64,000 nt of DNA from Rhodospirillales bacterium (GTDB lineage Bacteria; Pseudomonadota; Alphaproteobacteria; ATCC43930; CGMCC-115725): the NCBI GenBank assembly GCA_947473305.1, contig CANJCB010000001.1:1-64000 (forward strand), given 5' to 3'. Made by a program: the position numbers and the translations under genes. Below the pieces are notes generated by a model. That model saw nothing but the letters and a program-made list of their open reading frames with translations, did no database searches and was not told the origin of the DNA. This document shows positions 1 to 64,000 of the stretch, piece after piece. The stretch's first letter is position 1, and every line of letters begins with the position of its first letter.

Positions 1-2
1 AC

Positions 3-107
3 TGGTTCAACAACAGGCGTCTGCTGGAGCCTATCGGAAACATTCCTCCCGCCGAAGCCGAGGAACGCTACTACGCCATGCTCGACGACATACAAGCGGC
101 AGCATAA
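3..107 (+). CDS. IS3-family transposase OrfB, C-terminal end (partial)
   Basis: Only the last 34 codons lie inside the window. They read WFNNRRLLEPIGNIPP followed by an acidic, Ala-rich tail, which is the usual end of the DDE integrase-core OrfB transposase of IS3-family elements (the WFNxRRLLEPIG pattern). The stop is TAA at 105-107. A terminal inverted-repeat-like sequence follows at 118-146, so this is the right end of an insertion sequence whose body lies to the left of the window. Whether the full element is intact cannot be judged. Confidence 0.8.
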   Translation, partial: WFNNRRLLEPIGNIPPAEAEERYYAMLDDIQAAA

Positions 108-117
108 CTTAAACTAA

Positions 118-146
118 ACGGCCTCCACGAATCCCGGGGCGGTTCA
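118..146 (+). repeat. Right terminal inverted repeat of the IS3-family element
   Basis: The stretch ends in CCCGGGGCGGTTCA, the complement of the TGAACCGCCCCGGG tip that I know from one IS3-family group. It starts about 10 bp after the transposase stop, as expected for a right end. The sequence after 146 is open reading frame of a different gene, so 146/147 is probably the IS-host junction. Confidence 0.65.
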
Positions 147-147
147 G

Positions 148-705
148 ATCGCCGTCGCGGGAGAGATCGAGGGTATGGCCGACGTGGACGCCGTTCTAAC
201 GGCTTTCGGCAAGATCTCCTCCTTGACCGGACTGAGCTACTGGTCGGTCACGGATCAGCGGTGGGAGGCGCTCATCACCGCGGCGACGGCCCTAGATCCA
301 ACGTCGCGGCGGCCGCGCGTGGATTTTACGCCGAGCGAATTTCGTGAAGGTCATGACCTCATATTCGCCCAGCGTGAAAATCGTTTGGCCGCCGACATCG
401 TCTATCGCCTCCGGCCCGTTGAAGTGACACCGCGACGGGTCGTTATCCAAGCGGAGAACGTGACAGGCGCTCAGCGGTTTTTGATGACGGCCATCGCGCC
501 AGGCGATCTTCAGCTCGTTTATTTCTTTGATGCCGCACCGGAGCCAGGACGCTGGAAGGTCTACATTCTCACAAGAGTGGGAACCGGAGGGTCCATCCTA
601 TCGGCGCTGATTTCCGAGAGCTCCTACATCAATCGCGCGGTAGCCTTCTACCGCCACGTCGCCGCCATCCCGTCCGACATGGATCCTCCGGCGGCGGCTC
701 GCTGA
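148..705 (+). pseudogene. DUF6675-like protein, 5' end removed by the IS element
   Basis: The frame is open from the IS junction at about 147 to the TGA at 703-705. Residues upstream of the first ATG (175) read IAVAGEIEG and continue smoothly into the body, so the ATG at 175 is probably internal. The body contains GLSYWSVTD and ends in a Pro/Ala-rich tail. By memory it resembles a family of secreted proteins of unknown function of about 240 residues (DUF6675). No signal peptide is present, consistent with loss of the N-terminal third. No function can be assigned. If translated from 175 it would give 176 residues without export signal. Confidence 0.55.
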
Positions 706-933
706 CATTAAGCCCGAGGATGTGCGGGCGCCGTCCGGTACCCACCCAGCTTCTCCTATGACCGCTTCCCGAGCTAACCCGATAGCTGAGTGCCGGAATG
801 GGTCGGTTTGTGCCCGTCCGCTCTATAGGCAATGAACCTGGCTCAGCATAAAAGCCGTATTTCCTGCTGACTTTGTCCACTTAGCGCGCAACGTGAATCT
901 CGTTCTGAGCGAGTTTTGTCGCACGTCTGACAC

Positions 934-1962
934 TCACGCCACTATCGTCTCAGAAGAGGATCGATACCGTGGCGCAGACATAGCTCCAGCAGCCTCGGCA
1001 ATCAGTTCGAAGGAGCGCAGTCGCGCCGCATGATCATAGACATCGGATACGACGATAAGTTCATCGGCGCCGGTCTCCGCGACCAGCGCGTCGATGCCCG
1101 AACGGATCGTCTCGGGGGATCCGACGATGGAGCGCGCCTGCTTGCGCATCACCTCGGCCTTTTCCGTTGGCGACCAGTAGCTTTCGATATCGTCGATCGG
1201 CGGCCGGCTCAGGCCCCGCGAACCCCGGAGAATGTCCGTGGACGACATCTGCTTGGTCGTCGCCAAGCGGCGTGCCTCGGCGTCTGTCTCGGCGGCGATG
1301 ATGTTGACGCCAACCATCGCATAGGACTGGGCGAGTTGTTCGGAAGGCTTGAAGCGGTCGCGGTAGATCTGCAATGCCGGAAGGAGCAATTCCGGCGCGA
1401 AATGCGAGGCGAAGGCATAGGGCAAGCCGAGTTCCCCAGCGAGCATGGCCCCGAAATGGCTCGAACCGAGGATCCACAGCGGCACTTCCGTTCCCGCCGC
1501 GGGCACCGCCTGGATTCGCTGGTTCGCAACGGCCGGAGCGAGGAACGCTTGCAACTCGAGCACGTCTTGCGGAAAGTTTTCGGCGTCCTCGTAGGTGCGG
1601 CGAAGGGCTCGCAGCGTCATCTGGTCGGTTCCAGGCGCCCGGCCGAGCCCAAGGTCGATGCGACCCGGAAACAGCCGCGCCAGCGTGCCGAATTGCTCGG
1701 CGATGACATAGGGCGAGTGGTTGGGCAGCATGATCCCGCCAGAGCCCACCCGGATGCTTTTCGTGCCCGCGGCGATATGGGCGATCACGATCGATGTCGC
1801 GGCGCTGGCGATACCGGCCATGTTGTGATGCTCCGCCACCCAGATGCGGCGATAGCCCCAGATTTCGGCATGCGCCGCCAGGTCTCGGGCGTTGTCGAGC
1901 GCGCCCTTCGCGTCGGTCTCCTCCGTGATGCGGACAAGATCGAGGATGGAAAGTGGAGTCAC
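934..1962 (-). CDS. LLM-class flavin-dependent oxidoreductase (luciferase-like monooxygenase)
   Basis: This 342-residue protein has the (beta/alpha)8 luciferase-like fold signature. It starts with LSILDLVRI, then carries WVAEHHNM near residue 42, the glycine-rich [12 protein letters not shown] near 72 and [13 protein letters not shown] near 102, all typical of the MsnO8/YhbW-type single-component group. Such enzymes use reduced FMN from a separate reductase to oxygenate a small organic substrate; the substrate is not predictable. The start is GTG at 1962 with AGGAGAG about five bases upstream. The gene stands alone and faces the IS remnant. Length and motifs look intact. Confidence 0.85.
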
Positions 1963-2072
1963 GGTCTCTCCTAATCGACTGAATGCGGCGCGAGGCTGCG
2001 AAGCCGGCTGCGTCCACGACGGCGAAACCGGAAACAGCCTCCATTTAACTCACATCATATGGAGCCTGCTAG

Positions 2073-2153
2073 GTAATCGACCAACAGTGGTCAGAAGCCC
2101 TCGGTGTTGGCCTGCTCGTGGGCGGCTATATGCTCGGCGGGCGAAAGAGCTAA
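2073..2153 (+). pseudogene. Possible 3' remnant of a small membrane-protein gene
   Basis: A 26-codon frame without its own start ends in SEALGVGLLVGGYMLGGRKS and TAA at 2151-2153. Its Gly/Leu-rich hydrophobic end with a basic tail resembles the C-terminus of small membrane-anchored proteins such as the DUF883/ElaB type. A strong hairpin follows seven bases after the stop, as after a real gene. It may be the tail of a gene deleted by island or IS activity. Chance open frame is the alternative. Confidence 0.3.
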
Positions 2154-2159
2154 CGCGTA

Positions 2160-2191
2160 GGCGCTCGGCGCGATATGGCGTGCCGAGCGCC
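2160..2191 (+). terminator. Hairpin, probable intrinsic terminator
   Basis: GGCGCTCGGC (2160-2169) and GCCGAGCGCC (2182-2191) form a perfect 10-bp GC-rich stem with a 12-base loop, followed by TTTA. It sits directly after the short remnant frame ending at 2153. The U tract is short, so termination efficiency is uncertain. Confidence 0.5.
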
Positions 2192-2502
2192 TTTAGCTAA
2201 CCAATGCCAGCCCAGGTTTTAGCACTTGTGTCGATTTCTAAGGCGAGCCCAGATCCGCACCGGCGCTTTCCCGGGTTGAGTCAATCTAGACCCCTATCAA
2301 ATTTCCCTGATGCTTTGACTTTACGATATAAATCGTTGGCGGAACGGGGTCCCATCCGGGGCCGATCGGGACCCTGTGACTGGTTCAAATTTTCTATGAA
2401 GTTCAAATCGTTAGAGTCGTTTTAAAGAAAGTTTCAGTCTGGGGCCGAAGCACAGCAAGACATCGCAAGGTTATCGAAAGACGTAAAGCTGGGAGGTAGA
2501 TG

Positions 2503-3363
2503 ATGCCGAATTGGTCGCGACGGAGCGTTCTGGGCCTTTTGGGAGCAGGAGGCACTGGGCTACTCCGGCATCCCGCGGCTGCCCAAACCGGCGATGGCGT
2601 GCTTGCCCGCGCTCGCAAGGCCGGCATCATCAAGGTCGGGATCGTCAATGCTGCATCATATGGGGCGCTCAAACCCGATGGCACTGTCGACGGGCTCGCG
2701 CCGACCATTGTGCGGCTTGTCATGGAACGTCTCGGTATCCCCAAAATAGAAGCGTTTGTCGCCAGCTATGGCGAACTGATCCCCGGTCTCAATGCAGGAC
2801 GTTGGGATATGATTGGCGCTGCTCTGGGGGTCACTAAGTCCCGGTGTGACCAGGTCGCCTATACCGATCCCTTTGGCGATGACTATTCCGCCTGGATCTA
2901 TCTCCCGTCGGAACTGCCGAACCCGCCCCAGTCGATCAAGGAGATGGCCGGGCGAAACCTCAAGGTTGGCGTAAGTGCCGGCGCCTATGGAGTTTCGCTG
3001 CTCCAAGCGGCCTACTCCGATCGTAGCAGCATCAGTATTTTTCCAGACAGCACGACAACCATAGAAGCGGTACTTACTAAACGGGTGCAGATAGGATCGG
3101 CGGGCATCGTGCTTGCCAGGCAACGGCTGGCGGCCAAGCCTGGTTCCTTTGCCCATGTGGGGCCACTCCCCGACGACGTCATCGTTCCTCTTAGCGGCGC
3201 GTTCCGCCCGCGCGACACGGATATCCTGGACGCATTCCAGGCTGAATTCCGCAAGATGAAACTATCGGGTGAATGGGAGAAGATCGTTGTGGGTTTTGGG
3301 TTCGATGTACTGGCCGGTGCGAAGGAGATGACAGCCGATAAAGCGTGCCGGGAGGCAGTTTAA
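2503..3363 (+). CDS. Periplasmic substrate-binding protein, family 3 (amino-acid type)
   Basis: This 286-residue protein begins with a twin-arginine-like signal (RRSVLGLLGAGGTG, cleavage near AAAQ). It continues with the family 3 pattern: GIIKVGIVNAASYGALKPDG near residue 45, then GLAPTIVRLV, and GELIPGLNAGRWDMIGA near 95. Such proteins capture polar amino acids, ectoines or opines and pass them to an ABC importer. No permease or ATPase gene is next to it. The ATG at 2503 has GGGAGG six bases upstream; the ATG at 2500 is too close to that site. A frameshifted TauD-type dioxygenase gene follows, and a binding-protein/TauD pair recurs at 20503-23240, though from a different binding-protein family. 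Confidence 0.8.
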   Translation: MPNWSRRSVLGLLGAGGTGLLRHPAAAQTGDGVLARARKAGIIKVGIVNAASYGALKPDGTVDGLAPTIVRLVMERLGIPKIEAFVASYGELIPGLNAGRWDMIGAALGVTKSRCDQVAYTDPFGDDYSAWIYLPSELPNPPQSIKEMAGRNLKVGVSAGAYGVSLLQAAYSDRSSISIFPDSTTTIEAVLTKRVQIGSAGIVLARQRLAAKPGSFAHVGPLPDDVIVPLSGAFRPRDTDILDAFQAEFRKMKLSGEWEKIVVGFGFDVLAGAKEMTADKACREAV

Positions 3364-3557
3364 GAGCGGGATCGACGAGCCAGACCGAGTGGGTTTGCTG
3401 GCGGGGCGGGATCTGGACCAACCACGAATCACACAGAGTAGAATCTCCCCAGTTTGCGCCGGTTTCGCCGGGCATATTGCAATGGAGAGACCTTCGATGG
3501 ACAATAGTTAATTCGTGCGGCGGGATAACGACTCTTCCTTGAGAAGGTGGTGGATTG

Positions 3558-4681
3558 ATGAGCGCAACCCAAGAGGTGGCGTCTTGCCCAGACGACGAAA
3601 TCGAAATACCCGAGACTCCCCTATCCGATCCGGCCTGCTGGATGGGGAACGAGCTTCAGCAATCGATTGAATGGCAATATCGTCTGACGCCGTCCGATCT
3701 CGCTGAATTGAATTCCGCCTCGTCCAGATCAGGACCCGTGGTCTTGATCTCATAGAGATCACCAAGCTGGATTTTCCTCTACCGACTTTCGGCGCAAGGC
3801 TTTTGGAACTGCGGCGTGACGTGCTCGACGGGCGCGGGTTCGTCCTGCTGCGAGGGTTGCCCGTCGATCGTTATTCCCGCGAGGATGTCGCGGTGCTCTA
3901 TTGGGGCATGGGCGTACATCTGGGCTACCCGGTCGTACAGAACAGCAAGGGCCATCTCCTCGGCCACGTCACCAACCTCGGGGATAACGCCGCCGAGGCA
4001 CCCAGGGAAGAGACATCCGAAAAGCCACGCATCTTCCTGCATCCACAGCGCCGCGGCTACAGCACCCGCGGCAGGGCGTACTTTCATGTAGACCCCTGTG
4101 ACATCGTTGGCTTGCTGTGCCTGCACCCGGCGCGGAGTGGCGGCCAAAGCCTTGTTGTCAGTTCAGTCGCGATACACAACGAGATCATGAAACGACGGCC
4201 CGATCTTCTTCGCGTCCTTTATCAGCCATTCTGGACAAGCCGCCAGAACGAGATACCGGCAGGCGCGAAGCCTTATTTCCAAATGCCTATGTTTAGTTAC
4301 CACCAGGGCAAGCTGACCACATTCTTCACGCCGGGCTTTGTCCGGAATTCCGAAAACTTTCCGGAACTGCCGCGCCTGACGGACGATCAGCGGGCGGCAT
4401 TAGATCTCGTCGAGGAGATCTCCAATGAGCCTATGTTCCACCTGAGCATGATGCTTGAAAAGGGCGATATACAGTTCCTTCACAATCACGTGCTGCTCCA
4501 TACGCGAACGGAATATGAAGACTTCGACGGGGTGGACCGCAGGCGTCATCTGGCTCGGCTGTGGTTAGTCACGCCGGAGAGCCGTCCCCTTCCGCATTGG
4601 ATTTACGATTGCACCGGTGGGGGGCGTCGCGGCGGGATCTATGTGCCTGGCGTGAAGGAAATAGCTTCGATCCATCCATAA
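3558..4681 (+). pseudogene. TauD/TfdA-family dioxygenase, frameshifted
   Basis: The N-terminal part starts at ATG 3558 and runs in one frame through DLAELNSA. From about 3719 the homologous sequence continues in the frame one base back (LVQIRTRGLDLIEITKLDF), reaching the stop at 4681. Joined, the product would be about 375 residues and matches the intact TauD homologue at 22143-23240 along its length, including the block around LDGRGFVLLRGLPVDR. Iron ligands are present: HVD in FHVDP, and the distal His/Arg region NHVLLHTRTEYEDF plus RRHLARLWL. The change is equivalent to one missing base at about 3719. It is either a true pseudogene or a sequencing error. Family members are Fe(II)/2-oxoglutarate oxygenases. 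Confidence 0.8.
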
Positions 4682-4767
4682 TAAATAGGGAGCGTTGTCT
4701 CGAAGATCGGAACAGGGCTCTAGAACCCGAAATTGAATAGGCCGCTAGGCATCAAACGTCGCCTTGA

Positions 4768-5251
4768 TTGACGTGAGCCCGTAACCCTCCTCCAGTTTTG
4801 AGTAGAGTCCGTTGAGCTGAGGGAGACGGACGATGAAGGGCAGCCGGTTCACCGAGGAAGAGATCATTGCGATCCTGGCTGGTCGCAGGAGACCCAGGTC
4901 GAATGGCACTACATCGCTCCGGGCAAGCCGACGCAGAACGCCTTCGCGGAAAGCCTCAACGGGCGTCTACGCGACGAACTCCTGAACGAGACGCTGTTCA
5001 CCCTCGCTGGCTCACGCCAGAGCGGCCCTGGCGGCCTGGAAAGACGACTACAACACCATCAGGCCTCATAGCCGTCTCGGCAACCTGCCGCCGGCCATCT
5101 ACGCCAAGCTCAGCCCTCCGACGATGCAATGGGACGGGGCGCTGCGCTCGATCAGGGGCTCAGCCCTATCCCGTTGCGCCACCGAGCCTAATGGGCTCAA
5201 ATGACCAACAGACTCTCCTTATCCCTGGATGAGACGATGGGCTCACGTCAA
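4768..5251 (+). mobile_element. IS3-family element remnant (internally deleted)
   Basis: Perfect 13-bp inverted repeats TTGACGTGAGCCC (4768-4780) and GGGCTCACGTCAA (5239-5251) bound the element. Inside, OrfA starts at ATG 4833 ([15 protein letters not shown], an IS407-group-like beginning, with GAGGGAGA ahead of it). After about 17 codons it jumps to the C-terminal part of OrfB ([20 protein letters not shown]). OrfB is then interrupted by another frame change near 5005 before [16 protein letters not shown]. Most of OrfA and the catalytic N-terminal part of OrfB are gone, so it cannot move by itself. Its right end directly abuts the tRNA-like core at 5253. Confidence 0.75.
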
Positions 5252-5252
5252 G

Positions 5253-5490
5253 TGGCGGAGGGGATGGGAAAAGAAGCCTACCTTCAAAAATCCGCAGAAA
5301 CCTAGCATTTCTGGGCTGTCACTGTATTGAGTGTGTAGCAGGCCTATGTAGCAGGGTAAAGTGGTAGCGATACCGCTTGATTGCAGAATGCCCCGGTGGG
5401 CGTAGATTCGAATGATTTTTGGGTAGCTTTAGGTGGCTCCTGTGGAACTGGGACAAGCCGTAAATTCCGATTAGCTGATTTCCCCAAATC
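5253..5490 (+). repeat. Putative attachment-site repeat, copy A (tRNA-Ser 3' end plus arm region)
   Basis: It starts with TGGCGGAGGGGATGGGA, which matches the plus-strand view of the tRNA-Ser 3' end at 33985 in 16 of the first 17 bases. The following 220 bases are a diverged direct copy of 17829-18063; by eye roughly 80% of bases agree, with small gaps. Inside is GTAGCAGG repeated at 5335 and 5348 (13-base period), the kind of short direct repeat used as integrase arm sites. Similarity between the copies begins exactly at the tRNA-like TGGCGG. I infer an old attL/attR of a tRNA-targeting island. Confidence 0.6.
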
Positions 5491-5559
5491 TCACGGGCGC
5501 TCGCTCGCCTCGCCCAACAGTTTTATGTAGACCAATCGCAACTGGGAGGGAATTAGGCA

Positions 5560-7056
5560 ATGAAGATGTTGCGATCCGGGCTCGCGGTAATCGGTTTGAT
5601 GATTTTTTCCGGTCTGTCCACCTTGGCCGCGGAGAGTACCGTCACCGTAGCACTCACCGCCGATGTTCCGACACTCGATCCAACGATCGACGTAGCCCCC
5701 ATCAGTCTTCATGTCCGGCTCAATGTCTTCGACGCGCTGACCGAGATCGCGGCGGACGGGTCGGTGGCGCCCCGCCTTGCGACTGAATGGACCGTCTCGC
5801 CCGACGCCGTTACCTGGACCTTCAGGCTCCGCAAGGGCGCCAAATTCCATGACGGCCAGCCAGTCACGCTCGACGATGTTATCTGGACCTATCAGAAGAT
5901 CCTAGCCGATGCCCGGGCGCCGATCCGCACGTTCGTATCCAACATCAAGACCGTGGAGAAAGTTGGCGACGATCAGGTGCGATTTACCTTGAGCGAGCCC
6001 CTATCGGTATTCCCCCGGCCGGTCTCGCTGATCTATATCGTGCCGCACAAGGCATATGAGGCGATGGGCGCCACGCAATTCGGACAGACGCCGGTCGGTT
6101 CCGGTCCCTATCGCGTCATCCGCTGGGTGAAGGACGAAAGCATCGAGTTGGAAGCCTTTCCCGGCTTCTGGGGTAGCGCACCCCGGCTCAAGACCGCCAT
6201 CCTGAAGCCGGTGCCCGAGGAATCGAGCCGGGTCGCCGCCCTGATCTCTGGCCAGGTCGATATCGTTCCGGCCCTGCCGCCCGCCATGGTTGACCGGCTC
6301 TCGACGCAGCCTGGCATCCGGGCTGAGCGTGCCGACGGATACCGCGTCGTCTATCTCGGCTTCAACACCGTCGATCCCCTTTTGAGCGACGTGAAGCTGC
6401 GGCTCGCCATCGACACTGCGGTGGACCGAGAGACGATCACGACAAAGCTCCTGCGGGGTATGGGAACGCCGGCCGGCCAGATCGTCTCGCCGGTGACTTT
6501 CGGCTACGACGCCTCGGTCAAGCCCACCGCCTACGATGTGGCGAAAGCCCGCGCCCTGCTAGCGGAGTCGCGCTACAAGGGCGAAACGATCCCCTTCCAT
6601 TACCCAAGCAACAACCTCGCTTCGGCGGCGAATGTCGCCCAAGCCATATCGGGCTACCTCGGCGCGATAGGCATCAAGACCGAGCTTATCGGGATGGAAT
6701 ACAATGGCTTCTTCCCACTCTGGTCAGCCCGGAAGCTGCCCGGAATGCATATGTTCGCGAACGGTGCGATCATGATGGACGGCAATTCCCAATTGACCGC
6801 GCTCTATGAAACCGGCTCGAGAGGCTATTGGACCGATCCTCGCGTGGACGAACTCATCCGCAAGCAACGAGCCGAAACCGATTCGGGCAAGCGGCTACAG
6901 CTAATGAGCGAGATCTGGCGAATCAGCAAGGACAACGCTCCCTATGCGCTGCTCTACAACGAGCGGCAGGCCTACGGCCTGAGCGACGGGGTAAGCTGGT
7001 CGCCGCGCCCGGACGGCGTGCTGCGTTTCACCGAGATCGCGCCACCCGCCCGATGA
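5560..7056 (+). CDS. ABC-transporter substrate-binding protein, family 5 (paralogue 1)
   Basis: A 498-residue exported protein with a cleavable signal (about residues 1-23, ending LAA). The family 5 hallmarks are TWTFRLRKGAKFHDGQPV near residue 87 and then DVIWTYQKIL. Family 5 proteins bind peptides, nickel, opines or glycosides for ABC importers. The same protein type, clearly paralogous along its whole length, occurs at 9564-11063 and 14546-16042; all three share the pattern TLDPxID just after the signal and YxGxxIxFxYP near residue 340. No permease or ATPase is adjacent. GGAGGG lies nine bases ahead of the ATG. The stop overlaps the next start (ATGA), so it is translationally coupled to the acyl-CoA synthetase. 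Confidence 0.9.
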   Translation: MKMLRSGLAVIGLMIFSGLSTLAAESTVTVALTADVPTLDPTIDVAPISLHVRLNVFDALTEIAADGSVAPRLATEWTVSPDAVTWTFRLRKGAKFHDGQPVTLDDVIWTYQKILADARAPIRTFVSNIKTVEKVGDDQVRFTLSEPLSVFPRPVSLIYIVPHKAYEAMGATQFGQTPVGSGPYRVIRWVKDESIELEAFPGFWGSAPRLKTAILKPVPEESSRVAALISGQVDIVPALPPAMVDRLSTQPGIRAERADGYRVVYLGFNTVDPLLSDVKLRLAIDTAVDRETITTKLLRGMGTPAGQIVSPVTFGYDASVKPTAYDVAKARALLAESRYKGETIPFHYPSNNLASAANVAQAISGYLGAIGIKTELIGMEYNGFFPLWSARKLPGMHMFANGAIMMDGNSQLTALYETGSRGYWTDPRVDELIRKQRAETDSGKRLQLMSEIWRISKDNAPYALLYNERQAYGLSDGVSWSPRPDGVLRFTEIAPPAR

Positions 7057-9188
7057 GCTTTCCTTCCTTGAGGGCAACGAAATTCCCCGACCTCACGCTC
7101 TTAGCAAAGCCAGAACGGCTGATCGTCGTCGGCGCTTCAGAAAACACGGGGAGCGCCGGCTTTCGGGGCGTTCAGAACCTCATCGTCCATAAGCCCTTTC
7201 GCGGAAAGATGGTCTTCGTGAACCCCGCCGAGGCACAGGTCTTCGGCTATCGGTGCTGGCCGGGCATCGCGGAAGCGCCAGTCGAGGATTTCGACGTAGC
7301 GCTCCTGCTAATACCGGCTAGTGAGGTGATGCAGGCGCTCCGTGACTGCGCGGCCCAGCGCGTCAAATTCGCCATCGTTTGGACGCCAGGCTTTAGCGAG
7401 ATCGTAGAGACCAGGGCCACACAGGAAGCGGAGATGTTGGCTATCGCCGAAGCCAGCGGGATGCGGATCTATGGGCCGAACTGCCCTGGAGTCTCGAATC
7501 TCTACGACGGCATTGGCATGACGCCCTCGGCGGCCTTCAAAAATACGCTGCGCTCGGGCCCGATCGGGCTTGCGACCCAGGGGGGCGGTCTCGGCCGGAC
7601 GATCATGGAAAGCATGGAACGCGGCGTTGGCATCGCGCTCTGGCTTTCAGCCGGCAACGAGGCGGATCTCGAAATCAGTGACCTCATCGTCCACATGATC
7701 CGCCACGAAGAGATCAAGGTGATCGCGGCTGTGATCGAAGGCGTCCGCAACGGCCCGCGATTCCTGGCCGCGCTGAAGCTCGCGGCTGAGGCGGGGAAAC
7801 CGGTGGTGATCTTGAAGACCGGGCGCTCGACTGTCGGCACGGTGGCAACGCGATCCCATACGGCGGCGCTCTCCGGCGACGCTGCGGTGAACAGCGCGGT
7901 CTTCTCGCAATACGGCGCTGTCGAAGTTTTCGATGCAGACGAACTCACGGAGACGGCAGCACTGCTCGCGCGCCGCAAGGCGACCATCACCGGCCAAGTA
8001 TGCGTCTATTCCTTCTCCGGCGGTACCAACGCATTGTCAGCGGATAAGGTGACCGAGGCCGGCATGGTTATGAGCACCTTGAGGCTTGAGACGGTCGCCG
8101 CGTTGAAGCCCTATCTTCTAGAATATTCGCCCCCGATCAATCCGCTCGATCTGAGCGCGGAGGCCCTATCGCGTATGGAAACCGCCGAGGGCTCGCTGCG
8201 GGTGCTGTTAGCCGCCGACAATATCGACGTGGTCCTAGCGCCGATCCCCATGGAATACGGCCAGGTCACGGCAGACTTCGCTGCGATGCTGGTCCGGGTG
8301 CAAGGGGATGTCGAAAAACCCATCGTGCCGGTCTGGATGACCGATATCCGCGGCGAGGGCTGCTTGATCCTCGAAGCGGGCGGTCTCCTTCCTTTCCGCA
8401 CTGTGGGCAAGGCAGCCTCGGCACTACGCCGGATCGTCGACTACGACGCCTGGAGGAAGCGGCGACGGCAGCACAGTCATGACATCCCACCATCGAGAGG
8501 GATTCTATCGCCGGGACCGATCACCGAGGCAGGAGCGAAACGACTACTGAGCGCCCACGGCATTCCGGTGCCGGAAGGCGCACTCGCGACAACCGCGGTT
8601 GAGGCTCGAATGATCGCCGAGCAGATCGGCTATCCCGTCGCACTCAAGATTAGTGATGCCTCCATCCTCCATAAAATGGATATCGGTGGTGTGGCGCTCG
8701 ACCTTGTCGACGGGATCACGGTCGAAGCAGCTTTCGAGCGGGTCGCCCAGGCCGCGGATGGGCCGCCGAGGCCCGTGCTGGTGGAGCGCATGGCGCCGAG
8801 GGGGGGCCTCGAGGTCCTTGTCGGCATCCGGCGCGATCCCACCTTCGGGCCGGTGATGACCGTCGGTCTTGGCGGCATCCATGCGGAAGTCCTGAAGGAT
8901 GTTGTCCATCGGCTGATGCCGATCGACGACGAAGAAGCGGCCCTCATGCTGAGGAGCCTGCGCGGCGCCCCGTTGTTCGAAAGTTTGCGGGGAAGGGCTC
9001 CCCGTGACATAGACGCGCTCTCTCGAATGCTCGCCGCTTTGTCGGACTTCGCGGTGGCCACGGGCCAGGCTCTGGCGGAACTCGAGATCAACCCAGTTTG
9101 GGTAGGCGCGCGAGGCGAGGGCGTGCTGGCGCTCGACGCGGTGATCTTGGTCGACCCTCGAGGATACCCATCGACAATTGACGGGTGA
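7053..9188 (+). CDS. NDP-forming acyl-CoA synthetase (acetate-CoA ligase family)
   Basis: This 711-residue fusion has, in order, a CoA-binding Rossmann domain (RLIVVGASENTGSAG near residue 23), a succinyl-CoA-ligase-like domain and a C-terminal ATP-grasp domain (from about residue 490, GAKRLLSAHGIPVPEG). The phosphorylatable histidine is H269 in SHTAAL. The family makes acyl-CoA from a free carboxylic acid, or the reverse, with ATP or ADP. The start overlaps the stop of the upstream binding protein (ATGA at 7053), which I prefer to longer versions that would overlap it further. Pairing with a binding protein suggests that an imported or produced acid is activated for catabolism. The substrate is unknown. 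Confidence 0.87.
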   Translation: MSFPSLRATKFPDLTLLAKPERLIVVGASENTGSAGFRGVQNLIVHKPFRGKMVFVNPAEAQVFGYRCWPGIAEAPVEDFDVALLLIPASEVMQALRDCAAQRVKFAIVWTPGFSEIVETRATQEAEMLAIAEASGMRIYGPNCPGVSNLYDGIGMTPSAAFKNTLRSGPIGLATQGGGLGRTIMESMERGVGIALWLSAGNEADLEISDLIVHMIRHEEIKVIAAVIEGVRNGPRFLAALKLAAEAGKPVVILKTGRSTVGTVATRSHTAALSGDAAVNSAVFSQYGAVEVFDADELTETAALLARRKATITGQVCVYSFSGGTNALSADKVTEAGMVMSTLRLETVAALKPYLLEYSPPINPLDLSAEALSRMETAEGSLRVLLAADNIDVVLAPIPMEYGQVTADFAAMLVRVQGDVEKPIVPVWMTDIRGEGCLILEAGGLLPFRTVGKAASALRRIVDYDAWRKRRRQHSHDIPPSRGILSPGPITEAGAKRLLSAHGIPVPEGALATTAVEARMIAEQIGYPVALKISDASILHKMDIGGVALDLVDGITVEAAFERVAQAADGPPRPVLVERMAPRGGLEVLVGIRRDPTFGPVMTVGLGGIHAEVLKDVVHRLMPIDDEEAALMLRSLRGAPLFESLRGRAPRDIDALSRMLAALSDFAVATGQALAELEINPVWVGARGEGVLALDAVILVDPRGYPSTIDG

Positions 9189-9244
9189 CCAGCACGTTCC
9201 TATTGTCCCAGCGGTCAGCCTCGCGCGCGAAAATGAGGGTATAG

Positions 9245-9562
9245 ATGGAGAACGTCTGGGCTGCTCATCTGGCGCAGTTGAGGGACAGCGATCAGGCGCG
9301 CAGCCTAGGTATCACGCTGGCGCTCGCCGCCGAGGTCTTGACACTCAAGGCCGAGGTCAAGCGGCTCCAGATCGCACTTGGCGAAACGGGCGTGCTGAGC
9401 CACGCTGCGGAGCTCGACGCCGGTGAGGGCGATGCCTTCCGCAAGTGGCTTCAACGTGAGCAGAGCGAATTTGCGAAGGCCTTGCTGAAGGCTTGGATAG
9501 AAACCGACGAAGCGCCCGATGTAAGTGCGATCGTGCAGGCAGAGGCCGCGATCAAGAGTTGA
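9245..9562 (+). CDS. Small helical protein of unknown function
   Basis: A 105-residue reading frame with ATG at 9245 and a GAGGG site upstream. The sequence is rich in Ala, Glu, Lys and Leu. It has heptad-like spacing around EVLTLKAEVKRLQIAL (residues 35-50), suggesting a short coiled coil, and it has no signal or membrane segment. I do not recognise the family. It lies 56 bases behind the acyl-CoA synthetase on the same strand and ends one base before the convergent binding-protein gene, so it could be the third gene of that operon. Confidence 0.55.
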   Translation: MENVWAAHLAQLRDSDQARSLGITLALAAEVLTLKAEVKRLQIALGETGVLSHAAELDAGEGDAFRKWLQREQSEFAKALLKAWIETDEAPDVSAIVQAEAAIKS

Positions 9563-9563
9563 G

Positions 9564-11063
9564 CTATTTCCTGCCGGCGGTGACGTAGAGGAACCGCAGA
9601 ATGCCGTCCGGGCGTGGTGTCCAGTTGACGCGCTCGCTCAGGCCCTGCGCCTGGATTTCGCTGTAGAGCGGCACGAAGGCGGCGCTCTCCTGGCTGAGGC
9701 GCCAGATCTTGCCGATGATCGCCTTGCGCTTCTCAGGGTCGCGTTCGGCGCGCTGCTGCCGGCTCAAGGCATCAACCTCGTCACTGATCCAATAACCCCG
9801 CGAGCCTTTCTCGTAGAGCGCCGTCAGGGTCGAATCCGCATCGAGAATCGAGGAACCGAAGGCGAAGAGATAGAGCGCTGTCACCTTGCGCTGCGCCCAC
9901 ATGGCGAGGAAGGCGTTGTAGTCCATCCCCTGCATGTCGGTATTGATCCCGACAGCCGTCAGATAGCCCGCCACTGCCTGGGCCACCTCGTTGCTGGAGG
10001 AGAGGCCGGTAGTCGGATATTGGAACGGGATCATCTCGCCCTTGTAGCCCGACTCCGCCACGAGCCGCTTGGCGCGAGCGACATCCTGCTCGGTCGGCTT
10101 GATGGAGGGATCAAAGCCGAAGCTCGCCGGGCTCAGCATCTGGCCGGAGGGTCGTCCCAGTCCGCGCAAGAGTTTGGACGTAATTACATTACGGTCGACG
10201 GCGAGATCGATCGCCTGCCGCAGCTTGATGTTGGCAAGGGCTGAATGCTCGACGTTAAAGCCGAGAAAGACTTCCCGGTAGCCCTCAGCCGTTTCGACCT
10301 TGATGCCTTTCACCGAGCCTAGCCGTTCGACCAGCGTCACAGGTAGCGCCGGCACGATGTCGATCTCACCCGAAATGAGCGCATTGGCTCGGCTCGGCTC
10401 CGCCGGGATCGGCCGCAGTATCGCGGTCTTTATCTTCGGAGCCCCGCCCCAATAACCATCGAAGGCTTCCATCTCGATGTGGTCGTCCTTGACCCATTTG
10501 ACGAGCTTGAAAGGTCCCGAACCCACCGGAGTGATGCCGAACTGGGTCGCGCCCATGGCCTCATAAGCCTTGCGGGGAAGGATGTAGATGAGCGCCAATT
10601 GCCGGTCGAAAAGCGAATAAGGCTCGACCAGGGTGAAGCGGATCTTATCCGCGGCCACCACCTCGACGGTCTTCACCTTGGAAGCATAGGTACGGACCGG
10701 GGATTTCGTGTCAGCGAGGATCTTATGGAAGGTCCAAACTATGTCGTCCGGCGTGAGCGCGCTTCCGTCATGAAACTTGACACCCTGGCGGATGGTGAAG
10801 GTCCAGGTGACCGCGTCTGGCGAAGATTCCCAGGAGGTCGCTAGCTTTGGGGCGAGCGAGCCGTCGGCCGCGATCTCCGTCAGCTGGTCGTAGATGTTGA
10901 GGCGGTAGTTATGCCCATTGGGAGAGCTGTCGACGCTCGCATCAAGGCTCGGCATGTCGGATTGCAAGGCCGCCGTCACGGTGCCCTCTGCCGCGTACCC
11001 CACGAGAGGAGCCAAGGCCAGGAGAGCCGCGCCAAAAATGGTCTTAAAAATGCGTGTCCCCAT
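9564..11063 (-). CDS. ABC-transporter substrate-binding protein, family 5 (paralogue 2)
   Basis: A 499-residue exported protein with signal peptide (about 1-25, ending GYAAE). It carries the family 5 signature TWTFTIRQGVKFHDGSAL near residue 89 followed by DDIVWTFHKIL. It is a close paralogue of the proteins at 5560 and 14546, sharing length, the LDASVD-type start, VGSGPFKLVKWVKDD near residue 165 and the RPDGILRF end. It is the last gene of a minus-strand set behind the Old Yellow Enzyme (12154) and alpha/beta hydrolase (11198), with 134 bases between hydrolase and this gene. No transporter membrane genes are nearby. Confidence 0.9.
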   Translation of the reverse strand: MGTRIFKTIFGAALLALAPLVGYAAEGTVTAALQSDMPSLDASVDSSPNGHNYRLNIYDQLTEIAADGSLAPKLATSWESSPDAVTWTFTIRQGVKFHDGSALTPDDIVWTFHKILADTKSPVRTYASKVKTVEVVAADKIRFTLVEPYSLFDRQLALIYILPRKAYEAMGATQFGITPVGSGPFKLVKWVKDDHIEMEAFDGYWGGAPKIKTAILRPIPAEPSRANALISGEIDIVPALPVTLVERLGSVKGIKVETAEGYREVFLGFNVEHSALANIKLRQAIDLAVDRNVITSKLLRGLGRPSGQMLSPASFGFDPSIKPTEQDVARAKRLVAESGYKGEMIPFQYPTTGLSSSNEVAQAVAGYLTAVGINTDMQGMDYNAFLAMWAQRKVTALYLFAFGSSILDADSTLTALYEKGSRGYWISDEVDALSRQQRAERDPEKRKAIIGKIWRLSQESAAFVPLYSEIQAQGLSERVNWTPRPDGILRFLYVTAGRK

Positions 11064-11197
11064 CAGAAATCCCTCTCTCCTGTCGTGCGCCTAGGTCCAG
11101 GGCGATCATTCGTGCCACCCGCTCGTATCGGACGATGACAAGATCGCCGGCCCAGCGAGCTAAGCAAACTTCTCGTCCGGGAGGATAAAGTTCTTTT

Positions 11198-12049
11198 TCA
11201 AGGTTCGCGGGGAGCGAACCCGTCCTCCGCAGCCATGAAATGCAGCATATGTTCCGCGCAGGCAGCCGGCGCGATAACCCAAACCATATGATAGTGGCTG
11301 GGCATCCGCACGAGCCTCATATGTGGGATGCCCTTGCGCAACTCCTCGTCCTGGCCGCTGGTGCTGGTGACGAACTTATGAAGCGCCGGATATATGCCGA
11401 GCACGGGAGCCTTGATGCGGGGAAGATAAGACGCGGCATCCGAGTTCGAGGCGAGTTGCGCGAGCGCGCAAAGCACCTCTACATCGGATTTCGCAAACTC
11501 CTCCGCATACCATTCCTGCAACCCCGGGTCGGCGTCGGGTGGGAAACGGGCAGCGGTATTGATTGCATCGGCCCAGGCCCGGACACCCATGGCACGCATA
11601 GCCTCCTGCCAGCTTCCATAGGTCAGCGCGAAAGTCTTCTGTGTCTGTTCCGTGAGGCGGATCGGAGTTGCCAGGAGCGAAAGGCTTCGGACCCGCTCAG
11701 GATGCTCCGCCGACAGCACCATGCCGAGGATACCGCCGAAAGACTCGCCCGCATAGTGGAAGGTCGCAGCGTTCATATCGTCCGCTATGGTCAGGATATC
11801 CACCACATAATTTGGGATAGTCGGCCCGGCCTCGAGATCGAACTCTTTGGACGATTGCCCGAAACCCCTGAGATCGGGGCAGACGACCCGGTAGAAGCGC
11901 GCGAGATAGGGGATGAGGTTGAACCAGAAGCGCGCAGAGCGACCGAAGCCATGCTGCAGGATGAGAACCGGTGCCTTGCGCCAAGGATCGGTATAGTCGT
12001 GCAGCTCGTAATGGAGCCGAACACCATCACGGGAAGCAACGATCGGCAT
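11198..12049 (-). CDS. Alpha/beta-hydrolase fold enzyme
   Basis: A 283-residue protein with the complete hydrolase core: oxyanion segment LQHGFGRS near residue 31, nucleophile elbow GESFGG with Ser103, and a late histidine in MPSHYHMVW near residue 253. The family includes C-C bond hydrolases, esterases, lactonases and haloalkane dehalogenases, and the substrate cannot be deduced. The start ATG at 12049 follows an AAGGAGG-like stretch. It is the middle gene between an Old Yellow Enzyme and a binding protein on the same strand, suggesting that it opens or deacylates a product of that enzyme or an imported ester. Confidence 0.85.
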   Translation of the reverse strand: MPIVASRDGVRLHYELHDYTDPWRKAPVLILQHGFGRSARFWFNLIPYLARFYRVVCPDLRGFGQSSKEFDLEAGPTIPNYVVDILTIADDMNAATFHYAGESFGGILGMVLSAEHPERVRSLSLLATPIRLTEQTQKTFALTYGSWQEAMRAMGVRAWADAINTAARFPPDADPGLQEWYAEEFAKSDVEVLCALAQLASNSDAASYLPRIKAPVLGIYPALHKFVTSTSGQDEELRKGIPHMRLVRMPSHYHMVWVIAPAACAEHMLHFMAAEDGFAPREP

Positions 12050-12153
12050 GGGCCAAGCCTCCTTAAAAAGCGAATGCGGCGATCTCTGAGCGCTCGCCGC
12101 CGTTTAACTGTCGAATGGCAATATTACAACCCAGTCATCGTCGCGAAGAAGTT

Positions 12154-13233
12154 CTAGCGGAACACGTCGTCGTATTGGTGCGGGAAGGTCGTCTTCGCGC
12201 CCAGCGCCTTCGCTGCATGCCATACCCAGCGCGGGTCCCACAGGAGAGCCCGACCCAAGGCCACGAAATCGGCCTTTCTCTCGGCGATGATGTTCTCTGC
12301 GTCCTGCGGTTCGGTGATTAGCCCGACCGCCGCTGTCGCGATCCCGACCTCGCGACGGATCCGTTCCGCGAAGGGGATCTGGTAATGAGGCTCGACCGGG
12401 ATCTGCTGGTCCGGCGTGGTCCCGCCGCTCGAGGCGCAGATATAGTCGCAGCCGCGCTTTTTCAGCTCAGCGCACAAGACCAGCGTCTCCTCCTCCGTCC
12501 AGCCGCCAGCCGCCCAGTCGGTGGTCGAAACCCGCACCCCGATGGGCTTGCCGACAGGCCAAGCGGCGCGCGTTGCCTCGAAAACTTCAAGCGGAAAGCG
12601 CATACGATTTTCGAGGCTGCCGCCGTAGCGGTCACCTCGATTGTTAGAGAGGGGCGAGAGGAAGCTATGGAGTAAGTAGCCATGCGCAGCATGGATCTCA
12701 ATCAAGTCGAGCCCGCCGTCATGGGCCTGGCGCGCGGCATTGGCGAAATCGGCCGCGAGATCCTTCAACCGGTCGGGCGTAAATGGCACAGGTGCTACAC
12801 GTCCCGGATAGCCGATGGTGGAGGCACCCTCGACGACCCAGCCGCCATCCTCGACGCTTACCGGCTTTGACCGTTCCCAGCGCTTCATCACCGACCCCTT
12901 GCGGCCGCAGTGATTGAGCTGGATGCCGAATTTGGCACTACCGTACCGGTCAAAAAAGTCTCGGATGCGGGCGAAGCCTTTCGCATGCTCCGGCCCCCAG
13001 ATGCCGAGGCAGCCCTGGCTGATCCGTGCAGAGGGCGAGACCGCTGCCGCCTCCGTAATGACACAGCCGACGCCCGAGACCGCGTATTGCCCGAGATGCA
13101 TGAGGTGCCAATCGCTCGGCACGCCCTCATCCGCGGAATGCTGTCCCATGGGCGACAGAAGCACGCGGTTGGGAATCGTTAGATCGCGCAGGGCAAAAGG
13201 CGTGAAAAGCTGTGGCTTGCTATTGCCGACCAT
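12154..13233 (-). CDS. NADH:flavin oxidoreductase, Old Yellow Enzyme family (YqjM-like)
   Basis: This 359-residue protein has the FMN-binding TIM-barrel pattern of the thermophilic-like Old Yellow Enzymes: LFTPFALRDLTIPNRV at the start, then QLNHCGRKG near residue 105, a long HAAHGYLLHSFLSP block near 176 and GRALLWDPRW near the end. Members reduce activated C=C bonds with NAD(P)H. A start at 13290 would add 19 unusual residues, so I chose the internal ATG at 13233, which begins the family-like sequence, although its ribosome site is weak. First gene of the minus-strand set; the region to the divergent methyltransferase is about 200 bp. Confidence 0.85.
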   Translation of the reverse strand: MVGNSKPQLFTPFALRDLTIPNRVLLSPMGQHSADEGVPSDWHLMHLGQYAVSGVGCVITEAAAVSPSARISQGCLGIWGPEHAKGFARIRDFFDRYGSAKFGIQLNHCGRKGSVMKRWERSKPVSVEDGGWVVEGASTIGYPGRVAPVPFTPDRLKDLAADFANAARQAHDGGLDLIEIHAAHGYLLHSFLSPLSNNRGDRYGGSLENRMRFPLEVFEATRAAWPVGKPIGVRVSTTDWAAGGWTEEETLVLCAELKKRGCDYICASSGGTTPDQQIPVEPHYQIPFAERIRREVGIATAAVGLITEPQDAENIIAERKADFVALGRALLWDPRWVWHAAKALGAKTTFPHQYDDVFR

Positions 13234-13434
13234 GAGGGCTTGCCCTGTCCTTCCATCTGTCCAGAAGGACCATAGAAGGCTGACCGTCATCGTTCAACTG
13301 TTGACGGGTTATCAGGGGCATCTCATTCTGGTGGCGAGCCTCGGTGGCGCATCCTTGTCACGCACACGCGACAGCTCGAATGCGCATGTCGAGGCGTTCC
13401 GGCGCACCCTCTGACCCTGAAGGAAGGCATCCCG

Positions 13435-14535
13435 ATGTCCGATATCCAGGCGCGGCCGAATGCCGAAGGCGCTTTTGCGCTTGAAGTCCTATCACGGGAC
13501 GAGGCTTTCACGCTCGGCACCTACCAGGCTTTCATTGCCGGGGTCAAAGGCTACTGGCGCTCCGATCTCTATAGCCGGGTGAAAGCTCGCGCCGGAGGCC
13601 TTACCAACGTCCCCATCGAGGACATCGAGCGGGAGATGTCGTCACATCCTGACTACTTCCTCTATTCCTGGCTTGAGCGCCGGTTACAGCAGTTCAAATA
13701 CAGCGGCCGCTGGGGCCTCGAAGCAATGGCCCTTGCCCATGAAGCCGAAATCGACCGGCTGCTTCCGTTGGATGGCAGGCCTGACATCCCGGTGGAGCAA
13801 CTCCCAACCTATGTGCGGGATCCCGATATCCATCAGCACCCCAAGGGTCTCTGGTCGGCGGCGGCCAACGTGGTCGCTCATGAATGGTACCAGACCGGCG
13901 CATCCTTCTCCGGCGTAAGCTCCGATGTGGTCGTGCAGCATCATATCGGAAAGCTCCTGCCGCTCGTCCCTCATATTGGCAAGATCCTCGACCTCGCTTG
14001 CACGCTTGGCCGTGTCTCCATCGCTCTGAAACGGGCGCTGCCGAAAGCTGAGATAGTCGGTGTCGATGTCTGCGAACCGGCGGTGCGGATGTCTCGCGCC
14101 AAGGCCAAGGCACGCGGCCTCGAAATCGAGTTCCGTCAGGCTGACGGCGAGGCGCTGCCCTTCGCCGACGGGACCTTCGATGGGGTGAGCGCCCATTGGC
14201 TCTTTCATGAATTGCCGAAACAATCTATCAGCAATGTGCTCGATGAACTCCGCCGGGTTCTGAAACCGGGAGGAGCGCTCGTCATTTGCGACATGGTGCA
14301 TATCCCCGGCGGGCGGCTCGCCCAATGGTTCCATGTGGGTCATGCCCATCGGAACAACGAACCCTACGCCATCGGCTTAAGCGAACTCGATTTTAAGGTC
14401 GCTCTCGAAAGTCATGGGTTCCGGGGCGTCGAGATGTCCGACTTCAATCCCGAGGATCGATCGACGGAATGGGTTGAGGAACTGCCGGAAAAGCGCACCC
14501 ACTACATGACCATGGTGGTCGCGACAAGGGCCTAA
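13435..14535 (+). CDS. SAM-dependent class I methyltransferase with long N-terminal region
   Basis: A 366-residue protein. The methyltransferase domain covers about residues 180-320: motif I ILDLACTLGRVSIAL, acidic end of strand 2 in IVGVDVCEPA, EALPFADGTFDGVSAHW, then RRVLKPGGALVICDM. Motif I is unusual, with ACTLG in place of the common GxGxG. The first 170 residues form a region I do not recognise, possibly a substrate or dimer domain. It lies just ahead of a binding-protein gene (10-base gap) and an FAD oxidoreductase, forming a plus-strand operon. The methyl acceptor is unknown. Confidence 0.82.
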   Translation: MSDIQARPNAEGAFALEVLSRDEAFTLGTYQAFIAGVKGYWRSDLYSRVKARAGGLTNVPIEDIEREMSSHPDYFLYSWLERRLQQFKYSGRWGLEAMALAHEAEIDRLLPLDGRPDIPVEQLPTYVRDPDIHQHPKGLWSAAANVVAHEWYQTGASFSGVSSDVVVQHHIGKLLPLVPHIGKILDLACTLGRVSIALKRALPKAEIVGVDVCEPAVRMSRAKAKARGLEIEFRQADGEALPFADGTFDGVSAHWLFHELPKQSISNVLDELRRVLKPGGALVICDMVHIPGGRLAQWFHVGHAHRNNEPYAIGLSELDFKVALESHGFRGVEMSDFNPEDRSTEWVEELPEKRTHYMTMVVATRA

Positions 14536-14545
14536 GGGGACGAGT

Positions 14546-16042
14546 ATGGTTAGTCAGTTAGGAAGTGTCATCGGGGCCTTAGCCTTGATGCTGACGGTTT
14601 CGGGGCCGGTCCTGGCGCGAGATAACGCTGTAATCGCGGGTCTGGCCTCAGATGTGGCAACACTCGATCCCAGTATCGATCAGGCTGTCATCAGCCTACA
14701 TGCCCGCCTCAATATCTTCGATGCTCTGACCGAGATCGGGCGTGACGGTTCCGCGGCCCCCCGGCTTGCCACCTCTTGGGAGGCGTCGCCCGACGCCACA
14801 CTCTGGACTTTCACAATTCGCACCAATGCGAAGTTTCACAACGGCCAGCCCGTCACCATCGAGGATGTGATCTGGACCTATAAGAAGATATTGGCCGATG
14901 CCAAATCCCCGGTTCGGACCTTTATCGCCAAGGTGAAAGCGGTGGAGCGGGTGGCTGACGACAAGGTGCGCTTCACCTTGAGTGATCCGGTCGCCCCGTT
15001 TCAGCGGCAGGTCTCCCTGATCTCTATCCTCCCGCAGAAGGCATACGAAGAAATGGGTGCCGCCCAATTCGGTCAGAGCCCCATTGGGTCGGGACCCTAT
15101 AAGCTTGTTCGTTGGGTGAAGGACGATCGCATCGAACTTTCCGCCTTCGCGGATTATTGGGACGGTGCGCCGAAGATCGCCTCGGCCGTGCTGAAGCCCA
15201 TTCCGGCCGAGGCGAGCCGAGCGGCGGCCCTGCTCTCCGGTGAGATTGACATCGTGCCATCGCTGCCGCCGGCCATGGTGGATCGGTTCTCCGCCCGATC
15301 CAGCATCAAGGTCGAGAAGTCGGAGAGCTATAAGGTCGTCTACCTCGGCTTCAACGAGACGGCGACGCCTCTCGATAGCCTGAAGTTACGCCAGGCCATT
15401 GATCGGGCGATTGACAGGGAGATGATCACCACGAAGCTTTTGCGCGGTCTTGGCAAACCCATAGGCCAAATTGTGGCGCCTATGAGCTTCGGCTATGACC
15501 CGGCGATCAAACCCACAACCTACGACGTCGTCGGCGCGAAGCAACTCGTGGCTGAATCGGGCTATCAGGGCGAGAAGATACTCTTCCAATATCCCAACAA
15601 CTTCATCTCTTCGAGCGAGGAAGTAGCCCAGGCCATCGCCGGTTATCTCGGCGCCGTCGGGGTGAACCTGGAACTCCAAGGCATGGACTACAACGCCTTC
15701 TACGCGCTGTGGTCGGGCCGCAAACTTTCGGGAATGCATATGTTCGTCTTCGGGCCGATCCTGATGGACGCCGATGCGCCGCTCACCAGCATCTATTCGA
15801 GCGCGGGGCAGAGAGGCTATTGGTCCGATCCCAAGATCGATGCCCTCATCACCGAGCAGCGCGCGACCGGGGACCTCGCAAAGCGCCGCGCCCTCATCGG
15901 CGAGGTCTGGCGGTTAAGCCGCGAAAACCTGCCCTATGCGATGCTCTATAACGAGATGCAGGCCTCAGGTCTGCGCGACGGCGTCACCTGGGCGCCGCGC
16001 GCGGACGGCATCCTGCGTCTGCGCGAAGTTACCGTCCGGTAA
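14546..16042 (+). CDS. ABC-transporter substrate-binding protein, family 5 (paralogue 3)
   Basis: A 498-residue exported protein with signal peptide ending near VLARD. It has the family 5 signature TWTFxIRxxAKFHxGQPV near residue 88 (here beginning LWTFTIRTNAKF) and DVIWTYKKIL. It is the third member of the paralogous set in this island. An AAGGGGAC site precedes the ATG. Upstream is the methyltransferase (10 bases), downstream the FAD oxidoreductase (27 bases), so the three form one operon. As with the other two, the cognate membrane components are not in the window. Confidence 0.9.
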   Translation: MVSQLGSVIGALALMLTVSGPVLARDNAVIAGLASDVATLDPSIDQAVISLHARLNIFDALTEIGRDGSAAPRLATSWEASPDATLWTFTIRTNAKFHNGQPVTIEDVIWTYKKILADAKSPVRTFIAKVKAVERVADDKVRFTLSDPVAPFQRQVSLISILPQKAYEEMGAAQFGQSPIGSGPYKLVRWVKDDRIELSAFADYWDGAPKIASAVLKPIPAEASRAAALLSGEIDIVPSLPPAMVDRFSARSSIKVEKSESYKVVYLGFNETATPLDSLKLRQAIDRAIDREMITTKLLRGLGKPIGQIVAPMSFGYDPAIKPTTYDVVGAKQLVAESGYQGEKILFQYPNNFISSSEEVAQAIAGYLGAVGVNLELQGMDYNAFYALWSGRKLSGMHMFVFGPILMDADAPLTSIYSSAGQRGYWSDPKIDALITEQRATGDLAKRRALIGEVWRLSRENLPYAMLYNEMQASGLRDGVTWAPRADGILRLREVTVR

Positions 16043-16069
16043 TAGGTGAATAGTCAGGGGTTGCAGCGA

Positions 16070-17500
16070 ATGACGAAGTCTTGGGATGTGATCGTGGTCG
16101 GCGGCGGCACGGTCGGGATGACAGCGGCGATCTTCGCGTCGCGTCGCGGCGGCAGGGTGCTGGTGCTGGAAGCCGCGTCGGAGATCGGCGGCACGCTGCA
16201 TATCTCCAGCGGCCGGATGAGCGCCGCCGGTACCAAGCTGCAAGCCAAGAAGGGCATCGAGGATACCGCCGACGAGCATTACGACGATGTGATGCGGATC
16301 TGCCGCAACACCGCCGATCCGGCTCTCGTGCGGCTTGCCGTGGATCACTCGGCGGAGACCTTCGACTGGCTTTGCGACCTAGGTCTTCCCCTGGTGCCCT
16401 CGAGCCCAGTTTATGACCACCCAGGGTCCCACGAGCCCTATTTAAAACCGCGTTACGCCTGGGGCGTGGAACTCGGCCGTTCGATCCTCCGGGTCCTGCG
16501 GCCGCAATTCTACGCGGAGGTCGCGACCGGCAATGTGGCGGTGAAAACCCGGACTCGCGTCCACTCGCTAATCCAGGATCCCCAGATCCGAGCCGTAAGC
16601 GGCGTCCGGGCCAAAGGCGCGGATGGCGGCGAGAGCGACTATTTCGGCTCGAATGTGCTGCTCGCCACTGGCGGTTTCGCTGCAAGCCCCGCCATGGTCG
16701 CGGAGATTCACGGCTCGCCGCTCTATTCCATCGGCGCCTGGCCGCAGGCCCAGGGCGATGGGCTCCGGCTCGGCAGAGCGGTCGGCGGCTATGTAAGGGG
16801 TGGCGAGCATTTCCACGCCAATTTCGGCGTCGTCCTGGAGAGCTACGATTATCCCGCCGAAACCATGGGACGCGCCATCACCATGCCCGAGGTGCGGCCG
16901 CCCTGGGAGATCTATGTGGATAGCCGGGGCGACCGCTTCGTTGCGGAGGACGAACGGTCGATCGATGCGCGCGAGCGCGAGCTGATCGCCCTCCCCGACC
17001 GGCGCTATTGGATCGTCTTCGACGAGCGGGCGCTGCGCGAGGCGCCGCCGCTCATGGAATTCTGGTCACGCGACCAGATGGTTCGCACCCTCGGCAATCA
17101 TGTGATGTTCCAGAAAGGCGCTTCGCTGGAGGAACTCGCCCATCGTACCGGCATGGACCCTGCCCGGCTCACGGCGACGGTCACGGCCTATAATGGCGCT
17201 TTCAACGGCGAAGATCCGATGGGTCGCAAGCACCGTCCTGCGCCCATCCTCGAAGGGCCTTTCTACGCGGTACGTCAACATTCGACCCTGATCGTCTCGA
17301 CCGCGGGGCTCGTCGCCGATGCGGGACTGCGAGTGGTGGACAAACATGGCCGCCCGATTCCCAATCTCTACGCGGCTGGCGAGGTCCTAGGCAGCGTCGC
17401 CACGATGGGAGACGCGGCCGCCAATGGGATGCTGGTCACGCCGGCGCTCACCTTCGGCAGGCTGCTGGGAGAGAAGTTGCTGACCTGGCCTTCCCTCTGA
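16070..17500 (+). CDS. FAD-dependent oxidoreductase, fumarate-reductase/ketosteroid-dehydrogenase type
   Basis: A 476-residue flavoprotein. It has the Rossmann motif DVIVVGGGTVGM at residues 6-17, the second FAD contact EIGGTLHISSGRMSAAG near 40, LLATGGFAASP near 208 and the C-terminal NLYAAGEVLGS near 445. The FAD_binding_2 family includes fumarate reductase, tricarballylate dehydrogenase and 3-ketosteroid 1-dehydrogenase; the reaction would be a hydride transfer at a C-C bond. I chose the ATG at 16070 with CAGGGG upstream over a GTG at 16046. It is the last gene of the methyltransferase/binding-protein operon and the last intact gene of the first island. Confidence 0.85.
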   Translation: MTKSWDVIVVGGGTVGMTAAIFASRRGGRVLVLEAASEIGGTLHISSGRMSAAGTKLQAKKGIEDTADEHYDDVMRICRNTADPALVRLAVDHSAETFDWLCDLGLPLVPSSPVYDHPGSHEPYLKPRYAWGVELGRSILRVLRPQFYAEVATGNVAVKTRTRVHSLIQDPQIRAVSGVRAKGADGGESDYFGSNVLLATGGFAASPAMVAEIHGSPLYSIGAWPQAQGDGLRLGRAVGGYVRGGEHFHANFGVVLESYDYPAETMGRAITMPEVRPPWEIYVDSRGDRFVAEDERSIDARERELIALPDRRYWIVFDERALREAPPLMEFWSRDQMVRTLGNHVMFQKGASLEELAHRTGMDPARLTATVTAYNGAFNGEDPMGRKHRPAPILEGPFYAVRQHSTLIVSTAGLVADAGLRVVDKHGRPIPNLYAAGEVLGSVATMGDAAANGMLVTPALTFGRLLGEKLLTWPSL

Positions 17501-17523
17501 GAAGTGGTCCGTTTTGAGACTGG

Positions 17524-17820
17524 CTATTTTGCGCTTGGAGAAACGAGGAATGGTCCGGAAGAACCAAATAGCGGGGCGGAAGGCTTCGCATGAAGGACAT
17601 CGGAGACCCGAAGATCGCCGAACGGGTTCGACAGACCTGCAAGCTGATGGACGGCGAGCACCTTCGGCTTACACCGGCATTCAACGCGGTTAAGCGCCAG
17701 CGTCGGATCGCCAAGGTCCTTACTGTTGTCATAGATCGCGACCTGCCCCGTTGGCGATGCGGCCGAGGTAATGGGTCTCGAAGTCGCCCTTGCGTCGAAT
17801 ACGGGTGCAAGAGGTGTTTA
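17524..17820 (-). pseudogene. Broken gene fragment, possibly a plasmid/phage replication protein
   Basis: On the minus strand the frame TRIRRKGDFETHYLGRIANG is followed, after one extra base near 17753, by QVAIYDNSKDLGDPTLALNR and then VECRCKPK, ending at TAG 17524-17526. The pattern of a beta strand with YLG/YDN and a later RVE resembles rolling-circle Rep-type initiators by eye, but I cannot confirm it. The upstream end disappears at the tRNA-like core at 17829, so the gene is truncated there as well as frameshifted. It lies exactly at the proposed junction of the two islands. Confidence 0.35.
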
Positions 17821-17828
17821 AGCAGGAA

Positions 17829-18063
17829 TGGCGGAGGGATGGGAAAGGAAACCGACCTTCGAAAATCCGCAGAAACCTGCCATTTATGGGCTATCACTGT
17901 ATCGAGTGTGTAGCAGGCCTATGTAGCAGGGTAAAGGTATAGAAATACCGCTTGATTGCAGAATGTACCGGTGCGCAATAGGTCTGAAGAATTTTCGAGA
18001 AGCTTTTAGGCGGCCCCTGCCAAGCTGGAAAATCCCGAAAATTCCGATTGGCTAATTCTCCCA
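17829..18063 (+). repeat. Putative attachment-site repeat, copy B
   Basis: It begins TGGCGGAGGGATGGGA, a one-base-shorter version of the core at 5253, and is homologous to 5253-5490 over about 230 bases. The GTAGCAGG direct repeats recur here at 17910 and 17923 with the same 13-base period, and the best-conserved stretch reads TGCAGAATG at its end. There is no gene in it. The minus-strand molybdenum hydroxylase gene ends 76 bases beyond it, whereas copy A is followed by a plus-strand gene, so the repeat is not a shared promoter region. I infer a second old attachment site. Confidence 0.6.
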
Positions 18064-18139
18064 TTATATAGCTTCGCTAGAACCGAACCACAAAAGGCAG
18101 CCTATCCCCTACAAGGTCGCGCAACAGGGAATTTATTGG

Positions 18140-20473
18140 TCACTTGGCGAGGTTCGTTTCCCCGACCAGCAGCGCCCGCAAATTCTGCGGCGTTACAGGC
18201 AGGCATGTTATCGCGCCGGGAAAGCCGATAGCGTTGTCGATGGCGGCAGCGATAGCGGCGCCCACGCCGGTCACACCCGCCTCTCCGACCCCCTTCATGC
18301 CCAAGGGATTGAGAGGGCTCGGCGCATCTTCGGTCAGCAGAACGTCGATCTTCGGCATTTCCCGCATCGTCGGCATCAGATAGTCCATGAAGCTTGCGGA
18401 GAGCGGCTGGCCGCGCTCGTCGTAACGGAACTCTTCCATGAGACTGCCGCCGATCCCTTGGACGACACCGCCGACGATTTGCGCTTCGCAGAGCATCGGG
18501 TTGATCGCCCGACCGATGTCATGGGAGGCGAGGAAGCGTTCCACCGTCGCCGCCCCGGTCTCGCGGTCGACCCGCACGACCGCCACGTGGACGCCATAGG
18601 GATAGACCTTGTTGGTGGTGACGAACCAGCCCTCCGCATCAAGGCCCGGCTCGCGCTCGCCCAGGGTGGCGGAAGTCGGCGCCAGATGGCCGGCGATCTC
18701 CGCCAGCGTCAGAGTCGAACCCGCCGGGTTCTCCTTGTGGAAGACGACGCCGTCGCGGATGTCGAGCCTCTCGGGCGAGGATTGCATCAACTGCGCCGCC
18801 ATATCGAGCGCTTTTGCGCGCAGCTTCAGCGCCGCGACCCGCGTGGCGGAGCCGGTCATGACCGTGGCGCGAGCGGCATGCGCCCCGATCCCGAAAGGGA
18901 TCCGGTCGGTATGCCCGTGGATCACACGGATCCGGCTGTACTCCGCGCCAAGGGTTTCTGCGCAGACCTGAGCCATGACGGTCTCGAAGCCCTGGCCGAT
19001 GGAGGCGCCGCCGGTAACCACCTCGACGGATCCGGTTGCGTCCACCGCAATCCGCACCCCGTCGCGCGGCCCGTCGCCGCCCCATTCGATATAGATGGCG
19101 ACGCCCGCGCCGACCATTTCGCCGGCGGCGCGGCGGGCTTTCAGTTCCGCTTGCAGCTCGAGCCACCCGACCCGGTCGAGCGTCTTGTCCAACAACTCCT
19201 GGTAACGCCCGGAATCGTAGCGGATGTTGAGATTGCCCACCGGCAACGGCATTTCGTAGGGCATCTGCGAGGGCGGGATCAGGTTGCGCCGGCGCAGTTC
19301 CAGAGGATCGATTCCAAGCCGCGCGGCGACCGCATCCAGCAGCCGCTCCCGCGCGAAAGTGCCCTCGAAAAAACCTGGGGAGCGATAGGTTCCTCCCGGC
19401 GTCTTGTTGGTCATCCGGAAATGTCCGGCCGCGCGATAGGCGGGTAGCCGATAGGGGCCGGGGACGATGGCGCAGGTGACTTCCACCACACGCTTCTCGA
19501 CTGTGCGCACATAAGCGCCCTGATCGTGGAAGAAGGTGTTGTCGATGGCGAGCAGCAGACCTTGCTCGTCAACCGCCGCCCGGATCAGGAAATGCTGGTC
19601 GCGGGCGTGATTGGCGGCGATCAGATGCTCGAAGCGGTCCTCGATCCATTTCACCGGCCGCCCGAGGCGCTTTGCGGCGATCATCACCAGGATGTCTTCG
19701 GGGTAAAGCTCGCCGCGTACGCCGAAGCCGCCACCCACATGACCTTCGTGAAGCTGCACGGAGTTGATAGGCCTGTCGAAATAGCGAGCAAGATGCTCGC
19801 GGTTGCGATGCGGCACCTTGGCGGCGCCGTGCAACTCCATGATGTCCTGGGCCTTGTCGTAACGGCCGATGGCGCCCCGCGTCTCCAGCGGCACGCCGGA
19901 ATGGCGCCCGACATTGAGATCGAGTTCGACCACCGCATGGGCCCGCGCGAAAGCCTCGTCCACCTCGCCATAGCCCACGCGGACGACGGCGGCTTCGGTC
20001 GAATGGCCGGGACTATAATCGGTGGGCCCGGCATCGGCGGCCAGGACGGGTGGCAGTTCCTCGACCTCGATGGTCACGAGATCGGCGGCATCCTCCGCGA
20101 GATAGGGATCCTCCGCGAAGATCGCGGCGAAGGGCTCCCCCACATAGCGCAGGAAATTTCCCGCCAGGATTGGCTGATAATAGGGCTCGAGCTTCTCGAT
20201 CCTGTCGCCCCTGGGGAAGATCGGCGGCAGGTCGGCAATGTCGCCGTTCGTCCAGATGGCGATAACCCCTGGCGCCCGCGCCGCCGCCTCGATGTCGATG
20301 TTCAGGATGCGGGCGTAGGCGTAAGGCGAGCGCACCACCCGCATATGGAGCTGCTGGGGGAAGGACATGTCCCCGACGTACCGGCCTTGGCCCAGCAGGA
20401 GGGGTGGATCCTCCAGCCTGGGGACTGAACGCCCCACCAGGGCCTCAGACGAAACCGCCGCAGGTTTCAGCAT
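18140..20473 (-). CDS. Molybdenum hydroxylase large subunit (xanthine dehydrogenase / CoxL-like)
   Basis: A 777-residue protein of the aldehyde oxidase/xanthine dehydrogenase family. It carries VGRSVPRLEDPPLLLGQGRY near the start, GGGFGVRGELYPEDIL near residue 265, TPGGTYRSPGFFEG near 360, GGASIGQGFETVMAQ near 500 and KGVGEAGVTGVGAAIA near the end. These build the molybdopterin-cytosine-dinucleotide site. Such enzymes hydroxylate aldehydes, CO or N-heterocycles with water. The active-site segment is TYRSPG rather than the AYRCSFR of true CO dehydrogenase. I moved the start to ATG 20473, which has GGAGG six bases ahead. It is the last gene of the long operon. The FAD and 2Fe-2S partner subunits are absent nearby. 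Confidence 0.88.
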   Translation of the reverse strand: MLKPAAVSSEALVGRSVPRLEDPPLLLGQGRYVGDMSFPQQLHMRVVRSPYAYARILNIDIEAAARAPGVIAIWTNGDIADLPPIFPRGDRIEKLEPYYQPILAGNFLRYVGEPFAAIFAEDPYLAEDAADLVTIEVEELPPVLAADAGPTDYSPGHSTEAAVVRVGYGEVDEAFARAHAVVELDLNVGRHSGVPLETRGAIGRYDKAQDIMELHGAAKVPHRNREHLARYFDRPINSVQLHEGHVGGGFGVRGELYPEDILVMIAAKRLGRPVKWIEDRFEHLIAANHARDQHFLIRAAVDEQGLLLAIDNTFFHDQGAYVRTVEKRVVEVTCAIVPGPYRLPAYRAAGHFRMTNKTPGGTYRSPGFFEGTFARERLLDAVAARLGIDPLELRRRNLIPPSQMPYEMPLPVGNLNIRYDSGRYQELLDKTLDRVGWLELQAELKARRAAGEMVGAGVAIYIEWGGDGPRDGVRIAVDATGSVEVVTGGASIGQGFETVMAQVCAETLGAEYSRIRVIHGHTDRIPFGIGAHAARATVMTGSATRVAALKLRAKALDMAAQLMQSSPERLDIRDGVVFHKENPAGSTLTLAEIAGHLAPTSATLGEREPGLDAEGWFVTTNKVYPYGVHVAVVRVDRETGAATVERFLASHDIGRAINPMLCEAQIVGGVVQGIGGSLMEEFRYDERGQPLSASFMDYLMPTMREMPKIDVLLTEDAPSPLNPLGMKGVGEAGVTGVGAAIAAAIDNAIGFPGAITCLPVTPQNLRALLVGETNLAK

Positions 20474-20502
20474 GAAATTCCTCCGGATGCCTTTAGCCGA
20501 CC

Positions 20503-22101
20503 CTACTTGGCCCGCCAGGCATCGCGCCAAGTGGCGAGGAAGATTTCGTTCTCCAGGCCCATGACCTTTTTCGAGGCGGCGTCGTAGGGCACTTTCTCGT
20601 GAAGATTGAAGACCGGCAGATCCTCGGCGAGGATCGCCTGCGCCTTTTGATAGAAGGGCGCCCGCTGAGCGTTGCCGGTTGCGGATTCGCCCTTCAGAAA
20701 GAGGTCGTCGACCACCGGATTGGAATAGCCAGAGCCATTGCCCAGCGTCTTGTTGAGAGAGGAAGTGGCCGCGATGCGCGCCATGCCGAGCGCCGGGTCG
20801 CTGTAGCCGTTGTAACCGCCGAGCGCGGTATCGTAGTCACGGTCGAGGTACATCCGCTTATAGGCAACTGTCCGGTCGCCCGGCTCAACGCTCGCATCTA
20901 CGCCGATGGCGGTCCACATGCTCTTGATCGCCGCGGCCGCCGAGCCGTAGTCAGCCTGATCTGCCGCATAGACGATGTTGACCTTGAAGCGGATCCCGCC
21001 GGCGCCGCGCTTCACGCCCGCCTCCTCGAGCAGGGCATTGGCGCGGGCGGGATCGAACTTATACATGACGCGATAGTCGACCTTGGGATCGAGCGCCCAG
21101 GGAATGCCGTTGGTGAAGGGCGCTATCCCGACCTCGCCCGTGCCGAAGAAGGCGTTCTTCATGAGATAGTCGCGATCGATGGCGATGAGCAACGCCTGAC
21201 GCACCCGTTTGTCGTCGAGCGGCTTGCGCCCGACATTGAGGATCATGGAGTCGATCCCGGCCGGCAGCCGCGCCGGCGTGAGGCTAAGCTGGCTATTCGC
21301 CTTCACGGCGTCATAGCTGTTCGTCGGCATGTAGAAATAGCTGACGTAGTCGATCTCACCCGCCTGGAGCGCCTGGACGCGGGAAGTGGCCTGAGGAATG
21401 ATCTTGCCGATCAATTCATCAAGATAGGGCTTGCCGGGCTCCCGGTAATCCGGATTGCGCGCCATACGGATAAGGTCGCCGCGCTTCCATTCCGTCATCA
21501 TGAAGGGGCCTAGTCCGATCGGCTTGTCCGCCGAGGCGGGGTTCTGCAAAGGGTTCGTGCCGCGAAAGATATGAGCCGGCAGGATGGCGCCGCCGTGGGT
21601 GCAGGTCTGCGACATCAGGAAGGGTCCATAGGGCTCCTTCAAATGTATGACCGCCCGGTCCGGAGACGGTGTGTCGATCCGGTCGATGGCCTTCCCCGCG
21701 CCGATATAGACCGCGCCATACTTCGGGTTGACCTCGGTCAGGGAAAATTTCACGTCCTCTGAAGTGAAGGGCTTGCCGTCGGACCAATTCGCTTTGTTGA
21801 GCTCGAAGGTATAGATTTTGCCGTCGTCGGAGATCGTCCAGGACTTCGCCAGCATCGGATGAACTTCCCAATCAGGCGTGGTGATCGCCAGACCCTGGTA
21901 GAGCATGCAGCCGATGAGCCCTTCGGCGACGCCGCTGGAGAGTACCGGGTTGGTCATCACAGGATCGCCGCCCATGGCGAAGATCACAGTGCCGCCCCGC
22001 ACGGGTTGCTGGATTTGAGCTTGGCCAACCCCCATGGAAATACCCAGGGAAGTCGACGCTAAGGCGGCGATCAGTCCAAGTCTCTGAAACCGAGTTCTCA
22101 T
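20503..22101 (-). CDS. ABC-transporter substrate-binding protein, family 5 (diverged)
   Basis: A 532-residue exported protein with signal peptide about 1-28 (ending GVGQAQ). It has GGTVIFAMGGDPVMTNPVLS near residue 38 and the family 5 block YTFELNKANWSDGKPFTSED near residue 103. It differs clearly from the three island-1 paralogues. Family members deliver oligopeptides, opines or other small organics to an ABC importer. It lies 41 bases behind the TauD dioxygenase and 29 bases ahead of the molybdenum hydroxylase in the minus-strand operon. Versions beginning farther upstream run out of frame through the dioxygenase gene and are rejected; the ATG at 22101 has a GGGGGAAAG site. Confidence 0.9.
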   Translation of the reverse strand: MRTRFQRLGLIAALASTSLGISMGVGQAQIQQPVRGGTVIFAMGGDPVMTNPVLSSGVAEGLIGCMLYQGLAITTPDWEVHPMLAKSWTISDDGKIYTFELNKANWSDGKPFTSEDVKFSLTEVNPKYGAVYIGAGKAIDRIDTPSPDRAVIHLKEPYGPFLMSQTCTHGGAILPAHIFRGTNPLQNPASADKPIGLGPFMMTEWKRGDLIRMARNPDYREPGKPYLDELIGKIIPQATSRVQALQAGEIDYVSYFYMPTNSYDAVKANSQLSLTPARLPAGIDSMILNVGRKPLDDKRVRQALLIAIDRDYLMKNAFFGTGEVGIAPFTNGIPWALDPKVDYRVMYKFDPARANALLEEAGVKRGAGGIRFKVNIVYAADQADYGSAAAAIKSMWTAIGVDASVEPGDRTVAYKRMYLDRDYDTALGGYNGYSDPALGMARIAATSSLNKTLGNGSGYSNPVVDDLFLKGESATGNAQRAPFYQKAQAILAEDLPVFNLHEKVPYDAASKKVMGLENEIFLATWRDAWRAK

Positions 22102-22142
22102 CCGCTTTCCCCCTGTTTTGTTTGAAGTTGACGTGTTCTCCG

Positions 22143-23240
22143 TCAATCCGCCATCGAGTGGACGTCGAGAGGCGCCTTGAGCTTTACTCCCTTGAGCGCC
22201 ACGCCCTGGCCCGTGCGGCCCTGGCGCTTGACATCCGAGATCGGCCGCCCCGTGGGGTCGTAGAGCCAGAGCCGCAACAGGTGTCGTTTGCGGTCGTCTT
22301 CCGGCCAGTCTTCGTATTCCCGGCGGGTGTGCAGCATCACGTGGTTGTTCAGGAACTGGATGTCCCCGGGCTCGAAGGGGATGTCCACCGCACAGTCTTG
22401 GATAACCTCGCGGTAAACCTTCACCGCTTCCTTCTGAGCCTCTGTCCAAGGCGGCACGTCGGGCAGCGCCGGAGCTTTCTCGACGCCGGCGCCGATACCT
22501 CCGGCGCTGAAATAACCGTCGGTGAAACTGAAGATCGGTTGCTTGAACCAGGGCAACTCGTCCGGGTTCTTTTCGCCGGTGCGGCTGAAATACCAGTCCT
22601 CGGCCAGAACCTTCGCCAGGTCCGGCCGCTGCGCCAGCATCCGGTTGTAAACCGTCACCGAACTCGCGATCCGGCTCTCGCCGCCATGCTTGGAGGATCT
22701 CAGGCAGAGGAGGCCGACGTATTCGGTCGGATCCACGTGGAACAGGAGTTCGGCTCGCGACATATAGCCCCGGCTGTTGGGCTCCCAATAGTCGGCGCCG
22801 AGATCCTTGACGTGACCCAGGATGTGGCCCTTGCCGTTCTGCGACACGGGCTTGCCGATATATGACCCCAAACCCAGGAAAGCGATGGCCCGTTCCTCGC
22901 GGTCGAAACGGTCGACCGGGAACCCCCGGAGCATGACCACGCCGCGTCCGTCCGCAAGCTCGCGGCGCACGTCCCGCATCAAATCGCCGAATGCCTGGAG
23001 TGGGAAGTCGCGTTGGCCGATATCCACAATGTCGACGCCATTGCGCCGAACGGTGGCGATGGCTTCGCATAATTCATCGATATCCTGAGGGGAGATCCGG
23101 TAGCTCCAGCTCGAAACATCCGCCAAAGCCGCAGCGTCCCATCCCGCCGGATCCATCACCGGCTCCAAAAGTCGGGCTGGCCGACGCTCGGCCCGGTGGA
23201 AGGTGCGGAAGTCGCTTGCGGAGAATTGTCCAAGGGACAT
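22143..23240 (-). CDS. TauD/TfdA-family Fe(II)/2-oxoglutarate dioxygenase
   Basis: A 365-residue intact homologue of the frameshifted gene at 3558-4681. It has the sequence ELADGRGVVMLRGFPVDRFD near residue 100, the iron-binding HVD in LLFHVDPTEYVG near 185, and the distal part LNNHVMLHTRREYEDW plus RRHLLRLWL near 310-330 with the last His ligand and the 2-oxoglutarate-binding Arg. The family hydroxylates a C-H bond while decarboxylating 2-oxoglutarate, often releasing sulfite, ammonia or aldehyde from the substrate. It is placed between the Old Yellow Enzyme and the family 5 binding protein in the operon. Confidence 0.9.
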   Translation of the reverse strand: MSLGQFSASDFRTFHRAERRPARLLEPVMDPAGWDAAALADVSSWSYRISPQDIDELCEAIATVRRNGVDIVDIGQRDFPLQAFGDLMRDVRRELADGRGVVMLRGFPVDRFDREERAIAFLGLGSYIGKPVSQNGKGHILGHVKDLGADYWEPNSRGYMSRAELLFHVDPTEYVGLLCLRSSKHGGESRIASSVTVYNRMLAQRPDLAKVLAEDWYFSRTGEKNPDELPWFKQPIFSFTDGYFSAGGIGAGVEKAPALPDVPPWTEAQKEAVKVYREVIQDCAVDIPFEPGDIQFLNNHVMLHTRREYEDWPEDDRKRHLLRLWLYDPTGRPISDVKRQGRTGQGVALKGVKLKAPLDVHSMAD

Positions 23241-23317
23241 GGTCGCTATCCTTAGCTCCGGAATCGCTGAATTCAGGCTATCACTCTCCGTGTTGGCGCA
23301 GCAACGGAGTCTCTTGC

Positions 23318-24517
23318 CTATGCGCCAATACGAATTTTGACCCGATACATCAAATGCTCGAAGAGCTTCCGTTTACTGGTTCTCCAGCATTGAAGCGGGT
23401 CGATCCCCTCATGCACCGCGCAGATATTGCAGGAAACGCAATCGACCACTCCGCGCCGGCCTGCCTTTACCTGATTGGGAAAGTCGGGCTCGCGGATATA
23501 AGGGCGGGCCATGGAGACGAAGTCCACGATGCCGTCGCCCACGAGCTTTTCCATCATCTCAGTGGACCGGATTCCGCCGACGAGCATCATCGGGGTGGTC
23601 TTCATCCGCGCCCTCAACGCCTCCGCGCCGGGCAGGAAATAGGCTTGGGGCGAGGACGGATAGATCGCCCGATGGACGACCCAATCTTCGAGCGCGCGGC
23701 GCGGGGTGACAGCGACGAACCTGCCGATGCTGCTATTGGTGGAGACATGCATGATCCCGACAGAAACTTCGATCGCATCCGCCCCCGCCTCCGCCAGGGC
23801 CAAGGCACGCTCCACGCTTTCCGGGATCTCAAGGCCGCCCGGCATTGAATCGGCCATGCCGAGCTTTATGGTCACGGGGAAGTCGGGTCCTACAGCAGCC
23901 CGGATCTCGCGATAGACCGCCATGATGAAATTCGAGCGCCGGTCCGCGTCGCCGCCCCAATGGTCGGTCCGCTCGTTGCTGTGGGGCGAACTAAACTCGC
24001 TGATGAGATAGCCGTGGCCCGCGTGCACATGGATGCCGTCGAATCTAGCCTCTCGTGCCCGGCGAGCACCTTGGCCAAAGGCCTTAATGACTTCTTGAAT
24101 ATCGGCCTCGGAGGCCTCCTGCGGCATCCGCTTCGAGATGAAATTCTCGATGGGCGAAGGGGCCAGGGGCGCGATGGATTCGACGCGGCATTGGCTTCCC
24201 GCGTGACTCAATTCGGCGAAGATCGTGCCGCCGTCCTCGTGGACTTCCTTGGTCAGGCGACTGAGGCCCGGGATCATCGCGTCGTCGTGTATCCCGGCCT
24301 GTCTCTTCTGATACCGTCCCCGAGGGTGCACGAACATATGCCCGGTGAGGATAAGCCCCGCCCCGCCCCGCGCCAGGGTCCTATAGAGGCCGATGTAATC
24401 GTCACTGGCAATGCCATCCGGATTGCACATCGTTTCCGATGTGGAGGCCCGGACGAAGCGGTTGCGGATGGTCAGCTTGCCGATTCGATGCGGCTCGAAG
24501 AGAACTTCAGTGCCCAC
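23318..24517 (-). CDS. Old Yellow Enzyme family oxidoreductase with iron-sulfur cysteines
   Basis: A 399-residue protein with the FMN barrel of the 2,4-dienoyl-CoA reductase branch: LFEPHRIGKLTIRNRFVRA at the start, ELSHAGSQ near residue 102, HAGHGYLISEFSSPHSN near 168 and MLVGGIRS near 308. Close to the end four cysteines are spaced C-x2-C-x2-C-x10-C (CVSCNICAV through LQCW), the 4Fe-4S ligand pattern of this branch. The NAD(P)H/FAD domain that usually follows is missing; the protein stops about 20 residues after the last cysteine. It may receive electrons from another protein or act as a partial enzyme. It lies 38 bases behind the permease genes. Confidence 0.85.
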   Translation of the reverse strand: MGTEVLFEPHRIGKLTIRNRFVRASTSETMCNPDGIASDDYIGLYRTLARGGAGLILTGHMFVHPRGRYQKRQAGIHDDAMIPGLSRLTKEVHEDGGTIFAELSHAGSQCRVESIAPLAPSPIENFISKRMPQEASEADIQEVIKAFGQGARRAREARFDGIHVHAGHGYLISEFSSPHSNERTDHWGGDADRRSNFIMAVYREIRAAVGPDFPVTIKLGMADSMPGGLEIPESVERALALAEAGADAIEVSVGIMHVSTNSSIGRFVAVTPRRALEDWVVHRAIYPSSPQAYFLPGAEALRARMKTTPMMLVGGIRSTEMMEKLVGDGIVDFVSMARPYIREPDFPNQVKAGRRGVVDCVSCNICAVHEGIDPLQCWRTSKRKLFEHLMYRVKIRIGA

Positions 24518-24555
24518 GAATATCCCCCATAAATTTACCGGAAAATTCCGCTTCG

Positions 24556-25356
24556 CTACGCCTCGTTCGATTTGAGAAATTGCATCGCTGCGAAGACGAT
24601 CAGGGCGAGCGCGATCAAAAGGGTGGAGATCGCGGCAATAGTCGGATCGATGCTGTTTCTGAGCTGGTTGAACATTTGCCGGGGGAGCGTCGCGTTGGAT
24701 CCTCCGGAGATGAAGAGCGCGATGACCACCTCGTCGAAGGAGGCGATGAAGGTCAGGAAACCGGCGGACATCACCGAGAATTTTATCTGCGGCAGGGTAA
24801 CGGTCATAAAAGCCTTGAGGCGATTGGCGCCGAGACTGCGGGCGACCATCTCCTGGTTCCGGTCGAAGCGCCTCAAGCCGGCCGCGATCATCGTGATGGC
24901 TAGGGGCAGCGTGTACATCGTATGCGCTGCCACGAGACCAACCATGGTGTTGATGAGGCCGAGACGCGCATAGAGAAAATAGATTCCGATGGCGACCAGG
25001 ATGAGAGGCACGATCAGCGGCAGCATGAGCGTCGCGGAGATGAACTTCCCCAATCCCGTCCTGATCGAATTCAGGCCATAGGCGGCCATGATGCCCAGGG
25101 GAATGGTGCAGCAGACGGTAAGGAGAGCCGCAAGCATCGAGTTATAGGCGGAAGATTGCCACCGGGCCGAAGAGAACAATCTCACGTACCACTGCAACGA
25201 CAGGGATTCCGGCGGGAATTGCAACGTCGAGGTGTTGGAGAAGGACACCGGGATAACGACAAAGATCGGCGCGGCCAGAAACGCCAGCAGTAAAGCGAGC
25301 AGGATATAGAGCCAAGCCCTATGCCAATGGGGAATGTAGTTGGTGTCCTGCGACAT
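24556..25356 (-). CDS. ABC-transporter permease, PotC-like
   Basis: A 266-residue membrane protein with about six hydrophobic segments, the first at residues 15-37. It has the binding-protein-dependent permease loop MVARSLGANRLKAFMTVTLP near residue 170, which contacts the ATPase. It is homologous to the second permease of spermidine/putrescine-type importers. The ATG at 25356 overlaps the stop of the upstream permease (ATGA), so the two are translated together. With the ATPase and binding protein upstream it forms a complete importer. Confidence 0.9.
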   Translation of the reverse strand: MSQDTNYIPHWHRAWLYILLALLLAFLAAPIFVVIPVSFSNTSTLQFPPESLSLQWYVRLFSSARWQSSAYNSMLAALLTVCCTIPLGIMAAYGLNSIRTGLGKFISATLMLPLIVPLILVAIGIYFLYARLGLINTMVGLVAAHTMYTLPLAITMIAAGLRRFDRNQEMVARSLGANRLKAFMTVTLPQIKFSVMSAGFLTFIASFDEVVIALFISGGSNATLPRQMFNQLRNSIDPTIAAISTLLIALALIVFAAMQFLKSNEA

Positions 25357-26261
25357 CAGAGTTCGACCTGATTGGCTTTTACGCCGACCAAGGTGCGTGC
25401 GAGGACCAGCACCGCCACGGTGGCGCCGAGCAGGAGGAGGCCAGCCGCCGCCGCAGGCCCCCATTGCGTATTGAAGGAGACGGTCTGCTCCAGGAAGATC
25501 GCCCAGACGATCACCTTGCCGCCGCCCAGGATGGAAGGGGTCACGTAATAGCCGAGCGACAGCACGAAGACCAAGGTCGCGCCGGCAAAGAGCCCCGGTA
25601 GCGTCAACGGAAAGAAAATATCCCGGAAGGCAGTGCTCGGTGTGGCTCCAAGGCTCGACGCCGCGCGCACCAGATCCCCGTCGATCGACTTCATCGCCGC
25701 ATAGAGCGGCAGGACGATCATCGGCATCATGACGTGGACCATGCCGAGCACGGTGCAGAAGTAGTTGTAGACGAGGTTCAGTGGCTCGTCGATGACGCCG
25801 AGATTGGCGAGGACGTTGTTCACGATGCCACGTCGGCCCAGGATGATGAGCCAGGCATAGGTTCTGACAAGCACCGAGGTCAGCAGCGGGACGACCACGA
25901 AGAACATGCAGAACTTCCGCAATCGCTCAGGCAAGACGGTAAGCGCGAAAGCAAGGGGATAGGCAAGCAGGCTGCAGATCACCGTCACTTCGGCGGACAG
26001 CAGAAACGTATTTTGCAGATAAGAGAGGCGCTTCGGCTCACTGAAGAGCGAGAGGTAGTGGTGAAGGGTAAAATGTCCTTCGCCATCGACCAACGATTGC
26101 CAGATCAGCCATCCGACCGGCGAGAGCAGAACGGCAGCCACGACGAAGAGCCCCGGAAGGGCGAGGCCAATCATAAGTGAGCGCTCACGGCGTGCGTCTT
26201 TCGCAAGCGCCGGAGCGATACCGCTGTCGCGTCGAAGCGGGGGAACCGCGATCTCGTTCAT
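25356..26261 (-). CDS. ABC-transporter permease, PotB-like
   Basis: A 301-residue membrane protein. A cytoplasmic N-terminus of about 35 residues precedes the first membrane span (MIGLALPGLFVVAAVLLSPV). The EAA-like loop LVRAASSLGATPSTAFRDIF near residue 210 docks to the ATPase. It matches the first permease of the spermidine/putrescine/iron-type importer class. The ATG at 26261 overlaps the stop of the ATPase gene (ATGA) and starts a typical sequence; longer versions add unlikely Arg/Gly-rich residues. It probably pairs with the permease at 24556 to make the heterodimeric channel. Confidence 0.9.
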   Translation of the reverse strand: MNEIAVPPLRRDSGIAPALAKDARRERSLMIGLALPGLFVVAAVLLSPVGWLIWQSLVDGEGHFTLHHYLSLFSEPKRLSYLQNTFLLSAEVTVICSLLAYPLAFALTVLPERLRKFCMFFVVVPLLTSVLVRTYAWLIILGRRGIVNNVLANLGVIDEPLNLVYNYFCTVLGMVHVMMPMIVLPLYAAMKSIDGDLVRAASSLGATPSTAFRDIFFPLTLPGLFAGATLVFVLSLGYYVTPSILGGGKVIVWAIFLEQTVSFNTQWGPAAAAGLLLLGATVAVLVLARTLVGVKANQVEL

Positions 26262-27328
26262 GTCGGCCTGACGATCACACTGTCCTCCGGATGGAAGGCG
26301 ATGTCGATGCGCTCCCCCGGTTTGCAGATCTCTTCCACAGCGCGGTGGTGGACCCCACAACGGATCGATATTTCGGTCCCGTCGGTCAGTATCGCGTAGA
26401 CCGTCAGTTCGTCTCCCCGGTAGATGACTTCCTGCGCCGTCGCCGAGAGCCGGTTGAGATCGCTTCCATCATGGGTTTTGACGATTTGGATGCGTTCAGG
26501 ACGGATCACCAGAAAACCTTGCCCGGAGGAATCCGTATCGATACGGCCCCCTACTTTCAAATCCGCGCCGGCGCCGATGACCGTCGATCCCGTGACGCTC
26601 ACGGGAATGAGGTTCGATTCGCCGATGAACTGGGCGACAAAGCGGCTTTCCGGCGTCTCGTAGAGGTCGCGGGGCTTGCCCATCTGGATGATCCGGCCAT
26701 TGTCCATGACCGCGACCCGATCCGACATGGCGATGGCCTCGCCCTGGTCGTGGGTGACGTAAACTGTGGTCATCTTCAACGACTGATGCAGACGCTTCAA
26801 TTCCACCTGCATCTGCTCGCGCAAATTCTTGTCCAGGGCAGACAGGGGCTCGTCCATGAGCAGGACCTTGGGCGCGAAGACCACTGCCCTTGCCAGCGCC
26901 ACCCGTTGCCTCTGGCCACCGGAAAGCTCCTGCACCCGGCGATGACCAAGGCCGTCGAGGCGCACCAGTTTCAGTGCCTCTTCGACCTTCACGCGCCGCT
27001 CGGCGGCCGGGACATGCCGGAGCTTCAGCGGGTAGGCGATATTCTCCGAAACGTCCATATGCGGAAAGAGCGCGTAGTTCTGAAAAACCACCCCGACATC
27101 CCGCCGGTGGGGCGGCATCCGGATCACTTCGGTGTCGCCGAATTTGAGGCTGCCCCCATCGGCCCGGATAAAGCCCGCGATGACCATCAAGAGGGTCGTC
27201 TTGCCCGATCCCGACGGCCCCAGAAGCGTAAAGAACTCGCCATCTCTTATATCGAGGTCGATATGGTCCAGCGCGATGACCGAACCATAGGATTTTCGCA
27301 CGCCACGCATCGAGATGGACTGTGTCAC
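26258..27328 (-). CDS. ABC-transporter ATP-binding protein, PotA-like
   Basis: A 356-residue ATPase with Walker A GPSGSGKTT near residue 38, signature LSGGQRQRVALARA near residue 135, Walker B VLLMDEPLSALD and the switch histidine in VYVTHDQGEA. The C-terminal 120 residues form a TOBE-type regulatory domain. It powers the importer formed with the permeases at 25356 and 24556 and the binding protein at 27412. The PotA class serves polyamines, but also other small amines, phosphonates, thiamine and iron, so the class alone does not fix the substrate. Confidence 0.93.
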   Translation of the reverse strand: MTQSISMRGVRKSYGSVIALDHIDLDIRDGEFFTLLGPSGSGKTTLLMVIAGFIRADGGSLKFGDTEVIRMPPHRRDVGVVFQNYALFPHMDVSENIAYPLKLRHVPAAERRVKVEEALKLVRLDGLGHRRVQELSGGQRQRVALARAVVFAPKVLLMDEPLSALDKNLREQMQVELKRLHQSLKMTTVYVTHDQGEAIAMSDRVAVMDNGRIIQMGKPRDLYETPESRFVAQFIGESNLIPVSVTGSTVIGAGADLKVGGRIDTDSSGQGFLVIRPERIQIVKTHDGSDLNRLSATAQEVIYRGDELTVYAILTDGTEISIRCGVHHRAVEEICKPGERIDIAFHPEDSVIVRPT

Positions 27329-27411
27329 CCGTCCTCGCTTGTCTTAAGCATGAAGATGAATTGGCTTAGAGGCCGCCGCACGACGTCGGCGCCCTCTCGC
27401 GCAAGGCCCGC

Positions 27412-28434
27412 CTAGTTGGAGATGGCGGCGGTATAGACCTGCGACAGCCGATCGAGGTTCGGGCCCCACCATTCCTGATTGAGATAAACAAGCCGGGTCT
27501 TGTTCTCAGGATTGGTCGTGAGCGTCTTGCGCCGCGCCTCGGAAATATTCGGCCAGGCCTTCTGATTTATCGGCGCAACGTCCGTCAGCTCCGCGATCTT
27601 GCCGTTGATTTCGGGCGAGACCATTCCCCCGATGAATTTCATCGCGAGATCCTTATGCTTCGATCCCTTGGGGATGACATAGCAATCGATGTCCACGACG
27701 CTCTGATCGGTGATGATACCGTAGTCGGCGCCGTCCTTGATCGCGTCCTGGGCACGATTGGTGAAGATGGCGACCAGATCGGCTTCGCCATCGCGGATGA
27801 GTTGCGTGCCCTGGCCGCCGGTCGTGTAGAATACCTTCACGGCAGGCTTCAACTCCTTGATCTTGCGGAGTGCGCGTTCCTCGTCGATGGGATAGAGCTT
27901 GTCGCCGGCCACGCCATCCGCCAGAAGCGCCGTTTCCAACGAGAAATTGGGTTTGTTCAGCATCGCCCGAGTGCCGGGAAACTTCTTCACATCCCAGAAA
28001 TCAGCCCAATTCTGCGGCGGATTGCTGCCGTACTTCTTCTTACTATAGGCGATGGACATCGTGTATTCGTCCGATCCCACATAGTAATCCTTCACGACCT
28101 GAGCACGGATGCCGTCGGTTTTAATGACGTTGTAGTCGAGCTTCTCGGCGAGCTTGCCGTCCGAAACCAATCCGCAAGAATAGCCACCGAGTTGAAGAAC
28201 ATCCCAGGAGACGTTACCTGATTCGACCATCGTGCGGAGTTCCGCCGCCTTTTGTTGGGAATCCTCGGCGATGGTGATACCGAGTTGCTTAGCCACGGGA
28301 TCCCACCAGGCCTTCTTCATGCTTTCCTGGAACTGGCCTCCGGACGCCACCAATGTGAGGTCCGCCGCCGCCGCACCGCCGACATAAGTCATCGCCAGTA
28401 ACGCCCCGCCAATCACAATCTTAGATCCGCGCAT
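27412..28434 (-). CDS. Spermidine/putrescine-type substrate-binding protein, PotD-like
   Basis: A 340-residue exported protein with signal peptide (about 1-24, ending GGAAAAD). It has the family sequence LTLVASGGQFQESMKKAWWD just after it, then NVSWDVLQLGGYSCG near residue 73 and YPIDEERALRKIKELKPAVK near 185. It is the soluble partner of the adjacent PotABC-like importer. The acidic residues that clamp polyamine amino groups in true PotD cannot be placed reliably by eye, so polyamine binding is not claimed. The ATG at 28434 has GAAGGGGG upstream. It lies between the diiron-type oxidase gene and the ATPase gene. Confidence 0.88.
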   Translation of the reverse strand: MRGSKIVIGGALLAMTYVGGAAAADLTLVASGGQFQESMKKAWWDPVAKQLGITIAEDSQQKAAELRTMVESGNVSWDVLQLGGYSCGLVSDGKLAEKLDYNVIKTDGIRAQVVKDYYVGSDEYTMSIAYSKKKYGSNPPQNWADFWDVKKFPGTRAMLNKPNFSLETALLADGVAGDKLYPIDEERALRKIKELKPAVKVFYTTGGQGTQLIRDGEADLVAIFTNRAQDAIKDGADYGIITDQSVVDIDCYVIPKGSKHKDLAMKFIGGMVSPEINGKIAELTDVAPINQKAWPNISEARRKTLTTNPENKTRLVYLNQEWWGPNLDRLSQVYTAAISN

Positions 28435-28490
28435 ATCGTCCCCCTTCCTGTGAAGCCAATTCTTCGCCTGCCGTTCTGACGGACTTTGCT

Positions 28491-29207
28491 TTATTTGATT
28501 TTCTCGACCCGCTGCCAGATGTCCTCGAACATGGTCCAAAGCGTCTCAACGCAATCCCGGACGGACTTGATGACGAGATTGACCTCATGGTCGGTCGGAG
28601 CGAATCTTTGCAGGAATTCGAGCCCGCCGCCGGAATGGTCCGAATCCGCGATCTCATGAACCGAGTAGAACATCGCCTGCTCTGTCGTGAGCCCATAATA
28701 CTTCATGAAGCCTTCGGAAACCTTGCCCGCGATGCCCGGAGCCTGGGCCTCGCCGCCTAGGGACAGGGCCGAGTAGCCCTCCAGGAAGCTCGTGCGGCAG
28801 ATGTTCTCCAGGTAATGCCGGACAGCGAGCGCGCCGCCGCAATATTCGGTGGAGTACATTTCCTCCCGAGACACGCCGAAAGCCTCGGCCATGCGGAGAT
28901 AGAGCTCGTAGTGGGCGACGCCGTCGGAATAGATCCCGCCCGTGCCTTCCTCATAGACCACCTCAGCCATATGTCGGCGCCAGATGGGGTCCGGGCAGCT
29001 CACATAGAGCGGGCCATGATAAAAATGGTTATAGAGCGGGATCACCGCGAACTGACGAAGGAACTCCGCGATCTGGGGACGCGACAGCTTACCCGTCATC
29101 ATGCCGATCCAAAGCGGATGGTTCTTGCGCGACTTCGCGGCGTGGATCTTGTTCAGCTCTTCGATGACCGACTCATGGCTCCTGGTGAGCTTGTCCGATC
29201 CGTCCAT
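28491..29207 (-). CDS. Haem-oxygenase-like (TenA/PqqC-type) iron-containing oxidase
   Basis: A 238-residue all-helical protein of the TenA/PqqC superfamily. Candidate metal ligands are E86 in VVYEEG, H99 in AHYELY, and H184, D188 and H191 in VHEIADSDHSGG, matching the helix pattern of haem-oxygenase-like diiron oxidases (CADD, UndA, SznF, BesC type) more than thiaminase TenA. Members cleave C-C bonds, N-oxygenate amines or desaturate. It lies between the two-domain dioxygenase gene and the importer genes, with 32 and 56 bases between them, so it belongs to the same transcript. Substrate unknown; the ligand assignment is by eye. Confidence 0.8.
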   Translation of the reverse strand: MDGSDKLTRSHESVIEELNKIHAAKSRKNHPLWIGMMTGKLSRPQIAEFLRQFAVIPLYNHFYHGPLYVSCPDPIWRRHMAEVVYEEGTGGIYSDGVAHYELYLRMAEAFGVSREEMYSTEYCGGALAVRHYLENICRTSFLEGYSALSLGGEAQAPGIAGKVSEGFMKYYGLTTEQAMFYSVHEIADSDHSGGGLEFLQRFAPTDHEVNLVIKSVRDCVETLWTMFEDIWQRVEKIK

Positions 29208-29239
29208 ACAATTGTCCTTTCAAAACGCTGTGTGATGCC

Positions 29240-30178
29240 TCAGGCCGCTAGCTTGTAGAATTCGATTTGCATCCCGTCGGGGTCCGTCAAAACGATCCCC
29301 TGGCGCCCGTCGTCCTCAATATTTTCGATCGGGCCAACGCCCTTGGATTGGAGCCGCTTCTTCGCGGTGTCGAGGTCGGTGCCGCTCTCCAGAACCATGG
29401 CGAAGCGCCGGTAGCCAGTAGGCTGCCCCTGGGCAACCTCTTGGAGCACCAAGTCCCTGTTTCCGTGGGTTCCCTCGTAAACCGCCCGACGGAGGCCGCC
29501 CTGGGTTTTTTCCGAAACTTTTCGAAGACCGATTACGTCGGTGATGAAACCCGTCATCGCCTCGAAATTGGTTGTCTGGAATAAGGCCCCCGCCGTATGC
29601 CGCGGATGGAGCGGGGCTTCCGCGACCTGCCGGATCGGTGGCGCCTCGGTATAGAAGGGTTGCGTATTCGGACGGCTCTCGGCGAGGGGATCCCATTGGC
29701 TGGTCATGAGCTCCCGACGCTCCAGGTTCATCAGGCTGCGCCAGTCTTTTGTCGTATCGGCATAGAATTCATGAGCGTTGCCATCGGGGTCGGTGATGTA
29801 GATCGCATGGGAAATGCGATGGTCGAAGAGCGCAGCCGTACCGAAACCGGCGGCTTTCAAGCGCTTGTAGGCGTCGACGAGTTGGGCCTCGTTTTCCATC
29901 TCCCAACCCAAATGGTTCAGGCCCGGCTTGATACCCCGCGTTTTGGGCACCTGGATCTTGCCATCGCGGCCGATGCGATCCACGCCCTTAGACGTCTCGA
30001 CGATCCCGATGTCGTGATGGGTGTTGCCGTTCGAATGGAAACCCGCCTTGAGCTGGTCCTCGATACAGACGAGTTCGATGCCGCAAACCTTCTCGTAGAA
30101 ATCCATCGAGCGCTGAAGTTCGTCGGCATAGATGTTCACATGCCCCAATCGGCGGGGCTTGAAGTTGACCTTGTCCAT
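29240..30178 (-). CDS. Two-domain vicinal oxygen chelate dioxygenase (extradiol type)
   Basis: A 312-residue protein with two glyoxalase/extradiol repeats: residues about 10-145 and 190-310. The first has a complete metal triad: His in LGHVNIY (residue 13), His in LNHLGW and Glu in AHEFYAD. The second has FQTTNFEAM at the place of the first His, and ends MQIEFYKLAA, so its metal site looks incomplete. Extradiol enzymes cut an aromatic ring next to two hydroxyls with Fe(II) and oxygen. The ATG at 30178 has GGAGGG five bases ahead; a longer version starting upstream would overlap the hydrolase gene. Confidence 0.85.
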   Translation of the reverse strand: MDKVNFKPRRLGHVNIYADELQRSMDFYEKVCGIELVCIEDQLKAGFHSNGNTHHDIGIVETSKGVDRIGRDGKIQVPKTRGIKPGLNHLGWEMENEAQLVDAYKRLKAAGFGTAALFDHRISHAIYITDPDGNAHEFYADTTKDWRSLMNLERRELMTSQWDPLAESRPNTQPFYTEAPPIRQVAEAPLHPRHTAGALFQTTNFEAMTGFITDVIGLRKVSEKTQGGLRRAVYEGTHGNRDLVLQEVAQGQPTGYRRFAMVLESGTDLDTAKKRLQSKGVGPIENIEDDGRQGIVLTDPDGMQIEFYKLAA

Positions 30179-30188
30179 GAACCCTCCG

Positions 30189-30890
30189 TTACGAGGCAAC
30201 GAGTGTGCGGTGGAAAAACACCGCAACCCGGCTGTTTGCCAATTGCGATGCAAAGCGGTGATAGACCGCCCTGGCGCTGTCGCTGTCGAAAGCGTGTCCC
30301 GCCCCCGGATAGACGAAGCACTCGACGTCTTTTCGGTTTTTGAAACGCTCGATGACCTTGGCCGTCGCATCGGGGCTTTCGAGTACGTCACGCTCGGGGA
30401 AGTGAAGGCTCATCGGGCATTTCACTTGATCCGCCTTGTCGAGGCAGCGCTCCACCCAGGTGGGATAGAAACCGGCTGCCGCATCGATGTCGCCATTCGC
30501 TGCCGCTAGAAAGGCCATCCGCCCGCCGAAGCAATAGCCCATGGCGCCGATCTTGCCGGTCACTTCCGGCATCTGCCGGAAGGCCTTCGCGATCACTCGC
30601 ATATCGGAGGCGCCTTCCGCGTCGGTGTGGCGATTCATCAGCCCTTCGGCTCGGCCGAGTCCTTCCTTCGTGTAGTCGTTTTCAGCAACCGGATCGAGCC
30701 GCCAGAACATATTCGGTGCCAGGACCACGTAGCCGAGGCCCGCATAGAAATCCGCCGCCGCGCGCAGATGGAAATTGATGCCGGCAATTTCGTGAATCAG
30801 GATAACCCCGGGTCCCCGGCCTGATTCCGGGAGGGCAAGATAGGCTCTGGATTCTCCGCCTAGCATTTGCAGAAAAATGTCTTTGCCCAT
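30189..30890 (-). CDS. Dienelactone-hydrolase-family enzyme
   Basis: A 233-residue alpha/beta hydrolase with the dienelactone hydrolase signature: E34 in LIHEIAGIN, nucleophile C120 in GYCFGG, an Asp in PERDVLESPDA and His in GAGHAFD. The Cys nucleophile is typical of this family, which opens lactones produced in aromatic ring breakdown. It is the first gene of the eleven-gene minus-strand operon, 10 bases ahead of the extradiol-type dioxygenase. A 298-base region separates it from the divergent GntR regulator. Intact length and motifs. Confidence 0.88.
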   Translation of the reverse strand: MGKDIFLQMLGGESRAYLALPESGRGPGVILIHEIAGINFHLRAAADFYAGLGYVVLAPNMFWRLDPVAENDYTKEGLGRAEGLMNRHTDAEGASDMRVIAKAFRQMPEVTGKIGAMGYCFGGRMAFLAAANGDIDAAAGFYPTWVERCLDKADQVKCPMSLHFPERDVLESPDATAKVIERFKNRKDVECFVYPGAGHAFDSDSARAVYHRFASQLANSRVAVFFHRTLVAS

Positions 30891-31188
30891 CGACTCCCCT
30901 CGTCCCGATATGCACGATCAGCCGATTTTTTGGCTGTGCTGTATACGGTACTCAGGCTACGGTAGCGTCCACACAGGTCAACGACAATCTTCTTTTTGGG
31001 CCTTCGTATCGGTAATCTCTGATATCCTCGTGCCGGTCGGGCGGGATAGCGGACGTGCGGAGATAGGCCAAGCACTGGCTTTCCGGGGCTATCGTCAGCT
31101 GCAAGGGGATGGCATTGGTTGACAGCCGCTTCGCTCGCAGACTATCCAGCGAAACTATTTCGCCCTTAGATGCTATGAGATCGCCCGC
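30891..31188. promoter_or_regulatory. Divergent regulatory region between the operon and its GntR regulator
   Basis: These 298 bases hold no gene and separate two divergent transcripts, so both promoters should lie here. The palindromic hexamer GTATAC (30941-30946), within CTGTATACGG, resembles the half-palindromic TGGTATACCA-type operators of FCD-domain GntR regulators. It lies about 50 bases upstream of the hydrolase start. No clear -35/-10 pair could be assigned. Operator identity is an inference. Confidence 0.35.
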
Positions 31189-31965
31189 ATGATTGGACGC
31201 CCCCTTGTTCTGCAAATTGACATGGGCGATGGGCTGGCGCGCAAAAGTCTTGCGGAGCAGGTCTACGAGCTTCTCGAACGCGCGGTCGTCCAAGGCCAAA
31301 TACCCCCCGGAACCCGGCTCAGCGAAGAGGCCATTGGAGCCGCCTTCGCGGTAAGCCGCTCTCCGGCGCGGGAGGCGATCGCCGAACTGGAATTAAAGGG
31401 ACTGGCGGAACGTCTGCCCAATCGGGAGAGGCGCGTAACCGTGCCATCTGAGATTTTTATACGCGACACTTATGGCGTCTGGATCCTTTTGGAAAGCGAG
31501 CGGCTTTTCATGGCGAGCACCGTCGCCGAGCCCGAACTGGTCGCGAGCCTCGAAGAGCAGGTGGACCGCATCGAGGCGTTGACGCCGCGAGGAAGCGCCG
31601 CAGAAATTTCAGCGGCCGTGACCGCGTTTCACACCGATCTGCAGCGCGGCTGCCCCAACAAGCAACTCCATCGGATCACCGGCGACTGGAATCTCTACAT
31701 AAGATGGCTCCGACGCCTCTATTTCGATTACGACGCGGAAGCGACGGAGAGGGGGATTTCGGATCACCGCAGCATCGTCGAATGCTTCAAGCAGCGCAGC
31801 CGTCCCAAACTTTTCAAGGCGATGCGTAAGCACGTCGAATGGCAGCGCGATCTTGTGCTCGAGGGATGGCGCAAAAGTAACGCGGCTTGGTTGGTCGAGA
31901 CAGGCGGAATGCTCGAGTTCAGATTGACTGGCCGCGCCGATATCCCGGTAGGTCCGTTGGGCTGA
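31189..31965 (+). CDS. GntR-family transcriptional regulator, FCD domain
   Basis: A 258-residue regulator. The winged helix-turn-helix covers about residues 20-85 (LAEQVYELLERAVVQGQIPPG, then LSEEAIGAAFAVSRSPAREA, helices 2 and 3). The all-helical FCD ligand domain follows to about residue 235 and has several His and Asp residues (FHTDL, DHRSIVECF) that usually bind a metal near the effector. Members are repressors released by an organic acid or a related catabolite. It is transcribed away from the eleven-gene operon, which it probably controls. A shorter start at ATG 31222 (MGDGLARKSL) is possible. Confidence 0.88.
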   Translation: MIGRPLVLQIDMGDGLARKSLAEQVYELLERAVVQGQIPPGTRLSEEAIGAAFAVSRSPAREAIAELELKGLAERLPNRERRVTVPSEIFIRDTYGVWILLESERLFMASTVAEPELVASLEEQVDRIEALTPRGSAAEISAAVTAFHTDLQRGCPNKQLHRITGDWNLYIRWLRRLYFDYDAEATERGISDHRSIVECFKQRSRPKLFKAMRKHVEWQRDLVLEGWRKSNAAWLVETGGMLEFRLTGRADIPVGPLG

Positions 31966-32247
31966 GAACCTGTGCCACAGATTTAGTAGAAGTCACTACC
32001 GACACCATACGACCAAGCGACTGCAGACCGTTTGTGCTATGTGCCGGGGCAGGCTGTACGTAAACGTTTCAGGAGCCCGCACGCTTTCCAGAGGCGATTG
32101 TGGCGGGTATCTGCTTATAAGCCGCAAGCGCCGCGTCGGTACCTAATGCCCGCTCAAAGCTAGAGAACTTTAATATAGCGACAAGGGACTGCATAGAGAT
32201 CGGTAAAGCCTCTTCGCCTTGGCAGAGAATGATTTAGCGCGACTCGG
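31966..32247. other. Intergenic region, no gene seen
   Basis: 282 bases between the regulator and the next reading frame. Stop codons are frequent in all frames, and I see no strong hairpin or tRNA-like sequence. It probably contains a promoter for the hypothetical gene and integrase. Confidence 0.4.
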
Positions 32248-32694
32248 TTGCGGCGCGAACTATCGGCGCCACGAGCGTCCGGACTTCATCGTATACGGCA
32301 ATCTGGCGAGCGTTGGCGGCGGGATCGCTTCACACATGATCTAGTTGTGGAAGGCATCCGCCTCGTTCTTGAAGCCTGGGCCCCGGATGGCGACGGTACC
32401 GTGCCCGAAACCTTCCCCGCAACGAAGGCGCTCGAGCACTCTCCGCTTCGTGACCGTGTTCGCGAGGCCCTCATACGAGACCTCCGCAAAAGCCGGCGGA
32501 GCACCCTCGTCACTCTCGCTAGGTCTTCAGTGCTGAACGCGGTCAGGCAAATCGACGCCGCCATTGAAGATCCTGGGGATCGAGAACCGGACGACGCGAA
32601 GAAGGTCTATCGCACCATTTCCGAATTGCTGGGACCTAGTAAAAGACCCCCGGTCTTGCTTGACGAATCAGAGAGAAAGGGACCCGAGAGATGA
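32248..32694 (+). CDS. Hypothetical protein coupled to the integrase
   Basis: A 148-residue frame beginning at TTG 32248 and ending in TGA at 32692-32694, which overlaps the integrase start (ATGA at 32691). The central part (HDLVVEGIRLVLEAWAPDG and DRVREALIRDLRKSRRS) looks like a real helical protein, and the end VYRTISELLGPSK is plausible, while the first 30 residues are Arg-rich and may lie out of the real frame. I recognise no family. The overlap suggests that it was translated together with the integrase, perhaps as a DNA-binding excision or control factor, but there is no motif to show this. Confidence 0.45.
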   Translation: MRRELSAPRASGLHRIRQSGERWRRDRFTHDLVVEGIRLVLEAWAPDGDGTVPETFPATKALEHSPLRDRVREALIRDLRKSRRSTLVTLARSSVLNAVRQIDAAIEDPGDREPDDAKKVYRTISELLGPSKRPPVLLDESERKGPER

Positions 32695-33856
32695 GCACCG
32701 GCGGTCACGTTCGAAAGCGCGGCGAAGGCACCTGGGAGTTGAAATTCGATCTCGGAACCGATCCCCTCACCGGCAAGCGGAAGACGCGCTACCACAACTT
32801 CAAAGGGACGAAACCAGAGGCGTGAAGCATCTGCGGGAACTGATGAAGTCAGCGGACGATGGCGCTTACGTCGATCCGACGAAGACGACGCTATCCGAAT
32901 TCCTAACTCGCTGGGAAACGTGGGTATCGACCCAGGTAAGCGGGAAGACGCTGGAGCGCTATAAGGAATTGGCCACGCACCACGTGCGCCCTCACATCGG
33001 CGCCTCGCGCATGCAGAAACTCCAGACGGTCCATTTCGCGGAGCTATACGGCAAGTTGCAAAAGGCCAAGGCCAATGGAGGATCCGGCCTCGCCCCACGA
33101 ACGGTCGGTCACGTCCACCGCCTCTTGCACCAGGTCTTTGGGCACGCTGTGAAATGGCAAGTCATTACGATCAATCCGGTAGCATTGGCTGACCCACCCC
33201 GCGTCGAGCGTACCGAAGTTGAGATCCTGTCGCCCGATCAGATAAAGAAACTGCTTACGGAACTCCGCACTCAAACCCTCTATCCCGATCTCTACCCTGT
33301 GGCGGTGATGGGCATTTCAACGGGGATGCGACGCGGCGAGATGCTGGCGCTCCGATGGGGCGACGTCGACCTGGATGGCGGCAAACTTCGTGTCGAACGA
33401 TCGATTGAACAGACGAACGCCGGCATATCGTTCAAGGCACCTAAGACGAAAGCCGGCCGCCGCACGGTTACCATTCCGCCCTCGATCGTTGCCGAACTGC
33501 GGAAGCATTGGACCGAGCAGCAGAAACGGCGGCTCATCCTCGGCCTGGGCAAGGCCGGCGTGGACGATCTCGTGCTCTCGCGTGCTGATGCAAGCACATG
33601 GCCGCCCGATTCCCTCACGATGGAATGGGCGCGGGCGATCCACGTCCTCAAGCTACCGAAGGTTACGCTGCACGCTCTACGCCATACCCATGTCAGCCAG
33701 CTCATTGCCGCCGGAATGGACGTGGTGACGGTGAGCCACCGGATCGGACATAGCAACCCGACCGTGACCCTTGGGGTCTACTCGCATCTTTTCGGTAATA
33801 CCGACGAGCGGGCCGCCGCCGTGGTCGAGGCCGCCCTTGGATCTGTTCTCGCGTAG
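32691..33856 (+). pseudogene. Tyrosine recombinase (island/phage integrase), frameshifted
   Basis: The first frame from ATG 32691 gives RKRGEGTWELKFDLGTDPLT and KRKTRYHNFKGTKPEA before TGA at 32823. The rest continues one base back as KHLRELMKSADDGAYVDP and runs to the stop at 33856. Together they would give about 388 residues: arm-binding N-domain, SAM-like core-binding domain (LSEFLTRWETWV onward) and a complete catalytic domain with Arg in GMRRGEM, HALRHTH, the later His in RIGHSN and Tyr in GVYSHLFG. One missing base near 32822 explains the break. It lies 128 bases from the tRNA-Ser 3' end, the classical position for an integrase that uses the tRNA. Confidence 0.85.
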
Positions 33857-33890
33857 CAGAACCCTCCGCGAACGTCTCGAAAACAGGTTC

Positions 33891-33909
33891 GGTGGCAATC
33901 CGGTGGCAA
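33891..33909 (+). repeat. Short direct repeats, candidate integrase arm sites
   Basis: GGTGGCAA occurs at 33891-33898 and 33902-33909, an 11-base period, between the integrase stop and the tRNA end. It resembles in layout the paired GTAGCAGG repeats at 5335/5348 and 17910/17923. Paired short repeats next to the core site are usual for tyrosine integrases. Confidence 0.4.
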
Positions 33910-33984
33910 ACGGCGCAAAAGCCTGCACGGCGGCAGCGGTTCCACCACTTTGAAAACGCGAAAGTATCAAGCTTTTCAAGACGG

Positions 33985-34076
33985 TGGCGGAGGGGATGAG
34001 ATTCGAACTCACGATAGGGTTTAACCCCTATAACGGTTTAGCAAACCGCCGCCTTCAGCCACTCGGCCACCCCTCC
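33985..34076 (-). tRNA. tRNA-Ser (GCU anticodon)
   Basis: Read on the minus strand, the gene starts GGAGGGGTGGCCGAGTGG, has the anticodon loop TTTGCTAAA (anticodon GCT), a long variable arm typical of serine tRNA, the T-loop sequence GAGTTCGAATCTC and ends CTCCGCCA with an encoded CCA. The length is 92 nt including CCA. The 3' end (plus strand 33985 onward, TGGCGGAGGGGATG) is copied at 5253 and 17829. The gene stays complete, as expected when an island re-creates the end of its target. Confidence 0.95.
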
Positions 34077-34109
34077 ACCGGGAGGGTTTCCCCTCAACGG
34101 CTTGGGGCT

Positions 34110-34138
34110 GTTCTAAAGGTGGGCATGGGGCCTGTCAA
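34110..34138 (-). promoter_or_regulatory. Sigma-70-type promoter of tRNA-Ser
   Basis: On the minus strand TTGACA (34138-34133) and TAGAAC (34115-34110) are separated by 17 bases, and the -10 lies about 34 bases ahead of the tRNA 5' end. The consensus -35 and the exact spacing make this one of the clearest promoters in the window. Confidence 0.7.
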
Positions 34139-34190
34139 CGCGGGGTTCCAATCAGGCAGGAAAATAAAACGCAATTGCCAAATAATTTAT

Positions 34191-34218
34191 TTGCATTTTA
34201 TTGAAATTAACATAATCA
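34191..34218 (+). promoter_or_regulatory. Candidate promoter of the 75-residue protein gene
   Basis: TTGCAT (34191) and TAATCA (34213) are 16 bases apart inside an unusually AT-rich stretch (34160-34222) in otherwise GC-rich DNA. The gene start is 32 bases downstream of the -10. Confidence 0.45.
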
Positions 34219-34249
34219 TTAGCCCCAGGACCAACCCAGGGGGAACATC

Positions 34250-34477
34250 ATGAGCCTCTCAAAGCGTTCCATCGAAACCCTTCTCGATCTCGTCGAAATC
34301 AAGATCAGCTATATGGACGTCCAGGACCGCGAGGACGCCCGCGAGCTTCAGACTCTGGAGCGTTGCCGGGACGAATTGCGCGCCGTCGAGGGCGGCCATA
34401 GCGCCGAAGTGATGGCTTTCGCAGCCCCGGTTCGCCGCCGCGTCGGCCGGCCGCCGCGGGTCGCCCTCAGCGCCTGA
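34250..34477 (+). CDS. Small conserved-type hypothetical protein
   Basis: A 75-residue protein with a helical, charged first part (IETLLDLVEIKISYMDVQ and DAREL), and a basic, Pro-rich end (VRRRVGRPPR) reminiscent of an AT-hook. The ATG at 34250 is preceded by GGGGGAAC. It has its own candidate promoter and stands alone between the tRNA and the glutathione S-transferase gene. I do not know its function; the basic tail could touch nucleic acid. Confidence 0.65.
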   Translation: MSLSKRSIETLLDLVEIKISYMDVQDREDARELQTLERCRDELRAVEGGHSAEVMAFAAPVRRRVGRPPRVALSA

Positions 34478-34486
34478 GTTCCCGCT

Positions 34487-35101
34487 TCAGGGAACTTTCA
34501 TGCCCCGCTGCACAGCGGGGCGGGCGCCGATCGCGTCGTACCAGCGTTTGACCGACGGAAAGTCTTCGAGCGCCACCTGGTGCCACTCGTGGCGCGACAC
34601 CCAGGGCCAGGTCGCGATGTCGGCGATGGAATAAGCGTCGGCAAGGAATTCGCGGTCTTTCAGGCGGCTCTCGAGCACGCCGTAGAGCCGGCGAGTTTCC
34701 TTGGTGTAGCGCTCGATGCCATAGGGCACCTTTTCCGACGCCGCGCGCAGGAAATGATGGGCCTGGCCGAACATCGGCCCGACGCCGCCCATCTGAAACA
34801 TGAGCCAAGCCAGCGTCTCGTAGCGCTCGCCCGGCTTTGACGACATCAGCTTCCCGGTCTTCTCCGCGAGATAAATCAGGATGGCGCCCGATTCGAAGAG
34901 GCTGATCGGCTCGCCCTCCGGCCCCTCGGGGTCGGTAATCGCCGGGATCTTGCCATTGGGGTTGAGCGCCAGAAACTCCGGCGTGAATTGCGCGCCCTTC
35001 GTGATGTCGACGGGATGGACCCGATAGGGCAGCGCGAGTTCCTCCAGCATGATCGAGACCTTGCGGCCGTTCGGGGTTCCCCAGGTATAGAGTTCGATCA
35101 T
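34487..35101 (-). CDS. Glutathione S-transferase-like disulfide-bond oxidoreductase (YfcG/YghU type)
   Basis: A 204-residue protein with an N-terminal thioredoxin-like domain (IELYTWGTPNGRKVSIMLEE, then NPNGKIPAI with the cis-Pro and LFESGAILIYLAEK, where the glutathione carboxylate binds) and a C-terminal helical domain from about residue 95. The TPNGRK segment at the active site is characteristic of the Nu-class/YfcG group, which reduces disulfides with two glutathiones. It converges with the small protein gene ahead of it, ending 9 bases beyond the latter's stop. Confidence 0.88.
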   Translation of the reverse strand: MIELYTWGTPNGRKVSIMLEELALPYRVHPVDITKGAQFTPEFLALNPNGKIPAITDPEGPEGEPISLFESGAILIYLAEKTGKLMSSKPGERYETLAWLMFQMGGVGPMFGQAHHFLRAASEKVPYGIERYTKETRRLYGVLESRLKDREFLADAYSIADIATWPWVSRHEWHQVALEDFPSVKRWYDAIGARPAVQRGMKVP

Positions 35102-35251
35102 CGCCAGTCCTTTCGCCGTTAGCCCGCAACAGGCTTAACTCAATCGGCCTGTTCCAGGAAGAACAGCCGTCCTTCCATAACTCCCTATTTATCCTGCTTG
35201 ACCGCTCGTCGCCGCGAGCGCGCGTGCTAAACTATTGTTGAGATCACGACG

Positions 35252-36712
35252 ATGGCGACGACGGGCAAGCAAATGAGCACAGGCGAGATTTCGGCGAAGA
35301 TCCATCCGGTGATCCTATCCGGCGGTTCCGGCACACGGCTTTGGCCGATGTCCCGCGCCATGCAGCCCAAGCAACTCCTGCCGCTGCTGTCGGAGCAAAG
35401 CCTGCTGCAGGAGACTGCGCTGCGTGTGGCCGATGCCCGGCGCTTCACCCCTCCCCTCATCGTCTCCAACGACCAGCATCGCTTCCAGGTCGCGGAACAG
35501 ATTCGGCTCGCCGGCGCCACGCCCCGCTCCATCGTCTTGGAGCCCATGGGACGCAACACCGCACCTGCGATCTGCGTGGCGGCGCTGATCCTGCTCCAGG
35601 ACGATCCCGAGGCCTTGATGCTGGTCATGCCCTCGGACCATGCGATCGGGGACACCGCGGCCTTTCGCCAAGCGATCGACCGGGCCGCCACGGCAGCCAA
35701 AGGCGGCGCGCTGGTGACCTTCGGCATTACCGCAGACCGGCCGGAGACCGGCTATGGCTATATCCGCCGAGGGGCCGCGCTCAAGGGACAGGACGGGTGC
35801 TTCGAGGTCGCAGGCTTCGTGGAGAAGCCCGACCGGGACCGCGCCCAGGGCTATGTCGCGGATGGCGGCTACTATTGGAACAGCGGGATCTTCCTGTTTC
35901 CCGCCGCCGGCTTCCTGGCGGAACTGGAGCAGCATGATGCGGCGACCGTGGCCGCCTGCCGCGAAGCGTTGGAAAAGGGCGCGCGCGATCTCGACTTCCT
36001 CCGCCTCGACAAGGAGGCTTTCGCCAAGGCCCAGAATATCTCGGTCGACTATGCGGTGATGGAACGCACCAAGCATGCGGCCGTGGTGCCGGTCAGCATG
36101 GGCTGGAGCGATGCCGGGACCTGGGATTCGCTCTGGCAGATCGGGGCCAAGGACGAGAACGGCAACGTCACCCAGGGCGATGTGATCGCCGAGGATGCGC
36201 GCAACTCCTATCTCCGGGCGGAAAGCGGCCTGCTGGCGGTCCTGGGCGTGGAGGACCTGGTCGTGGTTTCCACCTCGGACACGGTGATGGTGGCCCATCG
36301 CGACCGGGCGCAGGATATCAAAAAGCTCGTGACGCGCCTCGAACGCGACGGCCGCAGCGAACTTCAGAGCCACCCCGTGGTCCACCGTCCCTGGGGCTCC
36401 TTCCACTCGATCCACAGCGGCGAGCGGGTCCAGGTGAAGCACATCATGGTGAAGCCGGGCGGGAAGCTATCCCTCCAGATGCATCATCACCGGGCGGAGC
36501 ATTGGGTGGTGGTCAACGGCACCGCCAAGGTGACGCGGGGCAACGAGGAGATCCTTCTCTACGAGGACCAGTCGACCTATATCCCGATGGGCACCACGCA
36601 CCGGCTGGAGAACCCCGGTAAGATCCCGCTCCACCTTATCGAAGTGCAGTCCGGCGGCTATCTCGGGGAGGACGATATCGTGCGCTACGAGGATACCTAC
36701 GGGCGGAGTTGA
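35252..36712 (+). CDS. manC: Mannose-1-phosphate guanylyltransferase / mannose-6-phosphate isomerase
   Basis: A 486-residue bifunctional-type enzyme. The N-terminal nucleotidyltransferase has GGSGTRLWPMSR near residue 24, the sugar-binding FVEKPD near 190 and a C-terminal cupin isomerase domain (HRPWGSFHSI near 375; metal ligands in SLQMHHHRAEHW near 410). It makes GDP-mannose, the precursor of capsule, O-antigen and other exopolysaccharide sugars. The ATG at 35252 was used; 35273 is also possible. No other polysaccharide genes adjoin it. The gene converges with gatB, only three bases apart. Confidence 0.93.
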   Translation: MATTGKQMSTGEISAKIHPVILSGGSGTRLWPMSRAMQPKQLLPLLSEQSLLQETALRVADARRFTPPLIVSNDQHRFQVAEQIRLAGATPRSIVLEPMGRNTAPAICVAALILLQDDPEALMLVMPSDHAIGDTAAFRQAIDRAATAAKGGALVTFGITADRPETGYGYIRRGAALKGQDGCFEVAGFVEKPDRDRAQGYVADGGYYWNSGIFLFPAAGFLAELEQHDAATVAACREALEKGARDLDFLRLDKEAFAKAQNISVDYAVMERTKHAAVVPVSMGWSDAGTWDSLWQIGAKDENGNVTQGDVIAEDARNSYLRAESGLLAVLGVEDLVVVSTSDTVMVAHRDRAQDIKKLVTRLERDGRSELQSHPVVHRPWGSFHSIHSGERVQVKHIMVKPGGKLSLQMHHHRAEHWVVVNGTAKVTRGNEEILLYEDQSTYIPMGTTHRLENPGKIPLHLIEVQSGGYLGEDDIVRYEDTYGRS

Positions 36713-36715
36713 ACC

Positions 36716-38167
36716 TCAGCCCGCCAGCTTCTTGCGCAGGATATCGTTGACCACGCCCGGGTTGGCCTTGCCCTGGGTGGCCTTCATCACCTGGCCAACG
36801 AAGAAGCCGAAGAGCTTGTCCTTGCCCGAGCGGTATTCCGCGACCTTGTCGGCATTGGCCGCCATAACCGCGTCGATCGAGCTTTCGATCGCGCCGGTAT
36901 CGGTGACCTGACGAAGGCCCTGCTCTTCCACGATCTCGGCCGGGGCCTTGCCGGTCTTGACCATGGCGGCGAAAACATCCTTGGCGAGCTTGCCCGAGAG
37001 CGTTCCATCGCCCATGAGATCGAGAAGTTCGCCAAGCGCTTGTGCTGAAACCGGCGATTGCTCGATGCCCAACCCTTCCCGGTTCAGCGTGCCGAACAGT
37101 TCCCCCGTCACCCAATTGGCCGCGATCTTCGGGTCGCGGCCCTTGGCGACCGTCTCGAAGAATTCGGCAGTAATGCGCTCGTCCACCAGCACGCCGGCAT
37201 CGTAGGGGCTGAGCTTGTAGTCGGCGATGAAGCGCGCCTTCTTCTTGTCGGGAAGTTCCGGCAGGTTGCGCTTCAGATCCTCGACCATCTTAGGATCGAG
37301 CACGAGCGGCAGGAGATCCGGGTCGGGGAAATAGCGATAGTCATGCGCCTGTTCCTTCGACCGCATGGGTCGGGTTTCGCCCCGGTTCGGATCGAAGAGA
37401 CGGGTCTGCTGGATCACCGCGCCGCCGTCCTCGATCAGTTCGACCTGGCGGCGGGCCTCGATCTCGATGGCCTGCATGACGAAGCGGACGGAATTGACGT
37501 TCTTGATCTCGCAGCGCGTGCCGAAGGGGTCGCCGGGACGGCGCACGGAGACATTGCAGTCGCAGCGCATGGAGCCCTCCTCCATGTTCCCGTCGCAGGT
37601 CCCGAGATAGCGCAGGATCGACCGCAGCTTGCGCAGATAGGCCCCCGCCTCCTCCGCCGTGCGCAGATCGGGTTCCGACACGATCTCCATGAGCGCGACG
37701 CCTGCCCGGTTCAAATCCACATAGGTCATGGTCGGGTTCTGGTCGTGGAGGCTCTTGCCCGCATCCTGTTCCAGATGAAGGCGCGTGATGCCGATCTCGC
37801 GGGTGGAGCCGTCGTCCATGTCGAGGGTGATCTTGCCCTCGCCCACGACGGGCTTCGTGAATTGCGAGATCTGATAGCCCGCCGGCAGGTCGGCGTAGAA
37901 ATAGTTCTTCCGGTCGAAGACCGAGACCATGTTGATCTGCGCTTCCAGGCCGAGGCCCGTACGCACCGCCTGCTCGACGCAATGGCGGTTGATGACCGGC
38001 AGCATGCCCGGAAAAGCCGCATCGACCGGCGAGACATGGGTATTGGGCTCGGCGCCGAAAGCAGCCGAAGCACCGGAGAAAAGCTTGGCCTCGGAGACCA
38101 CCTGGGCGTGGACTTCCAGCCCGATCACGATCTCCCAGGAACCGGTGCGTCCTTCGATGAGGCTCAT
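36716..38167 (-). CDS. gatB: Aspartyl/glutamyl-tRNA amidotransferase subunit B
   Basis: A 483-residue protein with GatB signatures: [13 protein letters not shown] near the start, [16 protein letters not shown] near residue 86, [17 protein letters not shown] near 148 and RCDCNVSVR near 203. The C-terminal YqeY-like tail domain ends LRKKLAG. GatB phosphorylates the misacylated Glu-tRNA(Gln) or Asp-tRNA(Asn) before amidation. The ATG overlaps the gatA stop (ATGA at 38167), so gatC-gatA-gatB form a tightly coupled minus-strand operon. Confidence 0.97.
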
Positions 38168-39639
38168 GGCCGGCTCCCCTGCGCGCGATGGGTGAATTGG
38201 GCCGCCTGCTCCACCACGCCCGCGACCCGGAACATGGTCTCCTCGTCGAAGGCCTTGCCAATCACCTGCAGGCCGAGCGGCAAGCCATCCGACGACAGCC
38301 CCGCCGGGACCGAAATGCCTGGCAAGCCGGCCAGGTTCACCGGCACGGTGAAGACGTCGTTCAGATACATCGCAAGCGGATCGTCCGCCTTCTCGCCGAT
38401 GGCGAAGGCCGCCGAGGGCGCGGTCGGCGTGAGGATGCAGTCAACCTCCGCGAACGCCTTGGCGAAATCCTTCGCGATCAGTGTCCGGACCTGCTGCGCC
38501 TTGATGTAATAGGCATCGTAATAGCCCGCCGACAGAACATAGGTGCCGATCAGAACCCGGCGCTTCACCTCTTCGCCGAAGCCTTCGGCGCGAGTGTTTT
38601 CATACATCTCGTCGAGGGTTGCCCCGGGAACGCGGAGCCCGAACCGGACGCCGTCATAACGGGCGAGGTTCGAAGACGCTTCGGCCGGAGCGATGATGTA
38701 ATAGGTCGGCAACGCGTATTTGGTCATGGGCAGGCTGATCTCGACGGCCTTGGCCCCGGCCTGCTCCAGCCAGTCGATGCCCTGTTTCCACAGCGCTTCG
38801 ATTTCGGCAGGCATGCCGTCCACCCGGTATTCGCGGGGAATGCCGATCCTGAGCCCCCGGATATCCCCGGTGAGAGCGGCCTCGAAATCCGGCACGGCGA
38901 GGGGGGCGGAAGTCGAATCCTTCGGATCGTGTCCCGCCATCACCCCGAGCATGATCGCCGAATCCCGCACCGTGCGCGTCATCGGCCCCGCTTGATCGAG
39001 TGAGGAGGCAAAGGCGACGATCCCCCAACGGGAGCACCGCCCATAGGTCGGCTTCAGTCCGACGATGCCGCAGAACCCGGCCGGCTGGCGGATCGAGCCA
39101 CCCGTATCCGTCGCTGTCGCCGCGAGCGCCGCATAGGCCGCGACCGCCGCCGCCGACCCGCCCGAAGACCCGCCCGGCACAAGCGGCCGGTTGTCGCCAG
39201 CCCGCCTCCAGGGGTTTTCGACCGGCCCGAAGGCGCTGGTCATATTGGAAGAACCCATGGCGAATTCGTCGAGGTTGGTCTTGCCGAGCATGACCGCACC
39301 GGCATTCAAGAGATTCTCGGTCACGGTCGATTCGTAAGGCGGCTTGAAGCCCTTGAGGATCCGCGAGGCCGCCGTGGTCTGAACCCCCTTGGTGCAGAAG
39401 AGGTCCTTGATCGCGAGCGGCAGCCCGTCGAGCGGCAATCCCTCCCCTCGCCCGAGCCGCACGTCGGCGCTCGCCGCAGCGGCAAGCGCCTGCTCCGGCG
39501 TCTCGACGATGAAGGCGTTCAAGGGCCGGATGGCTTCGACGGCCGCGATATGGGCCTCGGTCAACTCCCGAGCGGAGAAGTCGCGCTTGCGCAACCCGTC
39601 GCGGGCGTCCGAGAGTGTCAGATCGGTAAAAACGCCCAT
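38164..39639 (-). CDS. gatA: Aspartyl/glutamyl-tRNA amidotransferase subunit A
   Basis: A 491-residue amidase-signature enzyme. The Ser-cisSer-Lys triad is visible: Lys in [11 protein letters not shown] near residue 78, and the two serines in [12 protein letters not shown] near 153-177. It releases ammonia from glutamine and channels it to GatB. The start ATG at 39639 overlaps the gatC stop (TGATG); a GTG one codon upstream is an alternative. Full family length. Confidence 0.97.
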
Positions 39640-39929
39640 CACTCGACGACCTTGGGAACGGTGAAGAAGGCCCCGCGCGCGGGGCTCGTCGCATTGGCCA
39701 GGATATCGTCGCGGCGATTGCCGTCCGTCACCTTGTCCTCGCGCATGAAAAGCGTCATCTCGGCGACGCTCGTCATGGGTTCGACGCCGGTGGTGTCGAC
39801 TTCCGAAAGCTGCTCGATCCAGGTGACGATCGTCGAAAGATCGGCCGCCAGACGTTCCTGGTCCGCCTCGGGCACCTTGATCCGCGCCAGGGTGGCGATA
39901 CGCGCCACGGTGGCCTTGTCCAACGCCAT
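39639..39929 (-). CDS. gatC: Aspartyl/glutamyl-tRNA amidotransferase subunit C
   Basis: A 96-residue protein of normal GatC length: [15 protein letters not shown] at the start, [16 protein letters not shown] in the middle and [11 protein letters not shown] at the end. It is a scaffold that wraps GatA and stabilises the GatAB complex. It is the first gene of the operon; the divergent ruvX starts 55 bases away, so the promoters of both lie in that short gap. Longer versions beginning upstream would overlap ruvX and are rejected. Confidence 0.96.
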
Positions 39930-39983
39930 GATATAAATGTCTCCTGCCGCGTCACGCGGGGCCTCGAAAAGTATCATTGCGAC

Positions 39984-40484
39984 ATGGCGATCTGCAACCC
40001 TAGCGACTTGAAGGCCCAGCTTCAGCCTGGCGCCCGGCTCATGGGCCTCGACGTCGGCACCAAGACAATCGGCTTGGCGCTGTCCGATACGCGGTTGTCG
40101 ATTGCTTCGCCCCTTCGCACCATCGCCCGGAAACGCTTCCGCGAAGATGCCGCCGATCTCTTCATGGAGATCACCAAGCATCAGGTCGCTGCCCTGGTCG
40201 TCGGCCTGCCGATTGCCATGGATGGCACCGAGGGACCGCGCTGCCAGTCGGTACGGCAATTCACGAAGAATCTGCTGGAACTTTACGACCTTCCCATCGC
40301 CTTTTGGGACGAGCGGCTTTCGACCGCGGCCGTGACGCGCGGCATGCTGGAGGCCGATCTTTCCCGAAAACGGCGCGCCGAGATCGTCGACAAGTCCGCA
40401 GCGGCCTATATCCTCCAGGGACTGCTCGATCGGCTCTCCCATCTAGACGTAGTGGCTTGCGACCCCAAAGGACCCACCCTATAG
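39984..40484 (+). CDS. ruvX: Putative pre-16S rRNA nuclease / Holliday junction resolvase (YqgF family)
   Basis: A 166-residue RNase H-fold protein with [17 protein letters not shown] near residue 19, [10 protein letters not shown] near 72, [11 protein letters not shown] near 110 and the last acidic residue in [13 protein letters not shown]. In E. coli the family member processes the 5' end of 16S rRNA. It stands divergent from gatCAB and 10 bases ahead of pyrB, probably in the same transcript. Confidence 0.92.
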
Positions 40485-40494
40485 TGACGCTTTA

Positions 40495-41457
40495 ATGACT
40501 TCCGCCGAACAAATCAGCTTCCCTCATCGCCATCTCCTGGGCATCGAGGGCCTCAAATCCGACGAGATCACCCTCTTGCTCGATAGGGCCGAGGGCTATG
40601 TCGACCAGAACCGCCAAGCCGACAAGAAGCGGTCGTTGCTGCGCGGTCGGACGATCATCAATCTCTTCTTCGAGAATTCGACCCGCACCCGCACTTCTTT
40701 CGAGCTGGCGGGCAAGCGGCTGGGCGGCGACGTGATCAACATGTCGGTGGCCGCAAGCTCGATCAAGAAGGGCGAGACGCTGATCGATACAGCGATGACG
40801 CTCACCGCTATGCATCCCGACGTGCTGATCGTGCGACATCCCGAATCGGGGGCGGTCCGGCTCCTTGCCGAGAAGGTCGATTGCGCCGTCATCAATGCCG
40901 GGGACGGCAGCCACGAACACCCGACCCAGGCGATCCTCGACGCGCTCACCATCCGGCGGCGTAAGGGCAAGCTGGCGGGGCTGGAGGTCGCGATCTGCGG
41001 CGACGTGTTGCACAGCCGCGTCGCCCGCTCCAATATCGCGCTGCTCAACACGATGGGGGCTCGCGTCCGTGTGGTGGCGCCGCGCACCCTCCTTCCCGCC
41101 GAGATCGGGCGGCTCGGCGTCGAGGTCTTCCACAATATGGCCGACGGGCTCAAGGGCGCCGACATCGTCATGATGCTGCGGCTGCAAACCGAGCGGATGC
41201 ACGGCAGCTTTGTGCCTTCCATCCGGGAATATTTCCATTTCTTCGGACTCGACTACGCGAAGCTCGCCGCCGCCAAGCCCGATGCGATGGTGATGCATCC
41301 GGGTCCGATGAACCGGGGGATCGAGATCGACACCGTGCTTGCCGACGATATCGACCGCAGCATGATCCGCCAGCAGGTAGAAATGGGCGTCGCCGTGCGG
41401 ATGGCCTGCCTCGACGTGCTGACCCGCGACCTCGGCAACGGACCGCCGATCCAATGA
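40495..41457 (+). CDS. pyrB: Aspartate carbamoyltransferase catalytic subunit
   Basis: A 320-residue transcarbamoylase with the carbamoyl-phosphate loop STRTRTSFE near residue 62, the 80s-loop region ASSIKKGET near 85, [14 protein letters not shown] near 140 and [11 protein letters not shown] near 270, which distinguishes ATCase from ornithine transcarbamoylase. It makes carbamoyl aspartate in pyrimidine synthesis. It overlaps the dihydroorotase-like gene by four bases. No pyrI-like regulatory subunit is present, as usual in class A ATCases that use a dihydroorotase-like partner. Confidence 0.96.
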
Positions 41458-42740
41458 GCAGCACTCTCTTCCGCAACGCGCGCCTGATCGATCCCGAGAC
41501 CGGGCGCGACGAAAAGGGCGATCTCCTCGTCGAAAACGGCAAGATCGCGTCTGTCGGGACCAGCCTTCCTCAACCCTCCGGCGAAGTCGAGATCGTCGAT
41601 TGCGCGGGCGCCTGTCTTGCGCCCGGCCTCGTCGACATGCGCGTTCAGCTCCGCGAGCCGGGCGCAGAACATATGGAATCGATCGAGTCGGGCGCAACCG
41701 CGGCGGCGGCGGGCGGCATCACGACTCTCGTCATGCTGCCCAATACCGAGCCGGTGATCGACGACGTGGCTCTGGTCGAATTCATCGCCCGGCGGTCCCG
41801 CGACGTCCGCCGGACCATTGTCCGTACCTATGCCGCGGCGACCAAGGGCCTCGGTGGCCGGGAACTCACCGAGATGGGGCTTCTCTCGGCAGCGGGCGCC
41901 CTAGCCTTCACCGACGGGGTCAAGGCGATCTCCGACGCGCTCGTCATGCGGCGGGCGCTTTCCTATGCCCGGACTTTCGACCTCCTGTTGATCCAGCATC
42001 CGGAGGAGCCGAGCCTGTCCTCCAGCGGCGGGATGAACGAGGGAGAGATCGCAACCCGCCTCGGCCTCCCCGGCATCAATCCGGTTGCCGAGACCATCAT
42101 GGTGGAGCGCGACCTGCGGCTCGTCGAGGTCACGGGCGGGCGGTACCACGCCGCCCATGTAACGACGCGCGGCTCCATCGAGGCGATCCGCAAGGCGAAG
42201 GCCCAGGGCCTGCCTGTGACCTGCGATACCGCGCCGCCCTATTTCGGTCTCAACGAGACGGCCGTGGGCGATTACCGGACCTTCGCCAAGCTCTCGCCGC
42301 CCTTGCGGTCGGAAATGGACCGCCGCGCTGTGATCGAGGGACTGCAGGACGGGACGATCGACGCCATCGCCAGCGATCATTCGCCTCACGACCAGGATTC
42401 GAAGCGCCTGCCCTTCGCCTCCGCCGCCAGCGGCATAGTCGGTCTCGAGACCCTGCTGCCGCTGTCTCTGGAGCTCTTCCACAACGGCCAGATGACCCTG
42501 CCCAAGCTTTTGAAAGCGCTGAGCCGCAATCCGGCCCGCATCCTTCGGTTGCCCGGCGGGCAACTTCAGGCGGGGACTCCGGCCGACCTCGTCCTCTTCG
42601 ATCCGGACAAACCCTGGCGCATCAAGGTCGAGACCTTCAAGTCCAAGACCAAGAACTCACCCTTCGACGGACGGCCCGTGCAGGGCTTCGTGTTGCGGAC
42701 CCTGGTTTCCGGCCTCACGGTTTACCGGCACGATGGTTAG
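41454..42740 (+). CDS. Dihydroorotase-like protein, probably non-catalytic (PyrC'/PyrX)
   Basis: A 428-residue amidohydrolase-fold protein of the class I dihydroorotase type. The metal-binding His-x-His of the first strand is replaced: the expected VDxHVHLREPG reads [11 protein letters not shown], with Arg63 and Gln65. Other parts stay: [14 protein letters not shown] near residue 87, HVTT near 235 and SDHSPHD near 305. In pseudomonads the corresponding PyrC' is inactive and is needed for ATCase assembly; by analogy this protein should be the structural partner of PyrB, whose gene it overlaps. A true dihydroorotase must then be elsewhere in the genome. Confidence 0.88.
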
Positions 42741-43332
42741 CCTGCTGCTGGCGGCGGAGGTCTTCGCCGCCGCCTATCTCCTGGGCTCTATCCCCTTTGG
42801 CCTGCTGCTGACCAGGATCGCGGGCCTGGGCGATATCCGGAAGGTGGGTTCCGGGAGCATCGGCGCTACAAATGTGCTGCGGACCGGCAACAAGAGCCTT
42901 GCGGCCTTGACCATGTTGCTCGATCTAGGCAAGGGGTCTTTGGCGGTACTTTTGGCGGAGCACTTCGTCCCGGACCTCGTTCTGATCGCCGCGGCAGGCG
43001 CCATCCTCGGCCATGTCTTCACGGTCTGGCTACGCTTCCAAGGTGGCAAGGGGGTGGCGACAGCTGCCGGCATCCTATTGGCGCTCAGCTGGCCCGTTGG
43101 CGTCGGGGCCATCGTGACCTGGCTTGTGACGGTGGTGGCGACCCGCATTTCCTCGGCCGGTGCCTTGCTCGCATCGCTGATGGCGCCCGTCTATGCCTGG
43201 CTCGCGACGGGCGACGCGGGCACCACGCTCTTCGCCGCCGCCATATCGCTGCTGGTCATTTTGCGCCACCACGCCAATATCCGGCGATTGCTCGCGGGCG
43301 AGGAACCCCGGATCAAGCTCGGCAAGTCCTGA
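42733..43332 (+). CDS. plsY: Glycerol-3-phosphate acyltransferase
   Basis: A 199-residue membrane protein with five hydrophobic spans and the three PlsY motifs: GSIPFGLLL near residue 18, SGSIGATNVLRTGNK near 38 and GHVFTVWLRFQGGKGVATA near 95. It acylates glycerol-3-phosphate with acyl-phosphate in the first step of phospholipid synthesis. The start overlaps the end of the preceding gene by eight bases. Confidence 0.95.
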   Translation: MVSLLLAAEVFAAAYLLGSIPFGLLLTRIAGLGDIRKVGSGSIGATNVLRTGNKSLAALTMLLDLGKGSLAVLLAEHFVPDLVLIAAAGAILGHVFTVWLRFQGGKGVATAAGILLALSWPVGVGAIVTWLVTVVATRISSAGALLASLMAPVYAWLATGDAGTTLFAAAISLLVILRHHANIRRLLAGEEPRIKLGKS

Positions 43333-43383
43333 TTCATCCTGCGATTGACGACGCGGCGAAGCCGCGCGCATGGTTCTCAATCC

Positions 43384-44499
43384 ATGTCCCAACGCGTCCT
43401 CAACCCTTCTGAAAAGCTCGACTGGCTGCGGCTCATCCGCACGGAACGGGTCGGGCCGGTCACTTTCTACCAGCTCCTCTCCCGTTTCGGCTCGGCCGCC
43501 GCCGCGCTTGAAGCGCTGCCGGAGCTTGCCGTGCGAGGCGGTCAGGCAAAGGGGATATCGATCTATCCCCGCGCCTCCGCCGAGCGGGAGCTGGCCGGAT
43601 TCCATAAGGCCGGGGTCGAGCTGCTCGCCTGGGGCGAACCCGATTATCCTCAGGCCCTGACCGCCGTTGAGGACGCCCCGCCCCTCCTCACCATGATAGG
43701 CGACAAGCGGCTTCTCACACGGCATGCGGTCGCCCTGGTCGGCGCGCGCAACGCCTCGGCAAACGGCCGGCGGCTCGCCCGGGAGATCGCGGCCGAACTC
43801 GGGCAGCGGGGGGTTCTCGTCGTTTCGGGCTTCGCGCGCGGGATAGATGCCGCCGCTCACGACGGCTCGCTCGACACCGGGACCCTGGCGGTGCTGGCCG
43901 GCGGCATCGATGTCGTCTATCCCGAGGAGAATCGGAGCCTCTATGACGCGATCGTGAAGCGCGGCGCCCTGGTGGCGGAAATGCCTCTCGGCACGGAGCC
44001 CCAGGCGCGTCATTTCCCCCGCCGCAACCGGATCATCTCCGGCATCTCCCTCGGCGTCGTCGTGGTGGAAGCGGCCTTGCGATCGGGATCGCTGATCACC
44101 GCGCGTTTCGCGCTCGACCAGGGACGGGAAGTCTTCGCCGTTCCAGGCTCGCCGCTCGACCCGCGCTGCCGGGGCGGCAACGACCTCATCCGGCGCGGCG
44201 CCATCCTCACAGAGGGAGCGGAGGACATCTTGCGCGAGCTCGGCGACCGGCTCTCCGGCTCGCTGATGGATTCCCGCAAAGATGGATTCAAAGGCCCGAC
44301 GCCTACTATTCCGGGCGATAAAGAGCTTCAGCCGGCTCGTGTCATGATCGAGGAAAGACTGAGCCCGACACCGGTGCCGGTTGACGAACTGATCAGGCAG
44401 TGCCAATTGTCACCCGCCATCGTGGTCACGGTCCTGCTCGAGCTTGAGTTGGCCGGACGGTTGGAGCGTCATCCGGGCAACCAGGTCTCGCTGCTCTAG
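43384..44499 (+). CDS. dprA: DNA-processing protein DprA
   Basis: A 371-residue protein. A SAM-like N-terminal region (LDWLRLIRTERVGPVTF) precedes the Rossmann fold with VALVGARNASANG near residue 115, VVSGFARGIDAAAH near 148 and FPRRNRIISGIS near 208. A C-terminal winged helix (PVPVDELIRQCQLSP) closes it. It loads RecA on incoming single-stranded DNA. The ATG at 43384 (MSQRVLNPSEK) begins the family-like sequence. It is followed by topA after 43 bases. Confidence 0.94.
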   Translation: MSQRVLNPSEKLDWLRLIRTERVGPVTFYQLLSRFGSAAAALEALPELAVRGGQAKGISIYPRASAERELAGFHKAGVELLAWGEPDYPQALTAVEDAPPLLTMIGDKRLLTRHAVALVGARNASANGRRLAREIAAELGQRGVLVVSGFARGIDAAAHDGSLDTGTLAVLAGGIDVVYPEENRSLYDAIVKRGALVAEMPLGTEPQARHFPRRNRIISGISLGVVVVEAALRSGSLITARFALDQGREVFAVPGSPLDPRCRGGNDLIRRGAILTEGAEDILRELGDRLSGSLMDSRKDGFKGPTPTIPGDKELQPARVMIEERLSPTPVPVDELIRQCQLSPAIVVTVLLELELAGRLERHPGNQVSLL

Positions 44500-44542
44500 A
44501 TCACTGGGCGCCCCTGGTCCCGAACGCCGGACAAGCTCCTTC

Positions 44543-47224
44543 ATGAAGGTCGTCATCGTCGAATCGCCTGCCAAGGCGAAAACCATCAACAAGTATCTTG
44601 GCAGCGATTATTCCGTCTACGCCAGCTACGGCCATGTCCGGGACCTCCCGGCCAAGGACGGATCGGTGCGTCCCGAAGAAGACTTCGCCATGTCCTGGGA
44701 AGTGGACAGCAAGGCCGAGAAGCGGATGCGCGAGATCGCCGCCGCGGTCAAAGGCGCCGACCAGCTCTTCCTCGCCACCGATCCCGACCGCGAAGGAGAG
44801 GCCATCTCCTGGCACGTCCAGGAGGTCCTGAACCAGCGCCACGTCTTGAAGGGCGTGGACGTGAAGCGCGTCGTCTTCAACGAAGTCACCAAATCCGCCG
44901 TCCAGGAGGCCTTCCGCCATCCCCGCGAGGTCAATAAGGAACTCGTCGACGCCTATCTGGCCCGCCGAGCGCTCGATTACCTCGTCGGCTTTACCCTGTC
45001 GCCGGTGCTCTGGCGCAAGTTGCCGGGCAGCCGCTCAGCCGGCCGCGTGCAATCCGTGGCGCTCCGCCTCATCTGCGAGCGCGAAGCCGAGATCGAGGCC
45101 TTCAAAGCCCGCGAATACTGGAGCATCGAGGCCGAGTTCCGCACCGCGGCAGGCGACACCTTCACCGCACGCTTGACCCATATCGACGGCAAGAAGCTGG
45201 AACGCTACGACCTGCCCAACGAGGCGGCGGCCAAGACGGCGCTGGAAAAGATCCAGCGCGAGACCGACTTCGCGATCTCGTCGCTCGAAAAAAAGCAGGT
45301 CCGTCGGCATCCCCAGCCGCCCTTCACCACCTCGACCCTTCAGCAGGAAGCCTCTCGCAAGCTCGGATTCGGCGCGAGCAACACCATGCGCACCGCCCAG
45401 CGGCTCTACGAAGGCGTCGATATCGGCGGCGAGACGGTCGGCCTCATCACCTATATGCGAACGGACAGCGTGACGCTGTCCAATGAGGCTCTGGGTTCGA
45501 CGCGCAGCCTGATCGAGCGCAATTTCGGCAACGACTACCGGCCCGAAGCCCCGCGCATCTACAAGAGCCAGGCGAAGAACGCCCAGGAAGCCCATGAGGC
45601 GATCCGGCCGACCGACCTTTTCCGCAAGCCTGCCGACCTCACGCGCCAGCTTGAGCCGGAACAGCTGCGTCTCTACGAGCTGATCTGGAAGCGCACGGTC
45701 GCGAGCCAGATGGCTTCCGCCGTCCTCGATCAGGTCACGGTCGACGTGGCGGCACCCGGCGGCAGTGTCGTCTTCCGCGCGACCGGCACGACCATCGCTT
45801 TCGACGGCTTCCTGAAACTCTACCAGGAAGACCGCGACGACGCCGAGGAGGACGAGGAGAACCGCCGCCTGCCCCCCATGCGCCAGGGCGAGACCGCGAC
45901 CCGTGGCGTCCTTAAGCCCGACCAGCATTTCACGCAGCCACCGCCGCGCTATACCGAGGCGAGCCTCGTCAAGAAATTGGAAGAGCTCGGCATCGGGCGG
46001 CCTTCGACCTATGCCTCCATCATCCAGGTCCTGCAAGACCGAGACTACGTGAAGATCGAGAAGAAGCGCTTCGTGCCAGAGGATCGGGGGCGGCTCGTCA
46101 CCTCATTCCTGACGAGCTTCTTCGACCGCTATGTCCAATATAATTTCACCGCCGATCTCGAAAACCAGCTCGACCAGATCTCCGACGGGCAGATCGACTG
46201 GAAGAAAGTGCTGGCGGATTTCTGGCGGGACTTCTCGGCTTCGGTTGCTGGCACCAAGGAACTGACGATCTCCCAGGTGGTCACCGAGCTCGACGAGCAG
46301 CTCGGTCCCCATTTCTTCCCCGATGACGGCAGCGACCGCGACCCGCGCCTCTGCCCGGTTTGCGGTGAGGGCCGGCTCTCGATCAAGCTCGGCAAGTTCG
46401 GGGCCTTCATCGGCTGCTCCAACTATCCCACCTGCCGCAACACACGGCCGCTCTCGGTGGAAGGCGCTTCGCCGATCGACGGGGGTGAGAATCCGGCCGA
46501 CAACGGGCCGAAGCTCCTCGGCAACGATCCCGACACGGGCCTGACGGTCACTGTCCGCAAGGGCCCCTATGGCAATTATATCCAGCTCGGCGAAGGCGGC
46601 GAGGGCGAAAAACCCAAGCGGGTCTCCCTTCCGAAGGACATCAAACCCAGCGAGATCGACCTCGACACGGCGCTGAAGCTCCTGTCCCTGCCGCGCGACA
46701 TCGGCGCACATCCCGAGACCGGCGAGATGATCACCGCGGGCATCGGACGCTTTGGTCCCTATGTAAAGCTCGGCAAGACTTTCAAGTCGCTCCAGGCGGG
46801 CGACGACGTGCTGGCGGTCGGTCTCAACCGCGCGGTCATGCTGCTGGCGGAACCGTCGAAGGGCGGACGCTCCGCGCCAACCCCGATCCGCGTGCTCGGC
46901 AATCATCCCGCCGATGGCGAACCCATCGGGGTCTTCAAGGGACGTTATGGCCCCTATGTGAGCCATGACGGGGTCTTCGCGACCTTGCCGCGAACCTCGT
47001 CGCCCGAGACCATCACCCTCGAAGAAGCCCTTCCCCTCCTCGCCGCCCAGGCGGAGAAGAGCAAGGGCAAGCGCAAGACCAAAGCGAAGACGGCGGCGCC
47101 CGCCAAGAAAACCGCCCCCGCCAAAGCGAAAGCCGCCCCTGCAAAGGCCAAGGCCGCACCGAAGAAGAAAGCCGCCGCCAAGGCGAAGAAGCCCGCCGCC
47201 AAGCCTCAAGCAAAAGCCGGCTGA
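44543..47224 (+). CDS. topA: DNA topoisomerase I
   Basis: An 893-residue type IA topoisomerase. The N-terminal Toprim domain has VVIVESPAKAKTI and ATDPDREGEAISWH, with the Asp/Glu that bind magnesium. The catalytic tyrosine is Tyr304 in LITYMRTDS. A zinc finger follows (CPVCGEGRLS then CSNYPTC), then further topoisomerase zinc-ribbon-like repeats that have lost cysteines. The last 55 residues are a Lys/Ala/Pro-rich tail that should bind DNA non-specifically. The protein relaxes negative supercoils. A GTG/ATG farther upstream would overlap dprA and is not needed. Confidence 0.96.
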   Translation: MKVVIVESPAKAKTINKYLGSDYSVYASYGHVRDLPAKDGSVRPEEDFAMSWEVDSKAEKRMREIAAAVKGADQLFLATDPDREGEAISWHVQEVLNQRHVLKGVDVKRVVFNEVTKSAVQEAFRHPREVNKELVDAYLARRALDYLVGFTLSPVLWRKLPGSRSAGRVQSVALRLICEREAEIEAFKAREYWSIEAEFRTAAGDTFTARLTHIDGKKLERYDLPNEAAAKTALEKIQRETDFAISSLEKKQVRRHPQPPFTTSTLQQEASRKLGFGASNTMRTAQRLYEGVDIGGETVGLITYMRTDSVTLSNEALGSTRSLIERNFGNDYRPEAPRIYKSQAKNAQEAHEAIRPTDLFRKPADLTRQLEPEQLRLYELIWKRTVASQMASAVLDQVTVDVAAPGGSVVFRATGTTIAFDGFLKLYQEDRDDAEEDEENRRLPPMRQGETATRGVLKPDQHFTQPPPRYTEASLVKKLEELGIGRPSTYASIIQVLQDRDYVKIEKKRFVPEDRGRLVTSFLTSFFDRYVQYNFTADLENQLDQISDGQIDWKKVLADFWRDFSASVAGTKELTISQVVTELDEQLGPHFFPDDGSDRDPRLCPVCGEGRLSIKLGKFGAFIGCSNYPTCRNTRPLSVEGASPIDGGENPADNGPKLLGNDPDTGLTVTVRKGPYGNYIQLGEGGEGEKPKRVSLPKDIKPSEIDLDTALKLLSLPRDIGAHPETGEMITAGIGRFGPYVKLGKTFKSLQAGDDVLAVGLNRAVMLLAEPSKGGRSAPTPIRVLGNHPADGEPIGVFKGRYGPYVSHDGVFATLPRTSSPETITLEEALPLLAAQAEKSKGKRKTKAKTAAPAKKTAPAKAKAAPAKAKAAPKKKAAAKAKKPAAKPQAKAG

Positions 47225-47229
47225 GCCCC

Positions 47230-49497
47230 TTGGCCCCGACCAAGCCCAAGCGCAAGAAGGCTCCTCTCCCGACCCGGGAGGAGCTCCTCCGTTTCATCGC
47301 GGAAAGCCCCACTCCGGTCGGCAAGCGCGAAATCTCCCGCGCCTTCAAGGTCGCACCCGCCGACAGGGTGGCTCTCAAAGGCCTGCTCAAGGACATCGAA
47401 CGCTCGGGCCCCGTCGAACGGGGACCGAAGCGCCGGCTCGCTCCCCTCAACGGCCTGCCGGAGGTCGGAGTTGTCGAGATCATCGGCACGGATATCGACG
47501 GCGAACTTTTGGCAAAACCGCTGGCTTGGCGTCACGAGGAACCACCGCCCAAGATCTACGTCATTGCCGAAGAAGGCGCGCCGGCCCTGGGGGCGGGCGA
47601 ACGCGCGGCGGTGAACTTCCGCCGGGTCGATCCCGAAACCTATGAGGCGCGGGTCATCCGTTCCCTCGGCGGCGAGCCCGACCGGGTGATGGGTGTGTTC
47701 CGCGCCACCGGCGAAGGCGGACGGATCGAACCCAGCGACCGCAAGGTCAAGGTCGAGTTCCGCGTGCTGCTGCAAGATGCCGGCGGCGCGCAGGATGGCG
47801 AGATCGTCTGGGCCGAGGTCCTGCCGGCCCGCCGCATGGGGATGCCCCGGGCGCGCATCGTCGAGCGGATCGGCGACAGCGGCGACCCCCGGTCCATAAG
47901 CCTCATCGCAATCCATGCCCAAGGCATACCGACCACCTTTCCGCCCGAGGCGATCAAACAGGCGGAAGCCGCGAAGCCCGTCAGCCTGCGCCATCGCACC
48001 GACCTTCGCGATATCCCGCTGGTCACCATCGACGGGTCGGATGCCCGAGACTTCGACGACGCGGTCTGGGCCGAGCCCGATCCCGAGAATGAGGGCGGCT
48101 GGCATCTCCTGGTCGCCATCGCCGACGTCGCCTGGTACGTGCGTCCCGGCGACGCGCTCGACCGGGAAGCCTTCGAACGCGGGAATTCGGTCTATTTCCC
48201 GGATCGGGTCGTGCCCATGCTGCCCGAAGCGCTATCCAACGAGCTTTGCTCCTTGAAGCCCAATGTCCCTCGCGCCTGCCTGGCGGTCCATATGTGGATC
48301 GACGGCGACGGGCAGTTGAAGCGGCATCGTTTCGTGCGGGGCCTCATGCGATCGGCCGCCCGCCTCACCTACGAACAGGCCCAGGCCGCCATCGACGGCC
48401 GCCCGGACGATACGACCGGACCCCTGGTCGATACGGTCATCAAGCCGCTCTACGAGGCCTATAAGGTGTTGGACCGGGCGCGGCGGAAGCGCGGAGCCCT
48501 CGATCTCGATCTGCCGGAACGCCGTATCGTCCTCGACGAGACCGGCAAGGTCGCCAGCATCGAACCGCGTGAGCGTCTCGACAGCCACAAGCTGATCGAG
48601 GAATTCATGATCACCGCCAATGTAGCGGCGGCGGAGGCTTTGGAGCTGGCGCATCAGCCCTGCATGTACCGTGTCCACGACCGGCCCGATCCCGCCAAGA
48701 TCGCGGCGCTGCACGACTTCCTGAACGGGATCGGGATCCCGGGCCTGACGATTGCCAAGGGTCAGGCTCCGAAGCCGAGCCAATTCAACGAAATCCTGCG
48801 CAAGGCCGTCGGCAGTCCCTATGCGCCGCTGATCAACGAACTCGTGCTGCGCTCCCAGGCCCAGGCGGTCTATAGCCCCGAGAACCTCGGCCACTTCGGA
48901 TTGGCGCTCCGGCGCTATGCGCATTTCACCTCGCCGATCCGGCGCTATTCCGACCTTCTGGTTCACCGGGCGCTGATCGCCGCGAATCCGAGCTTCGGCG
49001 AAGGCGGTCTGCCGCCGACCGAGCCCAAGGAATTCGCCGGGACGGGCGAACATATCTCCGGAACCGAACGCCGCGCGGCCCTGGCCGAACGCAATGCCGG
49101 CGATCGCTATGCCGCCGCCTTCCTGGCGGAGCGCGTCGGCGCCCAATTCGCGGGACGGGTGAACGGCGTGACCCGCGCCGGGCTTTTCGTCGTGCTCTCC
49201 GAAACGGGTGCCAGCGGACTTTTGCCCATGGGTAACCTGCCCACCGACTACTACGTCCACGACGAGCCCGGCCATCGCCTTGTCGGCCGCCGCTGGGGAC
49301 GGGTTTTCACGCTGGGCGACCGTCTCACCGTCCGGCTGGCAGAAGCCAACCCCGCCACTGGCAGCCTGCTCTTCGAGCTTGTCGCCCGGGAGGGCGAAGA
49401 GGCTATGGCGACCGCCCCCTCCGGGCGCAGCGGCCTGCGTCCAAATGGTTCAGGGAAAGACAGCCGCAGGAAGCCTATATTCTCCAGACGGAGGTGA
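47230..49497 (+). CDS. rnr: Ribonuclease R
   Basis: A 755-residue RNB exoribonuclease. The RNB active-site acidic cluster is TIDGSDARDFDDAVW near residue 275. Upstream are cold-shock domains and an N-terminal helix-turn-helix (TREELLRFIAESPTPVGKRE). The C-terminal S1 domain (FAGRVNGVTRAGLFVVL near 640) and a short basic tail follow. It degrades structured RNA 3' to 5'. The start appears to be TTG at 47230, five bases after topA; an in-frame ATG does not occur early enough. Confidence 0.94.
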   Translation: MAPTKPKRKKAPLPTREELLRFIAESPTPVGKREISRAFKVAPADRVALKGLLKDIERSGPVERGPKRRLAPLNGLPEVGVVEIIGTDIDGELLAKPLAWRHEEPPPKIYVIAEEGAPALGAGERAAVNFRRVDPETYEARVIRSLGGEPDRVMGVFRATGEGGRIEPSDRKVKVEFRVLLQDAGGAQDGEIVWAEVLPARRMGMPRARIVERIGDSGDPRSISLIAIHAQGIPTTFPPEAIKQAEAAKPVSLRHRTDLRDIPLVTIDGSDARDFDDAVWAEPDPENEGGWHLLVAIADVAWYVRPGDALDREAFERGNSVYFPDRVVPMLPEALSNELCSLKPNVPRACLAVHMWIDGDGQLKRHRFVRGLMRSAARLTYEQAQAAIDGRPDDTTGPLVDTVIKPLYEAYKVLDRARRKRGALDLDLPERRIVLDETGKVASIEPRERLDSHKLIEEFMITANVAAAEALELAHQPCMYRVHDRPDPAKIAALHDFLNGIGIPGLTIAKGQAPKPSQFNEILRKAVGSPYAPLINELVLRSQAQAVYSPENLGHFGLALRRYAHFTSPIRRYSDLLVHRALIAANPSFGEGGLPPTEPKEFAGTGEHISGTERRAALAERNAGDRYAAAFLAERVGAQFAGRVNGVTRAGLFVVLSETGASGLLPMGNLPTDYYVHDEPGHRLVGRRWGRVFTLGDRLTVRLAEANPATGSLLFELVAREGEEAMATAPSGRSGLRPNGSGKDSRRKPIFSRRR

Positions 49498-49868
49498 TCA
49501 TGATCACGATCGCGTCGGAAAAACAGGATCGGCTTCGGACCTTGCTGCGCGGCCTGCTGGGACGCTGTCCGTGCTGTGGTGAAGGCCGATTGTTCCGAAG
49601 CTACCTCAAGCCTCACGCGTCCTGCGAGGCCTGCGGCTTGCGGCTCGATCAATTCCGCGCCGACGATGCCCCCGCCTATTTCACGATCCTGATCGTGGGA
49701 CATGTCGTGGTGCCGGCGATGCTCTCTGTGGAGGTCGCCTATCACCCCTCGGCGCTTGTCCAATGCTCGATCTGGCTGCCGTTGACGCTGGGAATGACCT
49801 TGGGTCTGTTGCCACGGATAAAAGGCGCGCTGATCGCGCTCATGTGGTCGCTCAAGGCTCCTTCCTGA
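49494..49868 (+). CDS. DUF983-family small membrane protein
   Basis: A 124-residue protein with a four-cysteine zinc-ribbon-like segment (GRCPCCGEGRLF near residue 23, CEACGLRL near 44) and then two hydrophobic spans (about residues 60-80 and 88-110). This is the DUF983 arrangement found widely in alphaproteobacteria, of unknown function. The GTG at 49494 overlaps the rnr stop; the ATG at 49500 is an alternative. The S41 protease gene begins three bases after its stop. Confidence 0.85.
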   Translation: MIMITIASEKQDRLRTLLRGLLGRCPCCGEGRLFRSYLKPHASCEACGLRLDQFRADDAPAYFTILIVGHVVVPAMLSVEVAYHPSALVQCSIWLPLTLGMTLGLLPRIKGALIALMWSLKAPS

Positions 49869-49870
49869 AG

Positions 49871-51403
49871 ATGACGCTCTCTTCCCGGCTCCTTGCGCTG
49901 CCTCTGCTGGCCGCGCTCGCGGGCTGCGGAACGATGGAGAGCGATCAGGCGACATCCCCGCAGCAGCGGCTCTATCGCGACGCCTACCGCCAAATCTCTG
50001 AGACCTATATCGATCCGGTTTCGCCCGAGACCCTGGCGACGGCGGGCCTGAAGCGGCTTTCCCGCCTCGATCCCGCCTTCACTGCCGAGCGGCGCGGATC
50101 CGAGATCGCTCTGCTGCGCGGCGGCGTCGACCTTCACCGCATGGCGGCGCCCCCTTCCGACGATGCGCGGGGATGGAGTGCGGTCACGGCGCAGTTCATC
50201 GCCATGGCCAAGACGGCCTCCGCCGATATGGCCGCGAAATCCGACGAACAAATCGACGAAATCGTCCTCAACGGAGCGCTGACCGCGCTCGACCGGTTTT
50301 CCCAATACGCAAAGCCCGATACGGCTCGCGAACGGCGGGCCGAACGTAACGGTTTCAGCGGGATCGGGATTGGCCTCGATGCCCGGGGTGCCGATATCCG
50401 GATCACCTCCGTCATGGCCGATAGTCCGGCGGGGCGCGCGGGGCTCAGAAAGGACGACCGGATTCTGTCGATCGATGGCAAGCCGGCGATGAATCTCCCC
50501 ACGAGCGAGCTGGCCGGCCTTCTTCGCGGCACGCCCGGTACGACGGTGGCCCTGACGCTACTGAGGCCGCCCGCATCGCAACCCTTTTCCGTAACCATGC
50601 CGAGGGCCTTCCTGGTCGTCCCCACGGTGACCTCGACCCACGATCAGCACAACGCCGTCTTCCATGTCACGAGCTTCAACCACCTGACGGCGAGCAGTCT
50701 TGCCGAACAGCTCAGGAAGGTGCGAAGCGAAATGGGTCCGGAACTCAAGGGCATCATCCTCGATCTCCGGGGCAACCGGGGCGGATTGCTCGATCAGGCT
50801 GTCGATATGGCGAGCCTTTTCCTCGACAGCGGGACGGTGATCTCGATAACGGGTCGTCATCCCGAAATGATCCGACGCTTCGAGACGACGCCGCGCGGCC
50901 TGGCGGACGGCTTGCCCATGGCCGTCCTTGTCAATGGCGGTTCCGCCTCCTCGGCCGAGGTCGTCGCCGCCGCCCTTCAGGACACCGGCCGGGCGGTGGT
51001 GATCGGGTCCTCGTCTTTCGGCAAGGGCACGGCGCAAACCGTCTTGCGGCTTCCCAACGATGGCGAACTGACGATCACTTCCGCACGCATGGTCACGCCG
51101 GGAGGCTATCCGCTCAACGAGCATGGGGTGGTTCCCACCATCTGCACGGCCGATCTCAACGATCAGCCGGCCGGCGTGACACCCGCGCTCCGCCGCGCGC
51201 TTGCAGACCTTGGAGGCGGCCTCGCCGCCCGCCCCCGCGCCATGCTGGACGAGGCGGGCTGGAGCGAGTTGCGGCGGCGATGCCCAACCCAGCGAGCCGA
51301 GCCGTCGCTGGATTTCCGCGTGGCGAGCCGCGTCCTCGGCGACGCCGCGCTCTATCGGCAGACGATGGGGCCGGCGAATACCGCCGTGGCGGTAGCGCCC
51401 TAG
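49871..51403 (+). CDS. S41-family carboxyl-terminal protease, lipoprotein
   Basis: A 510-residue protein with a lipoprotein signal (LLAALAGC near residues 11-18). A PDZ domain follows (GIGIGLDARGADIRI near residue 155, then SPAGRAGLRKDDRIL), and then the tail-protease core with GIILDLRGNRGGLLDQAV near residue 295, the nucleophile Ser in NGGSASSAEV near 358 and the general-base Lys in SSFGKGTAQTV. It resembles CtpA. It probably trims envelope proteins. The ATG at 49871 was chosen because it begins the lipoprotein signal. The end overlaps the convergent secreted protein by four bases. Confidence 0.9.
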   Translation: MTLSSRLLALPLLAALAGCGTMESDQATSPQQRLYRDAYRQISETYIDPVSPETLATAGLKRLSRLDPAFTAERRGSEIALLRGGVDLHRMAAPPSDDARGWSAVTAQFIAMAKTASADMAAKSDEQIDEIVLNGALTALDRFSQYAKPDTARERRAERNGFSGIGIGLDARGADIRITSVMADSPAGRAGLRKDDRILSIDGKPAMNLPTSELAGLLRGTPGTTVALTLLRPPASQPFSVTMPRAFLVVPTVTSTHDQHNAVFHVTSFNHLTASSLAEQLRKVRSEMGPELKGIILDLRGNRGGLLDQAVDMASLFLDSGTVISITGRHPEMIRRFETTPRGLADGLPMAVLVNGGSASSAEVVAAALQDTGRAVVIGSSSFGKGTAQTVLRLPNDGELTITSARMVTPGGYPLNEHGVVPTICTADLNDQPAGVTPALRRALADLGGGLAARPRAMLDEAGWSELRRRCPTQRAEPSLDFRVASRVLGDAALYRQTMGPANTAVAVAP

Positions 51404-51861
51404 ACGATGCCTGCGCTGCAGAACTTCGAGTCGCGCCCGGAGCGGCTATAGAGCAGCATGTAGCGATCCTTGCCCGAATGGTCGATCAAGACGGTGAAGC
51501 GTTCCCCGAGGCAGGGGCTGGCCGCCTTGTCCGGCACACTCAGCTTCTTGGTCGTGGCACAAGTCGCGGCCGTCTTCGGCAAGGTCGCCGGAACCGGCTT
51601 CAATTTCTGGCCGTTGAAGGTGATGAAGTAATCCTGGGGCTCGCCGCTCTTCACGGTCGCCTTCACCTCGATCTTGCCATAGGGCGACTTGTAGATGCCG
51701 GCGTCCGCCACTCCATCCGACTGGCCCGAGGGCACGGCTCGAAAGGTGATCGCCGCACAGGCCGGAGGATCTTTCTGGGCAGCCACCGCCAATGTCGGAA
51801 TGCAGGTCCAGGCAACGGCGATCGCCGCGCCTCCCAGTCCCAGGATACCCAGAGTCTTCAT
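51400..51861 (-). CDS. Secreted protein of unknown function
   Basis: A 153-residue protein with signal peptide (about 1-28, ending AVAAQ). The mature part has five cysteines (DPPACAAIT, AATCATT, ASPCLGE and SKFCSAG among them) and a beta-rich composition (GKIEVKATVKSGEPQDYFIT). The cysteines suggest disulfides in the periplasm. I do not recognise the family. It faces the DUF1194 gene across a 144-base intergenic region with two tandem palindromes. Confidence 0.7.
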   Translation of the reverse strand: MKTLGILGLGGAAIAVAWTCIPTLAVAAQKDPPACAAITFRAVPSGQSDGVADAGIYKSPYGKIEVKATVKSGEPQDYFITFNGQKLKPVPATLPKTAATCATTKKLSVPDKAASPCLGERFTVLIDHSGKDRYMLLYSRSGRDSKFCSAGIV

Positions 51862-51895
51862 GCTGATCGTCTCCTTTAAAGGACGCGCTGTCTTT

Positions 51896-51921
51896 GCCGA
51901 TTATCGGGGCCGATTATCGGG
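51896..51921. repeat. Two tandem copies of a 13-base palindromic unit
   Basis: GCCGATTATCGGG occurs twice head to tail (51896-51908, 51909-51921). Each copy contains CCGATTATCGG, a perfect palindrome around a central T. They sit 35 bases ahead of the secreted-protein gene on its promoter side and 85 bases ahead of the divergent DUF1194 gene. Spacing of 13 bases puts successive sites slightly more than one helical turn apart, as for a dimeric regulator bound twice. Regulator unknown. Confidence 0.5.
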
Positions 51922-52005
51922 CGGGGGCTCTGCCGCCTCAAGCGCCATCGAAAAGCCGCAACAGATGCTCATGATGGCCGAACCCTGCGATTTTGCGAGT
52001 CCTCG

Positions 52006-52725
52006 ATGCGGATAGTTGCGCTTGCTTTTTTCTTGTTCTCGCTCGCGGCCATGCCGGCGCGCGCAGCCTCTGGCGACATGGCGCTGGTTCTCGCCGTCGA
52101 TGTGTCGGAGAGCGTCGATGCGGGCCGCTACGAGTTGCAGCACGAGGGCATCGCCCGGGCGTTCGAGAACCCGCAATTGACCGCCGCCATACGCGGAGGC
52201 ACGCATGGGGCGATCGATGTGCTGGTGCTGGAATGGTCCGACCGCGACCAGCAGGCCATCACGGTCGACTGGACCTCCGTCAGGGACAAGGCCTCGGCGG
52301 AGGCTTTCGCGACAAAGGTCCGGGCGACGAGGCGGACCTCAGCCGGACGCACCGCCATCGGAGATGCTCTGGCGGCGGCGAAGCTTGCATTCGACCGGTT
52401 GCCCGACAAGGCGGATCGTCACGTGATCGATCTTTCCGGGGACGGGATCGCGAATATCGGCCGCGACCCTGGGGACGTGCGCGACGAACTCGTCGCGGAA
52501 GGCATCGTCATCAACGGGCTGGCGATCCTGGAGACCGAGCCCTGGCTCGACCAGTATTACAACGCCTATGTCGTGGGAGGCCCCGGGGGCTTCCTGATGC
52601 AGGTCGACAGCTTCGACAATTTCGGCACGGCCATGCTGAACAAGCTGCTGACCGAGATCGTCATGAACGTGCCGGCAGCACGGCGTCACGCCGCGCTGCC
52701 GGTCCCTGTCGGTCAGATGCAGTAG
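52006..52725 (+). CDS. DUF1194 protein with von Willebrand A-like fold
   Basis: A 239-residue exported protein. The signal peptide ends near AARA (about residue 20). The metal-site-like motif LVLAVDVSESVDAGRY (DxSxS, the MIDAS start) comes right after it, then TSAGRTAIGDALAAAK near 121 and DLSGDGIANIG near 143. The DUF1194 family is periplasmic and of unknown role; a ligand-binding or adhesion function is likely from the fold. Its last 13 bases overlap the convergent ornithine decarboxylase gene. Confidence 0.85.
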   Translation: MRIVALAFFLFSLAAMPARAASGDMALVLAVDVSESVDAGRYELQHEGIARAFENPQLTAAIRGGTHGAIDVLVLEWSDRDQQAITVDWTSVRDKASAEAFATKVRATRRTSAGRTAIGDALAAAKLAFDRLPDKADRHVIDLSGDGIANIGRDPGDVRDELVAEGIVINGLAILETEPWLDQYYNAYVVGGPGGFLMQVDSFDNFGTAMLNKLLTEIVMNVPAARRHAALPVPVGQMQ

Positions 52726-53843
52726 GTCTTGATCGGCGAGAAGCCGTTGAAGGCCACCGAGGCATAGCTCGAGGTATAGGCGCCGGTCGAAAGGACCTCG
52801 ACCTTGTCGCCAACCTTCAAGTCGAGCGGCAGCTTGTAGCCCGCCTTCTCGTAGAGGATGTCCGCGCTGTCGCAGGTCGGACCCGCGAGCACCACCGGCC
52901 CCACCTCGCCGCCGTCGTGCGGCGTGCGGATGCGGTACTTGATGCTCTCGTCCATCGTCTCCGCGAGGCCGTTGAACTTGCCCACGTCGAGATAGACCCA
53001 GCGGGTGTCCTCGTTGGACCCCTTCTGGGAGATCAGCACGACCTCGCTCTGGATCACGCCGCTGTCGCCCACGATGGAGCGGCCGGGCTCGACGATGATC
53101 TCGGGCAGATAGTTACCGTAATGCTTGGTGATCGCCTTCATGACCGCGGCCGCATAGCGCTCCACGCCGGGGACGTCGTCCCGGTAATGCGCCGGGAAGC
53201 CGCCGCCGATGTTGACCATGCGCAGGTTGATGTCCGACGCCGCCAGGACGGAGAACATCTTCGCGGCCTGGCCGACAGCGGTGTCCCACTGATGCAGGTC
53301 GGTCTGCTGCGAGCCGACATGGAAGGAGACGCCATAGGGATCGAGGCCGAGCTTCCGCGACTGCTGCAACAGCTTCGCCGCCATCTCGGGCGAGCAGCCG
53401 AACTTCCGGGAGAGCGGCCATTCGGCGCCCTTGCAATCGACGAGGATGCGGCAGAAGACCTTCGCGCCGGGTGCTACCCGCGCGAGCTTCTCCATCTCCG
53501 CCTCGCTGTCGAAGGCGAAGAGCCGCACGCCCCGCTCATAGGCATAGGCAATGTCGCGCTCTTTCTTGATGGTATTGCCGAAGGAGATGCGGTCGGCGCA
53601 GACCGAGAGACCCATGCAAAGGTCGATCTCGCCGCGGCTCGCCACGTCGAAGCTGGAGCCGCGCTTGGCCAGCATGCTCACGACCTCGGGGGCCGGATTG
53701 GCCTTCACCGCGTAGAAGACACGGGCAAGCGGGAGATATCGTCGGAGCATGTCGTAGCTTTCGCCGACGACATCGAGATCGATGACGATGCAGGGGGTTT
53801 CGGGTTGGCGCTCGGCGAGAAAGCGGTCGATCTTCGCGGTCAT
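52713..53843 (-). CDS. Ornithine (or lysine/ornithine) decarboxylase, fold type III
   Basis: A 376-residue PLP enzyme of the alanine-racemase fold. The PLP Lys is K47 in YAVKANPAPEV. It also has the glycine loop MVNIGGGFPAHY near residue 215, EPGRSIVGDSG near 255, and the catalytic Cys in AGPTCDSADIL near 320, which completes the partner active site in the dimer. It converts ornithine to putrescine, feeding polyamine synthesis. The ATG at 53843 begins the family sequence. A long structured leader lies upstream. Confidence 0.92.
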   Translation of the reverse strand: MTAKIDRFLAERQPETPCIVIDLDVVGESYDMLRRYLPLARVFYAVKANPAPEVVSMLAKRGSSFDVASRGEIDLCMGLSVCADRISFGNTIKKERDIAYAYERGVRLFAFDSEAEMEKLARVAPGAKVFCRILVDCKGAEWPLSRKFGCSPEMAAKLLQQSRKLGLDPYGVSFHVGSQQTDLHQWDTAVGQAAKMFSVLAASDINLRMVNIGGGFPAHYRDDVPGVERYAAAVMKAITKHYGNYLPEIIVEPGRSIVGDSGVIQSEVVLISQKGSNEDTRWVYLDVGKFNGLAETMDESIKYRIRTPHDGGEVGPVVLAGPTCDSADILYEKAGYKLPLDLKVGDKVEVLSTGAYTSSYASVAFNGFSPIKTYCI

Positions 53844-54297
53844 TTCGGATGTCCTTCCTCGGCGACGGGAAGAGCGCGAAACGGAGCACCTAGCCTCTCG
53901 CGAGCCGCCCATCTCTTGGAGATGGCGCTTCGGCGTGGCGGGTTTTCCGGATGCGTCTTCTCGCTGCCGACCCAAATCGGTGGCAATTGCAAGAGACGAT
54001 GTCCTGGGCATAGCGACTTTAGTCGCGAGCCGTCCGACGATTTTAGGGTTAGGTTAGACTACTCGGGTCTATCGACCCTCGTCCGCCGCTTCCGCGGGCG
54101 ACCCGAAGACGCCAAGGATTGGCATCGGGCCAGGGCTCTTCGGCCCTGTAGCAAGCTGCAACCATATCGACCTCCCTCTCGGGACCGGCCCACTAGACCG
54201 GATCTGCCAAAAAGGACGCTGGACGTCGTTGCATAACCACAAGGGCCATAGGCACGTGCGAGTGCGTCGCGAAACGGATAAATACGCTCAATCATCC
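53844..54297 (-). promoter_or_regulatory. Long structured leader of ornithine decarboxylase (speF-leader-like)
   Basis: Between the decarboxylase start and the next gene lie 625 bases without a conserved gene. The proximal 450, read on the minus strand, hold several strong hairpins: CAGGGC/GCCCTG around 54131-54148, GCGAC/GTCGC around 54013-54026 and CCGGTC/GACCGG around 54183-54201. A short open frame (54059-54295) starts inside. Alphaproteobacterial ornithine decarboxylase genes are known to carry a conserved RNA, the speF leader, of similar size and position. I infer that this is a member. I cannot check its consensus. Confidence 0.5.
54059..54295 (-). other. Candidate leader-peptide frame upstream of ornithine decarboxylase
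   Basis: It begins with ATG at 54295 (MIERIYPFRDALARAYGP) and runs 78 codons, Arg-rich at the end. In enterobacteria an arginine-containing leader peptide senses ornithine while being translated and controls speF. The position here invites the same reading, but only the first 20 codons look protein-like and the rest crosses the hairpins, so a shorter or no peptide is also possible. Confidence 0.3.
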
Positions 54298-54468
54298 CAG
54301 ATGCAAGGGCTTATTTGTGATCGTTTTTGATTTTTTTGGGGCGAGACTAAGACGACACGGCCGCGAAGTCTGTAGAATGGCGGAAACCTGCCCTTCCAAT
54401 GCGATCCCTAGTCTTGAAAGAAGGGGGCTTTCGACAGTCCCCGTGACAGTAATCGCCTTATCCGAAGC

Positions 54469-55503
54469 TTAAGTCTTCCCGTGCCGACGCGCAGAGGCGA
54501 CGAAGCCCTCGATATCCGATTCCCGGGTATTGAAGGCGGTCACCAACCGAATGCTCGGCTTGGCGCCGTCCCTCCGGTAGAAGCGATAGCCCTCCTTCTC
54601 CAGCCCTTGAAGAACCGACTCGGGAAGCTCGACAAAGAGCTCGTTTGCCTCCACGGGATGGATAAGACGGATATCGGGGACCTGTCCCAACCCCCGGGCA
54701 AGGCGCGCCGCCATCGTGTTCGCCTGCGTCGCGTTGCGCAGCCACAGATCGTTCTCTAGATAGGCTTCCAATTGCGCCGACAGAAACCGCATCTTCGAAA
54801 AGAGATGCCCTCCGCGCTTCCGGCGGAAGGCGAAGTCCACAGCCTTCGCCGGATCGAAGAAGACCACGGCTTCCACGCCGAGCGCACCGTTCTTGGTGGC
54901 TCCGAAGGAGAGAACATCCACCCCGGCCCGCCAGGTGATATCCGCCGGATGGCAACCGAGCGACGCCACCGCATTGGCAAAGCGCGACCCGTCCATATGG
55001 AGACCCAGGTGGTGGCTTCGGGCGATCTCGGCGATTGCGGCGATCTCTGCCGGGCGATAGATGGTGCCCGCCTCGCTCGCCTGGGTGATGCTGATCGCGG
55101 CAGGCTGCATATGGTGGACCACCCCCTGACCGCCTGAAGCCACCGCCCCCATCAGGTCTTCGGCCTGCAACTTTCCATCGGCTCCGTCGAGCGGCGCCAG
55201 CCTGGCGCCGCCGCAGTAGAACTCCGGCGCGCCGCATTCGTCGATTTCGATATGAGCAAGGCGATGGCAATAGATCACGCCCCAGGGCGGCGTGATCGCA
55301 GCAAGGGAGAGCGCATTGGCCGCTGTGCCGGTGGCCACCGGGAAGACCGCCACGTCGTGCTCGAAAAGATCGGCGAAACGCTTCGTCAGCCTCTCCGTGA
55401 TCTCGTCCGCGCCATAGGAGGAAACGGAGCCCTCGCTGGCCGCCACCACGGCCGCCATGATCTCGGGCGCCACGCCGGTGACGTTGTCGCTGCGAAAATC
55501 CAT
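54469..55503 (-). CDS. Low-specificity threonine aldolase family enzyme
   Basis: A 344-residue fold type I PLP enzyme. It starts MDFRSDNVTGVAPEIMAAV, has YGADEITERL near residue 30, VATGTAANALSL near 56, HMDGSRFANA near 168 and the PLP lysine in SFGATKNGALG near 200. The family splits L-threonine or allo-threonine into glycine and acetaldehyde. It is close to the LtaE/GLY1 type. It is transcribed toward the ornithine decarboxylase but 625 bases away with a leader in between, so it is probably a separate unit. Confidence 0.88.
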   Translation of the reverse strand: MDFRSDNVTGVAPEIMAAVVAASEGSVSSYGADEITERLTKRFADLFEHDVAVFPVATGTAANALSLAAITPPWGVIYCHRLAHIEIDECGAPEFYCGGARLAPLDGADGKLQAEDLMGAVASGGQGVVHHMQPAAISITQASEAGTIYRPAEIAAIAEIARSHHLGLHMDGSRFANAVASLGCHPADITWRAGVDVLSFGATKNGALGVEAVVFFDPAKAVDFAFRRKRGGHLFSKMRFLSAQLEAYLENDLWLRNATQANTMAARLARGLGQVPDIRLIHPVEANELFVELPESVLQGLEKEGYRFYRRDGAKPSIRLVTAFNTRESDIEGFVASARRHGKT

Positions 55504-55519
55504 AACCGACCGTCTCCTG

Positions 55520-55849
55520 CTAGGGCTTTGCCGGGCGCAACTCTATCGTTCCCAGCGGCTGGCCGGAACCGGGATCGAGCACCAGCAGGCGCTCCGCGCC
55601 ATCGGGCATGAGGAGCCGCAGCACCAATCGCTCGCCGGCCGCCGCCATCTCTTGGATCTTGGCGCCCTGGGGGAGATCGACAGCCACGTTGCCGAACATC
55701 TTGCCCGGCGCTGCCAGCGCGGGGGCCGTCACGGCACTCGTCCGCGCGCCCCCTCTGGCGGCCCGGTCGATGATCGCGCCGGCGACGACACCGACGCCAA
55801 TGACGATCAGCACCCCCATTATAATGACCAGGGTCTTGAGACCTCGCAT
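55520..55849 (-). CDS. Single-span membrane protein of unknown function
   Basis: A 109-residue protein: one N-terminal membrane span (VIIMGVLIVIGVGVVAGAII, residues 8-27), a Ala/Thr-rich linker, and a small beta-rich domain with MFGNVAVDLPQGAKI and LVLRLLMPDGAERLLVLDP. DUF-type proteins of this layout are common in alphaproteobacteria; the function is unknown. The start at 55849 is 22 bases from the divergent rluD start. It ends 16 bases before the aldolase start, so the two may be cotranscribed. Confidence 0.65.
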   Translation of the reverse strand: MRGLKTLVIIMGVLIVIGVGVVAGAIIDRAARGGARTSAVTAPALAAPGKMFGNVAVDLPQGAKIQEMAAAGERLVLRLLMPDGAERLLVLDPGSGQPLGTIELRPAKP

Positions 55850-55871
55850 GCTTCCGTCCAATGTTGCCGGG

Positions 55872-56861
55872 ATGACAGCCACCGACAAAGCCGATGCCGA
55901 TATCCGGGAAGTGACGACCGGCGCGACCGATGCGGGCCAGAGGCTCGACCGGCTCCTGGCCGGCCGGCTTGCCGACCTGTCGCGCACCCGCCTCAAGGCC
56001 CTTATCGAAGACGGCAGGGTGACGACGGGCGGCGCGACGATATCGGACGCATCCTTGAGGGTCAAACCTGGCCAGCTTTTTCGGATCGCCATACCGGATG
56101 CGACACCGGACCGTCCGCAGCCCCAGGCGATGGATCTCGTCATCGTTCACGAAGACGAGGACCTGCTGGTGATTGACAAGCCGGCTGGCTTGGTGGTCCA
56201 TCCGGCGCCGGGCAACCCCGACCATACGCTGGTCAATGCGCTGCTCGCTCATTGCGGCGATACCCTCACGGGCATCGGCGGCGTGAGACGGCCGGGCATC
56301 GTCCATCGCCTCGACAAGGACACAAGCGGTCTCATGGTCGTCGCCAAGACGGAGCGCGCCCATGCCTCGCTCTCGGCGGCCTTCGCGAACCATACGCTGA
56401 CCCGTGCCTACCAAGCCGTGGTCTGGGGCGTGCCCCTGCCCCGTGCCGGCGAAATAGCCGGCCGCATCGGACGCAGCCCGCGCAACCGAAAGAAGATGGC
56501 CGTCGTCCAGTCGGGTGGGAAAGATGCCTTGACGCGTTATCGGGTGCTGCGCGAATTCGGGGGCATGGCGGCTCTGGTCGAATGCCGGCTCGCCACCGGT
56601 CGGACCCATCAGATCCGCGTGCATATGACAGAGACCGGACACCCCCTGATCGGCGACCAGACCTATGGCTCGACCCGCCGCGCGGGAAGATTGTCGGCCC
56701 TGCCGGAGGAGGCCAAAGCGGCGATCCGGGAGTTCCCGCGCCAGGCGCTCCACGCGGTCGTGATCGGATTTGACCATCCCGCGACTGGCGCATATCTGGA
56801 ATTCGTCAGTACGTTACCTAACGATATCGGACAATTGATCCATTACTTAGAGCCGCTCTAG
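55872..56861 (+). CDS. rluD: 23S rRNA pseudouridine synthase (RluD type)
   Basis: A 329-residue protein with an N-terminal S4 RNA-binding domain (GQRLDRLLAGRLADLSRTRL) and the synthase core, whose catalytic Asp lies in IVHRLDKDTSGLMVVAK. ARTHQIRVH-like ATGRTHQIRVHM is near residue 240. RluD modifies helix 69 of 23S rRNA. I chose the ATG at 55872; an in-frame ATG at 55848 adds eight residues. It precedes rpoH by 62 bases. Confidence 0.92.
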   Translation: MTATDKADADIREVTTGATDAGQRLDRLLAGRLADLSRTRLKALIEDGRVTTGGATISDASLRVKPGQLFRIAIPDATPDRPQPQAMDLVIVHEDEDLLVIDKPAGLVVHPAPGNPDHTLVNALLAHCGDTLTGIGGVRRPGIVHRLDKDTSGLMVVAKTERAHASLSAAFANHTLTRAYQAVVWGVPLPRAGEIAGRIGRSPRNRKKMAVVQSGGKDALTRYRVLREFGGMAALVECRLATGRTHQIRVHMTETGHPLIGDQTYGSTRRAGRLSALPEEAKAAIREFPRQALHAVVIGFDHPATGAYLEFVSTLPNDIGQLIHYLEPL

Positions 56862-56864
56862 ACT
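56835..56864 (+). promoter_or_regulatory. Possible rpoH promoter
   Basis: TTGATC (56835-56840) and TAGACT (56859-56864) are 18 bases apart, within the end of rluD, about 60 bases ahead of the rpoH ATG. The -35 matches four of six positions and the -10 match is moderate. It may be chance. Confidence 0.3.
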
Positions 56865-56923
56865 GGACAAAATCCGACTTCTCTGGTAGGTTATTGAGGT
56901 TTCCAGTCAGGAGCCTCAGGCTT

Positions 56924-57811
56924 ATGGCAAGCGTTTCCTCGGTCCCCAGCATCTCCTCCGAAGGCGGCCTTTCCCGCTATCTCCAGGAGATTCGCAAATT
57001 CCCCATGTTGCAGCCCGAGCAGGAATACATGCTCGCAAAGCGTTGGCGCGAACATGCCGACCCCGACGCCGCGCAGCAGCTCGTGACGAGCCATCTCAGG
57101 CTCGTCGCGAAGATCGCCATGGGATATCGTGGCTACGGACTGCCTCTCTCGGAACTCATCTCCGAAGGCAATGTCGGGATGATGCAGGCGGTGAAGCGCT
57201 TCGAGCCCGACCGCGGCTTCCGCCTCGCGACCTACGCCATGTGGTGGATTCGGGCCTCGATCCAGGAATACATCCTGCATTCCTGGTCGCTCGTGAAGAT
57301 GGGCACCACGGCGGCCCAAAAGAAGCTCTTTTTCAACCTGCGCCGTCTCAAGGGACAGCTTCAGGCGATCGAGGACGGCGATCTCTCGCCGGAGAACGTG
57401 CGCAAGATCGCGACCGAGCTGGAAGTGCCCGAATCCGACGTCATCAGCATGAACCGGCGGCTGGCCAGCCCGGACCATTCCCTGAACGCGCCGCTTCGCG
57501 CCGACAGCGAGGGCGAATGGCAGGATTGGCTGATCGACGACGAGGAAAGCCAGGAAAAGAAGCTCGGCGACCGGCAGGAGCTGGGCCTGCGTCACGACCT
57601 TCTCAAAAAGGCGATGACCCATCTCAACGAGCGCGAGCGCCATATCCTGATGGAAAGGCGGCTGCGCGAGGAACCGACGACGCTTGAGGATCTCTCCCAG
57701 CATTACGGTATCTCTCGCGAGCGCGTCCGGCAGATCGAAGTGCGCGCCTTCGAAAAAATTCAGAAGGCGATCAAGGCCGGGGCATTGGAACGACGGCTGC
57801 TGACCAACTGA
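56924..57811 (+). CDS. rpoH: RNA polymerase sigma factor RpoH (sigma-32)
   Basis: A 295-residue group 3 sigma factor. Region 2 carries LVAKIAMGYRGYGLPLSELI and AVKRFEPDRGFRLATYAMWW. The RpoH box is present as TAAQKKLFFNLRRLKG near residue 130. Region 4.2 ends in LSQHYGISRERVRQIEVRA. It directs heat-shock transcription. The ATG at 56924 follows CAGGAGCC. Alphaproteobacteria often have several RpoH copies; only one is in this window. Confidence 0.95.
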   Translation: MASVSSVPSISSEGGLSRYLQEIRKFPMLQPEQEYMLAKRWREHADPDAAQQLVTSHLRLVAKIAMGYRGYGLPLSELISEGNVGMMQAVKRFEPDRGFRLATYAMWWIRASIQEYILHSWSLVKMGTTAAQKKLFFNLRRLKGQLQAIEDGDLSPENVRKIATELEVPESDVISMNRRLASPDHSLNAPLRADSEGEWQDWLIDDEESQEKKLGDRQELGLRHDLLKKAMTHLNERERHILMERRLREEPTTLEDLSQHYGISRERVRQIEVRAFEKIQKAIKAGALERRLLTN

Positions 57812-57818
57812 ACCGGCT

Positions 57819-58301
57819 TCAGCGCGATTCGCCGGTCACGTCGTCGCCCCACTCCTCCTTCAGCTTCTTGGCGCGCTCGCGCAGTTGTTTCTGCAGTTTG
57901 TCGGCGCGGGCGTCGACCATCTTCCGAGCGATAGGCGGCGTGCTGTAGAAGATCAGCCAGCCGATGCCCGCGGCTCCATACATCAGGAGCCAGCTGAAGG
58001 GATTGCTCAGGGCTTCGATCGCTCGATCGAAGCTGATGCCGCCCGTCCAGAGCCCGCTCAAAAGAGCGATCACCCCTGCGAAATTCATCCAAACGATGGT
58101 GCGCGTGAGATAGCGGGCGGGTTGACGGTCGGCGATAAAGGCGGCGAGGCTGGGCAAGAGGCCTGCCAACAGCACCATGGCCAAAGGCGGAGCCAGGATG
58201 GACAGGATCGTCGCGACCAGGATCGCGAGCGTCGCATAGGTGCTGCCCTTCTTCTGGACACTCCCGGCGCCGCCCTTGGCTTTCTTCGCTGCTTTCGCCA
58301 T
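57819..58301 (-). CDS. Membrane protein of unknown function
   Basis: A 160-residue protein with a Lys/Ala-rich N-terminus, then four hydrophobic spans (about residues 22-45, 48-58, 68-88 and 100-118), and a charged, helical C-terminus (DKLQKQLRERAKKLKEEWG) that probably forms a coiled coil in the cytoplasm. It lies four bases behind the tail-anchored kinase-like gene on the same strand, so they are almost surely cotranscribed and could act together at the membrane. I do not recognise a family. Confidence 0.7.
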   Translation of the reverse strand: MAKAAKKAKGGAGSVQKKGSTYATLAILVATILSILAPPLAMVLLAGLLPSLAAFIADRQPARYLTRTIVWMNFAGVIALLSGLWTGGISFDRAIEALSNPFSWLLMYGAAGIGWLIFYSTPPIARKMVDARADKLQKQLRERAKKLKEEWGDDVTGESR

Positions 58302-58305
58302 GGCG

Positions 58306-60318
58306 TCAGCGCATGATTACGATAGCGGCGAGCATGACCACCCAGGACAGGAAACTCGCCGTCACCGTCGCCATCTGACCGCCCAGTTCGGCCGCTTTCA
58401 TCGGCCGGGTCGGCCCTTCGGCCTGGAGCGCTTCCAGCAGACGCTGGACCATCCCGTATTCGCGCAGGGCCTCGGCGAAAGCGGCTGTGTCCTGGTAACG
58501 CTCGTTGGCATTGTCCACGAGTTGCAGCATTTCCGTCAGATTGCCGCGGGAGGCGATCTTCGGCAGCTGGGCGTAGATATAGGTTCGATGCGGACGATGA
58601 CGGAAACGATCAACGGCGGGCGCGAGCTGCTTGATCAGTCTTTGCGCGAGGTTCGGGACGGCTCGCGGGCCGCTGCCGGCCTGCAGTCGCGACAGCATCT
58701 GCACGATGGCGACACAGCGCATGGCCGCGTCGGAACTCGCTAGCCCTTCGATCCAGTCATGGCTCGCAAAGCGGGAGCGCGCCGCCACAAAAGCCGCGAA
58801 ATGCCGATCGACCACCAGATCGTCCGGACGCGACTGAAGGACCTGTTCCAATGCGCGCAGCAGATCGCCAGGCTCGGTCACATATTCCGGCTCGAGCAGA
58901 GGCGAGAGACAATGGAGCTTGGGATTGAGTTCGTAGACCACCCTTTCGATGCCGAAACCCGCCTTCTTGTCGTCGAGGTGGCGGCGCATCTTTTCGAAAG
59001 TCTTGGTGATCTGCAGGTACTCGGGCGTCTGCTTCTCCTGAATGGCGCACCAGAACTGGGCAAGGCGCGCCTGGATGATTTCCGAGATGACGGCGATCGA
59101 CCCCACCCCATAAAAGGCCCCGGCCAGGGCGGTGCCGATACCGTCGGGCATGGCGGCGAATGCCTTGAAGCGGATCGGCGCCACGGGATCGAGCGCGATC
59201 GCGATCCGGGCGGTGAGCCTTTCGTCGTCGGGGATGCCGCCTTCCTGGTTCTCGCTGACGGCCTGACGCAGCGCCTTCTGGCGGGGCTCGTCCTGGAGGC
59301 TGCGCTCCATCCAGGCCTCGAACTCGGGACTGCGGGCCACGCGCGCCGCGCCTATGGGATCCCGGGTGAAAGCTTCGGAGATCGGCCTTACAGAAAAATA
59401 GCCCTGCCCGTTGAACTCGAATTCACGGGCCGCCCGCTTAGGGCTGCCGCCTTGGCGGGGCGGCATGTGGCGGCCTTGCACCCAAAGATCCAGGTCCTGG
59501 AGGCTCCAACGATCGTTGGGATCGTCGATCAGCAGACCGCGCACCGCTTCCGCCATATTGAGCGAGACGCGATCTCCCCCCATCACGGCGGCAAAAGAGC
59601 CCCGGTTCATCTTCTCCCGCAGGATGTCGCTGTCGCTCATCTGCGCCGTCGGACTGCGGCCCAGGACAAGATGAACAAGCGCCACGCCAAGCGCATAGAG
59701 ATCGTGCGAGGGATCGCCCTTGCCCCGCGCCGTCGGACTCGTCATGGCACTTTCGATGGTTTCATAGACGGCGGGCTGAAGAGCCCCCGGCGGGGCCGTG
59801 CAACAGTCTCCGATGGTCATCAGCCGGCGCGTGCTGTCGCGATAGAAGAAGTTGGTGGCGCGGATGGCCCGATGCGTATGGTCGGCGAGCAAAAACTCCC
59901 GCAAGGACACGATGATGGGCGGCAGGACGAAATGGATGATGTCGTCCTCGTTGATCGGCGCGATCGGCTGGGTAAGCGACGTCATCACCCTGCCCCCACC
60001 GGGGCGGGGATATATGATCGCGAAGCAATGCCGACCGGCGATGGGCCAGAAGACGGAGCCCCATTCCAAAGGTCCCCAGATGGAATCGAGCCGGATTTCC
60101 TTCATCGCTTCCAGCGTCGCGATCCGCGGCGGGAGGGAAACGTCGCAGACCAGCGCGAACACGGACTCCGTAGGGCGTTCCCGATCGACGGCGGCGAAGG
60201 CTCCCGCATTGGGCGACCGCAGGTCCGGCAAAGCCCGGTCCGGATAGATGTCGTAGCGGCCCGCCAGCCGCGACGGCGCCGCAGGACCTATGGCGACTTC
60301 TGCCTCGCCCTGCGCCAT
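58306..60318 (-). CDS. Kinase-like protein, probably catalytically inactive, with C-terminal membrane anchor
   Basis: A 670-residue protein. Residues about 20-275 follow the protein-kinase layout: HRAIRATNFFYRD near residue 158 takes the place of the HRDxxxxN catalytic loop, with Ala for the catalytic Asp, IGDCC takes the place of DFG, then DLYALGVALVHLVLGRSP (helix F) and DDPNDRWSLQDLDLW (helix I). The catalytic Asp is missing, so activity is unlikely. Residues 300-640 are helical and unlike domains I know. One membrane span ends the chain (about 648-668). The next gene in the operon also encodes a membrane protein. Function unknown. Confidence 0.75.
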   Translation of the reverse strand: MAQGEAEVAIGPAAPSRLAGRYDIYPDRALPDLRSPNAGAFAAVDRERPTESVFALVCDVSLPPRIATLEAMKEIRLDSIWGPLEWGSVFWPIAGRHCFAIIYPRPGGGRVMTSLTQPIAPINEDDIIHFVLPPIIVSLREFLLADHTHRAIRATNFFYRDSTRRLMTIGDCCTAPPGALQPAVYETIESAMTSPTARGKGDPSHDLYALGVALVHLVLGRSPTAQMSDSDILREKMNRGSFAAVMGGDRVSLNMAEAVRGLLIDDPNDRWSLQDLDLWVQGRHMPPRQGGSPKRAAREFEFNGQGYFSVRPISEAFTRDPIGAARVARSPEFEAWMERSLQDEPRQKALRQAVSENQEGGIPDDERLTARIAIALDPVAPIRFKAFAAMPDGIGTALAGAFYGVGSIAVISEIIQARLAQFWCAIQEKQTPEYLQITKTFEKMRRHLDDKKAGFGIERVVYELNPKLHCLSPLLEPEYVTEPGDLLRALEQVLQSRPDDLVVDRHFAAFVAARSRFASHDWIEGLASSDAAMRCVAIVQMLSRLQAGSGPRAVPNLAQRLIKQLAPAVDRFRHRPHRTYIYAQLPKIASRGNLTEMLQLVDNANERYQDTAAFAEALREYGMVQRLLEALQAEGPTRPMKAAELGGQMATVTASFLSWVVMLAAIVIMR

Positions 60319-60389
60319 TTCCGCAAATGCTCCTCGGCTGAACCAATTTCGAAGATGGTTAACCTTAACTGGGGATAGTCAATAAAAGG

Positions 60390-61466
60390 TCAATTTTTCC
60401 CCGAGAAGAACATGCCACCGGTAATAGGGGATGATACGCCGGTCGTGCCGGGAAAACTTAGCGGCAAATCCAGGACCGACCGCACCGCGAGATAGGCAAA
60501 AGCCTGGGCTTCGAGGGCATCGCCATCCCAGCCGACGTCTTCGACAGGCCCTACCGGCACGTCAAGACGCCGGCTCAACTCGGCCATGAGCGTCAAATTG
60601 CGCCGCCCCCCGCCGGTAACGATCCAGCGAAAGGCCGGTTCAGAAAAATATCTGGCGCCGGAGGCGACGGCCGCCGCCGTCATCGCCGCAAGAGTGGCCG
60701 CGCCGTCGGCCACGGAGAGTCCATCCGGGCGAAACCGCGCGAAATCATCCCGGTCGAGCGATTTGGGCGGCCGCGCCTCGAAATACGGATGGCGCAGAAA
60801 ATTCTCGATGAAGGCCGAATCCGGTCGCCCCGAAGCCGCCATCGAACCCTCCCGATCGAGGGGTTCGCCGGTGTGGCGCAACATCCAATCGTCGATGAGC
60901 GCATTGCCCGGCCCCGTGTCGAAGGCCAAAAGCGCGTGCTCTCCGGGACCGATCCAGGTCACATTGGCGACCCCGCCCAGATTGAGCACCGCTATCGGAC
61001 GCCCCAGGTCCTGCGCCAAGGCCCGATGGTAGACCGGGACAAGGGGAGCCCCCTGCCCTCCCGCCGCCACGTCCCGGCTGCGGAAATCGCAGACCACATC
61101 GATGCCGGTCATGACCGCGAGCAGGGCGCCGTCACCGATCTGCCAGGTCCGCCGTTCCTCGGGGCGGTGAAGGATCGTGTGGCCGTGAAAACCGATGAGA
61201 TCCACCTCCGCGAGGCCATGCTCGCGCCGCAAGGTCTCGACGGCGACGGCATGGGCTTGCGTCATCGCGCGCTCGACTTCCGCGACCGCACCGACACCGC
61301 CCAGCACGGCGCGCAGGCTGGCCTTCAGGGCATCGCCATAGGGTATCGTGATCGACGGTCCGGTTATCACCCGGGCCGCGCCATCGGTTTCGACAAAGGC
61401 TGCGTCGATGCCGTCGAGCGAAGTGCCGCTCATCAAGCCGATCGCACGCCGCATCTCTCCGCCCAT
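60390..61466 (-). CDS. anmK: Anhydro-N-acetylmuramic acid kinase
   Basis: A 358-residue ASKHA-fold kinase with [17 protein letters not shown] at the start, [11 protein letters not shown] near residue 95, [12 protein letters not shown] near 160, [13 protein letters not shown] near 183 and [12 protein letters not shown] near 285. It phosphorylates 1,6-anhydro-MurNAc during cell wall recycling. An ATG at 61454 four codons downstream is an alternative start. It is divergent from tyrS (75 bases) and upstream of the kinase-like gene on the same strand. Confidence 0.95.
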
Positions 61467-61541
61467 CGCAACCCCGCGAATTGTCCCGCACCCTGGAATT
61501 ATGCTACAGGACGCGGCCCCTCCGCTTGGATGTTCTGCGGC

Positions 61542-62792
61542 ATGTCCTCAAAACAGATTTTCCTCGACCTCGCCGAATCACGCGGCTTCCTGCACCAATG
61601 CACGGATCGCGAGGCTCTGACCGCCAAATTCGCCGCGGGTCCCGTCACGGCCTATATCGGCTTCGACTGCACGGCCGACAGCCTCCACGTCGGCAGCCTC
61701 ATGCAGATCATGATGCTGCGGCTCCTCCAGAAGTCCGGCAACAAGCCCATCGTGCTGATGGGTGGGGGCACCACGCGGATTGGCGACCCCTCGGGCAAGG
61801 ACGAAGCGCGAAAAATGCTGACCGACGAGGTCATCGCCCAGAACCTCGCCGGGATCCGCCAGGTCTTCGACAAGTTCCTGACCTTCGGCGACGGGCCGAC
61901 CGATGCGGTCATGGTCAATAACGCCGATTGGCTCGACCAGCTCGCCTATATCCCCTTCCTGCGGGATTACGGCCGGCACTTCTCGGTCAACCGGATGCTG
62001 ACCCAGGACAGCGTCAAGCTGCGCCTGGAGCGGGACCAGCCGCTGAGCTTCCTCGAATTCAACTACATGATCCTGCAGGCCTACGACTTCCTGGAGCTGG
62101 CGCGGCGGCGCGACTGCATCCTGCAGATCGGCGGCTCGGACCAATGGGGCAATATCATCAGCGGCGTCGAATTGGGCAGGCGGGTGGACAGCCGGTCGCT
62201 CTACGGCATGACCTCGCCGCTGATCGCCACGGCTTCAGGGGCCAAGATGGGCAAGACCGCGCAGGGCGCCGTCTGGCTCAACGAGGACCGGCTTTCGACC
62301 TACGACTATTGGCAGTTCTGGCGGAATACCGAGGACGCCGACGTGGGACGTTTCCTGCGGCTCTTCACGGAACTTCCGATCCCGGAGATCGAACGGCTGG
62401 AAAAGCTCGAAGGCAGCGGGATCAACGACGCCAAGATCGTGCTTGCCAATGAAGCGACCGCACTCCTCCATGGCCGCGCCGCGGCTGAGGGAGCGGCGGA
62501 AACGGCACGGCGGGTCTTCACCGAAGGCAGCATCGGCGGGGATCTGCCGGTCATAGAAACCGCGCGCTCCGCTCTGGAAGCCGGCAAACCGGCGATCCAG
62601 CTTTTCCACGAAGCCGGCCTCGCGACCAGCCTCGGGGAAGCGCGCCGCCTTATCCGTGGCGGCGGGGCCAAGATCAACGATCAAGTGTTGAGCGATGAGG
62701 CACGTGTGGTGACGCTCGCGGATGTCAACGGCGAGGGCGTGGTGAAACTTTCCGCCGGGAAGAAACGTCACGCTTTGGTAAGAACGGTCTAA
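61542..62792 (+). CDS. tyrS: Tyrosyl-tRNA synthetase
   Basis: A 416-residue class I synthetase. The HIGH-like motif is SLHVGSL near residue 48, and the KMSKS-like motif is KMGKT near 230. Tyrosine and ATP pocket signatures are [10 protein letters not shown] and [13 protein letters not shown]-terminal S4 domain ([20 protein letters not shown]) binds the tRNA variable arm. The ATG at 61542 begins the conserved sequence; 61530 is an alternative. Confidence 0.96.
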
Positions 62793-62805
62793 GACCCCTC
62801 ACCCT

Positions 62806-62853
62806 CCCATCGTTTCCCGATGGGTCCCACTCTCTCCCGCAATGCGGGAGAGA
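62806..62853 (+). terminator. Double hairpin between tyrS and the dioxygenase gene
   Basis: CCCATCG (62806-62812) with CGATGGG (62818-62824), and TCTCTCCCGC (62831-62840) with GCGGGAGAGA (62844-62853), form two hairpins between convergent genes. The second stem is 10 bp with a 3-base loop. Sequences of this CCCTCACCC/CTCTCCCGC type are common dispersed intergenic palindromes in alphaproteobacteria. It can work as a bidirectional terminator. Confidence 0.6.
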
Positions 62854-62869
62854 GGCTATAAGGCAAAGG

Positions 62870-63361
62870 TCAGAATGGCAGGGTCAGAGCCGGGTAGATC
62901 CCATCGCAATCGGTGAGATCGACGCGCTTTTGGATCATGCGGACAGCCCCATCCACCACTCGCAGATGGTGGGTATAGCGGCCGCCGTAGATGCGCCGCT
63001 CGTCGCCCAAGCGGTCCTCCATCATGATGAAGTTGGAGCGCGTGACGAAGTCGGCGGGCGCCAGCCCCTTTTCCAGGATGGTCACATTCGAGACGAGATG
63101 GATCGTCCGCGAATGGGGGATCTGGACATGGATCTTCGGGTGGCGCAGCCGCTTGATCCGCGTCTCCCGGATCTCCTTGTCGTCGAAGAACAGCGAGACG
63201 TGGTCGTAGGGATCCTTCTGATCGGGCTTGGCGGGCACCCAATAGATCCCGTCGTCGGTGAAAAGATCCGACCACTTCTCGAATTCGCGGTCGTCGAGCA
63301 GGCGAACTTCCTCATAGAGAAAGGCTTCGACGGCCCGCAGGTCCGGCGCTTTGAAATCCAT
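62870..63361 (-). CDS. Aromatic ring-hydroxylating dioxygenase beta subunit
   Basis: A 163-residue protein with the cone-shaped beta-subunit fold: VEAFLYEEVRLLDDREFEKW near the start, LFTDDGIYWVP near residue 33, then a block with TRSNFIMMEDR and YGGRYTHHLRV. It is the small structural partner of a Rieske-type ring-hydroxylating oxygenase alpha subunit, whose gene lies just upstream (14 bases). The complex adds both atoms of oxygen to an aromatic ring. The substrate cannot be told from the beta subunit. Confidence 0.9.
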   Translation of the reverse strand: MDFKAPDLRAVEAFLYEEVRLLDDREFEKWSDLFTDDGIYWVPAKPDQKDPYDHVSLFFDDKEIRETRIKRLRHPKIHVQIPHSRTIHLVSNVTILEKGLAPADFVTRSNFIMMEDRLGDERRIYGGRYTHHLRVVDGAVRMIQKRVDLTDCDGIYPALTLPF

Positions 63362-63375
63362 CTTGAGCCGAACTC

Positions 63376-64000
63376 CTAGCGAACGTTCATCAGGGAGAGC
63401 CAGACTTTGTGCTGGTTGCGCTGCCCGATCTCGCTGGCGCGATCGCCGTGCATGACGCCGTTATTGTCCGTCACATCGCTGCGATGGCCGCGAGCGATAA
63501 GGCACCACGGGCTGCCTTCGGCGCTCTGCCCGATCTGGCATCGGCGGAAGGCCTCCAGATCGTCGGTCTGGACGAAAGAGCCGGCCGAATGGGTGATGTT
63601 GAGATATTTCACGATATCGCGGAAGACCTGGGGCGGTGCCCCGACCATCCGTACCGGATAAACCAGCACTTCGGTCAGGTCGGCGGCGATCGGCCGCACG
63701 ATGCGGACCGCGTGCTGGGCGATCAGGATATCGACGCTCGGATAGATCGTCAGGCTGTGACGCTTCTGCTTCAGGATATCGTCGGCCTTTTCCGCCCCGT
63801 GACGAGCGGCCAGCGCCGCGCGGTATTCCTCCCAGACGCCGCCGGTCTGGCTGACGCTGGAGAACATCGAGCCTTCCGAGGTATGGCCGTTCGGAAAGGC
63901 CCAGACGCCGATCTTGGACACGAGCGGCATCCCGTCCTTGTCATAGAAGGGCGCCCGCCCCCCGGTCGAGCCCGGCCGCCGCTTGAATTGCATCCCATCC
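63376..64000 (-). CDS. Aromatic ring-hydroxylating dioxygenase alpha subunit, C-terminal part (runs off the window)
   Basis: The last 208 codons of a Rieske oxygenase alpha subunit; the 5' end, with the Rieske cluster and most of the iron-site residues, lies beyond 64000. The visible part has FPNGHTSEGSMF near the window edge, RHSLTIYPSVDILIAQHAVR, LTEVLVYPVRMVGAPPQVF and CQIGQSAEGSPW, typical of the catalytic domain's end in naphthalene/benzoate-type families. Although an ATG is present at 63993, the frame stays open upstream and the visible part is far too short for a complete subunit. Confidence 0.88.
   Translation of the reverse strand, partial: DGMQFKRRPGSTGGRAPFYDKDGMPLVSKIGVWAFPNGHTSEGSMFSSVSQTGGVWEEYRAALAARHGAEKADDILKQKRHSLTIYPSVDILIAQHAVRIVRPIAADLTEVLVYPVRMVGAPPQVFRDIVKYLNITHSAGSFVQTDDLEAFRRCQIGQSAEGSPWCLIARGHRSDVTDNNGVMHGDRASEIGQRNQHKVWLSLMNVR

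Follow-up and report, generated by a model that had tools for sequence, protein, structure and literature searches.

A haem-oxygenase-like diiron-type protein encoded beside extradiol-type dioxygenase genes in a Rhodospirillales bacterium

What does a haem-oxygenase-like protein do beside a ring-cleavage enzyme? The question is raised by a gene cluster of a Rhodospirillales bacterium (assembly GCA_947473305.1), located in the stretch of 64 000 nucleotides that was analysed here and that we call the window. The initial annotation of this locus described a 238-residue diiron-type oxidase next to an extradiol-type dioxygenase and a dienelactone hydrolase, and proposed for it an oxidative step in the breakdown of a ring or a side chain. 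The features on which our analysis is based are listed below (scores in bits; the pLDDT and alignment data are given in the text).

22143..23240, (-) strand: TauD-family Fe/2-oxoglutarate dioxygenase (TauD; PF02668, 124.2; nearest solved chain FrbJ)
23318..24517, (-) strand: old-yellow-enzyme-type flavin oxidoreductase (OYE; PF00724, 217; with solved relatives)
24556..25356, (-) strand: ABC permease, PotC-like (PF00528, 52.7; PotC model 117.5, under its cut-off)
25356..26261, (-) strand: ABC permease, PotB-like (PF00528, 45.5; PotB model 155, under its cut-off)
26258..27328, (-) strand: ABC transporter ATPase, PotA-like (TIGR01187, 377.3; cut-off 355.6)
27412..28434, (-) strand: extracellular solute-binding protein, SBP_bac_8, PotD-like (PF13416, 123.4; start chosen by us)
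28491..29207, (-) strand: HDO-type haem-oxygenase-like protein, 238 residues (HDO; PF14518, predicted structure and ligand alignment)
29240..30178, (-) strand: two-domain VOC extradiol-type dioxygenase, 312 residues (VOC; PF00903, 86.9, conservation and predicted structure)
30189..30890, (-) strand: dienelactone hydrolase family protein, 233 residues (DLH; PF01738, 144.2; Cys nucleophile C120)
31189..31965, (+) strand: divergent GntR/FCD regulator (PF00392, 57; PF07729, 51.8)
32564-33856: tyrosine-recombinase gene (Phage_integrase, 66.9)
33985-34076: tRNA-Ser, adjoining the tyrosine-recombinase gene

Fold and metal-ligand set of HDO

The reading frame of 238 residues is present as annotated. 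It scores above the cut-offs of both Haem_oxygenas_2 (PF14518, 54.8 bits) and TENA_THI-4 (PF03070), the latter being the weaker match (28.4 bits). Its predicted structure (pLDDT 94.7, pTM 0.90) has a haem-oxygenase-like helical fold. The best structural match is CADD (Z 26.3, rmsd 1.9 over 211 residues), followed by PqqC (Z 24.6), FlcD (23.9), HrmI (23.4), UndA (22.8) and BesC (21.1).

In a profile alignment, residues E87, H99, E153, H184, D188 and H191 of HDO lie opposite E81, H88, E142, H174, D178 and H181 of CADD (CADD positions counted from the printed alignment), which we take to be the metal ligands of that protein. The six putative ligand positions of HDO are invariant in the 21 sequences of alignment A1 and in the 39 of alignment A2. 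The latter is composed of the HDO of the window and 38 relatives; the two alignments overlap in their rows, and 51 distinct rows remain once contained duplicates are removed. Four of the ligands first listed, H99, H184, D188 and H191, were retained. The fifth, E86, is likewise invariant (21/21 and 39/39), but the alignment with CADD indicates that E87 is probably the ligand, and the sixth ligand, E153, had been omitted. The six-ligand diiron-type layout itself is borne out by the alignment to CADD and by the invariance of the positions. As judged from its sequence, HDO carries the complete 3His/3carboxylate diiron-type set of the haem-oxygenase-like dimetal oxidases/oxygenases (HDO enzymes), and its gene very probably encodes an iron-dependent, O2-using enzyme.

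HDO resembles UndA, BesC, HrmI and FlcD in fold (Z 21 to 24), with 11 to 22% identity to these characterized HDOs over the structural alignment. The part of PMC13108848 that was consulted assigns UndA, BesC and HrmI to the 3H/3C class. FlcD has lost two ligands (PMC11363339, consulted in part), whereas all six are kept in HDO.

The similarity to CADD (CT610) and NePabS, which share with HDO both the fold and the six-ligand set, raises the possibility that HDO is a self-sacrificing p-aminobenzoate synthase. Both by fold and by sequence, it is closest to CADD and to chains that carry the name 4-aminobenzoate synthase, and the NCBIfam CADD model (TIGR04305) gives 77.6 bits on HDO, but this score is far under the family cut-off of 200. 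In the consulted part of PMC11965152, Tyr27 of CADD is the sacrificed residue and Lys152 is the amine donor. Tyr27 is found opposite W33 of HDO (W in 18 and Y in 3 of the 21 sequences of A1; W in 39/39 of A2), and Lys152 opposite position 163, where neither alignment has a Lys in any row. Unlike CADD and NePabS, HDO also has ring-cleavage and uptake genes as neighbours. With the Tyr and Lys positions not kept and the model score below its threshold, the synthase reading was rejected as highly improbable. A PqqC function was rejected as well, since the curated model TIGR02111 gives 47 bits on HDO, compared with a cut-off of 240.

Another reading is that HDO is a TenA-like thiaminase or a pyrimidine-salvage enzyme. 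It is favoured by the PF03070 score, by chains titled TenA or TenA homologue, which overlay the HDO model at Z 17.7 to 22.2, and by the NMT1/THI5-like binding proteins that constitute the commonest family near HDO genes (12/135). The profile alignment between HDO and TenA is weak and partial (probability 12.7), too weak to place the catalytic Cys. However, the salvage_TenA model (TIGR04306) gives no match to HDO at E up to 0.01; the genome of this bacterium is also without a match to this model, compared with nine of the 31 genomes searched that have one; and the metal-ligand set of HDO is invariant. The TenA reading was rejected on these grounds, and its chance of being correct appears very slight.

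Operon layout and neighbouring enzymes

The genes of VOC and DLH are located upstream of HDO on the same strand, with gaps of 10 bp (DLH-VOC) and 32 bp (VOC-HDO). Their adjacency and common orientation agree with the initial annotation; the cotranscription also claimed there is predicted from spacing. The trio is present, but the same-strand run is longer than had been described: it continues past HDO to position 22143 in the order DLH-VOC-HDO-ABC importer-OYE-TauD, and the gaps downstream of HDO range from about -10 to 83 bp, depending on the chosen starts. Scans for promoters and terminators gave no signal above chance level.

The presence of the tyrosine-recombinase gene by the tRNA-Ser, together with a step in G+C content (about 0.58-0.63 on the operon side, rising to 0.63-0.66 beyond), suggests that the operon sits on a genomic island. 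The attachment repeat expected at the other edge of the island, a further copy of the tRNA-Ser 3' end, was not found in the genome; the sole other genomic match to this 3' end has one mismatch and lies on a different contig.

VOC belongs to a true extradiol-type family, as had been annotated. Residues H13, H55, H89, H120, Y127 and E137 are kept in all 14 aligned proteins, and the predicted structure (pLDDT 85.3) is closest to catechol 2,3-dioxygenases (LapB, Z 24.6, rmsd 2.6 over 249 residues). From their spacing, we take H13, H89 and E137 (2-His-1-carboxylate), together with a second shell of H55, H120 and Y127, to be the type I extradiol set. Residues 6-141 match positions 135-260 of the HpaD model, which places the complete site in the N-terminal domain; inspection by eye shows that both His are missing from the C-terminal domain of VOC. 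In known type I extradiol dioxygenases, the catalytic set is carried by the C-terminal domain. VOC therefore has the two-domain fold and the full catalytic set in common with LapB, XylE, BphC and HpaD, but differs from them in the N-terminal position of this set. We conclude from the aligned residues that the extradiol active site of VOC is complete and that its location, in the N-terminal domain, is unusual. As the site is found only there, we class VOC as an enzyme that would work like a type I extradiol dioxygenase with a swapped site.

The assignment of DLH to the dienelactone hydrolase family also proved sound, with 144.2 bits on PF01738 and an aligned Cys-Asp-His set (C120, D168 and H199). 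Residues E34, C120, D168 and H199 lie opposite their counterparts in dienelactone hydrolase, which are catalytic in that enzyme. DLH thus resembles the clcD-type dienelactone hydrolase in its family and in its four conserved catalytic positions; it differs in its partner, which is here an enzyme of the extradiol type. Dienelactone hydrolase of the chlorocatechol pathway comes after intradiol cleavage.

HDO paralogues and their association with extradiol enzymes

There are nine PF14518 genes in the genome of this bacterium, eight of which fall in the HDO subfamily at E 1e-20. The seven other paralogues of the subfamily are 42 to 89% identical to the HDO of the window. No member of the subfamily was found in the 38 other genomes of the family that were searched, many of them incomplete, so that this genome is the sole match of 39. 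It is also the only match among 398 phylum-wide genomes at E 1e-30, the other 397 being without one. At the level of the class, Alphaproteobacteria, seven of 385 genomes match HDO at E 1e-25; two of these, from the same genus, have at least seven copies each. A search of 72 556 plasmid records (E 1e-8) found no relatives, and neither did a first scan of genome contigs with HDO as a single sequence. Metagenome-assembled genomes of Alpha- and Betaproteobacteria (including Baikal-deep, K_Offshore, Defluviicoccus and Rhodospirillaceae) yielded 38 related HDO loci.

In this genome, four of the five genes for the window-type VOC have an HDO gene within 4 kb, a proximity with a random-placement P of about 5e-7 (2e-5 without the pair of the window itself). 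Among 45 HDO loci, 11 have a VOC of this family within 4 kb, representing ten distinct places. VOC and HDO occur together in four of the 385 class genomes (seven with HDO, nine with VOC; Fisher P of about 5e-6); three of these four belong to one genus. Among the matches listed, five of the nine VOC-bearing class genomes have no HDO match, and 18 of the 25 VOC matches have no HDO match within 5 kb.

The initial annotation had treated DLH, VOC and HDO as a unit that may mark a new route. A search of HDO neighbourhoods did not support such a unit: a DLH-family gene is found within 3 kb of HDO in only three of 45 loci, namely the window, L041 and, at 25% identity, L086, and the idea of a conserved trio was dropped.

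The neighbourhoods of related paralogues indicate what recurs instead. The HDO of the window forms a clade with those of loci L037, L038 and L039, which belong to this genome too (support 100/99 in a tree of 51 rows). The direct neighbour of HDO is a VOC gene in the window and at L037; at L038 it is a LigB-family extradiol gene (41.3 bits on the Pfam model, no solved relatives at E 0.001), followed by an alpha/beta hydrolase gene. Two unrelated extradiol families thus occupy the same place beside HDO. At locus L075, four genes lie in a row: one for an extradiol enzyme of the LigB kind (PRK13373, 417.5 bits; cut-off 462), those for an HsaD-like hydrolase and an NMT1 protein, and HDO. The recurring feature is the pair of HDO and an extradiol enzyme, VOC or LigB, and not the trio.

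Other oxygenase genes are also found near HDO. Rieske oxygenases are its direct neighbours at L073 and L085 and the second genes at L074 and L088. A TauD-family gene lies beside HDO at L040, where a binding protein like that of the window (33%) is also close, and one gene off at L057. A Rieske ferredoxin gene starts 26 bp after HDO at L042 and 22 bp after HDO at L071. At the latter locus, HDO and the ferredoxin are followed by a two-domain VOC of another kind, with RidA-type genes on both sides. The HDOs of L042 and L071 fall in one clade, so their pairing with a ferredoxin may be a single event. The operon of the window has no ferredoxin gene.

The Pfam families of 135 deduplicated proteins encoded near HDO (of 151) were compared with those of 135 far proteins, drawn at random from the 304 that remained of 342 after deduplication; proteins shorter than 80 residues and near-identical ones (at least 88%) were dropped. 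Six loci are outside this comparison: L043, which has a distant paralogue only, and L065, L070, L076, L077 and L086, where HDO was missed by the gene caller. The most frequent near family, that of the NMT1/THI5-type binding proteins, is not among the best 25 far families, the lowest count of which is 2 (Fisher P of about 0.01, taking 2 as the far count). The same holds for GFA (six near) and RidA (five near). Counts near and far are 9 versus 7 for alpha/beta hydrolases, 6 versus 3 for Rieske and 6 versus 3 for Glyoxalase. The far controls are similarly rich in hydrolases and have half as many Rieske and Glyoxalase proteins, which indicates that part of the signal comes from whole regions being catabolic.

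Predicted role in the breakdown of aromatic compounds

HDO repeatedly adjoins ring-opening enzymes, and for this reason we propose for it a role in breakdown. In its broad form, the proposal that HDO is an oxygenase within a ring-degrading pathway is likely to be correct. Our best explanation, taken as a whole, has about an even chance: HDO would be an O2-activating 3His/3carboxylate diiron enzyme in an operon that imports and degrades a (hetero)aromatic compound, and would probably act before extradiol cleavage. As a separate point, action ahead of ring cleavage is the likelier order but a tentative one, at slightly less than even. The oxidative step in ring breakdown suggested in the initial annotation thus remains the best reading, supported by the recurrence of HDO beside extradiol enzymes; its reaction, substrate and metal content are predictions.

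According to this explanation, the PotABCD-like importer would take up the substrate, and the TauD-like dioxygenase, the OYE or both might trim it. HDO would then oxidize either the ring or one of its substituents, yielding an ortho-dihydroxy (or amino-hydroxy) intermediate, the ring of which would be opened by VOC; DLH could hydrolyse the ring-opened product. The divergent GntR/FCD protein may control the operon.

HDO might alternatively work downstream of the extradiol enzyme, by C-C cleavage or oxidative trimming of the ring-opened product. UndA and BesC, which match the HDO model at Z 22.8 and 21.1, perform such steps on fatty and amino acids, and known HDOs cleave C-C bonds of chains (PMC13108848, consulted in part). 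At L039, in the clade of the window HDO, the gene adjoining HDO encodes a protein that resembles meta-cleavage hydratases (113.6 bits on the HpaH model, under its cut-off). However, in the window, at L037 and at L038 the direct neighbour of HDO is the ring-opening enzyme itself, and the ferredoxin beside HDO at L042 and L071 suits a monooxygenase. A role after ring opening is considered unlikely.

HDO could also be an N-oxygenase in the manner of SznF, HrmI or RohS, acting on an N-containing aromatic compound at an amino group or at a nitrogen of the ring, with a route via imines. The RidA-type genes near HDO (5/135), a nitrile-hydratase-like protein beside HDO at L059, an isochorismatase-type hydrolase at L074 and the structural match to HrmI (Z 23.4) are consistent with such a reaction. 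There is, however, no conserved seventh ligand (a carboxylate, of the 3H/4C kind) between E87 and H99, position 95 being variable in the alignment. As HrmI performs N-oxygenation with a 3H/3C site (PMC13108848, consulted in part), the missing ligand is a weak argument against this reading. We regard N-oxygenation by HDO as quite unlikely.

Returning to an oxidation ahead of extradiol cleavage, we tentatively suggest, with a confidence somewhat below even, that these proteins form a radiation of degradative HDOs. Its members would oxidize different (N-hetero)aromatic compounds before the ring is opened, some of them being fed by a (Rieske) ferredoxin. It would comprise the eight copies of this genome and the at least seven copies in each of two others, and would be found in uncultured environmental Alpha- and Betaproteobacteria.

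Such a function would differ from those already described. The characterized HDOs have biosynthetic functions according to the consulted part of PMC13108848, in which no word begins with 'degrad' and 'catabol' occurs once, about haem. No degradative HDO was recognized in searches of the open-licence literature, as judged by titles and the beginnings of abstracts. If our explanation is correct, the proteins described here represent a catabolic branch of a superfamily hitherto characterized in biosynthesis, and a family of HDO paralogues linked to the cleavage of rings would give the fold a degradative role. Many HDO copies come with their own importer, the binding protein of which can name the substrate. 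The family may mark how little-known bacteria attack organic matter that is hard to degrade.

Domain order of the extradiol-type enzyme

The gene encoding the predicted diiron oxygenase of the haem-oxygenase-like dimetal oxidase/oxygenase (HDO) family is preceded directly by that of a two-domain VOC enzyme:

28491-29207 (-), HDO, 238 aa
29240-30178 (-), extradiol-type VOC dioxygenase, 312 aa

The N-terminal domain of this dioxygenase and of its relatives (A5) holds the full catalytic set, and the C-terminal domain is degenerate. The usual extradiol VOC enzymes have the opposite order.

Other loci with HDO genes

In L059, the HDO is followed immediately by a nitrile-hydratase-like protein (8828-9862), a single chain corresponding to the NHase alpha and the beta N-terminal domain. 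Two UbiD-like decarboxylase genes lie upstream of the HDO of L087 on the opposite strand (3627-7928); the one nearer the HDO scores 176 bits to UbiD and the other was assigned by eye. Near the HDO of L039, from the window's own genome, consecutive alpha/beta hydrolase, RidA-type and nitroreductase genes (4399-6395) resemble RutD, RutC and RutE of pyrimidine use, with scores under the Rut cut-offs.

Some loci carry several HDO or related genes. Two HDO genes flank an aspartate-dehydrogenase gene in L042 (8371-11004), followed by a Rieske ferredoxin and then ABC importer genes. L066 has three HDO genes in 3.1 kb (7351-10455), surrounded by NMT1-type binding-protein and permease genes. In five Defluviicoccus records (L062, 9143-9835; L063, L064, L067 and L092), a second, distant CADD-like protein follows the HDO; the ligand pattern E/H/E/H/D/H is present by eye, and the L067 copy scores 64.1 bits with the CADD model TIGR04305.

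The HDO loci L061, L071, L077, L081 and L086 come from metagenome bins whose record titles give the species as Bordetella parapertussis or Rhizobium sp. Q54; these names look like automatic labels.

tRNA genes and a probable genomic island edge

Two regions of the window contain tRNA calls of note:

32564-34076, integrase gene and adjoining tRNA-Ser(GCT), at a G+C step
45232-45323, tRNA-like gene with a two-base anticodon, within a long coding region (ARAGORN)

The second is probably spurious. The first region probably marks one border of a genomic island, within which the operon of the window HDO (22143-30890 (-)) would lie.
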